A stretch of DNA of 36,943 nt from NCBI GenBank assembly GCA_037139415.1, contig JBAXGN010000065.1, forward strand, positions 1-36,943. The letters are read 5' to 3'. Under the pieces are notes generated by a model. The model was not told the origin of the DNA. It ran no database searches and saw only the letters and a list, made by a program, of their open reading frames with translations. A program made the translations under genes and the position numbers. This document shows positions 1 to 36,943 of the stretch, piece by piece. How positions within the stretch are numbered: position 1 is the first letter of the stretch; each line of letters begins with the position of its first letter. Origin of the DNA: Verrucomicrobiota bacterium (GTDB taxonomy: Bacteria; Verrucomicrobiota; Verrucomicrobiia; Limisphaerales; Fontisphaeraceae).

Positions 1-52
1 TTGCGCCAGGGATTTTTATTAAAAACCCGTCCCAGTGTCGAAAGTTCGGTTA
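1..52 (+). repeat. Left copy of 52-bp terminal inverted repeat
   Basis: The first 52 bases are identical to the reverse complement of the last 52 bases of the window. The match starts TTGCGCCAGGG, ends AGTTCGGTTA, and stops sharply at base 53. Read outward, the sequence would be the first 52 bases of a dispersed element beginning TAACCGAACTTTCG. The rest of 1-182 holds no gene that I can see. The simplest reading is a contig that ends at an insertion-sequence border. A true transposon end is less likely. Confidence 0.9.
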
Positions 53-182
53 ATGAACACTCTGAAGGCGGGGTTGGGCCCGATTCGGTTCTGGTAACGG
101 ATGACTGAGTTTATTCGTCAGGCTTCGACCAATTCAGATTCGCACTTTCCTTTTCCCAAGGTTCGCGCATGATGGCGGCACT

Positions 183-1226
183 ATGCGTGCAGCGGTTCTA
201 TATGGAAAAGAAGATGTACGGGTCGAACAGGTCGCGGAACGGGCCTTGCAACCGGGCGAGGTGCGCCTTGGTATCGAGGCAGCGCTGACCTGTGGTACTG
301 ATCTTAAAGTGTTTAAGCGGGGGTACCACGCCCGCATGATCGTGCCGCCTTCCGTCTTTGGCCATGAACTGGCGGGCATCATCAGCGAGGTGTGCCCGTC
401 GCCAAGTGGCGCGGCTTTTCCCTGGAAGGTGGGAGACCGCGTGGTGGTTGCCAATTCCGCGCCGTGTGGTCACTGCTTCTATTGCCGGGAAGGGCAGGAG
501 AATTTGTGCGATGATCTGTTGTTTCTGAACGGAGCGTATGCCGAATCCATAATCATCCCGCCTCGCTTGGCGGAGAAAAACTTGTTGCGCTTGCGTCCCG
601 AAACGAGTTTTGCGGACGCGGCCTTGACGGAGCCGTTGGCGTGCGTGGTGCTGGGCTTGGAGGATTGCCGGTTGAAAATGGGGCAACGCGTGTTGGTGAT
701 CGGCTCCGGCCCCATCAGCCTGATGTTTGTCGCGTTGGCCCGGCGGTCCGGGTGTGAGGTCACCGTGGCCGGTCGGGGTGAGACCCGGTTGAAAGCGGCG
801 GCACGCCTGGGGGCCGACCGCCTGATTGTCGTGGGGACCGGGGGGGAAACCGCGGCGGCTGTGAAAGCGGAGGCCACAGGCGATTTTGACGTGGTGTTTG
901 AGGCGGTGGGCAAGCCAGAGACGTGGGCGGCGGCGATTGAGTTGGTACGCAAAGGCGGGTTGGTTAATCTGTTTGGCGGATGCCCCTCCGGCACTTCCGT
1001 GTCCTTGGATACCGCGCGCATGCACTACGCCAACCTGACGTTGGTGGCCAGTTTCCACCACACACCACGCACTATTCGGCGCGCCCTTGAGTTCATTGAA
1101 AGCGGTGTGATTCGCGCGCAGGACTTTGTGAACGGGGAATGCTCGCTTTCGGAGTTGCCCGGCCTGTTGAAATCCATGGCTACCGGCAATCGCTCGGTGA
1201 AAACCCTGATTCTCGTTCGGAAGTAG
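183..1226 (+). CDS. Zinc-dependent alcohol dehydrogenase (MDR superfamily)
   Basis: Medium-chain NAD(P)-dependent dehydrogenase of 347 residues, the usual size for the sorbitol/threonine dehydrogenase group, which oxidises a secondary alcohol. The catalytic zinc ligands are visible as C37, the GHE motif (H61, E62) and E150. The structural zinc lobe has C95, C98, C101 and C109. The Rossmann nucleotide-binding loop is GSGPIS at 174-179. The protein looks cytoplasmic and has no signal peptide. The substrate cannot be read from the sequence; sugar alcohols fit the surrounding carbohydrate genes but this is inference. The ATG at 183 lacks a strong ribosome site, but the two nearby upstream ATGs (169, 172) are out of frame. 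The gene stands alone, convergent with the glycosylase gene downstream. Confidence 0.9.
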   Translation: MRAAVLYGKEDVRVEQVAERALQPGEVRLGIEAALTCGTDLKVFKRGYHARMIVPPSVFGHELAGIISEVCPSPSGAAFPWKVGDRVVVANSAPCGHCFYCREGQENLCDDLLFLNGAYAESIIIPPRLAEKNLLRLRPETSFADAALTEPLACVVLGLEDCRLKMGQRVLVIGSGPISLMFVALARRSGCEVTVAGRGETRLKAAARLGADRLIVVGTGGETAAAVKAEATGDFDVVFEAVGKPETWAAAIELVRKGGLVNLFGGCPSGTSVSLDTARMHYANLTLVASFHHTPRTIRRALEFIESGVIRAQDFVNGECSLSELPGLLKSMATGNRSVKTLILVRK

Positions 1227-1354
1227 CGCCGGGAAGTGTGGTTACACGCTAGAAGACACCGTTAGCCGCAAAGAGGCACAAAAAACGCAAGAAAAGAATG
1301 CTTGTTGCAGGCTAACGGGGCCTGCGATTCAGTTGCTGGCGTTGGATTTGGGGT
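1227..1354. other. Convergent intergenic spacer with low-complexity CGCAAAGA-type sequence
   Basis: Spacer between the convergent dehydrogenase and glycosylase genes. It contains a purine-rich stretch (about 1263-1298) resembling the degenerate CGCAAAGA repeats that litter intergenic regions of many environmental genomes. No clear hairpin with a T tract and no gene was seen. Confidence 0.4.
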
Positions 1355-2290
1355 TTATCCACTCGACTTGAGGAAAAAGCGGCGTTGCTTTTCGCTGATG
1401 GGCAGCCCGAGCTTTTCCATGACCTGCAACATGTCCTCCCAGACCAGGCGCTTGTCGCGTAGCGATTCCTGGTGCAGCAGATAGGAGGGATGATAGGTGG
1501 GCATCAAGGGAATGCCTCGGTAGGTGTGCCAGGTGCCGCGCAGCCGGGAAATACCGGTCTTGCCCAACAATCCCTCCAAGGCGGTGCCGCCCAGCGCAAC
1601 CAGGATTTTGGGCCGGATAATGTCAACCTGCTGGTGCAGGTAAGGAATGCAGGTTTGCATTTCCACTGCTGTGGGTTTGCGGTTGCCGCGGGATTGACCG
1701 GGCGTATCGGGACGGCACTTGAGAATGTTGGCGATATACACTTGTTCGCGAGCCAGTCCCATTGTCGCGATGATGCGATTGAGCAATTGGCCGGCGGCAC
1801 CAACGAACGGTTCGCCCTGTTGGTCTTCGTCAACTCCCGGTGCTTCTCCGACAAACATCAGATCGGCATCGAAATTACCTACCCCGAACACCACGTTTTT
1901 GCGCGAGCTGGCCAGGCCCGGGCATTTAACGCACGGCAACACCTTTTCACGCAGAGCCGCCAAGGCGGTGGCTTTTGCAGCCGAATCCAAGATGGAGGCA
2001 GGGGTGTTTGGTGCGCTTGCCGGTATGGGGGCGGGCGGGGGTAATGGCGCGGATGTCGTGCGGGGTATTGGTGCCGGAGTCGGTGCAGGCCGGAATGGGG
2101 CGGGGGACGGCGGGGGAGCAGGTTTGGCTGGCGCCACGGCGGACGGACGGCGTAATGGCGTCTTTTGCCCCAAAGCGGCCAAGGCATCAGGCGACACCTG
2201 CACAAAGCGGGTGCCTTGGGTTCGCAGCTCTTCCAAATGCTGGATCGTCGCGTCCAGCAGTTGCTCGTACATGTCCGGCATGGCGCGCAT
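1355..2290 (-). CDS. Uracil-DNA glycosylase, family 4 type (Fe-S)
   Basis: DNA repair enzyme that removes uracil arising from cytosine deamination, the first step of base excision repair. Motif A reads GEAPGVDED at 148-156 and motif B is HPSYLL at 267-272, both typical of family 4. Four cysteines (C120, C123, C192, C214) have the family spacing for a 4Fe-4S cluster. The core spans about residues 110-295. Ahead of it are a short helix (about 1-48) and a proline/alanine-rich linker (about 51-98), which is longer than in archaeal homologues and common in related bacterial proteins. Start choice is ambiguous between Met1, Met4 and Met7; I keep the longest. The gene is monocistronic and convergent with the dehydrogenase gene. 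Confidence 0.9.
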   Translation of the reverse strand: MRAMPDMYEQLLDATIQHLEELRTQGTRFVQVSPDALAALGQKTPLRRPSAVAPAKPAPPPSPAPFRPAPTPAPIPRTTSAPLPPPAPIPASAPNTPASILDSAAKATALAALREKVLPCVKCPGLASSRKNVVFGVGNFDADLMFVGEAPGVDEDQQGEPFVGAAGQLLNRIIATMGLAREQVYIANILKCRPDTPGQSRGNRKPTAVEMQTCIPYLHQQVDIIRPKILVALGGTALEGLLGKTGISRLRGTWHTYRGIPLMPTYHPSYLLHQESLRDKRLVWEDMLQVMEKLGLPISEKQRRFFLKSSG

Positions 2291-2543
2291 GGTAAATCTT
2301 ATGGCGGAATGCGCACGTAAAAAATGCGGGTAATATCAGGGAGGCGGCAAGGCGGGGTGACGGGGGACGCGACACCGCTTTGGATTTGCGCGCAGGCAAT
2401 CGCACCGGACGGATTGGCGGCGGTGACGCTGGGGATCACAATGCCGTTCCGTACCCCCTCACCCTAACCCTCTCCCTTGGGGCTGAACGTGTCCCACAAC
2501 TTTTGTGCTGAACGCCGCCGGTGGTTTGAGGGCAAGCTGGCGC
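2291..2543. other. Intergenic region without a recognisable gene
   Basis: I see no convincing coding sequence here. The stretch at about 2450-2482 (CGTACCCCCTC followed by CTCTCCCTTGGGG) has related sequence at about 26198 and 26390, so it is a short dispersed repeat. It marks the left border of the mobile-element debris that follows. Confidence 0.4.
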
Positions 2544-2942
2544 ATGGTTATTTGTGGGCGCGAAATCAGTTCGGATGTGATGGCCCGGCTCAACGCAAGC
2601 GGGGAGGGATTATCGCGCCGACAACTGTCACGCGAGCTGTGCCAATGGCTGGATTGGCGAGGGCCTGCGGGAACTTGGCAGACCAGCATGGCTCGTTTGG
2701 CCATCCAGCAACTGGAACGCCGCGGTCTGCTCAAGTTGCCCGCCCGAGCCAGCCCCCTGGCGGGACGGAGGAAGTCAACGCGCGTACGAGCCCAGGCTTT
2801 GGAACTGCCACCGATTGGAGGATCCCTCCGGGAGTTGGGGCCGGTGGAGTTGGTGTTGGTGGGCCACCGCGACAGCCAGGTGGCCCGGCAAAGCCGGCAG
2901 TTGCTGGAGCGCACTTCGCCGATCTGGGGCTATTCTCCTTAG
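2544..2942 (+). pseudogene. Truncated DUF4338 / DruA-like gene (N-terminal part only)
   Basis: The 132-residue product opens with MVICGREISS, then LSRRQLSRELCQWLDW and a short winged-helix-like segment ending RRGLLKLP. This is the usual start of DUF4338 proteins, the family that includes DruA of Druantia defence systems and many insertion-element accessory proteins. Full-length members run to roughly 300 residues or more. Here the frame stops at TAG just after a GYSP motif, where intact members enter their conserved core. The following 50 bp lead straight into the 3' end of a group II intron, so the gene was cut by rearrangement. No other Druantia gene is present, so this is debris and not a working defence system. 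The family call rests on my memory of the N-terminal motif. Confidence 0.55.
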
Positions 2943-2994
2943 CCAGAGCCCGAGCTGAAGCGAGCCAGGTCCGATACAGGACTCACTAACTGGA

Positions 2995-3067
2995 GAGCCG
3001 AATGCGGGAAATTCGCCTGTCCGGTTCGGAGGGAGGGGTGGCCATACGGGCCATCCCTACCCCTATC
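2995..3067 (+). ncRNA. Group II intron 3' end remnant (domains V and VI)
   Basis: Bases 2995-3027 match the catalytic domain V hairpin: GAGCCG pairs with CGGTTC, with GCG/CGC in the upper stem and a GGAA-containing loop. Bases 3028-3067 form a domain VI-like hairpin, with GGGAGGGGTGGCC facing GGCCATCCCTACCCC, and end in the ATC typical of bacterial class C-like introns. No reverse transcriptase coding sequence or upstream domains remain, so the intron is a dead 5'-truncated copy fused to the DUF4338 fragment. Confidence 0.7.
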
Positions 3068-3110
3068 GCAATTTATGGAAATGCCATAAGCACGTTGATT
3101 TCGATTCTGG

Positions 3111-4235
3111 TTATTTGTCAGGCTTGATCCATGACGGTAGGGTGAATGACACGCCTTTCCATTCGGCCAGGATCTTCAGGTAAAGATATGGGTCTGGCCA
3201 GGTGGAAGACGGTTCGACGACCGTGGACTCGGGCCATTCGTTCCAACTGGTGACCATGATAAAATCGGCGCCGGCGTCAGTGGCGGCACGCAGGAAGTCG
3301 CGCAGGGTCTGCCCATCCCGGCGCGGCATCACGTAGGGATCGTCGCGGAAGTAGGAGTTGTCGTGGCCGGGATGGACGGGCAGGAGCATCTTCTTTCCCG
3401 CATCGTGGGCGAGCTTGGTCAGGTAGCGGTATTTGCCGGCGAGAGCATCGTAGTTGTGCGCACGGAAGTTCGAGAACGTGCTGTAGAACGCGAAGCTGTC
3501 CACACCTGGCGTAGCGAGCCATTCGGCAGGAATGCGCTTTTCACGGGCAAGGTCGCCGGTGTTGGCCGCTTTGGCGTCGTGGGCGATTTTGTCCACGATC
3601 CAATAGACTGAGCCGACTTCACCCTCGACGTGTTTCTTCAGCAGCGGAAACTCCGCAGCGGTCAGGCCCGGTTTCGTCGCCACTTGGTAGAGATACACCA
3701 CTGGACGTCCATCAATCCGCAGGTAGGAGGGATGATCCTTGTAGCGTTTCAGGGTTCTCGTCAGCATGGCCTGGTAGTCCTCAAACTTGTGGTGGAACTG
3801 TGCCCTTTCATCGAGCAGGGCGAATTTGAATCCGTGCTTGCCCGCCGCGGCGACGATGCCGCGCTCCACGTTTTGATCGAGGGCGTTGTGCGTGTCCCAC
3901 CAGTCCACGAGGAACGCATCAATGCCCGCCGCCTTCGCCAATTGCACGTGCCATTCGGCGATCTTTGGATCGGCACTGTCGTAGAGGCCGACCAGCGGAC
4001 GAAGGACGCTATTCGGGGGTGGTTCGCCGGGTTTCTGCTCCTTCCTCGCCAGCGCGTTGGTCGCGGACGATGGATACGTCCAGTGCAGGAACGGCCGCTT
4101 CGGGTGCTGACCGTTGTGATACCAGCAATAGTAATTCGCCAGCAGGAGCGGACGCTTTGGCGGAGCATCGGCGGCGTGGAGTGGGGCCAGCGGTGCGAGC
4201 AGCAGGACGGTGAGGAGATGATTGGCTGTTTTCAT
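3111..4235 (-). CDS. Secreted GH99/WbsX-like glycoside hydrolase
   Basis: 374 residues with a clear signal peptide (about 1-22, ending LHAAD). The mature part is a TIM-barrel-like protein with features of the GH99/GH71/WbsX group: an opening strand with NYYCWYHNG, a mid-domain DAFLVDWWDT strand, and near the C terminus TSWNEWPESTVVEPS, the family's most conserved motif. GH99 enzymes act as endo-alpha-mannosidases or mannanases, while WbsX-type members are often uncharacterised, so the exact substrate is open. It probably acts in the periplasm or outside the cell. It is the last gene of the minus-strand cluster, 5 bp after the beta-helix fusion gene, so the two are surely co-transcribed. The first codons share a DNA segment with two other genes in the cluster (see findings). 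Confidence 0.75.
   Translation of the reverse strand: MKTANHLLTVLLLAPLAPLHAADAPPKRPLLLANYYCWYHNGQHPKRPFLHWTYPSSATNALARKEQKPGEPPPNSVLRPLVGLYDSADPKIAEWHVQLAKAAGIDAFLVDWWDTHNALDQNVERGIVAAAGKHGFKFALLDERAQFHHKFEDYQAMLTRTLKRYKDHPSYLRIDGRPVVYLYQVATKPGLTAAEFPLLKKHVEGEVGSVYWIVDKIAHDAKAANTGDLAREKRIPAEWLATPGVDSFAFYSTFSNFRAHNYDALAGKYRYLTKLAHDAGKKMLLPVHPGHDNSYFRDDPYVMPRRDGQTLRDFLRAATDAGADFIMVTSWNEWPESTVVEPSSTWPDPYLYLKILAEWKGVSFTLPSWIKPDK
4170..4217 (-). repeat. Signal-peptide DNA cassette, copy A
   Basis: 48 bp coding for the hydrophobic core and cleavage region of the GH99-like protein's signal peptide. It is identical at 44 of 48 positions to 6989-7036 and clearly related to 12366-12410, although the mature proteins are unrelated. 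Confidence 0.8.
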
Positions 4236-4240
4236 GAGCG

Positions 4241-7054
4241 TTAAGGGTTACGCGGAGAACTCTGTCCACTCTCGAGGAATGGTCCTTTCGCATTCCAGAA
4301 CACTTCCACGTTGGACAACCACCAGGTGTTTCCCTTGTCCGGGTTGCCCTGGAAAAAGAGGAAGCTGCGAGCGCCGTCGTCGAAGATGCCGGGATGGCCT
4401 GATTCGCTGGAATTCCACTCGCCGGGCCGTCCGTTGCGCAGGAACGGCTCGTTGAACAACCGCGTCCACTTCACGCCGTCCTTGCTGGTGGCGACGCCAA
4501 TTTGTTGCGGCGTGTTGTCGTAGGAGCCGGCGTAGAACATGTAGAGTTGTCCATTGCGGCGAATGATCGAGGCGGCCTCGATGCACTCGCCTTCCCACGG
4601 CAATTCGGGTTTCAGGATGGGACCGTCCTTGGAAAGGTGCGTCCACTCGTTGCGGCTGAACGTGGTGTTCGCGGGCGCGGCCGCCACGCCCTGCATCTGG
4701 ACTTTGTAGCCGGGATCGCGCGTGGCGTAATACATCAGATACTTGCCGTCGTGAAAGAACACTTCCGCGTCAATGGCCCGACCGCAATTCCACGCACCGT
4801 CCGGGCGGAAGATGGGATTACTCGGGTTGCGTTTGAAACCGGTGATGCCATCGTCCGAGACCGCGTGGCAGATGGCGTCGTTCGTGCCATTGCCGTAGGT
4901 CTGATAGAACAAATGCACCTGGCCATCCTTCACCAGGCCGCACGGGGCGCTGATGCCATTCCTTTCGTAGGGCTCCTGCACGCGGATCACGCCCACGTTC
5001 TTCCAATGAATCAGATCGCGGCTTTCGGTGATCTCGCTTTCGCGCGCATCGCTGCCTGGTACCGGCAGAATCGAGGAATACATCAGATACCGCCCACCCA
5101 GGCGGAGCACGAATGGATTCTTCGACCACGGCTTGCCCCGCCGCGTGGTGTCGGCATACATCATACGGTCCTTCGAGGGAGAGGGGTTTTGGGCGGTTCG
5201 CTTGTTTGCATCCCACGATGTCGAACCCGCTGTCCACGGTTTCACGCCATACGGAAAGGCCCCGAGGTCGGGTGGCTGGCCGGCTGTGCCCAAGGCGTAA
5301 GGGGCACGCACCACACCGGCGCGGCGGGCGGGGGAATCGGCCCGCAGCTCAAACCGCGAGCCGGGCACAAAACGGGGATCGGTGCCCGGAAACAGGTTGC
5401 TTTTGACGGTTGCGCCCACGCCCGGCTCGGCACGGGCCAGGAAGATGTTGTTGGCAACCACTGTCTCCGGCGAAGGGCAGTGTTTCCAGCCGTAGCTCCA
5501 GCTTGTTCCGGAAAGGGTATTGTTCAGGATCAAGTTGTTCCGGTTAGTCTCTCCCTTGCCTTCGCGCGAGTTCAGCACGAGCGCGCGATCCACGTTCCAA
5601 GTGACGTTGTGGTCCACGATGTAGTTGGAGCTTCCGTTGTCCAGGTAGATCCCCTTGGAATTGTTGGGCCGCGCCAGTCCGCTGCTGGGGCCGTCGGTGT
5701 CGTGAATCCGGTTGTAACAGATGCGGGTGTTCTCGCCATCGGTCGAGGCGGCATAGACACCGCCAAAATCGGTCACTTGCAGGCCGCCGTGGGACAGGTC
5801 GTTGTATTCAAGCAAGCCTGCACGGAGCTTCCCCATGTCAATCATCCGGTGGCCGACGTCGTAAATTGTGTTGTGCGAAATGACCGCGCCGCGGCAGCCA
5901 CCGCCGGTATTGATTCCAGCGCCGATGCCTCCGGTGTAGTCAATATCATGAATAACATTGTTGGAAATGGTGTGGCCAACCCCAATCAGGGCGACGCCGT
6001 TTCCGGCGCTATAAGCCAACAGACTGTTGCGAAGGACGTTTGATTGGCCGTTGAGGATGATGCCGGAATTGGTCAGGCCCGTTTTCCATCGCACCAGTTC
6101 GGAAAAGTGCGAAAGATAGCGGCAATCCAGTCCGTTCAGGTCGAGGTGGCCACTGTCCTTGTCCATGACAATCGTGGCGGCAAACAGCTTGAGTCCGCTC
6201 AAAGCAATATGCGATCTCCCGCGCAAATCGAAGGCGAACTGGCGCGCTTTGAACTCGACGCGATGCTGCGCCGGGTCTGCATCCGCGGGCGGGTGGAAAT
6301 GCAATCTCCGGCTGGCCGGGTCGTAAAACCATTCGCCCGGCGCATCCAGTTCGGAAAGCTTTCCAGTGAGATGGAACGGATTCCCCTCGCGCGGCTGATA
6401 ATCCGTGCCTTCGTGGAATGGAAATTGAATCCAGCCGGGCCCCGAAGCGGCAACCTTGAGGGTTTCAAAAATCCAAACCTTTCCCAAGGCAATGTGCAAG
6501 GAGGCGCCGGTCCAGTATCCGGGTGGCTGATTCAGCGCTGCATTGGTGATGGTGCCGATCGCTTTGTCGCGTGTGCCGACGCAGGAGCCGGACTGCGCGG
6601 CTAGTTTGGCGGGGCGCGAAACATCCAGGGAAGCGTTCGGGAACCGCGCTTCGATCATCATCTGGCCATTGAAAAACAACTGGTTATCGTTTCCGAGGGG
6701 CATGGGCACGGCCGCCTGGAAGAGCTTGTTGCTGCCCCGGCTCCAAGCATCGGCCGGCACGATCTCCGCGCCGCTTAAGGTCACCTCTTCGCCCTCGTAA
6801 TTCCGAAAGGTAATCGGGCGTCCGGCCTCGCCCGAACGCGAGGGCGCAACCGGCTCCCGATAGGTGCCGGCACGGATAAGAACGGTGTCGCCCGGCCCGG
6901 TAATCGAGGCCGCCTTCTGAATGGTCCTGAAAGGCCGCTCCAGCGTGCCGGGATTGGTGTTCACGCCGTTGGTTGCGACGTAGAACTGGGCGGCGTGCAG
7001 TGCGGCCAGCGGCGCGAGCAGCAGGGCGGTGAGGAGGGCAAGAGTGGGTTTCAT
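4241..7054 (-). CDS. Secreted beta-helix protein fused to a GH43/GH32-like five-bladed propeller
   Basis: 937 residues starting at the ATG that begins a strong signal peptide (1-22). The frame stays open upstream to 7519, but that part lies antisense to or overlaps the neighbouring gene and is not needed. Residues 23-600 form a right-handed parallel beta-helix. It starts with the DUF1565-like FYVATNG...PGTLERPFRTIQKA and GDTVLIRAGTYRE, carries many N-x-I/V helix rungs (about 330-550), and ends with the typical SPARRAG...PPDLGAFPYG cap. Residues about 620-937 look like a GH43/GH32/GH117-type five-bladed propeller, with the repeated blade signatures YLMYSS, YLMYYATRD and LYMFYAGSYD. The beta-helix part may be a lyase or hydrolase of pectin type, and the propeller an exo-glycosidase. 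Neither active site could be assigned with certainty. Confidence 0.8.
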   Translation of the reverse strand: MKPTLALLTALLLAPLAALHAAQFYVATNGVNTNPGTLERPFRTIQKAASITGPGDTVLIRAGTYREPVAPSRSGEAGRPITFRNYEGEEVTLSGAEIVPADAWSRGSNKLFQAAVPMPLGNDNQLFFNGQMMIEARFPNASLDVSRPAKLAAQSGSCVGTRDKAIGTITNAALNQPPGYWTGASLHIALGKVWIFETLKVAASGPGWIQFPFHEGTDYQPREGNPFHLTGKLSELDAPGEWFYDPASRRLHFHPPADADPAQHRVEFKARQFAFDLRGRSHIALSGLKLFAATIVMDKDSGHLDLNGLDCRYLSHFSELVRWKTGLTNSGIILNGQSNVLRNSLLAYSAGNGVALIGVGHTISNNVIHDIDYTGGIGAGINTGGGCRGAVISHNTIYDVGHRMIDMGKLRAGLLEYNDLSHGGLQVTDFGGVYAASTDGENTRICYNRIHDTDGPSSGLARPNNSKGIYLDNGSSNYIVDHNVTWNVDRALVLNSREGKGETNRNNLILNNTLSGTSWSYGWKHCPSPETVVANNIFLARAEPGVGATVKSNLFPGTDPRFVPGSRFELRADSPARRAGVVRAPYALGTAGQPPDLGAFPYGVKPWTAGSTSWDANKRTAQNPSPSKDRMMYADTTRRGKPWSKNPFVLRLGGRYLMYSSILPVPGSDARESEITESRDLIHWKNVGVIRVQEPYERNGISAPCGLVKDGQVHLFYQTYGNGTNDAICHAVSDDGITGFKRNPSNPIFRPDGAWNCGRAIDAEVFFHDGKYLMYYATRDPGYKVQMQGVAAAPANTTFSRNEWTHLSKDGPILKPELPWEGECIEAASIIRRNGQLYMFYAGSYDNTPQQIGVATSKDGVKWTRLFNEPFLRNGRPGEWNSSESGHPGIFDDGARSFLFFQGNPDKGNTWWLSNVEVFWNAKGPFLESGQSSPRNP
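6989..7036 (-). repeat. Signal-peptide DNA cassette, copy B
   Basis: Codons 7-22 of the beta-helix fusion gene, encoding LLTALLLAPLAALHAA. 44 of 48 bases match copy A, and 38 of 45 match copy C. Confidence 0.8.
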
Positions 7055-7244
7055 GAAATTCGATAAACCCGAGGGGGTGTCTTTCAGTTCGACCGAGGGC
7101 AACTGGAAAATGCGTTCGGCAACGGTCCACCGCCCTTCGCGCGACACCTGAAGCCAGCGCACGCGAAGGAGGTTCAGAATGGAGGAAACTTGCTTCATAA
7201 GTTGTAACACATGGGGTTTGAGAATTATCGCAGGCCGCAAGTCA
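7055..7244 (-). other. Intergenic gap with an open frame of uncertain origin
   Basis: 190 bp between the toroid gene and the beta-helix fusion gene. On the minus strand an open frame beginning MKQVSSILNLLRVRWLQV runs in frame into the start of the beta-helix gene. It could be the tail of a deleted gene. A purine-rich CTCC/GGAGG patch around 7177-7182 is the only ribosome-site-like sequence. I see no clear promoter or terminator. Confidence 0.3.
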
Positions 7245-9071
7245 TCATGGGACGCCATGGGGCCTAATCTGGTACACGATGCGGCGGGCAGGCGTTTCAG
7301 CCAGTGCAGCCTCCGCTTGTCCGTTGCGGTGGTTGAGACGCAGCCCGCTACGCTGCAACCGGGTTTCACCGGGCTCGAGCACCGTGAAACAAATTCCTTG
7401 CCCGCGCAGATGCAAGGTGGCGGTGTTTCCGTCCAGGATGACGTTCGTATTTTCCTCCCCGTCAAAGACCAGCATGGGCCAGGAGACGCGCAGCTTATCC
7501 GCCTTGCCGGAGAGGTCATTGGTAACGGTTACCCCGGCACGTTCGATCACGACTGTTTCGGCTATTCGCAACGCCTGGGAGTTGCTGCCATTGGGCGGAA
7601 CCACAAACTCAATCCGGAAGCTGGCACGAGCTGTTTGCTGCTGCAGAATGGTCAGCGCAGGCACAGCAGAGGTCATGGCTGCCAGGGATTGCCATCTCCC
7701 GGCGGCGTCCTGCCAGGCGGGCCCCAGCGACAGGCTGCTTTTTTCATTACCGGTTTTGACGATGCATCCATCCGAAGGACCCAGTTGGGGATGTCCCCCC
7801 TTGAGATGCACGCGCAATAACCCCGTGGGGTTGTAGATTTGATTCCCGCGCGTCATGTACTGCACGTAGTTCCCGCTGGCATTGGCCACCACCATGGAGA
7901 ATTCAGGCAGTGAAATCACAAACCCGCCCACATCGGCCGGCGCGGGCGCCTCGGCGATGGCATCGTCGGCAAAACGCCACGCGGCGCAGAGCATCGAACA
8001 GGCCAGCAGGTTATAATTGGCATGCACGGAATAACCTTCATAGCCATGGCGGGATTCGATGGGGTAACGGTTTTTAACAATGTACCCGCTGCCGTCCGGT
8101 CGGATCCACTGCCGGATGCTTTGCAGAGCAAGATGCGCGCCGCGCTTGAAGGCGCCCGCCTCCGGCAGTTTGCCGGCTTGGGCGTATCGGGCGGCGTAGA
8201 TTTCATACACTTTGGCCAACTCCGCCTCGTTCCAGATATGCTGCGCGCTGCGATAACCGGTCGGAAGCTCTCCGAATGGCGATTGAATCATGAGGCTGGT
8301 CCACGCGCCGCGCCAGCAGGCATCGCGGTAGAACTTGTACGCCTGCCCCTGATAGCCCAGGTGCAGCATGCCGGTGAGGAAGTAGCGGGAAAAGGCATCA
8401 TAGGCAAACGGAGCGCCATGCTCCAGGTAAAGTCCCAAAGGAGTGATATGCGGTTTTTGAATAGCCAGCGCCTGATCCACGTATTCCGATGAGCCCCACC
8501 CGCGCTGTGCGCGCAAAAATTCTCCGGCGGTGTGGACCAGCGTCCAGTTATTGTCTGCCTTGCCATAGGTGGCATAGGTGGTTTTGGGATTGAGCATGGC
8601 CAACTGTTTCCGCCAGGTTTCCAACCGGGCGGCGGGGGCAATTTTTTCAAATTCCTCCAGCGCCAGCATGGCCGGGTAGGTGTAAAAATCCGGATGCTGA
8701 TCCGGAAAAGCCTTCCGGCCTTTGGCCAAACTGTCCGCGCAAAAATCCATGGCCCGCATGCCGGATTCCAGGAGTTGCGGATCCCGGTCAAATCCGCTGG
8801 CAGCCAGGGTGGCCACGGCATGCGCATAACAGGGGGGGCTGAATTGCGTGCGGCCATCCACTGGATCAGGCAGATCGCCGTTGGCTTTCTGGCAGGGACG
8901 CAAAGCGCGCACTTGGCCGGCAACCACTTTCAAGTAATCCGCGCGGGTCAATCCGGTGGGAGTAAAATCCGCCACCCGTTTTTGGCTTTGGAGAACCTGG
9001 TTGATCTGCGGCTGGAGCGGGTGCTCCGTGGCGCTGATCAACGACGCGGCAATGACGGCGCCGAGCATCAT
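7245..9071 (-). CDS. Secreted protein of alpha/alpha-toroid type, unclassified polysaccharide-active candidate
   Basis: 608 residues with a short signal peptide (about 1-15). Residues about 30-370 are helix-rich with repeated aromatic patches (GAPFAYDAFSRYFLTGMLHL, GYEGYSVHANYNLLACSML), as in the (alpha/alpha)6 toroids of polysaccharide lyases and of GH88/105/154-type hydrolases. Residues about 375-600 are strand-rich and would form a C-terminal beta-sandwich, a two-domain layout shared with several lyase and glucuronidase families. I do not recognise the exact family. Its ATG overlaps the stop of the GH105 gene (ATGA), so the two are translationally coupled, and the product may make or trim the unsaturated oligosaccharides that GH105 uses. 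That role is inference. Confidence 0.65.
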   Translation of the reverse strand: MMLGAVIAASLISATEHPLQPQINQVLQSQKRVADFTPTGLTRADYLKVVAGQVRALRPCQKANGDLPDPVDGRTQFSPPCYAHAVATLAASGFDRDPQLLESGMRAMDFCADSLAKGRKAFPDQHPDFYTYPAMLALEEFEKIAPAARLETWRKQLAMLNPKTTYATYGKADNNWTLVHTAGEFLRAQRGWGSSEYVDQALAIQKPHITPLGLYLEHGAPFAYDAFSRYFLTGMLHLGYQGQAYKFYRDACWRGAWTSLMIQSPFGELPTGYRSAQHIWNEAELAKVYEIYAARYAQAGKLPEAGAFKRGAHLALQSIRQWIRPDGSGYIVKNRYPIESRHGYEGYSVHANYNLLACSMLCAAWRFADDAIAEAPAPADVGGFVISLPEFSMVVANASGNYVQYMTRGNQIYNPTGLLRVHLKGGHPQLGPSDGCIVKTGNEKSSLSLGPAWQDAAGRWQSLAAMTSAVPALTILQQQTARASFRIEFVVPPNGSNSQALRIAETVVIERAGVTVTNDLSGKADKLRVSWPMLVFDGEENTNVILDGNTATLHLRGQGICFTVLEPGETRLQRSGLRLNHRNGQAEAALAETPARRIVYQIRPHGVP

Positions 9072-10204
9072 TTTACCAGGCGGTAGATTTCACTACCGGC
9101 CAAGAGAAAAGTCCCGGTGACATATTCATGGGTCAGCTCCTGCTTGACCACCGCCGGACGGTCGCCCACGGGCTGGCCAAACTGCACCTGACCTTCGGCG
9201 CTGACCACACCCGCCAAGGCTTTCCAGGCTTTGCGCACCACCGGCTCGTAGGTGGCGCGGTCCAGCATGCCACGATTAATGCCCCAGGTCATGGCATAAC
9301 AAAAAAAGCCGGTGCCACTGCTTTCCGGCACCGGGACGTGATCCAGGTCGGCGAGGTTGGGCCTCCATAGTCCATCGGCCGGTTGGCATTTGGCAACGGC
9401 GGCGGCCATGGCCCGGTATTGCGCCAGGTATCCGGCATAGGCAGGGTCGCTTTCCGGCAAATATTCCAGCACCCGCACGATACCGCCCAGCACCCAGCCG
9501 TTGCCGCGCGACCAGAAAATCTTTTTGCCGGCCGGCGATTTTTGGCCGATGAAGCGGCGGTCACGATAATAAAGGGATTCCTCGCGGTCATATATCTCGG
9601 CGGTGACGTCGGTCCAAAACGCGTGCATATAATTGAGATACTGTTTATCCCCGGTTGCTTTGGCCAGCATGGCCAAGGTGCAGGCACCATACAGGGAGTC
9701 CGCATAGCGGCGCCCGCCTTCAAAGTACCAAACCTTGGCGCCGGCCGGAGAATTTGAGGCGGGGGTGTTGAGCCACTGAACGGCAGGCTCGATCATACCG
9801 GAGTCCTTCTTTTCGAGGTAGAGCTCCGTCCAGGTTTCGACGCAGAACAGGCGGTTGGCACCCTGCTTTTCCGTGCCAACCTGCCACTGGTGCTGTTTTC
9901 CCCATGCGATGGCCTGGTCCTGGAATCGCGGGTCGCGGGTGTTCTTCCAGGCGGACATGATGCCCGTGTACCAGGTGGCGCGTTCCCAATTGCGGTCGGA
10001 CGGCTTCATGACGGGATGGGCGGCCTGCCAGTCATTGGCTTTGTGCATCAGTTGGACAATCACTTCCGGACGGAACACCTCGTCCGCCGGGGTTGCGCTT
10101 CGGGCCGGGGCGCAGCAACAACCAGCCAGCCCGATGATGGTGACAAGGCGCCATGGTACAATCATGGCCGATTGCAGGAAAGACGAGTGGGGGTGAGTCT
10201 TCAT
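9068..10204 (-). CDS. GH105 unsaturated rhamnogalacturonyl/glycuronyl hydrolase, putative lipoprotein
   Basis: 378 residues of the GH88/GH105 (alpha/alpha)6-barrel group (YteR/YesR type). These enzymes hydrate and release the unsaturated uronic acid left by polysaccharide lyases at the non-reducing end of pectic oligosaccharides. Family motifs visible are FEGGRRYADSLYG with candidate catalytic D169, FWSRGNGWVLGGI at about 230-242, and ESSGTGFFCYAM near the C terminus. The N terminus has a long charged stretch, a hydrophobic segment and LAGC with Cys29, a fair lipobox, so the protein may be membrane-anchored. Met14 is an alternative start. The presence of a GH105 enzyme implies that a lyase acts upstream in the same pathway. 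It overlaps the toroid gene by 4 bp. Confidence 0.88.
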   Translation of the reverse strand: MKTHPHSSFLQSAMIVPWRLVTIIGLAGCCCAPARSATPADEVFRPEVIVQLMHKANDWQAAHPVMKPSDRNWERATWYTGIMSAWKNTRDPRFQDQAIAWGKQHQWQVGTEKQGANRLFCVETWTELYLEKKDSGMIEPAVQWLNTPASNSPAGAKVWYFEGGRRYADSLYGACTLAMLAKATGDKQYLNYMHAFWTDVTAEIYDREESLYYRDRRFIGQKSPAGKKIFWSRGNGWVLGGIVRVLEYLPESDPAYAGYLAQYRAMAAAVAKCQPADGLWRPNLADLDHVPVPESSGTGFFCYAMTWGINRGMLDRATYEPVVRKAWKALAGVVSAEGQVQFGQPVGDRPAVVKQELTHEYVTGTFLLAGSEIYRLVK

Positions 10205-10380
10205 AAAATCAATATGTTACACATGTTTCTGTTGGTCAATACGGTGTTTCCATCGCTACCTTGGGTTGGCGGTTCCAAGACTACGATGTGCCGTTGGCCA
10301 TGCGCAACTCCGTTTCATTGGACATCAGTTTACGTATTCATGATCTGCAATTGGACGAAAGTGGCAATGGTTGAATTCGA
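10205..10380 (-). other. Likely promoter region of the GH105 unit
   Basis: 176 bp between the CotH fragment and the GH105 gene. I see no gene and no clear terminator or consensus promoter. The AT-richer stretch close to the GH105 start (10205-10240) is the most likely promoter location. Confidence 0.25.
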
Positions 10381-10593
10381 TCAGGCCAAAGACTGTTTGA
10401 GGAAACCTTTGTCGTGGCCCTCCTTCAGGTAGTAAAGGCCGAGCGTGCGCCCGTTCAGGATAACCACCGCGTGAACGATCCGCGGGGCGGGCACACCCGC
10501 AGCCTGGAAGACTTCGCCGGACAGGAGTTCGTTCATGAATCGCGGATCCAGCGGCGAGAGCATCAGGGTGACGAGGATGGAGATATGTTTCAA
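10381..10593 (-). pseudogene. CotH kinase-family fragment
   Basis: A 70-residue open frame starting at TTG contains DPRFMNELLSGEVFQAAG, then VPAPR, and ends LNGRTLGLYYLKEGHDKGFL. This is the characteristic central segment of CotH spore-coat-kinase-like proteins, where intact relatives have several hundred residues. The N-terminal part and the catalytic C-terminal part are both missing. The TTG overlaps the stop of the upstream six-hairpin gene (TTGA), but a stop codon lies in the CotH frame immediately before, so the fragment was joined there by deletion. I read it as a relic and not a functional small protein. Confidence 0.65.
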
Positions 10594-12425
10594 GGCTTGT
10601 TCGCTTTCCAGTCATCTAGCACCGCGAGCAGGGCGTGGTAGTTGTCCACCAGCAAGCCCTCGTAGCCGTGGCCACCGCCGTTCCAATCACGCCAGTCGAG
10701 TGACCGGCCGGTAACATCGAAACCTTGGAACTTGCCTTGAGCATATCCGGCCAGCATGGGATGGAAGATGCGGCGGGCCTCTTCCACACGGCCAAGTTGA
10801 TAGAGCGCCTTGATGGTGTAATAGGCCCAGCAGCCGGTTGCGCCTCCATTTTCGTAAAACTGGAAACCGTCGCTGCCGTCGTCGAGGAGCGGTTCACCGG
10901 TGGCTTCGGGCTTGTGGTTCTCGTGGACGTAATCCCCCTTCTGCACCGGCACAAGGTTGCCCGGCAGGCCAATGCTGAAGTTGGTGTAGCCGACCTCCTG
11001 CATCTTCGCCAGCAGCCGGTCCATGACGCGGTTCGCGGTCGGATCGTCGAGCAGGCCGAACGTAACGGCCATGCCTTGCACATAGGTGAACCAGTAGTCG
11101 TGCAACTGGCCGTCGGCGCTCTTCCAGCCGGCGATTACGCCCGTCGCCGGATTCAGCAGGGTGAGCGCGTAGGCGGCGCGGAGCTTCGCGGCTTTCTCGC
11201 TGAAGAACCTGGCGTCGTTGTCGTGTTTGAGTTGGCGCGCCAGTTCGGCGAACATCGTGGCGCCCCGATAGGCGAGCGCGTTGGCGAAGGCGTCCTCGTG
11301 GCCGTAGTTGATGGTGTCCCACCAGTTTGCGGGGCGCCGATCGGTTTTGGGGCGGTCGCCGAAGTTGCCCGTGCCGGGGTATTCAATAAGGCCGTTACCG
11401 TTCTTATCGGAGGCAAACATTTCATGCCCCCAGGTGGCCAGTTTGTCGTAGTTGGCGCGCGCCCATTTTAAGTCGCCCGACCCGTTCACATAGTTGCACG
11501 CCGAGATGAGGAACGAGGGCAGCGTATCCAGCGACGTCAACGGCGTTTTCCACGCAATGAGGTCCGCCTCGCCGGGAGTGTAACCGTAGCCGATCTGCCC
11601 GTAACCCAGTGCGCCAGCCAGGTAGCGGTCGAGCGTCATGCGGATCAGATCGTTGGCGGTCAAGCCGTCGGCCAACGGCGGCGTGTGCCGCGCGAGATCC
11701 GAATACTCAAACAGCGTGAACGCGCAGGGATCGCTGGAGGCGTTGTTTGCGAGCATCTGCACCCGCGGATTGACCTGGAAGACGTTGAGCCAGTCGCGCC
11801 GGAAGCCATCGTAGAGCGGATTCTTCTCGATGCCCGCGAGGTTTGGATGAATCGTCACCACTTCGAGCCGGTATTCGACGCGCCGCTGCTTCGCCGTCGC
11901 CGCCGGAAAGGCGATGCGCACGAACGGAGGCTTCGCGAACCGGCGCGCGTCGTAATCGAGCTTGGCGTCGCGCGCGTTACCGGTGATGCGCAAGGTTCCC
12001 ATGTCCGGCAAATGCAGCACACAGGGCAGGCTCATCTGCCGCTCGCCCGGCTTCATCAGGCCGAGCAGTGTGGCGTGATTGGCCTTTTGATTGAAGGTGA
12101 GCATGAACGGCGGGGCTTGGACGCCGGACGCGTAATCCGAACGCAGGGTCAGCACCTTTTCGCTGCACGAGACATGCCAGACGGGGTTCCCGTTGAATTG
12201 GTAGGTCTGGCCGACGAGTTCGAGGCCCGCAATGGCATTGGTCTCCGCGAGCACCGGATTCTGGTCCAGCTTGCCTTGGCCCAACGAGTCCACGGCGAAT
12301 GCGCTGAACGCCGGGGTCGTGCGAGAGAGGCCGACGGCAAGGTGTTTGGATTGGAATTCGGCTTTGGCGGCGTGCAGCACAGCCAACGGCGCGAACAGCA
12401 GGGTGGTCAGATAAAAATATTTCAT
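10590..12425 (-). CDS. Secreted six-hairpin glycosidase-like protein
   Basis: 611 residues with a signal peptide (about 1-20, ending VLHAAK). A strand-rich N-terminal domain (about 25-230) precedes an (alpha/alpha)6 barrel (about 240-605), the arrangement of six-hairpin glycosidases such as GH63, GH78, GH37 or GH94-like enzymes. Motifs in the barrel are SDKNGNGLIEYPGTG, the NWWDTINYGHEDAFANALAY segment and YENGGATGCWAYYTIKALY; the acidic residues in these are candidates for catalysis. An alpha-L-rhamnosidase-like role would suit the pectin theme, but I cannot fix the family. It lies 21 bp after the SGNH gene and is probably in one transcript with it. Its signal-peptide DNA is the third copy of the shared cassette. 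Confidence 0.7.
   Translation of the reverse strand: MKYFYLTTLLFAPLAVLHAAKAEFQSKHLAVGLSRTTPAFSAFAVDSLGQGKLDQNPVLAETNAIAGLELVGQTYQFNGNPVWHVSCSEKVLTLRSDYASGVQAPPFMLTFNQKANHATLLGLMKPGERQMSLPCVLHLPDMGTLRITGNARDAKLDYDARRFAKPPFVRIAFPAATAKQRRVEYRLEVVTIHPNLAGIEKNPLYDGFRRDWLNVFQVNPRVQMLANNASSDPCAFTLFEYSDLARHTPPLADGLTANDLIRMTLDRYLAGALGYGQIGYGYTPGEADLIAWKTPLTSLDTLPSFLISACNYVNGSGDLKWARANYDKLATWGHEMFASDKNGNGLIEYPGTGNFGDRPKTDRRPANWWDTINYGHEDAFANALAYRGATMFAELARQLKHDNDARFFSEKAAKLRAAYALTLLNPATGVIAGWKSADGQLHDYWFTYVQGMAVTFGLLDDPTANRVMDRLLAKMQEVGYTNFSIGLPGNLVPVQKGDYVHENHKPEATGEPLLDDGSDGFQFYENGGATGCWAYYTIKALYQLGRVEEARRIFHPMLAGYAQGKFQGFDVTGRSLDWRDWNGGGHGYEGLLVDNYHALLAVLDDWKANKP
12366..12410 (-). repeat. Signal-peptide DNA cassette, copy C
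   Basis: Codons 6-20 of the six-hairpin gene. 38 of 45 bases match copy B at 6989-7036. Confidence 0.7.
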
Positions 12426-12446
12426 GAGCCAATATGAGAATGAGCA

Positions 12447-14303
12447 TTACAGTTTTTCGATTAGTTTGTCCACCAACAGCTTTAGTTTGGTGGCAAAGAC
12501 CTCGTAGCCGGCTGGGCCAAGATGCAGGTGCCCGTCGGAATACAGCGAGGTCTTCAGGGTGCCGTCGGCGTTGGTGAAATCACTCCACAGATCCAGAATA
12601 TGGACTTGGGGATCGCGGTCGAGTTTCAGCGCGTCGAGCGCGGTGTTGATCTCTCGCACTTTCGCACCGACTTCCTTGCTCGGGTCGAAGGCCGGGAGAA
12701 TTTTTACGAGGACGATCTGCGACTTGGGACAGCGCATTCGCAGGTTCTCAATGCACAGTTTGATACCATGGGCTGCCGATGCAGCGGGTGCACCGTTGGC
12801 AAAAACCAGCGGGGCGTTGTTCACGCCGATCATCAGCACGATGACCTTCGGCGACGCGCCATCGAGCGCGCCGTGGTCGAGCCGCCAGAGAATGCTCTCC
12901 ATGCGGTCGCCACCAATACCAAGGTTGACGGTCTTCTTGTCGCTAAAATGTTTTTGCCATGCAGCATTGAACGCCGCACCGTCCCAGCCGCCGCCCCAGC
13001 CTTGCGTGATGCTGTCGCCGAGAAGGGCCATATCGATGCCATCCTTCATCGCGCGCACCTTTTCGACGCACGCGGCGTGATGCGCAACCCATAGATTTTC
13101 CTCACCGTCCTTGCCCCAACGGGCTGCCGTCGGAGTAACGAACCACATCTCGGGCAGATGCTTCTGCACCTCGTGGCCGGGCTTGCGGAAGTACTCACCT
13201 TTGGCAACCCAATCCTTCTCCGCGTCCGTCAGTGGCCAGCCGGTGAGCTGCGGGTCCATCTTGCCTTCGTTGTACGGCGCATAGGGATAGATGAGGATCT
13301 TGCCATCGTTAACGATCTGTTTTGCCTGTGCAGGCTCTGCTTTAACTTGCGCCGGTTTGGCGGCCGGAGCGGGACTGGCTTCCGGAGCCGAAGCCGGATA
13401 AGTCCTGGGCACTGACTTGGGCACTTCTCTTCCAGCCAGGAAAGCCTCCAGCAGGGGCTTTAGTTTTTCCGCGTAGAGCCTATAGCCTCCGTCCTGCGAC
13501 AGGTGGATGTTGTCGGGGGTGAACAAGGCCTTCTGCAGCGTGCCATCGGCATTCACCATGTCGCCCCAAATATCCAGCACCCTGACCATGGGATCGGCTT
13601 CCAAATCCAACTTATCCAGCGTGCCGTTAACCAGCTTGATGTCCTCATAAAATCGGTTACCCGGTGCGTGCGCGGGCAACACCTTCACCACGATCACCGG
13701 GGCCTTGGAGAACTTCTCGCGCAGGTTGTCCACGCAAACTTTGATGCCTTTGGCGACCGGCTCGATGCCGGTCTCAGGCGTAAAGAACATGTTGTTGTTG
13801 CCGATGAGGAGCACACACAGTCGCGGCTCAAGACCTTCCACGCCGCCGTGGTCGAGGCGCCAAAGTACGTTTTGCGTTTTGTCGCCGCCGATGCCGAGGT
13901 TGACAATCTTCAGCTTGGGGAAGTGCTTTGCCCACGCAGCGCTCCACTGCATTGTGATGCTGTCACCCACGAGCAAAACATCTATGGGGCCTTTGCTGGC
14001 CTGCGCGACCTTGACCAGGTTCGCGTGGGTATCCAGCCAGCTCGTGCCGCCCCAGAACCCGGCCGAGGGCGTCACTGGCCACATTGCAGGCTTGTGTTGG
14101 TTGATATCGCGGCCAGGTCGGCGCTCGTACTCCGGAAGCTGAACATATTTTCGCTCCTCCTCGGTCAGCGGCCAGCCGGTCTTCTGTGGATCCATCTTCC
14201 CTTCGTTGTAAGGAGCGTAGGGATACTCCAGGGCCTTCATGGGCAGAACGGCGGCAAAAACCGCCAGCGCGAATAGTGCTTTCGTGAGGTCTGATCGTTT
14301 CAT
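12447..14303 (-). CDS. Secreted tandem SGNH/GDSL esterase (two catalytic domains)
   Basis: 618 residues with a signal peptide (about 1-24) and two copies of one SGNH hydrolase domain joined by an Ala/Pro-rich linker (about 300-330). Domain 1 (about 27-290) has GDSI with Ser115, block II NLGIGGD (135-141), GNNN (168-171) and D264-x-x-H267. Domain 2 (about 339-618) has GDSIT with Ser431, NLGIGGD (460-466), GVNN (493-496) and DGHLHLGPAGY at 590-600. Both begin with the same YPYAPYNEGKMDPQxTGWPL leader, which shows an internal duplication of the complete unit. The family resembles PAF-acetylhydrolase/rhamnogalacturonan acetylesterase-like enzymes, so it probably strips acetyl groups from a polysaccharide. 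In domain 2 the spacing between D590 and H594 is one residue longer than the usual DxxH. Confidence 0.85.
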   Translation of the reverse strand: MKRSDLTKALFALAVFAAVLPMKALEYPYAPYNEGKMDPQKTGWPLTEEERKYVQLPEYERRPGRDINQHKPAMWPVTPSAGFWGGTSWLDTHANLVKVAQASKGPIDVLLVGDSITMQWSAAWAKHFPKLKIVNLGIGGDKTQNVLWRLDHGGVEGLEPRLCVLLIGNNNMFFTPETGIEPVAKGIKVCVDNLREKFSKAPVIVVKVLPAHAPGNRFYEDIKLVNGTLDKLDLEADPMVRVLDIWGDMVNADGTLQKALFTPDNIHLSQDGGYRLYAEKLKPLLEAFLAGREVPKSVPRTYPASAPEASPAPAAKPAQVKAEPAQAKQIVNDGKILIYPYAPYNEGKMDPQLTGWPLTDAEKDWVAKGEYFRKPGHEVQKHLPEMWFVTPTAARWGKDGEENLWVAHHAACVEKVRAMKDGIDMALLGDSITQGWGGGWDGAAFNAAWQKHFSDKKTVNLGIGGDRMESILWRLDHGALDGASPKVIVLMIGVNNAPLVFANGAPAASAAHGIKLCIENLRMRCPKSQIVLVKILPAFDPSKEVGAKVREINTALDALKLDRDPQVHILDLWSDFTNADGTLKTSLYSDGHLHLGPAGYEVFATKLKLLVDKLIEKL

Positions 14304-14330
14304 TTTGAGGTTAATTTCCTGTTGACCGGT

Positions 14331-15611
14331 TTACTTCGTGTTGGCGGCCAGGGTTTGAGTGATGCCTTGCAACGCCATACTGTTGGAGCGGATGCCTTCC
14401 CAGTTGAAGATGCAGACGTAGCGGCAGCGCTGATCGGCCAGGGTCTTGGTCAGCGCGCTTTGCCACGCGGTCGCGTCCTTCTTGCCTTGGAGCAACCATT
14501 CGGCCGCCGCCCAGTAGGGAGCGTCCGACCGAGCCAGATTTCGTTGTACGCCGACGTCTTTGCCGGGATCAGCCGCATGCTGGTAGAAGCTCCAGCCGGG
14601 GCAGGCATAACGGTTGACCGGCACATCGTAGATCAGTTCACCTGTCTTCCACCCCGCACCGTGGGCAAACAAGCGGTCGCGCGGCACCCCGGCCTGAGAG
14701 GCTTCGCGGCAGAGGTTTTCGAGATAGTGCCGGGAAACGTCGCGCAATTCGCTTTCAGTGGGGGCGCCGCTGGTACGGATACCGGAAGTTTTTAAAGCGG
14801 CATAGCCGATCTGGGCTACTCCCCGTGCCAGGACGTCGTCGGTCTTCAGGTGTCCCGGCGGATCCTCCGTGGCAGGTTTGGCTAACAGTGCATTGCCGTC
14901 GGGATAATGATATGCGTTAACGCCAATCGAAGTTTCATGTCCCAGCTTGACGCCAATGAAGAGGTGTTTCTTATTGACCGGCAATTGGGTGTACCAAGCC
15001 ATGACCATCGGGATCAACCGTCGAATCTCCGTCCCGCATGCTTCAGTGTAGCGTGAGCTGGCAAAGTTTGGTGGCGGCAATACGCGGATTTGGCGCCCCC
15101 AGTTGCGCCAGGCAATCTTGATGGCGTTATCGGGTGACCAACCGGTCCATTCCACGTTTTCGCGGTTAGCCGGGTTGTATCCGGGTTTGGCCGGATCCCA
15201 CCAGTTCCACAGATCGGGCCGGTCTTGCCACCAGTGTTCGGTGTCAATTTGGACGAGGATCGGCGTGCCCGTTTGTTCCGCCGACTTCAAGAACACTTCC
15301 AAGGCCTTCAGGGTGATTTCCGGCCGGGTGCGGAAACAGGAAAAAATGTAGCTGATCCCGGTTTGGCGGCGGGCCTCCGGCTGGTTTGGGAAATGAGTCA
15401 ACACCTCCTCGAACTGTTTGCGGCCAAGCGTCTCAGGTGTACCCTGATACATGCCCTGGCCGGGAGCGCGGCAAAACAGAATGTATTGAGTTGTTGGGCG
15501 GTTCTCAGGCCCCGCAGAGTGGATCTCCGCGGCAGGCGCCGCCAAGGCAAGGCCAACGATCTGACCCCAGAGCGCGACAGTCAAAAAAGTGAAATTACAC
15601 AATAATCTCAT
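14331..15611 (-). CDS. Secreted protein, possible TIM-barrel glycosidase, family not recognised
   Basis: 426 residues with a signal peptide (about 1-25, ending ALAAP). The mature part alternates strands and helices as in a TIM barrel, including TPILVQIDTEHWWQ, where a strand ends in acidic and aromatic residues, HLFIGVKLGHETS (a possible second acidic strand end) and CRYVCIFNWEGI near the C terminus. This pattern resembles retaining barrel glycosidases, but I cannot place it in a named family. It is the first gene of the minus-strand cluster and its start lies 97 bp from the divergent oxidoreductase gene, with a palindromic operator candidate in between. Confidence 0.65.
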   Translation of the reverse strand: MRLLCNFTFLTVALWGQIVGLALAAPAAEIHSAGPENRPTTQYILFCRAPGQGMYQGTPETLGRKQFEEVLTHFPNQPEARRQTGISYIFSCFRTRPEITLKALEVFLKSAEQTGTPILVQIDTEHWWQDRPDLWNWWDPAKPGYNPANRENVEWTGWSPDNAIKIAWRNWGRQIRVLPPPNFASSRYTEACGTEIRRLIPMVMAWYTQLPVNKKHLFIGVKLGHETSIGVNAYHYPDGNALLAKPATEDPPGHLKTDDVLARGVAQIGYAALKTSGIRTSGAPTESELRDVSRHYLENLCREASQAGVPRDRLFAHGAGWKTGELIYDVPVNRYACPGWSFYQHAADPGKDVGVQRNLARSDAPYWAAAEWLLQGKKDATAWQSALTKTLADQRCRYVCIFNWEGIRSNSMALQGITQTLAANTK

Positions 15612-15645
15612 GACGGCAGTCTGGCTGAACTTCCGGTGGGTGTCA

Positions 15646-15664
15646 TGTCACAGAATTCGTGACA
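15646..15664. promoter_or_regulatory. Operator candidate 1: TGTCAC-N7-GTGACA dyad in divergent promoter
   Basis: A perfect 6+6 inverted repeat with a 7-bp spacer between the divergently transcribed minus-strand cluster and the oxidoreductase gene. A TACAAT -10-like box lies at 15673-15678, which puts the dyad over the -35 position of the plus-strand promoter, as for an activator. The surrounding 38 bp align with the site at 19284-19302 (common AACTTCC, GTCATGTCACAGAA, GTGACA). The likely ligand is the LuxR-type regulator encoded at 21096-21758; this is inference. Confidence 0.6.
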
Positions 15665-15708
15665 CGGCTGAATACAATGCTATCGCAAAACGTCAGAACT
15701 TGCGCTTT

Positions 15709-17082
15709 ATGCAACATACCTTATTAAATGTTTCGCGCCGCGGTTTTCTCAAGGCATCAGCGCTGGGCATCAGTGCGGCCGCTTTCGGCGGGCCATTGGT
15801 GATGCGCGGCAGTGCCGCCTCGACGGCCGCCAACGGCAAGGTGAATCTCGCCGTGGTCGGTTGCGGCGGGCAGGGCTGTGGCGACATGGGCGGCCTGCTT
15901 TCCAACGGTGCTAATCTGGTCGCCCTGTGCGACCCGGATGCCGGGCAGATCGAAAAGGCAGGGGCTGCTGCAGCCAAGCGAGGTGGCAAGACAGCCAAGG
16001 TCTACGAGGATTATCGGAAGCTGCTGGATGACGCCGCGACCTTTGACGCTGTCTTGATCGCCACCCCAGACCACTGGCACGCTCCGCTGTGCAAGGCCTT
16101 CATGAAGGCCGGCAAACACATCTATTGTGAGAAGCCCCTCACGCACAGCATCGCCGAGGCACGTGAACTCCGCGAGTTGGCTCGCCATAGCAAGGTCGTG
16201 ACCCAAATGGGCAATCAGGGAAGTGCCGGTATTTCGCTGCGCCGCTCCGTCGAGATCATCAAGGCCGGCGCGCTCGGGCAGATCCGCGAAGTATACGAGT
16301 GGGGTATCCATAGCTTCGCCCGCGAAGGCAATGCCCAAGGCGAGGACACCATTCCCCCTGGCTTCAATTGGGACCTGTGGGTCGGTCCGTCAGGCATGCG
16401 TCCCTTCAAGAAGGACGTTTATCATCCCAAGAACTGGCGGGGTTGGTATGACTTCGGCAACGGCAGCCTAGCGGACTTCTGCTGCCACTCCATGAACCTG
16501 CCCGTGCGGGCACTGGACCTGGGCTATCCCGAGCGACTGGTGGTGAACGTCAACCCTCAAAACCCGTGGGAGCAGACGGCTGGCAAGGCAGCAGTGGAGT
16601 ACCATTTCCCGGCCCGCGGCAATCTCCCGCCGGTGGCATTGTATTGGCAGGGCGGAGGCAAGCCGCCCACCGATGTCATCAAGCCCGTCCTCGATCTGGA
16701 CCCGAGCAAGACGGGCCTCTTTATCCGGGGCGAAAAGGGCTGCATCTACACCGATCATTGGAATGACGGCGGCCTGATACGCCTCAACGGCGAATCCGAT
16801 CTTGTGAGCGTGCTGAACCATCCCGCCACCAAGCACATTCCCGCGAGCCTTCCGCGCACCAAGGGACACGGCAAGGAATGGCTTGACGCCTGCCGGGGCG
16901 AGGGACGCACCTTCTCCGACTTCGATACCGGCGGGAAGCTCACAGAGATCGGTCTGGCCGGTGTTTTAGCAATTCGCGCGGGCAAGAATCTGGAATGGGA
17001 TGGTGAGAAGATGGAAGCCAAGAACGCTCCCGAAGCGGCCCGCTTCGTTCATACTGAGTACCGGAAGAAATGGCTGGTCTGA
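15709..17082 (+). CDS. Tat-exported Gfo/Idh/MocA-family oxidoreductase
   Basis: 457 residues. I start at the ATG at 15709 because it places a twin-arginine signal (SRRGFLK at 9-15, hydrophobic stretch to about 35) at the N terminus; the frame is open further upstream but across the promoter. The Rossmann loop GCGGQG is at 51-56, the EKP motif of the family at 141-143 (from HIYCEKPLTH), and the C-terminal substrate domain follows from about 160. Members oxidise or epimerise sugars with a tightly bound NAD(P). Tat export of the folded, cofactor-loaded enzyme is common in Verrucomicrobiota and Planctomycetota. It leads the plus-strand arm and is followed after 29 bp by the ThuA gene, a frequent pairing in these phyla. 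Confidence 0.88.
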   Translation: MQHTLLNVSRRGFLKASALGISAAAFGGPLVMRGSAASTAANGKVNLAVVGCGGQGCGDMGGLLSNGANLVALCDPDAGQIEKAGAAAAKRGGKTAKVYEDYRKLLDDAATFDAVLIATPDHWHAPLCKAFMKAGKHIYCEKPLTHSIAEARELRELARHSKVVTQMGNQGSAGISLRRSVEIIKAGALGQIREVYEWGIHSFAREGNAQGEDTIPPGFNWDLWVGPSGMRPFKKDVYHPKNWRGWYDFGNGSLADFCCHSMNLPVRALDLGYPERLVVNVNPQNPWEQTAGKAAVEYHFPARGNLPPVALYWQGGGKPPTDVIKPVLDLDPSKTGLFIRGEKGCIYTDHWNDGGLIRLNGESDLVSVLNHPATKHIPASLPRTKGHGKEWLDACRGEGRTFSDFDTGGKLTEIGLAGVLAIRAGKNLEWDGEKMEAKNAPEAARFVHTEYRKKWLV

Positions 17083-17111
17083 CCGATTCCACTCTGTAGA
17101 GGAATTTCACA

Positions 17112-18023
17112 ATGAAACTGAGATCTTACCTGTTAGCCGGTCTGTTGGTCCTCGCGGCAGCTTCGACATTCGCTGCCGAAAAGCCCATCAGAGTCCTCAT
17201 CATCGGCGGTCAGAACAACCATGACTGGAAGACCACGACGCCCCTCATGAAAGGCGTCCTGGACAAGGCCGGCCATTTCCAGACGACCGTTGACAACACC
17301 CCGGAGAAGGACGCACCCCAGGCTGAATGGGACGCATGGAGCCCGAAGTTTCGCGAGTTCAACTGCGTCGTGCTCAACTACAACGACAATGGCATGAAGT
17401 GCCCCATGTGGTCCGAGCAGGTCAAGAAGGACTTTGTCGAATATGTCCGGGGCGGCGGCGGCGTCGTGGCGATCCATGCAGCCAATAACTCGTTTAGCGG
17501 CTGGAAAGAATACGAGCAGATGATCGGCCTGCTGTGGCGCTGGTGGGGCAACGGCTACAGCCTCTATGTCGATGATGACGGCAAGGTGGTCCGCGAGGAA
17601 CCTGGCCAGGGCCGCCAAATGGGCCACGGCGACTGGGCTGGGTGGTACGCCTGGACGATGACCGTCCGCGATACGGAGCATCCCATCACTCAAGGCATGC
17701 CTGTGCATTGGCTGCACCAAAAGGACGAGCTTTACCATGGCCAGCGTGGACCGGCCGAGAACGTCCATATCCTGCTCACCGCCTACTCGGAGCCGGGCGG
17801 CAAGCACAAGGGCACCGGTAAGAACGAGCCGATCGTCTGGTGGGTGCCCTACGGCAAAGGCCGCGTCGTCACCAACGTGATGGGCCACGACCTGAATGGC
17901 ATGAAGTGCGTCGGCTTCAAGCTGCTGCTCCTGCGGGCGTGCGAGTGGGCAGCCACGGGAAGATGCTCAATCCCCATCCCGCCAAACTTCCCCAACTCCG
18001 AGAAGACGAGCGTGGAACCGTAG
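17112..18023 (+). CDS. Secreted ThuA-domain protein
   Basis: 303 residues with a signal peptide (about 1-21). The rest matches the ThuA-like fold, a class I glutamine amidotransferase-like flavodoxin fold first noted in trehalose utilisation. The opening strand is IRVLIIGGQNNHDWK; GGGGVVAIHAANNSFSGW (about 114-131, His122) is in the position of the nucleophile-elbow region but has no cysteine. Near the C terminus is WWVPYGKGRVV. Biochemical function is poorly known; genetic context ties the family to sugar oxidation together with Gfo/Idh/MocA enzymes, such as 3-keto-sugar pathways. It is preceded by GAGGAATTTCACA, a good ribosome site, 29 bp after the oxidoreductase gene. Confidence 0.85.
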   Translation: MKLRSYLLAGLLVLAAASTFAAEKPIRVLIIGGQNNHDWKTTTPLMKGVLDKAGHFQTTVDNTPEKDAPQAEWDAWSPKFREFNCVVLNYNDNGMKCPMWSEQVKKDFVEYVRGGGGVVAIHAANNSFSGWKEYEQMIGLLWRWWGNGYSLYVDDDGKVVREEPGQGRQMGHGDWAGWYAWTMTVRDTEHPITQGMPVHWLHQKDELYHGQRGPAENVHILLTAYSEPGGKHKGTGKNEPIVWWVPYGKGRVVTNVMGHDLNGMKCVGFKLLLLRACEWAATGRCSIPIPPNFPNSEKTSVEP

Positions 18024-18075
18024 GGCCAGGGTGGCAAAGCAGCACGTTTCTTGATTCCAAACCCCGTTCATATCC

Positions 18076-19191
18076 ATGAAGATCTACAGAACTCCAAGAC
18101 TTGCCATCGTTCCTTGCATCGCCTTGCTGCTGGCCGCACTGACTGGGCTGCGTGCTGCCGAACTGGATCGATCCTCCACCAAGCAATCGGCGTTTCAGCC
18201 GGGCGAGGTCTGGCTCGACACCGCAGGCAAGCCCATCAACGCCCACGGAGGCGGGATGCTATTCCACGACGGCACTTACTACTGGTATGGCGAGAACAAG
18301 GACGGCCGAACCTGGCTGCCTGAATCCACGAAAGCGTGGGACGGGTATCGCGTCGATGTCACGGGCGTTCGCTGCTATTCGTCGCGCGACCTGTTCAACT
18401 GGCAGGACGAGGGCTTGGTGCTGAAGGCCGTGCCGGGTGATCCGTCCCTCGATCTGCATCCCTCGAAAGTCTGCGAGCGCCCCAAGGTCGTCTTCAATGC
18501 CCGCACCAGGAAGTTCGTCATGTGGATGCACATCGACAGCGAGGACTACCAGGCCGCGCGCGCGGGCGTGGCGGTTGCCGACCAGCCCACCGGGCCGTTC
18601 ACTTACCTGGAGAGCGTTCGCCCGGAGGGTCAGGACAGCCGGGACCAAACCCTGTTCCTCGACGAGGACGGCAAGGCGTACCGCGTCTATTCCTCCGAGA
18701 ACAACGACACCACATATATCTCGCTGTTGACGGACGATTACCTCAAGCACAGCGGCAAGTTCGCCCGCGTCTTCGAGAAACGACGCATGGAAGCTCAGGT
18801 CCTCTTCAAGCACGCCGGCAAATACTGGTTCATGGCCTCCGGATGCACGGGCTGGGACCCGAATCCAGCGCGGTCCGCCGTGGCGAACTCCATCTGGGGG
18901 CCGTGGACGGAACTGGGGAATCCCTGTCGCGGCCAGAATGCCGACCAGACCTTCGGTGGCCAAAGCACGTTTGTATTTCCAGTGGCTGGCAAGGAGAACG
19001 CATTCATCTTCATGGCCGACCGCTGGAACAAGACCAACCTCGTGGATTCGCGCTACCTTTGGCTGCCGCTCCAATGCCAGGCCAGCAAGCCTGTCGTGCC
19101 GTGGGTGCAGCGATGGGACCTGTCCATCTTCGCGCGCGGGACCGTTCCCCCTGAGCCGGCCCGGCCGACTCTACATTCGCGCCAAGAATAA
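18076..19191 (+). CDS. Secreted GH43 enzyme, exo-beta-1,3-galactanase-like
   Basis: 371 residues with a signal peptide (about 1-28). A five-bladed propeller carries the signature INAHGGGMLFHDGTYYWYGE (54-73), typical of the GH43_24/GH43_34 group (exo-beta-1,3-galactanases and relatives). Candidate general acid is E239 in RRMEAQVLF. Q296 in FGGQSTFV is in the place where characterised GH43_24 galactanases use a glutamine instead of a catalytic aspartate. The propeller ends naturally near WVQRWDLSIF (about residue 353). The last ~18 residues (from ARGTVPPEP) look like read-through into a foreign fragment in another frame, so the 3' end was altered by a deletion. Substrate is probably the galactan side chain of arabinogalactan or pectin. 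Confidence 0.82.
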   Translation: MKIYRTPRLAIVPCIALLLAALTGLRAAELDRSSTKQSAFQPGEVWLDTAGKPINAHGGGMLFHDGTYYWYGENKDGRTWLPESTKAWDGYRVDVTGVRCYSSRDLFNWQDEGLVLKAVPGDPSLDLHPSKVCERPKVVFNARTRKFVMWMHIDSEDYQAARAGVAVADQPTGPFTYLESVRPEGQDSRDQTLFLDEDGKAYRVYSSENNDTTYISLLTDDYLKHSGKFARVFEKRRMEAQVLFKHAGKYWFMASGCTGWDPNPARSAVANSIWGPWTELGNPCRGQNADQTFGGQSTFVFPVAGKENAFIFMADRWNKTNLVDSRYLWLPLQCQASKPVVPWVQRWDLSIFARGTVPPEPARPTLHSRQE

Positions 19192-19243
19192 GGTGCTGTG
19201 CTACGACATCAGGCAGATCGAAGCTCGGAAAGTCCATCAGTGA
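19151..19243 (+). pseudogene. C-terminal remnant of a PQQ-type beta-propeller protein
   Basis: In a frame different from the GH43 gene, 30 codons read LSRPGRLYIRAKNKVLCYDI and then stop. GRLYIRxxxxxLCYDL/I is the usual last blade of secreted PQQ-binding-like (BamB-type) propeller proteins. Only this tail survives, overlapping the end of the GH43 gene, which suggests that a deletion joined the two genes. Confidence 0.5.
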
Positions 19244-19283
19244 AACCAAGACCATGCTGGGGCCAACTTCCCGCTGGACGTCA

Positions 19284-19302
19284 TGTCACAGAAATAGTGA
19301 CA
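19284..19302. promoter_or_regulatory. Operator candidate 2: TGTCAC-N7-GTGACA dyad upstream of the sensor kinase
   Basis: Same 6+6 inverted repeat as at 15646-15664, here 72 bp before the chosen ATG of the kinase gene. The spacer differs in three of seven bases (AGAAATA against AGAATTC) while the arms are identical, which is the pattern expected of a conserved protein-binding site. AACTTCC lies at 19265-19271, as in site 1 but with the gap one base longer. No convincing -10 box was found downstream. Confidence 0.6.
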
Positions 19303-19374
19303 GGACCATGACGGTTGAACGTTGTCGGCTCCTCCGGAAGTTGGTACCCTCGGTGCCGCAAACGACGCGCTGTG

Positions 19375-21099
19375 ATGCGAAACGCACCTTACAGAACAAT
19401 GATGACTTCGGGCCTGCTGGCCTGCGGTCTCTTATTGTTCAGCCAGGGCGCTTCGGCTGACATCCGGATAACACAGATCGAGACCGATGGCCAAATGCGG
19501 GACCTTTCGGCGAGGGATAGCCGGAGTTCCGCGCCGCTACCCATCCACGCCACCGCCCGCTCAGTGCGCTTTCACTTCACGGAGGGAGACAGCAACGGCA
19601 AACCCACGGCGCGCCTGCGCTACAAGCTGGAAGGCTACGACGACACCTGGCAGGACCTCCCGATAAAGATGCGGGCAATCATCTACTTCCGGGACCGTCA
19701 AGGCCAGGTGGTGGGCAGCAGCGAGTTTTACCTGACTGGCGAAACGCCTGGGTGGCGGGGAAGCATCGAAACCTCGGATTTCTCAGCCCGGCGTGAAACC
19801 GCCACCGCGCCTGAACGGACCGCCTCGGCTCGAATCTCGTTTTTGTCCCATGGCGGCGACGCGGGCATGGGGGAGTTTGGCGTGGATGCCGTTCATGTCC
19901 TGGTCGAGCATGGGGCAGATAAACAACCTAAAGTTTTTGATTTGAGCATTACCAAGGGAACCGAGCTGTCGCATCCGCTCGGCTCCCCAGCCAATTGGAT
20001 TCGCGAAGGCTCACGCGCGGAGCTGGCCCAAGTGCTGACGCGGCCCACGCCCATCCCCCACCCCATCCTGGCCATCCACGACGATGATCCTTCCTTTTTT
20101 GGCAACTGGGCCACGAGCGCATTCATCCCGGTGGTACCGGGCGATCGTTTGACGCTGGAATGGCAGACCGCGCACAGCATCGGCGGCAGCGGTGCCGGGC
20201 AGGCCAATTATTCACGACTGAAACCTGGACGCTATTGGTTTCGCGTGGCCGCCGCCAAGGCGAATGGGGCATTGAGCGGTCAGGAAGTGTCGCTGCCCCT
20301 GATCGTGGTCGCCCCCCTGTATCAACGGTGGGAGTTCTGGTTGGTGATCGGAGCACTGGCGACAGCCGCGGCTGCCTGGATTGGCCGGCTGGCCGTCCAG
20401 CGAAGGATGCAGCGCCAGCTTGCCGCACTGGAACACCAGCAAGCCATGGAACGCGAACGGGCTCGCATCGCCCGTGATCTGCACGACAACATCGGCGCAG
20501 GGTTGACCGAGATCGCCATGCAAAGCGATTGGGTCCACAACGATCTCGCGCAAGGCCCGACGGCCGATACCCGGCTGCGCGTCGAGCGCATCCGTCAATC
20601 GGCGACTGAACTGGCGCGCAGCGTGGACGAGATTGTCTGGGCCATCAATCCTGCCAATGACACCGTGAAACGGTTCGTCAATTACCTGACCCAATGCACC
20701 GCGCAATTCCTGGACGCAGGCGGCCTGCGCGTGCGCTTCGACATCCCTCAGGAAATGCCGGGGACCGCCCTGGCAGGCAAAGTACGCCACTATCTGTTTC
20801 TGGCTGTCCGCGAGGCGGTGAACAACGCAGCCAAACATGCCCGGGCCGATTTAATCCGCCTGGAAGTCCGTGTCGAAAATTCCAGTCTGCGCATTGCTGT
20901 CGAGGATAACGGCTGCGGGTTCGCACCTGAACAGGCCACCGCCACTGGCACGCATGAAGGGCTGGATAACATGCGCCGGCGCATGGAAGACATCGGCGGC
21001 ACATTCAAAATCACCAGCCGCCCCGGCGAGGGTACCCGTGTCGAGTTCAGCGCGCCGTTGGCAGACAAAAACGCAGAGCCGACAAGGAACTCCCCATGA
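19375..21099 (+). CDS. Membrane sensor histidine kinase with split Y_Y_Y-type input domain
   Basis: 574 residues from the ATG at 19375. A TTG at 19315 would extend the frame but begins only 12 bp from the operator dyad, which leaves no room for a promoter. After a signal peptide (about 1-28), a segment like the start of a Y_Y_Y domain (RLRYKLEGYDDTWQDL, about 80-95) is followed by about 180 residues of strand-rich sequence, then the Y_Y_Y end (RLKPGRYWFRVAAA, about 281-294). A transmembrane helix lies at about 319-340. The HisKA_3 box ARDLHDNIGAGL contains the phosphoacceptor His370; the HATPase N box is NNAAKH (483-488) and the G1 box DNGCGF. It belongs to the NarX/DesK-like class that pairs with LuxR-type regulators. 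Probably it senses an oligosaccharide in the periplasm. It overlaps the regulator gene by 4 bp. Confidence 0.88.
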   Translation: MRNAPYRTMMTSGLLACGLLLFSQGASADIRITQIETDGQMRDLSARDSRSSAPLPIHATARSVRFHFTEGDSNGKPTARLRYKLEGYDDTWQDLPIKMRAIIYFRDRQGQVVGSSEFYLTGETPGWRGSIETSDFSARRETATAPERTASARISFLSHGGDAGMGEFGVDAVHVLVEHGADKQPKVFDLSITKGTELSHPLGSPANWIREGSRAELAQVLTRPTPIPHPILAIHDDDPSFFGNWATSAFIPVVPGDRLTLEWQTAHSIGGSGAGQANYSRLKPGRYWFRVAAAKANGALSGQEVSLPLIVVAPLYQRWEFWLVIGALATAAAAWIGRLAVQRRMQRQLAALEHQQAMERERARIARDLHDNIGAGLTEIAMQSDWVHNDLAQGPTADTRLRVERIRQSATELARSVDEIVWAINPANDTVKRFVNYLTQCTAQFLDAGGLRVRFDIPQEMPGTALAGKVRHYLFLAVREAVNNAAKHARADLIRLEVRVENSSLRIAVEDNGCGFAPEQATATGTHEGLDNMRRRMEDIGGTFKITSRPGEGTRVEFSAPLADKNAEPTRNSP

Positions 21100-21758
21100 T
21101 CAAAGTTGCCGTAGTCGAGGATGACGCGCGCATCCGGAAAGTGGTGACCGAGGTGCTCGCCAGCGCCAGGGACTGCCAATGCGTCGGGGCCTTTGCCGAC
21201 GGCGCCACGGCAATGACCAGCCTTCCGTCGCTCGCCCCGGATGTGATCCTCATGGATATCAACCTGCCGGACGTTAGCGGCGTGGAATGCGTCGCTCGAA
21301 TCTCCCCGCAACTGCCCGGCGCCGAGATCATCATGCTGACTGTCTATCAGGATCCTGAGACCATCTTTCGTGCGCTGGCTGCCGGAGCGCATGGCTACCT
21401 GGTCAAGCCGGTCATGCCCGGGAAACTGCTCGAAGCGATCCGGGAAATCCGGGCCGGTGGCGTGCCGATGAGTCCGGGCATTGCGCGCGAAGTCGTGGAT
21501 TTCTTCCGCCGTGAACCGAATCCACCGGCAGCCGGTGCGGCTCTGGGGGATGCCAGCCTGGGTCCGCGAGAGCACCAAGTGCTGAAATTCCTGGTGGACG
21601 GGCTAACCTATAAAGAGATTGCGGGCGAACTGGGCATCACCACCAACACCGTGGCGACCTACGTCCGGCGCATCTACGAGAAACTCCACGTGCGCAGCCG
21701 GCGCGAGATCATCGCCTACTACAAAAATGGTGGCGAAGAGCGAACAACCGGGAGTTGA
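21096..21758 (+). CDS. LuxR/NarL-family response regulator
   Basis: 220 residues: receiver domain (about 1-118) with acidic pocket E8/D9/D10, phosphoacceptor D54 in ILMDINLPD, T82 and K104; then a linker and a LuxR-type helix-turn-helix (about 155-209: LGPREHQVLKFLVDGLTYKE and TTNTVATYVRRIYEKL). The ATGA overlap with the kinase gene shows coupling, so this is the cognate partner. LuxR-type regulators bind as dimers to dyads of about 18-20 bp. The two TGTCAC-N7-GTGACA sites upstream of the kinase and in the CAZyme divergent promoter are the obvious targets. Confidence 0.92.
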   Translation: MIKVAVVEDDARIRKVVTEVLASARDCQCVGAFADGATAMTSLPSLAPDVILMDINLPDVSGVECVARISPQLPGAEIIMLTVYQDPETIFRALAAGAHGYLVKPVMPGKLLEAIREIRAGGVPMSPGIAREVVDFFRREPNPPAAGAALGDASLGPREHQVLKFLVDGLTYKEIAGELGITTNTVATYVRRIYEKLHVRSRREIIAYYKNGGEERTTGS

Positions 21759-22259
21759 TGTTCACTTGGTGATTGGGCGTTCATTCCAGGCCCCGAGGTG
21801 GGGCGCGGATTTAGCGGAAACGGGATTCCCCCAATAATCCGAGCCGCCGTTGCCGGTGATCGGCACACCGGCGTTGAGCGCGGGAGAACCGATGCGCAAC
21901 TTGTATCCAGCGACCGAATCCAGCCCCGCCTGTCCACTGCCGGGAGCCACCAGGAGTGGATCGGCGAGGATGCTTTTGACATCGTTGGTGACCCCCTTGT
22001 TCTTCTCCACCGTGCGCGCCCGGGTGCGCGTGGGGGCCAGCAGGGGAAAAACCGGGGGACGCTTGTTCCGCAGAATCGTCGCCCCCCTCATTTTTACGGT
22101 CTCTCGTGCAGATCATGAATTTGCGCTGGCATGATGTATTCGCTTTCATCGCACATTTTGTCACTGGTATGGAACAACAAAAAAGTTGAAATGAACGCGC
22201 GTTTAGGTTAGGGTGTCGAAGTGTTCGGTGGTTAAATGAAACAACGAAGGTAATTAACT
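21759..22259 (-). pseudogene. Remnant of a secreted beta-helix protein (C-terminal cap), within a 500-bp gap
   Basis: On the minus strand, from about 22035 down to the stop at 21762, an open frame reads NDVKSILADPLLVAPGS, then GYKLRIGSPALNAG, SDYWGNPVS and PHLGAWNE. This series is the standard C-terminal cap of parallel beta-helix proteins in Verrucomicrobiota (DP-x-L, GSPAxNAG, DFWGNP, P-x-x-GAxE). No upstream helix part or start exists, so it is a relic of a lost gene, similar in kind to the intact beta-helix gene at 4241-7054. The rest of the gap (22036-22259) holds no gene; it should contain the promoter of the Bax inhibitor-like gene. Confidence 0.6.
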
Positions 22260-22979
22260 ATGACAAGTTCAAATCCTGTATTGCGTGAGTCTGTATTTAG
22301 TCCGGCAGCGGCGGATGCCAAGACGATGACCATGGATGGCGTTGTCCAAAAGACCGGGCTGTTGTTATTTCTGTGCCTGTGTACATTCCTGACGGCCTGG
22401 TTCATGCCGGCGTATCGGATGCCGTTCATTGTGGGCGGGGCGGTGGGCGGTTTGATTGTGGGGTTGGTGGGCGCGTTTGTGCCGCGCTGGTCGCCTGGGT
22501 TGGCTCCTGCGTATGCGCTGTTTGAAGGGCTGTTCCTGGGGGCCATTTCCCTGACATTTGAAAAATACTATCCGAAAATCGTGATTCAGGCGGTGGTGTT
22601 GACCTTTGGTTGCCTGGCCACGATGCTGTTTCTCTATCAGGCGCGCATCATCAAGGTCACGCAGGGGTTGCGCACGGCGGTCTTCGCCGCCACCGGGGCC
22701 ATTGCGCTGGTGTACCTCATCGGGTTCGTCATGAGTTTCTTCGGCTCGGGCATTCCTTACATCCACGAATCCGGCCCCATCGGTATTTGTTTCAGCCTGT
22801 TTGTGGTTGGGCTGGCGTCGTTCAACCTCCTGTTGGACTTCGATTTCGTTGAACAGGGAGTGAATAACGGCGCGCCGAAGTATATGGAGTGGTACGCCGG
22901 GTTTTCGCTGCTCGTGACGCTGGTGTGGCTGTATCTCGAGATATTGCGCTTGCTGGCCAAGCTGCGCGGACGGGATTAG
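22260..22979 (+). CDS. Bax inhibitor-1/YccA family membrane protein
   Basis: 239 residues with seven predicted membrane helices (about 31-47, 54-75, 82-98, 106-122, 134-152, 170-188, 212-232). The N terminus SSNPVLRES and the MDGVVQKTGLLL start of helix 1 are typical of the bacterial BI-1/YccA family, as is an acidic residue pair near the last helices (LDFDFVEQG). BI-1 proteins are pH-dependent calcium leak channels or modulators of membrane proteases; the bacterial role is little known. A good ribosome site (GAAGG, 9 nt before ATG) fixes the start. It is monocistronic and ends in a strong terminator. Confidence 0.9.
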   Translation: MTSSNPVLRESVFSPAAADAKTMTMDGVVQKTGLLLFLCLCTFLTAWFMPAYRMPFIVGGAVGGLIVGLVGAFVPRWSPGLAPAYALFEGLFLGAISLTFEKYYPKIVIQAVVLTFGCLATMLFLYQARIIKVTQGLRTAVFAATGAIALVYLIGFVMSFFGSGIPYIHESGPIGICFSLFVVGLASFNLLLDFDFVEQGVNNGAPKYMEWYAGFSLLVTLVWLYLEILRLLAKLRGRD

Positions 22980-23009
22980 TCGCCACCTGGCTTTTAAACA
23001 ATATGAAGC

Positions 23010-23052
23010 CCGGGCTTGAGTTCTCGCAGGGGTGCTCAAGCCCGGTTTGTTT
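23010..23052 (+). terminator. Rho-independent terminator of the Bax inhibitor-like gene
   Basis: An 11-bp perfect stem, CCGGGCTTGAG (23010-23020) with CTCAAGCCCGG (23035-23045), a 14-nt loop and a TTTGTTTT tail, 30 bp after the stop codon. Confidence 0.85.
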
Positions 23053-23157
23053 TGCGGCTGCGGGAACAAAAAGGAAAAAGGGGTCAAAAAAGGGGTCATT
23101 CATAAAATCCATCGCAACTCAGCGACCTTTGGGCGTGGGAGGAGGAAGACGGCATGC

Positions 23158-23544
23158 TCACATGAGTTTGAGTTTTTCCTCGATGTAGGCGAAGGTCTCG
23201 GGACGAATACCGGCTTCGGCGTTATGCTTGGGCAAAGGTGGCCGGGGCTCTGCGTTGGAGGTTTTGGCCAGGTACTTCGTCCAGAGTTCAAAGTATTTCA
23301 TCATGACGGTGGGTGATGGGGATGGTTGCATAATCAAGTCCAGGAGGCGGAGTTTCAGGTGGTCGAGAAACAGGGTGTCAAAGTCCTGCGGCAGGGGCTT
23401 GGCGCGCAGGAGGTTGAGGGTGGATTCGGCGCGGTTGCGGAGGGTGGCCAGCCGGGCGAGGCTGGAATGCGCGGTGTTGGCGGTAGTCCGGTGGAGGACG
23501 CGAACGATGCGGCGGACATGGCGGCGAATGGTGGAGCGGAGCAT
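23158..23544 (-). CDS. Hypothetical helical protein
   Basis: 128 residues, not recognised. Codon third positions are strongly G/C (for example CTC, CTG, GCC, CGC throughout), as in the real genes nearby, which supports coding. The product is basic at the N terminus (RRHVRRIVRVLHR) and looks almost fully helical, with an amphipathic centre (FLDHLKLRLLDLIM, MMKYFELWTKYLAK) and a C-terminal GIRPETFAYIEEKLKLM. No signal peptide or membrane helix. It could be a DNA-associated or mobile-element small protein, but there is nothing specific to support that. The ATG has no ribosome site. Confidence 0.5.
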   Translation of the reverse strand: MLRSTIRRHVRRIVRVLHRTTANTAHSSLARLATLRNRAESTLNLLRAKPLPQDFDTLFLDHLKLRLLDLIMQPSPSPTVMMKYFELWTKYLAKTSNAEPRPPLPKHNAEAGIRPETFAYIEEKLKLM

Positions 23545-23723
23545 GGGAAAGTAGAAAGTAGAAAGGCTGAAGTGATCAGTTAGCAGTGGATTTCAAATTG
23601 CAGGGTGGGAGCTATGGGAGGAATGGGATTGATGGGTGGAAAACCAAGCATTGCAAATTGGGGGGAACAGCCAAGGGAATTTGAACCGCCAAACACGCAA
23701 ACCACGCGAAAGGGGGGGAACAA

Positions 23724-23756
23724 GATTGACCGGATTGACCGGATTGACCGGATTGA
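23724..23756 (+). repeat. 9-bp tandem repeat, about 3.7 copies of GATTGACCG
   Basis: Three perfect consecutive copies of GATTGACCG followed by GATTGA. Phrases of this kind are common between genes in this type of genome; no function is evident. Confidence 0.85.
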
Positions 23757-23815
23757 TTTGGGCCGAAGCGCGAAATCCGAAGGAAGGCCGAAGGGCGAAA
23801 GCGGAATTGTTATGT

Positions 23816-23885
23816 TTTTGTGATGAAAACGATTTTTTATCACAAAATGTTATAAAATTGTGATGAAATGAAATTTTTATCACAA
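23816..23885. repeat. Array of four TTGTGAT/ATCACAA elements in alternating orientation
   Basis: Within 70 bp the motif occurs as TTTTGTGAT (23816-23824), ATCACAAAA (23839-23847), TTGTGAT (23858-23864) and ATCACAA (23879-23885). Each adjacent pair can form a hairpin or a dyad. The half-sites resemble those of CRP/FNR-type regulators, but the spacing (12-16 bp) is wrong for them. It could be an operator array or two copies of a small hairpin repeat. Confidence 0.55.
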
Positions 23886-24499
23886 GAGTATAAATCCGAA
23901 GACGGAACCCGGAAAACTTTTGCAGAGAAATGAAGACAGGATGGGCAGGATGAACAGGATGGAACACGGACGAAGGCCGAACATGGCAAAAATTATGACC
24001 AGAAGGTGCCAAGTCCGAAGGACGAAGCCGACTTTTGCAGAAAAATTTATTGGAAAAAAAATGGCAGGTGAAAGATTGCCGAGCAGACGATAGAAGCTTG
24101 GAGTTAGAAGCCAGCATACGCAACGCCGTCGCACACGAATCAAACCGAAGATGATTCGCGAGGGGTCGCGGCATTGGCGGGCAGATAATACGCATGTCAT
24201 TCATGGGCGTCATGGTAGCAGGGTCTGCGCAAAGGCGGTTGCCGCCGGGAGGGAAAAATGAAAAGGACAAAAGGACCAGATTGTATATAAGTAATTCTTA
24301 AAAACAACCAATAGTATAGTTCGTTCTCTGCTTGACATTAAGCGTTGAATCCGCTTCTCTGTCGCCATGTTGAGCCAATCCAGAGGCCAGTTTCCAGGGG
24401 CCATTTGCCATGGTATTCGCTGCGGGGATCGCGGCAGGATTTTTACTTGGATGCTGCGGCATGGCATAATTTGTCGGGATCAATTCAAAAGGCGGTATA

Positions 24500-25078
24500 G
24501 TGCAAAACAGGAAAAATGATGGTCCGAATTCGAAAACGGAGTCAACTTGCTCCAATAATATGAATTCCGCTCTAAAAATAATTAGCGATGAAATACGAGG
24601 CTCGGACATCTGCAGTGCACGTTCTGCAACTGTTAGAGCAACGCTTGTCCTAGAGCACGATGCCCGTGGCCATTGGGACAGTGCGATGACTGCGGGATTT
24701 CCACAGTCCAGTCTCTATGATCAAGTTTTCACAGATGCAGATATAGCCGACTTTATTCATGAGCTTGCAAGCCTCTCCCAGGATGACTCGGTACCCCACG
24801 AGTTAAGGAACAGCACAATATCTGCGTTGTGTGCTTCAAATCGGTTGGAGACGTTTACCTGTTTTGTCCGCTTGCTCAAGCATTCGGATAATTTCAGGAC
24901 TCTATGCGAAACAACGGATATCCTTTTTAGCATCGCCTTCTTTCGTGATGACAAAGCATTTTTCCTCCAGAGAGCGGAAGAACTTAGAGGTATAGTGAAC
25001 CAGTTGAAATGCACCGAATTCACGGATGAGATGGCCAAGATAGCCAAACAACGACTCTTCACGAATTTAGCTGATTAA
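24500..25078 (+). CDS. Hypothetical protein in lower-GC stretch
   Basis: 192 residues, not recognised. The GTG start at 24500 has a fair ribosome site (AAAAGGCGG); an ATG at 24560 would give 172 residues. The product looks mainly helical and cytoplasmic, perhaps of HEAT/ARM or immunity-protein type: LRNSTISALCASNRLETFTC with a following FVRLLKHSDNF resembles short helical repeats. Codon use is clearly more A/T-rich than in the flanking genes, which suggests recent transfer. The next gene begins 11 bp downstream, so the two form a small unit. Confidence 0.55.
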   Translation: MQNRKNDGPNSKTESTCSNNMNSALKIISDEIRGSDICSARSATVRATLVLEHDARGHWDSAMTAGFPQSSLYDQVFTDADIADFIHELASLSQDDSVPHELRNSTISALCASNRLETFTCFVRLLKHSDNFRTLCETTDILFSIAFFRDDKAFFLQRAEELRGIVNQLKCTEFTDEMAKIAKQRLFTNLAD

Positions 25079-25089
25079 AATTTGCAACG

Positions 25090-25606
25090 ATGAACCAGGC
25101 AAGCCTATATGCAATAGTCGGATCAGTCAGAGCCGTTTGTGTATTGCTTGTTCTATGCTTTATGAACTTTGGATGCAGTCCAAGAGTGAATCGCGCGACA
25201 AAGTATGGTGTCGACGCCAATACGATGCGGGAGCAGGTTGGACTACCCCTTTTGCCACGCAATTGGGTTCTCTGGAGGATCCCAGCGAAGGGTTTTGACA
25301 TGGTCCAATCCGGAAGGAAGAGCACTGTTGGCGAAAGGCCAGCCGGCGCATGCTTCAAAGGAAGTGGAAGTCGTTGGAGACAAGATCATTTCTGAGACGG
25401 ATACTTATTGGAGTGGCAAAATGGTTACGGCGGACGGACAAAAAATCGAGGAAGCAATGGTTGTCACCTACTCGTTCGATTTGGCGAAACAGGAAAAATC
25501 GCCTTGGTCGTGTTTTATACCGTGCGGTGGTGGCACTTACAGTAAAGCCCAGGCCGATAAAAAATTGCAAGAATGGGGAATCCCGTCTGATAAACGCACG
25601 CGCTGA
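25090..25606 (+). pseudogene. Lipoprotein-like hypothetical gene with a frameshift
   Basis: The first frame (from ATG 25090) gives a hydrophobic signal segment ending FMNFGC, an imperfect lipobox, and runs to about WRIPAKGF. Sense then continues one base forward: from about 25299 the next frame reads TWSNPEGRALLAKGQPAHAS, later VVGDKIISETDTYWSGKMV and CFIPCGGGTYSKAQADKKL, and stops at 25606. Joined, the two give about 171 residues. A single extra base near 25295-25302 explains the break; it is either a real mutation or a sequencing error. The family is not recognised. Composition is like the preceding gene, lower in GC than the rest of the window. Confidence 0.55.
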
Positions 25607-26444
25607 CCCTTCACGCCAACATGAATCAGATGAACATCAATCATACCATCCTGCACGCCCAGACGAACCAGTACCACGTTTTCAGCCTTAATGGCAATCC
25701 GGTGCGGCTGCGCACCCAATCAGTCGGCAACCAATAGCAGGCAGAATGCCAACAATTTGCGTGACGCAAAAGGCGCCGTAAAAGTGCGTGAAAGTCAGCT
25801 TCTTAAAGTTCGAGGCCTTGCAAAAATGCAGGTGCTCCCTCTCATATATTCATCCGAACGTCCCAACACAAGGGCCACCCACATCCAGTGCTGCCCAGGT
25901 CAACCTCGGGAATTTCGGTTGCTGTCACCAACCAAGTCCCTGCTAACCGAGTTAGGTCCGCGACTGCTTTCCGCGATGTCGGGGAAAACCCTGATTGAGT
26001 TACGGAGGTTTGTCAAATCCTGAAGCATGGTGGCGGTGGCGGTCAACCATCGTTCATTATCCGGTTGGTTCATCCCTAATTCAGGCGGGAAAAGATAAAT
26101 TTATTTCCGGGCAGGTCTTGACGGAAAGCCGTGCTGGTGGGATTTTAGACGGCGTGACTGTCACCGATACATTCAATTCATTGCAACAGTGTAGTTTCGT
26201 ACCCCCTCCCCATGAACCCCCACTTTCACGAAGAGCAAAACTCTTCTCCAAAATTTCCCACGCCACCATATTTGAGACTCGTTACCTCGTCACCTACGTT
26301 TGTGGTTGGGCTTCCCCGTGCATCCCGCTTCCAGGTTCATGGGTTCAAAGAGCGAAATTCTTCTGTTCGGGGAAGTCTCACCTCAATCCTCTCCCTTGGG
26401 GAGGGGAGGTTTGTTTTGCGGCTGAGGGAAGCACGTTCAACATC
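25607..26444. other. 838-bp region without a convincing gene
   Basis: It begins with a 38-codon open frame (25621-25737, MNQMNINHTILHAQTNQYHV at its start) that might be a gene fragment but has no recognisable similarity. Other frames have poor codon use. Near 26195-26410 lies the second CGTACCCCCTC / CTCTCCCTTGGGG sequence, the same short dispersed repeat seen at about 2450. The promoter of the ApbE gene must be in the last part, but I see no consensus boxes. Confidence 0.45.
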
Positions 26445-27476
26445 TTGGTCCTCCTCATCGTCTGTCTGGGCATGACTGCCGCCGGATGGGCGGGGGAGTC
26501 GCGTCCAACCATTCAGTGGAAGGGTGAAACCATGGGGTCGTTTTATTTCGTCAAGGCGGTGGATTGCACGCTGGCACCCACGCAGTTGGAACAGGTGAAA
26601 AAGGGGATCGCGGATCGGTTGACCGAGTTGAACCGGCAGATGTCCCATTATATCGAGGATAGCGAACTTTCACGGTTTAACCGCGCGGCAGCCAACCAAC
26701 CGTTCAAAGTGTCTGCCGAGTTTGCGCAGGTGATGCGTCTCTCGCTGGAGATCAACCGGCAATCCGACGGTTTCTTTGATCCCGCGTTGGGGGCACTGAT
26801 CAACCTGTGGGGATTCGGCCCCAAAGGTGGTCGGCACGAACCGCCGCCGGATACGGAAATCCAACAAGCCATGCAACGGGTCGGAGCCCAACACGTCAAG
26901 GTCACTCCAGATGACGAGTTGGTTAAGGATATCGCCGGGTTGCAGTTGGACCTGGGCGCAATCACCAAGGGGTTTGGGGTGGATGCCATGGCTGGCATTC
27001 TCCTGGCCAATAACGTGAGTAATTTTTACGCCGCGATCAGCGGGGAAGTGTATGTGCATGGGTACGGGCCCAGCGGTGGCCCGTGGCGGATCGGGATTGA
27101 TGTGCCGGAATTCGACGCGCTGCCGGGGGAAGCCATCAGCATGGTGGTGCCGTTGTCCAATCTGGCCATTTCCACTTCCGGTAATTACCGCAAGTATTTT
27201 CGCGATCATACGAACAAGGTGTATGCGCATATCCTGAACCCACGCACCGGACGCCCGCTGACTCATTCGCTGGCGAGTGTCTCGATTGTCGCGACGAATT
27301 GCGCGTTGGCGGATGCGCTGGCCACCGCCACGTATGCCCTGGGACCGGAACGCGGCCTGACCTTCATCGAAAACCAGCCCGAGGTATCCGCGTATTTCAT
27401 CGTGCGCAACGCGGATGGCACGTTCCGGCAGTTCGCCAGCCGGCGGTTTCCCAAAAGCGCGCCGCCCGCAAAATGA
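26445..27476 (+). CDS. apbE: FAD:protein FMN transferase (ApbE family)
   Basis: Flavin transferase that attaches FMN covalently to a threonine of target proteins such as NqrB/NqrC, RnfG or other extracytoplasmic flavoproteins, with FAD as donor. Counting from the TTG at 26445, motifs are SDGFFDPALGALINLWGFG (107-125), LDLGAITKGFGVD (168-180), the FAD-binding TSGNY (244-248), HILNPRTGRP (262-271) and the Mg-binding-type ALADALATATYALG (287-300). The size of 343 residues fits. A hydrophobic N terminus (VLLIVCLGMTAAGWAGE) shows export. The start is uncertain: TTG 26445 keeps the signal peptide, ATG 26472 removes most of it. The repeat just upstream may have displaced the original start. No flavoprotein target lies in the window. 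Confidence 0.85.
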   Translation: MVLLIVCLGMTAAGWAGESRPTIQWKGETMGSFYFVKAVDCTLAPTQLEQVKKGIADRLTELNRQMSHYIEDSELSRFNRAAANQPFKVSAEFAQVMRLSLEINRQSDGFFDPALGALINLWGFGPKGGRHEPPPDTEIQQAMQRVGAQHVKVTPDDELVKDIAGLQLDLGAITKGFGVDAMAGILLANNVSNFYAAISGEVYVHGYGPSGGPWRIGIDVPEFDALPGEAISMVVPLSNLAISTSGNYRKYFRDHTNKVYAHILNPRTGRPLTHSLASVSIVATNCALADALATATYALGPERGLTFIENQPEVSAYFIVRNADGTFRQFASRRFPKSAPPAK

Positions 27477-27486
27477 GGATAACCAC

Positions 27487-28299
27487 ATGAATGACCAACC
27501 ACGCACCAAACCCGGAACCGCCCTGATCACGGGCGCGTCCAGCGGCTTGGGGGAGTTCTACGCGCGCCACTTGGCCGCGCGAGGATATAACCTGATTCTC
27601 GTGGCCCGGCGGGAAACACTGCTGCAAACCGTGGCCGGAGATCTTCGCCAAAAGCATGGTGTCACCGCCGAGGTCTTGGCGGCGGACTTGGCGACAGAAC
27701 CGGGGATTGCCCTGGTGGTCAAACGCATTCAGGACTGTCAGGATTTGACGTTATTGATCAATAACGCCGGCTTTGGGTCGGGTGGCGTGTTTCACCAGAT
27801 TGACATCACCAAGCAGTTGAACATGATCCAGGTGCATGTGGTCGCAACCGCCCGGTTGACGCGGGCCGCGTTGCCGCAAATGGTGGAACGCCGTCAGGGA
27901 GGCATCATTAATGTTGCTTCCGTTGCCGGGTTTGCCTGCATCCCCACGAGCGCCATGTATGGCTCGACCAAGGCGTGGATGATCGCGTTTTCCCGGACCA
28001 TCGCGGAGGAGTTGCGGCCGACGGGCGTTCGGGTGCAGGCGCTTTGCCCCGGTTTTACCCATACCGGCTTTCACGATACCCCGGAGTACAAGAACTTTGA
28101 CCGCTCAGTCATCCCAGGCATGCTGTGGATGACCTCAGATGAAGTCGTGGCGATCTCGTTGAAGGCGTTGACGCGGGATCAGGTGGTTGTCATTCCCGGC
28201 CTGATCAATAAGATCATGGTGGCGGCGTTGCGGTTGCCGCCCATCGCCATGTTGGCGCGGTATTACGGGCGGAAGCGCTGGCACAGAGACCGGAAATGA
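27487..28299 (+). CDS. Short-chain dehydrogenase/reductase
   Basis: 270 residues from the ATG at 27487, chosen for the GAGGATAACCAC ribosome site and the 10-bp spacing from the ApbE gene. Classical SDR motifs: TGASSGLG (15-22), NNAG (92-95), Ser145, Y158-x3-K162, and the PGFTHTGF loop. The basic residues after strand 2 (VARRE) suggest NADP(H). Relatives are the DltE/YqjQ-like oxidoreductases of unknown substrate. The C-terminal hydrophobic tail (PGLINKIMVAALRLPPIAML) is common in this subgroup. It overlaps the small membrane protein gene by 4 bp. Confidence 0.88.
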   Translation: MNDQPRTKPGTALITGASSGLGEFYARHLAARGYNLILVARRETLLQTVAGDLRQKHGVTAEVLAADLATEPGIALVVKRIQDCQDLTLLINNAGFGSGGVFHQIDITKQLNMIQVHVVATARLTRAALPQMVERRQGGIINVASVAGFACIPTSAMYGSTKAWMIAFSRTIAEELRPTGVRVQALCPGFTHTGFHDTPEYKNFDRSVIPGMLWMTSDEVVAISLKALTRDQVVVIPGLINKIMVAALRLPPIAMLARYYGRKRWHRDRK

Positions 28300-28649
28300 T
28301 GGACCAGCCGACATCCTTCCCGACTCAGGGGGGCGCACGGCTTTCCCGCCAGGCGGCGGCCAGCCTGCTTTTGGCGTGCCTCACCACCTGGCTGGAATAC
28401 CAACCGTTCATACTGGGTGAACGGTTGGCCGGGAGTCCGGGCGCGTTCAGGGTGATGCTGCTCCTGTCGTTTGTTGGCTTTTTTGGTTCCGTCGGGCCGC
28501 TGATGCTTGGGATTCTGGCCTTTGGCACGGTCCACAAGGCAGAAGGACGGCTGACGGGAATGGCGCTGGCCCTCGCCGCGATTGGCTTGGTGTTCGTTGC
28601 GGGAGTGGGCTTTCCGTGGATGCTTTACCTCTCCCAACCGGCCCAATGA
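28296..28649 (+). CDS. Small membrane protein, unknown function
   Basis: 117 residues with three hydrophobic segments (about 20-42, 52-75, 85-108). No recognisable domain. ATG overlaps the stop of the SDR gene (ATGA), so it is translated with it. The following BatD-BatE gene begins 10 bp after its stop, and the four genes from ApbE onward are packed as one operon. Confidence 0.65.
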   Translation: MMDQPTSFPTQGGARLSRQAAASLLLACLTTWLEYQPFILGERLAGSPGAFRVMLLLSFVGFFGSVGPLMLGILAFGTVHKAEGRLTGMALALAAIGLVFVAGVGFPWMLYLSQPAQ

Positions 28650-28658
28650 GGTTTTCCA

Positions 28659-31262
28659 ATGAACAAGTGCGGGCTTGCACTGTCCAAAACGGCGTACAAG
28701 AATAGGGTTTATTACATGTCTGACACTGAGGGACATAGCAAGGGATGGACGGGCAGGGGAACGGCCGGGTGGAATCGCGGATTCCGCCGGCTGATGCTAT
28801 GGCTCTGCCTGCAAGGGATGGCGCTATTGGCCGCGCCCGTGACCATGAATCTGGAGCGGGACACCGTGCCGCCCGGGCAATCCACCACGCTGCAGATCAT
28901 CTTTGAGAATTGCCGTCCCGATGCCGATCCGACGATCCCGAGCGTTCCCAATCTGACCATTCAATTCGGTGGCACCTCCTCGCAGATCAACATGGTGAAC
29001 GGCCAAGTTTCGCAACTGCTTACCTACTCCTATGTGATCACGCCGCTGAAGGAGGGCGAGTATCAGGTGCCCAGCTTTGTGCTGCGCGTCGGCGGGCAGG
29101 CCATGGGCACCCAGCCGTTGAAATTGCACGCCACCAAAAATGGGCAGCCGGATATTTCGAAAGTTGTTTTCCTGAAATGGGAAATTCCCCGCACCAACCT
29201 CTACGTGGGCGAAACCTTGCCGGTGGAGCTGCGCTTGTACGTCCAGCAAATGAACGGCGGCGAACCGCCCCAGTACGAAATGAACGGGCTGACGGTGGGC
29301 AAGCTGGGTCAACCGCAGCAAGGCCGGGTGCAGTACGATGGCCGCGTGTATCAAGTGCTGGCCTTCAGGACGTACTTGATGGCCAGCCGCCCGGGGCCGC
29401 TGACGCTTGGCCCCACCACCATGCGGGTGAATATTCCCAAACCGGGCGCACCCCGGCGGCGCGCCAACTGGCCGTTTGATGACGCCTTCTTTGGCGGCGG
29501 CGTGGAATACCAGACCGTGGCCGTGCAGGCGGATGCCATTGCGCTGAACGGCAAGTCCGTGCCCACCACCAATCAGCCGCCCAATTTTTCCGGTGCCATC
29601 GGCCTCTTTAACGTGGCCGTCAGCGCCGGGCCCACCAATATCGCGGTCGGTGATCCGGTTACGCTCAAGGTGGAAGTCACCGGCAACGCCTTCCTGGATA
29701 CCATCACGCTGCCCTCGATCGATAGCTGGAAGGAGTTCAAAATCTACCCGCCCACCAGCAAGGTGGAGAATGCGGATGCCCAGGGTTTGGGTGGTCGCAA
29801 ATTCTTTGAGCAAGTGGTGGTCCCGCAAAGCACGGAGCTAAAGGAATTGCCCGTGTTCCAGTTCAGCTTTTTCGACCCGGAGAGCCAGACCTTCCGCACC
29901 GCCTTGGGACCGCGCATTCCATTGATTGTGCGCCCCTCGGCCACCGCGCAACCGATGGTGATGGCCGAGACGGCCACTAACACCGTGGACATCCTGCCCA
30001 TCAAACCGCAACTCGGCGCCTTGGCACCCATCCAACCTCCGCTGGTGTTCCGCCCTTGGTTCCTGGGCTTGCAGACTTTGCCGGTTCTGGCCTGGCTGGG
30101 CTTCTGGTTGCGCCGTCGGCAATTGGATAACCTGGCCAACAACCCGCGCCTGCGCCGCCGCCTCGAAGTCAACAAGATCATCACGGCGGGGCTGGCGCAG
30201 TTGCCGACCTTGGCAGAACAGAAGAAATCTGAGGACTTCTTCGCCCTGGTCTTCCGGCTGTTGCAGGAACGGTTGGGCGAGCGGCTCGACCTGCCCGCCA
30301 GCGCCATCACCGAGGCCGTGATCGAGGAACGCTTGCGTCCGCTGGGGCTGCCGCCCGAATTGCTCAAAGAATTGGAGACGATCTTCCAGACCTGCAACCA
30401 GGCCCGATACGCCCCCTTGCGTTCCGCGCATGAATATCAGGCAGTCGTCACCACCTTGGCCAAGGCGCTGACCGACATCGAATCCGCCCTGGCTCCCGCC
30501 AACGGTAAGCCCCCAACCTTGGCGCTGCTGCTGCTCGCCCTGCTGCCCGCCGTCTCGGCTGGCGCGGCGGATGCCCGTAGCGAATTCGATGCCGCCAACA
30601 AACTCTACGAACAGGGCCGCTACAGCGCGGCGGTCTCCGCCTATCGCAACCTGCTGACCAACGGCCAGGCCGCTCCGGCGCTCTACTTCAACCTTGGCAA
30701 CGCCGCCTACAAGGCCGGCCAAACCGGGCGCGCCATTGAGGCCTATCGCCAAGCCGAACTGCTTGACCCGCGCGACCCGGACATCCGCGGCAACCTCCTT
30801 TTTGTGCGCAAAGCCGTCACCGGCAAGGAAGATGCCGGCCCCAAGGGCGTCACCGCGCTGCTCCAGCGCCTGACCCTGAACGAGTGGGCCATCCTCGTGA
30901 TGATTCCATTCTGGGTGTGGGTTGGCCTCCTTGCGGCGCAACAGGCAATGCCCCAATGGCGACGGCAAGTGCGATCCTATACCCTCGGCAGCGGACTGCT
31001 CTTCCTCGCCGCGCTCGCGGGACTGCTCGTCGCAACGTCCGCCCAACGCGAGGACAACGACGCCATCGTGATGGGGCGCGACGTTCAGGCCCGGCAGGGC
31101 CCCTTTGAAGAATCCAAGGCCGCCTTCGCCCTGCCGGACGGCTCGGAAGTCACCATCACCGGCACCAAGGACAACTGGTTGAACGTGCGCGATGTGGCGC
31201 AACGCGCCGGCTGGATCAAGCAGGAACAAGCGATCCGGTTTAAATCGCTGAGCGCCAAGTAA
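28659..31262 (+). CDS. batD: BatD-BatE fusion protein (aerotolerance-type, membrane)
   Basis: 867 residues. The start at 28659 has GAGG 8 nt upstream; Met20 is an alternative. The signal segment is about 44-58 (LMLWLCLQGMALLAAP). Residues about 60-470 are the BatD beta-sandwich array, including the TMNLERDTVPPGQSTTLQII strand at its start, with a membrane helix at about 466-486 and a helical cytosolic part. At about 620-638 there is a second signal-peptide-like segment (LALLLLALLPAVSAGAADA) followed by TPR repeats (about 640-715), two membrane helices (about 745-766, 779-800) and an SH3-like domain (about 805-862): the complete layout of BatE. The fusion therefore joins two neighbouring proteins of the Bat operon. 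BatA, BatB and MoxR are not in the window. The role in oxidative stress or envelope assembly is known only by association. Confidence 0.82.
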   Translation: MNKCGLALSKTAYKNRVYYMSDTEGHSKGWTGRGTAGWNRGFRRLMLWLCLQGMALLAAPVTMNLERDTVPPGQSTTLQIIFENCRPDADPTIPSVPNLTIQFGGTSSQINMVNGQVSQLLTYSYVITPLKEGEYQVPSFVLRVGGQAMGTQPLKLHATKNGQPDISKVVFLKWEIPRTNLYVGETLPVELRLYVQQMNGGEPPQYEMNGLTVGKLGQPQQGRVQYDGRVYQVLAFRTYLMASRPGPLTLGPTTMRVNIPKPGAPRRRANWPFDDAFFGGGVEYQTVAVQADAIALNGKSVPTTNQPPNFSGAIGLFNVAVSAGPTNIAVGDPVTLKVEVTGNAFLDTITLPSIDSWKEFKIYPPTSKVENADAQGLGGRKFFEQVVVPQSTELKELPVFQFSFFDPESQTFRTALGPRIPLIVRPSATAQPMVMAETATNTVDILPIKPQLGALAPIQPPLVFRPWFLGLQTLPVLAWLGFWLRRRQLDNLANNPRLRRRLEVNKIITAGLAQLPTLAEQKKSEDFFALVFRLLQERLGERLDLPASAITEAVIEERLRPLGLPPELLKELETIFQTCNQARYAPLRSAHEYQAVVTTLAKALTDIESALAPANGKPPTLALLLLALLPAVSAGAADARSEFDAANKLYEQGRYSAAVSAYRNLLTNGQAAPALYFNLGNAAYKAGQTGRAIEAYRQAELLDPRDPDIRGNLLFVRKAVTGKEDAGPKGVTALLQRLTLNEWAILVMIPFWVWVGLLAAQQAMPQWRRQVRSYTLGSGLLFLAALAGLLVATSAQREDNDAIVMGRDVQARQGPFEESKAAFALPDGSEVTITGTKDNWLNVRDVAQRAGWIKQEQAIRFKSLSAK

Positions 31263-31564
31263 TACCATTTTCATCATGCAATTGCACTATTACCAATCAG
31301 CGAGTGGTTGTGTAATTAAAGGTATGCCGACTGGGAAGTCGGCGACACAGCAGGTTTGGAAACCTGCGCTACGATGACAAGGCATAAGCCTGAACGGTTT
31401 GAATGATGCAGTTACAAACTGGAAATGGTATAAGCCGCGCGGGCTGGCCTATCACGCTGAAGTTTTCAGCGTAACAACACTGCCCCAACCTCGTTAGGCG
31501 AATACTGCCCGCCTCGCCCAGTGGCTGGTGATTCCCCAGCGAACAAGTGCTTGGACACCCTTGG
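31263..31564. other. Intergenic region with two verrucomicrobial-type hairpin repeats
   Basis: Convergent spacer after the BatD-BatE gene. Two perfect hairpins stand side by side: GCCGACT-GGGA-AGTCGGC (31326-31343) and GCAGGTTT-GG-AAACCTGC (31350-31367). The pair is a recurring intergenic repeat in related genomes, to my knowledge; it may serve as a bidirectional terminator here, although it lacks T tracts. No gene is visible in the rest. Confidence 0.55.
31326..31367. repeat. Double hairpin intergenic repeat
   Basis: A 7-bp stem with GGGA loop and an 8-bp stem with GG loop, separated by 6 bases. Both stems are perfect. Confidence 0.75.
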
Positions 31565-32041
31565 TCAAACTCGGGCAAAAATAACCACGTAGTTCTTGCC
31601 GTGCTGTTTCGCGCATTTCGGGCAAGTCGTATAAAAGAAATATAGTTTTTGAAGGTTTTTCCCTTTGCTCTTCACGAAGGACTTCATTTCCTCGATCCAA
31701 TTCCTCATGTTCCGATACGGGCCTTCAAACACTTTGGTGAGGTAGGTTCCTGACAATGTGGTGGTCTGTGCTCCCGGGATATCCTTCGTGATCGCGATAT
31801 ACACCTCCGCGCCCCAGAGCGATTTCTCATCCGACAAGACAATCATCTCGTCCGGAGTGGCCCCGGCGGCTTCGATGATCGCCATGCTCTGCTTCATCAC
31901 GGACCCGAAGTTCAGGGGAATGTGGAGGAAGCTGCGCACGCGGGCTTGCAGAAACGGTTTCTTATCCCAAGTGATCACCCGGCCCTCCCACGGGCGGGGA
32001 TCAAACTTGGGGCAGCATTCAATGTCGTGGGGTGTGTTCAT
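31565..32041 (-). CDS. GyrI-like small-molecule-binding domain protein (tentative)
   Basis: 158 residues without signal peptide. The pattern FDPRPWEGRVITWDKKPFLQ at the start, FGSVMKQSM in the middle, and a C-terminal YTTCPKCAKQHGKNYVV with a CxxC pair is that of a conserved family of unknown function. Its predicted alpha/beta layout resembles the GyrI/SHS2 fold, and members often turn up annotated as hydrolase without proof. The CPKCAKQHG motif suggests metal binding or a redox pair. Single gene; the ATG follows an ATTCCTCC complement, a good GGAGGAAT ribosome site. Confidence 0.55.
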   Translation of the reverse strand: MNTPHDIECCPKFDPRPWEGRVITWDKKPFLQARVRSFLHIPLNFGSVMKQSMAIIEAAGATPDEMIVLSDEKSLWGAEVYIAITKDIPGAQTTTLSGTYLTKVFEGPYRNMRNWIEEMKSFVKSKGKNLQKLYFFYTTCPKCAKQHGKNYVVIFARV

Positions 32042-32060
32042 GGGATTCCTCCGTATGTTT

Positions 32061-32222
32061 ATTCCAAATCGCTATCAAGATGAGACTAATTCGCTGGTCT
32101 TTTGAGCTGCTGGCTTCGTTGCTCGCTCGTTACAGACCGCTACGGGTATGCGCCTCGCTCGCGTCTCGCCAGCCGCCCAAAATCCTGCGCGCCTTAGTCT
32201 CATCTTGAAAGCTCATTGGAAT
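32061..32222. mobile_element. MITE-like 162-bp element with 29-bp imperfect inverted repeats
   Basis: The left arm (32061-32089) and right arm (32194-32222) are reverse complements with a few mismatches; the inner 15 bases, TCAAGATGAGACTAA, are perfect. The interior has no gene and contains a GC-rich stem-prone sequence (CGTTGCTCGCTCGTTACAGA to CGCGTCTCGCCAGCC). The structure is that of a non-autonomous miniature element or a large intergenic repeat. No clear target duplication could be fixed. Confidence 0.6.
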
Positions 32223-32285
32223 TATCGGTTAACCTATTGTCTTAAACTCAGGTTTCAGACATAAATCGGGTTTTGTGCCAGTCAA

Positions 32286-33071
32286 TCACGATGTTGGCTT
32301 GCGGCGATGCACTTTGTGGATGGCCGCTTGGTCGGTGCATTTGATCAGGAGTTCATCTACGCAGACGTGGGGCGGACGGCTGGCCACCCACACCAGGGTC
32401 TCGGCAATGTCGTCGCCCGTCAGGGGTTCCGTGCCTTCATAGACTTTCCGTGAGCGCTCGGCATCGCCGCTAAAACGGACCATTGAGAACTCTGTTTCCG
32501 CGAAGCCGGGGTCCACTGTGCATACCCGGATGCCGGTGCCGCAGAGTTCGAGCCGCAGGGCACGCGTAATCTGAAGTTCACCGGCTTTGACTGCGCAATA
32601 GACCGAGCCGCCTTCGTATGCCACGCGCCCGGCGATGGACCCGATGTTGATGATGCTGCTGCCGGGGTTGTTCTGCATCAAGGGCAGCGCGGCGCGGGTC
32701 ATGCGTACAACCCCCAGCAGGTTGGATTGCACCATGAACTCCCAATCCGTGTCTTTGCCCTCGGCCACGGTGTCCAATCCCTTGGCGCCGCCGGCGTTGT
32801 TGATGAGCACATCCAGACGAGGGGTGAGCGTTTTCACCCAGGCAAGGAAGGCGTTGACGCTGGTTGTATTGGTCACATCCAGCGGATGGCAATGCGCGGC
32901 TGGCGCTCCGCACTGTCGCGCTTCCACCGCAACGTGTTCGAGCCGGTCAAGTCGCCGGGCACCCAGCAAAAGCCGCGCGCCCGCAGTTCCAAAGGCCCGG
33001 GCGGCTGCCGCGCCGAATCCGCTGGAGGCGCCGGTGATGAGAATCCATTTATTTGCCAATGAATATGCCAT
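32286..33071 (-). CDS. YdfG-like short-chain dehydrogenase (3-hydroxy acid dehydrogenase group)
   Basis: 261 residues. TGASSGFG (13-20), GARR after strand 2 (NADP(H) preference), NNAG (91-94), Ser145 and Y158-x3-K162 are all present, and the C-terminal part TGDDIAETLVWVASRPPHV matches the YdfG group, which oxidises L-allo-threonine, serine or 3-hydroxypropionate-type substrates. Cytoplasmic. It has its own promoter very close to the start codon (see 33081-33109). It is divergent from the GH51 gene. The last ~20 residues are basic and extend slightly beyond the usual end. Confidence 0.88.
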   Translation of the reverse strand: MAYSLANKWILITGASSGFGAAAARAFGTAGARLLLGARRLDRLEHVAVEARQCGAPAAHCHPLDVTNTTSVNAFLAWVKTLTPRLDVLINNAGGAKGLDTVAEGKDTDWEFMVQSNLLGVVRMTRAALPLMQNNPGSSIINIGSIAGRVAYEGGSVYCAVKAGELQITRALRLELCGTGIRVCTVDPGFAETEFSMVRFSGDAERSRKVYEGTEPLTGDDIAETLVWVASRPPHVCVDELLIKCTDQAAIHKVHRRKPTS

Positions 33072-33080
33072 ACACCAGAG

Positions 33081-33109
33081 TGTATAGCGCGTCGGGCGGA
33101 AAAAGCCAA
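33081..33109 (-). promoter_or_regulatory. Sigma70-like promoter of the YdfG-like gene, near-leaderless
   Basis: On the minus strand TTGGCT (33104-33109) and TATACA (33081-33086) are separated by exactly 17 bp. Only 9 bases lie between the -10 box and the ATG, so the transcript would start at or within a few bases of the start codon. A palindrome, ATACAC-CAGA-GTGTAT (33070-33085), covers the -10 box and the start codon and could be an operator. Confidence 0.55.
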
Positions 33110-33253
33110 GCCTTGGATTTCAAATTTCGGACCGCAGAATGCGGATTGCGAAAATTGGATTGGAAATTTTGTGGTCGCATGGATATGTGACTTTACCCGC
33201 TGCGTCTGGAACGATAGGATGAGCAGTGTAACGTAACGACAACACATATTAAT

Positions 33254-35707
33254 ATGAAACGGTTTGCACTGACGCTCGCGATGTCCCTTGGCACCATGGC
33301 GACCCTGAACGCCGCTCCGGGGGCCATCACCATTGACGCCTCCAAACCCGGTTTGGCCATCAGCCCCTTGCTGTATGGCATCTTTTTCGAAGAGATCAAC
33401 CGGGCGGGCGACGGCGGCATCTACGCCGAGATGGTGCAGAACCGCTCCTTTGAAGACGCCTCGATCCCGCTCGCTTGGTCGTTGGTGAAAGACGGCGGGG
33501 CGGAACTCACCATGGCCCTCGATCAATCGCAGCCGATCCATGCCAACAACCAGACCAGCTTGCGCTTGGAAATCGCCAAGGCTGGCACGCGGGCCGGTGT
33601 GGCCAACTTCGGATTCAAGGGCGCGCCCTATCGGCAGGATACCAATACTGCGGCGTGGATGTCCAAGTTCGAGGAGGGCGTGCAGAATTCCGCCACCGGC
33701 ATTGCCGTCAAGCAGGGCGCGGAGTATCTCTGCTCGCTTCATGCGCGCGGCGGCAACGGCTTTGCCGGCACGTTGACCGTCAGCTTGGAAAAGCTGGATG
33801 GCACAGTGCTCGCCTCGCAAGTCATCCATGGCATTGGCGTAGCTTGGAAGAAGTTTGATTGCCGGCTTTCATCCACTGGCACCGATAGCAATGCGCGGCT
33901 GGTAGTGGCAACCACGTCACCGGGAACCTTGTGGCTCGATGTAGTGTCGCTGTTTCCCAAGGACACTTGGCAAGGCCACGGCATGCGCAGCGACCTGATG
34001 CAAATGCTGGCCAACATGAAGCCTGGGTTTGTGCGGTTCCCGGGCGGCTGCTGGGTGGAAGGCGACCAGATGAAAAACGCCTATCGCTGGAAAGAAACCA
34101 TTGGTGATATTGCCACCCGACGCAGCCTCTGGAATCGTTGGGGCTATTGTTCCATGCACGGCCTTGGGTTCCATGAATATTTTCAATTATGCGAAGACTT
34201 GGGCGCAGAGCCGCTATTCGTCATCAATTGCGGCATGGCGCACAAGGACAACATCCCCATGGATCAGATGCAGGAGTTTGTGCAAGACGCTCTGGATGCC
34301 ATTGAATATGCCAATGGTCCGGCGGACAGCCCTTGGGGCAAGCGTCGCGCCGAGGCCGGACATCCTGCGCCGTTTAATCTGAAGTACCTGGAAATCGGGA
34401 ACGAAAATGGCGGTCCGGCGTATGTGGAGCGCTACGCCCTGTTCCATGATGCCATCAAAAAGCGTTACCCGGAGATGCATCTGATTGTGGATTATCGTCC
34501 CACCGGCACGCGGCCACCGGAGATTGTGGATGAACATTATTACAACACCCCTGAATTCTTCATGAACAATGCGACCAAATACGATAAGTATGATCGGAGC
34601 GCCCATAAGGTGTATGTCGGCGAATACGCGGTGACGCGCGGGGCAGGGCGGGGCAACCTCATTGCGGCCCTAGGCGAAGCCGCGTTCATGACCGGTATGG
34701 AGCGCAACGGGGACGTGGTGGTCATGGCTTCGTACGCGCCGCTGTTTGAACGCCTGGGCTGGAAAGGTTGGAATCCCAACGCCATCCTGTTTGATGCCGT
34801 CAAGTGTTACGGTACGCCGGCATATCATGTGCAGGCGCTGTTCGGTAATCACCGGGCGGACTTGGTGCTGCCCACGGAGGTGGATTCGCCCCTGATGGAT
34901 GCGCCGTCGCTTGGCGGCATGGTGGGGGTGGGCACCTGGAATACCCAGGCCGAGTTCAAGGATCTGAAGGTCGCGCAAGAAGATGGCACGGTGCTGTTTG
35001 AATCGGATTTTTCCAGGAATGCCAAAGGCATGAAACTGAAGGGCGACTGGTCGGTTCAGGATGGTACCCTCCGTTATGCGGGGCAGGGCACCGAGGCGCG
35101 CGCCACGGTCGGCAAAACCGAATGGAAAGATTACACCTTCACGCTCAAGGCTCGGAAGCTCAGTGGTGCGGAGGGGTTTCTGGTCATGTTTCGTGCCCAG
35201 AATGACCGTGAAAAATCCTGGTGGAACCTTGGCGGTTGGGGCAATAAGCAGCACGGGTTGGAAATGCCGGGCATTGTGACGGAGCGTGTTCCCGGTCATA
35301 TCGAAAACAATCGCTGGTACGACATTAAGATTGAGCTGAAAGGGCACCTCCTCCGTTGCTATCTGGACGGTAAACTGATTCATGAAGCCAGTTCGAAAAA
35401 TCAGTTGAAAACCATGTACGCCACCTCGGGGTTTACCCGCGATGGGCGTGAGTTAATTCTCAAGGTGGTCAACACCGGCGCGCAAGCGATTACGGCGCCC
35501 GTCGAAGTGCGTGGCCTCAAGGGCGCGGAAAAATCAGCGCGCGGTTGGGTCTTGACCTCGGGTGATCCCAAGGATGAGAATTCGCTGGAAGAGCCCGCAA
35601 AAGTATCAGCCAGGGAGTTCAACCTGGATATTGTGGGAACCAGCTTTACCCACGCATTCCCGGCGTATTCCGTGACCGTGCTGCGGTTGCGCGTGGCTGG
35701 ACAATAA
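33254..35707 (+). CDS. Secreted GH51 alpha-L-arabinofuranosidase with extra binding domains
   Basis: 817 residues with a signal peptide (about 1-21). It removes arabinofuranosyl side groups from arabinan, arabinoxylan or arabinogalactan. GH51 parts: the N-terminal segment ISPLLYGIFFEEINRAGDGG, a CBM4-like insert (about 75-235), and the TIM barrel with acid/base E384 in LEIGNENGG and nucleophile E457 in VYVGEYA. Between the barrel and the C-terminal alpha-L-AF_C beta-sandwich (about 725-815) sits a LamG/DUF1080-like domain (about 560-720, SDFSRNAKGMKLKGDWSVQD onward), probably a carbohydrate-binding module. About 820 residues compares with roughly 500 for simple bacterial GH51 enzymes. It is alone but fits the pectin/arabinogalactan theme of the main cluster. 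Confidence 0.9.
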   Translation: MKRFALTLAMSLGTMATLNAAPGAITIDASKPGLAISPLLYGIFFEEINRAGDGGIYAEMVQNRSFEDASIPLAWSLVKDGGAELTMALDQSQPIHANNQTSLRLEIAKAGTRAGVANFGFKGAPYRQDTNTAAWMSKFEEGVQNSATGIAVKQGAEYLCSLHARGGNGFAGTLTVSLEKLDGTVLASQVIHGIGVAWKKFDCRLSSTGTDSNARLVVATTSPGTLWLDVVSLFPKDTWQGHGMRSDLMQMLANMKPGFVRFPGGCWVEGDQMKNAYRWKETIGDIATRRSLWNRWGYCSMHGLGFHEYFQLCEDLGAEPLFVINCGMAHKDNIPMDQMQEFVQDALDAIEYANGPADSPWGKRRAEAGHPAPFNLKYLEIGNENGGPAYVERYALFHDAIKKRYPEMHLIVDYRPTGTRPPEIVDEHYYNTPEFFMNNATKYDKYDRSAHKVYVGEYAVTRGAGRGNLIAALGEAAFMTGMERNGDVVVMASYAPLFERLGWKGWNPNAILFDAVKCYGTPAYHVQALFGNHRADLVLPTEVDSPLMDAPSLGGMVGVGTWNTQAEFKDLKVAQEDGTVLFESDFSRNAKGMKLKGDWSVQDGTLRYAGQGTEARATVGKTEWKDYTFTLKARKLSGAEGFLVMFRAQNDREKSWWNLGGWGNKQHGLEMPGIVTERVPGHIENNRWYDIKIELKGHLLRCYLDGKLIHEASSKNQLKTMYATSGFTRDGRELILKVVNTGAQAITAPVEVRGLKGAEKSARGWVLTSGDPKDENSLEEPAKVSAREFNLDIVGTSFTHAFPAYSVTVLRLRVAGQ

Positions 35708-35734
35708 AGACCGGTGATTTGCTGATTTTAGCGG

Positions 35735-35752
35735 ATTTGTCGTATGACAAAT
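35735..35752. promoter_or_regulatory. Palindrome ATTTGTC-GTAT-GACAAAT upstream of the URO-D gene
   Basis: A perfect 7+7 inverted repeat, 28 bp after the GH51 stop and 20 bp before the ATG of the next gene. It could be an operator or a weak hairpin between the genes. It differs from the TGTCAC-N7-GTGACA dyads. Confidence 0.45.
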
Positions 35753-35772
35753 AACCCTTGCACGGATCGTTT

Positions 35773-36807
35773 ATGATCACCTCACGCGAACGCGTCCTCG
35801 CCGCTTTGCGGCATGAACAGCCGGACCGCACGCCGCGCGACTTTTGGGCGGAACCGCCCACCATGAAACGTTTGTTCGCCCACCTTGGGCATGAGGACAA
35901 GGACCGGCTCCTCGACTCACTGGGCGTGGACGTGCGGCATCTTGAAGCTCCCACGCCAACGGAGCGCGCTCTGGGTAACGGCGTGTTTCAAAATTACTGG
36001 GGTGAACGTTACATCTATAACCAGACTCCGTGGGGACCAATGCGGGAAGATACCCGGGGTACATTGGCAGATGCCCGCAGTCTTGCGGAACTGGAAGCGT
36101 TCGACTGGCCAACGCCGGATTGCCTCGACCGCTCGCGCCTCAAAGAACAGTGCCAACGCTATGAGCAACATGCGTTGCTCTACGGTTTCGCCGACATTTG
36201 GCAGCGCCCGGCGTTGGTGCGCGGTTGGGAAGACATGTTTCTGGACATGGCGGAGCGTCCGGAATGGGTTCATTTCCTCGGGCGCAAGTTCACCGATTTT
36301 TACCTGGAGGATTATACGCGCGCCGCCGAGATTACCGGTGGACGCATAGACCTTTACCTCGTCATCAGCGACTTGGGAACCCAATACGGGCCAATGATCT
36401 CGTCTGCCATGTTCCGGCAGTTTATTGCGCCCTACTTGAAAGAGATAGTGGACCGCATCCACCACTTGGGCGGACGGGCCATGTTCCATAGCTGTGGTAC
36501 GGTGCGGATGTTTATTCCTGATCTCATCCAGTTGGGGGTGGATGTGCTGGACCCCATCCAGCCCACCGGCCCGGAAATGCAACCGGAGGGCCTAAAACGC
36601 GATTTCGGCGACCGTTTGACGTTTCACGGCGGGATGGATATGCAACATCTTCTGCCGCACGGCACTCCAGCACAAGTCGAAGCCGAGGCGCGCCATTACT
36701 GTGAAACACTAGGGTCCGGTGGCGGGTATATCCTCGGTCCGGCACACCTCTTCCAACCCGATGTGCCACCCGAGAATATTCTGGCGGTGTATCGTGGTGC
36801 GGCATAG
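35773..36807 (+). CDS. Uroporphyrinogen decarboxylase (URO-D) family protein
   Basis: 344 residues from the ATG at 35773; a TTG at 35758 would add five residues. The opening MITSRERVLAALRHEQPDRTPRDFW (first 20 residues are the typical family start) and later GGRAMFHSCGTV, DVLDPIQPTGPEM and FHGGMDMQHLLPHGT are hallmarks of the URO-D/methyltransferase (MtaA/CmuA-like) branch that is expanded in Verrucomicrobiota and other anaerobic or heterotrophic groups. These members generally do not make haem but are thought to handle methyl groups or small substrates. HxCG in the middle is compatible with metal binding. It lies 65 bp after GH51 and may be read from the same transcript. Confidence 0.85.
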   Translation: MITSRERVLAALRHEQPDRTPRDFWAEPPTMKRLFAHLGHEDKDRLLDSLGVDVRHLEAPTPTERALGNGVFQNYWGERYIYNQTPWGPMREDTRGTLADARSLAELEAFDWPTPDCLDRSRLKEQCQRYEQHALLYGFADIWQRPALVRGWEDMFLDMAERPEWVHFLGRKFTDFYLEDYTRAAEITGGRIDLYLVISDLGTQYGPMISSAMFRQFIAPYLKEIVDRIHHLGGRAMFHSCGTVRMFIPDLIQLGVDVLDPIQPTGPEMQPEGLKRDFGDRLTFHGGMDMQHLLPHGTPAQVEAEARHYCETLGSGGGYILGPAHLFQPDVPPENILAVYRGAA

Positions 36808-36891
36808 TGAGGCAACTGATTCTTGCTAACCAATCGTCACTCAATACGCAGTCCTTGAGAACCAGCACAACCCGATGACGTCCGAATTGGC
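36808..36891. other. Right-hand spacer before the terminal repeat
   Basis: 84 bp after the URO-D stop without gene, clear hairpin or promoter. Confidence 0.4.
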
Positions 36892-36943
36892 TAACCGAAC
36901 TTTCGACACTGGGACGGGTTTTTAATAAAAATCCCTGGCGCAA
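36892..36943 (-). repeat. Right copy of 52-bp terminal inverted repeat
   Basis: Exact reverse complement of bases 1-52. The match ends sharply at 36892, beyond which no similarity with the left flank remains. Confidence 0.9.

Follow-up and report, generated by a model that had tools for sequence, protein, structure and literature searches.

Two perfect copies of the inverted repeat TGTCAC-N7-GTGACA lie in the 36,943 nucleotides of DNA from a Verrucomicrobiota bacterium analysed here (the window), one in front of a cluster of carbohydrate-degradation (CAZyme) genes and the other upstream of a sensor kinase gene. Is this dyad the operator of the LuxR-type response regulator encoded after the kinase, and does it tie the cluster to that two-component system? 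Verrucomicrobiota are important polysaccharide degraders in water and soil, and to our knowledge little is known about the regulation of their many carbohydrate clusters. The reading we favour, with a probability of roughly 0.8, is that the dyad is the operator of this regulator, whose phosphorylated dimer probably activates both the CAZyme operon and its own operon. The features on which the argument draws are collected in Table 1.

Table 1. Features around the two dyads, given in coordinates of the window.
Feature	Position	Strand	Remark
Rest of the leftward cluster	3111..10204	-	operon membership inferred from orientation and spacing
GH99-like protein	3111-4235	-	leftward cluster
Beta-helix and GH43 protein	4241-7054	-	leftward cluster
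608-aa protein, family unknown	ORF 7245-9071	-	leftward cluster
GH88/105-like hydrolase	9068-10204	-	leftward cluster
Six-hairpin glycosidase	10590..12425	-	Bac_rhamnosid6H match 1.5e-09
Double GDSL/SGNH esterase	12447..14303	-	leftward operon
Hyp426, conserved, family unknown	14331..15611	-	first gene of the leftward operon; probable signal peptide
Predicted -10-like CAGACT of the Hyp426 operon	15618..15623	-	exactly 22 bp from the dyad
Site 1, TGTCAC-AGAATTC-GTGACA	15646..15664	.	separates the Hyp426 operon (leftward) from the Gfo/Idh gene (rightward)
Gfo/Idh oxidoreductase, ThuA and GH43 genes	15709..19191	+	rightward genes between sites 1 and 2
Site 2, TGTCAC-AGAAATA-GTGACA	19284..19302	.	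upstream of the kinase gene; GTCA extension at 19280-19283
Predicted kinase promoter TTGTCG-N17-TACCCT	19322..19350	+	starts 20 bp after site 2
Sensor histidine kinase, HisKA_3 and HATPase_c	19372..21099	+	after site 2
NarL/LuxR-type response regulator	21096..21758	+	recognition helix TVATYVRRIYEKLHV; predicted to bind the dyad

The make-up of the cluster suggests a pectin- or arabinan-like plant polysaccharide as its substrate. The Gfo/Idh oxidoreductase is glycoside 3-dehydrogenase-like, with a score under the cut-off of that model. The kinase and regulator have the features of a classical two-component pair, namely a HisKA_3 and HATPase_c kinase with a regulator in the same operon; their genes overlap by 4 bp (21096-21099) and are adjacent in all five orthologous loci. 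The Pfam domains Response_reg (5.9e-26) and GerE (6.5e-17) place the regulator in the NarL/FixJ (LuxR-type) class, and it can be aligned end to end with NarL, VraR and DevR, whose structures are known. Its scores stay below the NCBIfam equivalog cut-offs for UvrY/SirA/GacA (100.5 of 280 bits) and NarL (123.4 of 250). The extracytoplasmic region of the kinase is uncharacterised and its Y_Y_Y match is weak, below the cut-off. An AlphaFold model of the sensor region has a mean pLDDT of 35.6, and no claim made here rests on it.

The original prediction placed both dyads exactly where they are found and pointed to identical arms with differing spacers. The arms are indeed identical; the spacers differ at only two of seven positions, so they are largely alike. 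With a leftward GTCA extension (15642-15645) site 1 gives GTCATGTCAC, and the block common to both sites is GTCATGTCACAGAA.T.GTGACA. The prediction also saw AACTTCC in both flanks as a sign of selection. The motif is there, but it belongs to an apparently copied flank and is better explained as a remnant of duplication. Repeated dyads (6-bp arms, gaps of 4-10) are present in 25% of Markov-simulated windows of the same dinucleotide make-up. The significance of the pair therefore rests on comparative data and not on the window, and it is by its conservation in other genomes that a selected protein-binding site, as first proposed, is upheld.

A scan of the parent genome, also proposed at the outset, shows that the dyad is not scattered. 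In this genome (7.9 Mb in 378 contigs, 98% complete) a search without mismatch returns sites 1 and 2 only. With up to two mismatches there are 202 dyad-like sites against 192 in the reversed control, which is no excess, and a further degenerate scan (2-3 mismatches) gives 24-26 against 16, which is little. As these scans hardly depart from their controls, we claim no weaker members of the regulon. Two one-mismatch candidates were set aside: a site on contig C11 seems to be another palindrome (TTTCACACAAATTGTGA-like), found again in several contigs, and a site at 2626 sits in DNA repeated elsewhere.

Close orthologs of the kinase occur in four other genomes, at the loci L050 (80% identity), L051 (75%), L087 of genome G026 (60%) and L052 (57%). 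In every one of these genomes, and in the window's own, the dyad is found upstream of the kinase gene. In L050 and L051 the TGTCAC dyad is perfect and stands 89 bp ahead of the kinase start; in L052 it lies inside a 43-bp perfect palindrome, 334 bp before the start. In L087 it reads TGTCGC-AAAATTT-GCGACA, the same base being changed in both arms. The position of site 2 is that of the dyads in L050, L051 and L087, and the left half of site 1 has its ortholog in the part of L050 where a dyad separates Hyp426 from the kinase gene.

Target genes keep the site as well. In L051 and L087 a single dyad is common to the kinase gene and a divergent GDSL esterase gene. In L050 one dyad is common to the kinase and the divergent Hyp426 ortholog (87%), and a second stands directly before the GDSL gene. 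Counting these, a dyad directly precedes GDSL esterase orthologs in L050, L051 and L087, and in L100 as a truncated relic. A second TGTCGC-N7-GCGACA is found on contig C72 of the distant genome G026, where an ortholog (77%) of the six-hairpin glycosidase gene of the window follows directly. This means that the site stays with conserved genes even where these have been scattered, and, both sites of that genome having the same altered form, that the two have changed together. The search of related genomes suggested by the original prediction thus finds the dyad at orthologous kinase promoters and at target genes, even dispersed ones. The same dyad at the regulator's own promoter and at its target genes, kept across relatives, is one mark of an autoregulated local regulon, and it is kept where the kinases are only 57-80% identical, while most flanks are not.

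What binds the dyad? The LuxR recognition helix was located by alignment with NarL of known structure, and it reads TVATYVRR in all five dyad loci. Neither this helix nor the dyad was found at any of the 46 further kinase/LuxR loci whose helix could be read. (With a 300-bp cut the tally of dyads is four, since the L052 dyad falls outside it.) The window's genome also has a paralogous pair on contig C126 (kinase 58%, regulator 66%), from the same clade, with the helix TVNTYIQR. Where the dyad would be expected it carries no more than a diverged form, TGTCGT-TAAATTA-GCTACA (TGTCGTTAAATTAGCTACA), followed by the predicted promoter TTGTGG-N17-TATGCT in the same layout as at the dyad loci. This co-variation of helix and dyad points to the adjacent LuxR protein as the binder, with a statistical weight lessened by shared descent: the five loci and the paralog form one clade, in which both could co-vary by descent alone. 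Where the helix is T[VI]ATYIRR, four of five loci have a different though related operator, TCATGTCRTC-N6-GASGACA, upstream of the kinase. One locus of this subgroup (L029) has a kinase from a different branch, and no recognisable operator was seen at L135, whose helix is TVATYIRR. In other subgroups the inverted repeats TGTCGG-N8-CCGACA and ATCCCC-GAAA-GGGGAT precede the kinase in part of the members.

The position of the dyad relative to predicted promoters is similarly regular. In the window, L050, L051, L087 and the C126 paralog, a sequence TTGT[CG]G-N17-TA.... starts at a distance of 20-22 bp from the dyad on the kinase side, and the dyad centre would then be at about -64 to -66 of the kinase promoter. 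On the target side a -10-like element, CAGACT, CATACT or CACAAT, follows the dyad at exactly 22 bp in five of seven cases, which include the relic in genome G572: site 1 of the window, two sites of L050, L051 and L100. The predicted dyad centre is here near -44. The corresponding transcription starts in the window are predicted close to 19357 (+ strand) and close to 15611 (- strand). The two predicted spacings differ by about 21 bp, which is two helical turns and leaves the dyad on the same face of the DNA. Such positions suit an activator.

We suggest the following course of events. The kinase would sense a signal outside the cytoplasm, probably a sugar, and the regulator would become phosphorylated. 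A dimer of the regulator would then bind TGTCAC-N7-GTGACA, with one recognition helix on each TGTCAC arm. Bound at site 1, with its centre at about -44, it would probably activate the leftward CAZyme operon, and at site 2, centred at about -65, the operon of the kinase and regulator themselves. Physical binding, dependence on phosphorylation, activation over repression and the ligand are the steps that we infer. The original prediction extended autoregulated control to the whole locus. This is well supported for the CAZyme cluster and the kinase/LuxR circuit; for the rightward Gfo/Idh-ThuA-GH43 genes no conserved promoter speaks for it.

It is unlikely, though worth weighing seriously, that the regulator binds this operator as a repressor, occupying the promoters in one phosphorylation state until sugar sensing releases it. 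Site 1 lies only 9 bp before the TACAAT (15673-15678) of the rightward Gfo/Idh gene. This element had been taken to lie at activator distance, which we cannot uphold: the flank is not conserved, and the dyad centre would fall near -30, over the -35 region, so that the spacing is unusual for an activator. In some members of the T[VI]ATYIRR subgroup (L098 and L134), moreover, the related operator is seemingly just downstream of promoter-like sequence, where it would suit repression. At both conserved promoters, however, the dyad is upstream of the -35 region or abuts it, at the fixed distances of -44 and -65 and outside the zone from -10 to +20, and the target-side -35 elements are poor, as suits an activator.

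The preferred reading, an operator of the adjacent regulator, also draws on the specificity of the dyad. A mismatch-free scan of 320 genomes of the order with a degenerate pattern, TGTCRCARWRWTNGYGACA, that fits all of the sites above gave six matches in four genomes, against two for the reversed control. Five of these are the two of the window, the two of L050 and the one of L051. As the pattern was drawn from known sites, these five were bound to match, and what informs is that no others turn up. In G572, the sixth match stands immediately in front of a truncated GDSL ortholog (70% over 81 residues) with a tRNA-Gly adjoining. No orthologous regulator was found in that genome (best LuxR 48%), and for this reason the dyad looks like a relic of the regulon. 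Among the 320 genomes, the exact pattern is absent from those without a trace of the regulon. In a scan of the whole class with GTCATGTCAC-N7-GTGACA, matches without mismatch occur in the window's own genome only and one-mismatch matches are scattered. Sites of the form GACATGTCACYTRWTARGTGACA in three genomes of the family f33 were rejected, as their neighbours are unrelated to the kinase/LuxR system.

Several families of factors use dyads of this general kind, and one might suppose that another, global regulator, for instance a CRP/FNR- or GntR-like protein, binds here and that the two-component system is nearby by accident. We consider this very improbable. A global regulator would be expected to have many sites, but there are two copies in 7.9 Mb, both at this locus, and the exact matches in the 320 genomes are confined to the two-component/CAZyme regulon; genomes without the two-component system are also without the dyad, except for the one relic.

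The flanks of the two sites hint at how the window came to have two copies. On its left side, site 1 shares a homologous flank with the dyad between Hyp426 and the kinase in L050 (score 33); for site 2 the same is true of the right side (score 26). The right-hand flank of site 1 bears no relation to that of the L050 dyad. Between the two sites of the window, the left flanks still resemble each other (local score 13, a value that 0.2% of shuffles reach). From these homologies, it is probable that the Gfo/Idh-ThuA-GH43 block entered an ancestral region of the order Hyp426-dyad-kinase and that the dyad was duplicated in the process. In the ancestral state a single dyad would have served the two divergent promoters, an arrangement seen in L050, L051 and L087, and in the window each copy has retained a conserved promoter half next to it. 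Site 1 may also control the inserted block, a suggestion that conservation does not support.

One could go further and regard the second site as a functionless copy of the first, produced by chance repetition and local duplication. The similar left flanks and the frequency of repeated dyads in simulated windows would agree with this, but the site is maintained among diverged kinases where most flanks are lost, it has changed symmetrically in G026, and neither copy has lost its promoter half, so we give the idea almost no credence. We likewise reject an RNA hairpin, a terminator or the end of a mobile element, for which the long palindrome of L052 might speak, since there is no T-run, the predicted transcription starts on either side lie downstream of the dyad, the two arms change in step at each of the G026 sites, and none of the five genomes has the dyad as a dispersed repeat.

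Taken as the operator of its neighbouring regulator, the dyad gives a testable circuit in which regulator, operator and targets are predicted jointly from sequence with genome-wide specificity. It may also offer a route to assigning operators to related kinase/LuxR pairs. More tentatively, and with somewhat more doubt than confidence, we propose that Verrucomicrobiota have a large kinase/LuxR family, at least some members of which lie beside carbohydrate-degradation genes, and that each subfamily has a private operator following its recognition helix. Examples would be TGTCAC-N7-GTGACA, TGTCRTC-N6-GASGACA, TGTCGG-N8-CCGACA and ATCCCC-GAAA-GGGGAT, each by a kinase gene.

Our literature search found no described operator for a verrucomicrobial LuxR system of such kind, and comparison has to be made with other bacteria. 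The response regulator UvrY/GacA/SirA recognises an 18-nt inverted repeat, TGTAAG-N6-CTTACA (PMC4682653). It shares with the present case a NarL-family regulator, an inverted repeat with outer TGT...ACA and very few strong targets per genome. Here, however, the arms are TGTCAC or TGTCGC, the repeat spans 19 bp and is predicted at -44 and -65, and the targets are a neighbouring CAZyme cluster and the regulator's own operon, whereas the UvrY/GacA/SirA sites lie far upstream of csrB and csrC, which encode regulatory RNAs. ComA of Bacillus subtilis is a NarL-family dimer that uses an inverted hexamer repeat upstream of target promoters (PMC4797271), as is proposed here, but its hexamer and spacer differ, and the additional direct-repeat sites of ComA targets are not seen here. 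The hybrid systems of Bacteroides polysaccharide utilisation loci (PULs; PMC11253607) resemble this system in having a dedicated sensor-regulator for polysaccharide genes, and their sensors have a Y_Y_Y-like stretch, to which the kinase has its weak match. A hybrid two-component system (HTCS) unites sensor, kinase and DNA-binding regulator in one polypeptide, and the system described here, with two proteins and a LuxR/GerE output in Verrucomicrobiota, is not an HTCS. It would be an ordinary kind of local self-regulating circuit, new for these uncultured bacteria. If the proposed family of private operators is real, it would be a phylum-level counterpart of the HTCS/PUL logic of Bacteroides, with a readable code from helix to operator.

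In G572, a related genome without the orthologous regulator, an intact dyad of the TGTCAC-N7-GTGACA type and a -10-like element are found in front of a truncated GDSL esterase gene that adjoins a tRNA-Gly gene. This gene and its dyad are apparently a relic of the regulon. The sequence GACATGTCACYTRWTARGTGACA is present at unrelated genes in three genomes of family f33 (L056, L057 and L058). At L057 it precedes a Gfo/Idh gene, with a second similar copy close by, and is perhaps the site of another regulator.

The paralogous kinase/LuxR pair on contig C126 of the window's own genome also seems to lie amid carbohydrate-degradation genes, such as a polygalacturonase-like ORF. This raises the possibility that each cluster has its own two-component system.

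The short reading frame LYIRAKNKVLCYDIRQ, between the GH43 stop codon and site 2, resembles the tail of a further protein-coding gene (its 3' end), which fits a rearrangement here. Elsewhere in the window, a repeated-element remnant matching other contigs contains both a one-mismatch dyad and an Rfam group II intron match.

Features discussed, with their locations
Feature	Location	Remark
Truncated GDSL gene	L100 66-475 (G572 contig C75)	about 80-90 codons left
Polygalacturonase-like ORF	L018 14432-16027 (C126)	by eye
LYIRAKNKVLCYDIRQ reading frame	window 19140-19260	
Repeated-element remnant	window 2300-3066	
One-mismatch dyad	window 2626	
Group II intron match	window 2993-3066	
Dispersed repeat	window 31256-31433	copies elsewhere in genome, 92% identity
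Dispersed repeat	window 23805-24062	copies elsewhere in genome, 70% identity
ATCCCC-GAAA-GGGGAT or alike	upstream of kinase	L026, L028, L032, L033, L039, L139
TCATGTCRTC-N6-GASGACA	upstream of kinase	L029, L098, L134, L136

Related two-component systems carry other sequences before the kinase gene. Part of the subfamily with recognition helix TVRTYVKNIC and similar has the ATCCCC-type inverted repeat, which is absent from several other members. The subfamily with helix T[VI]ATYIRR has its own predicted operator, TCATGTCRTC-N6-GASGACA; at L098 and L134 a promoter-like TTGACT...TAT sequence apparently sits immediately upstream of this operator.
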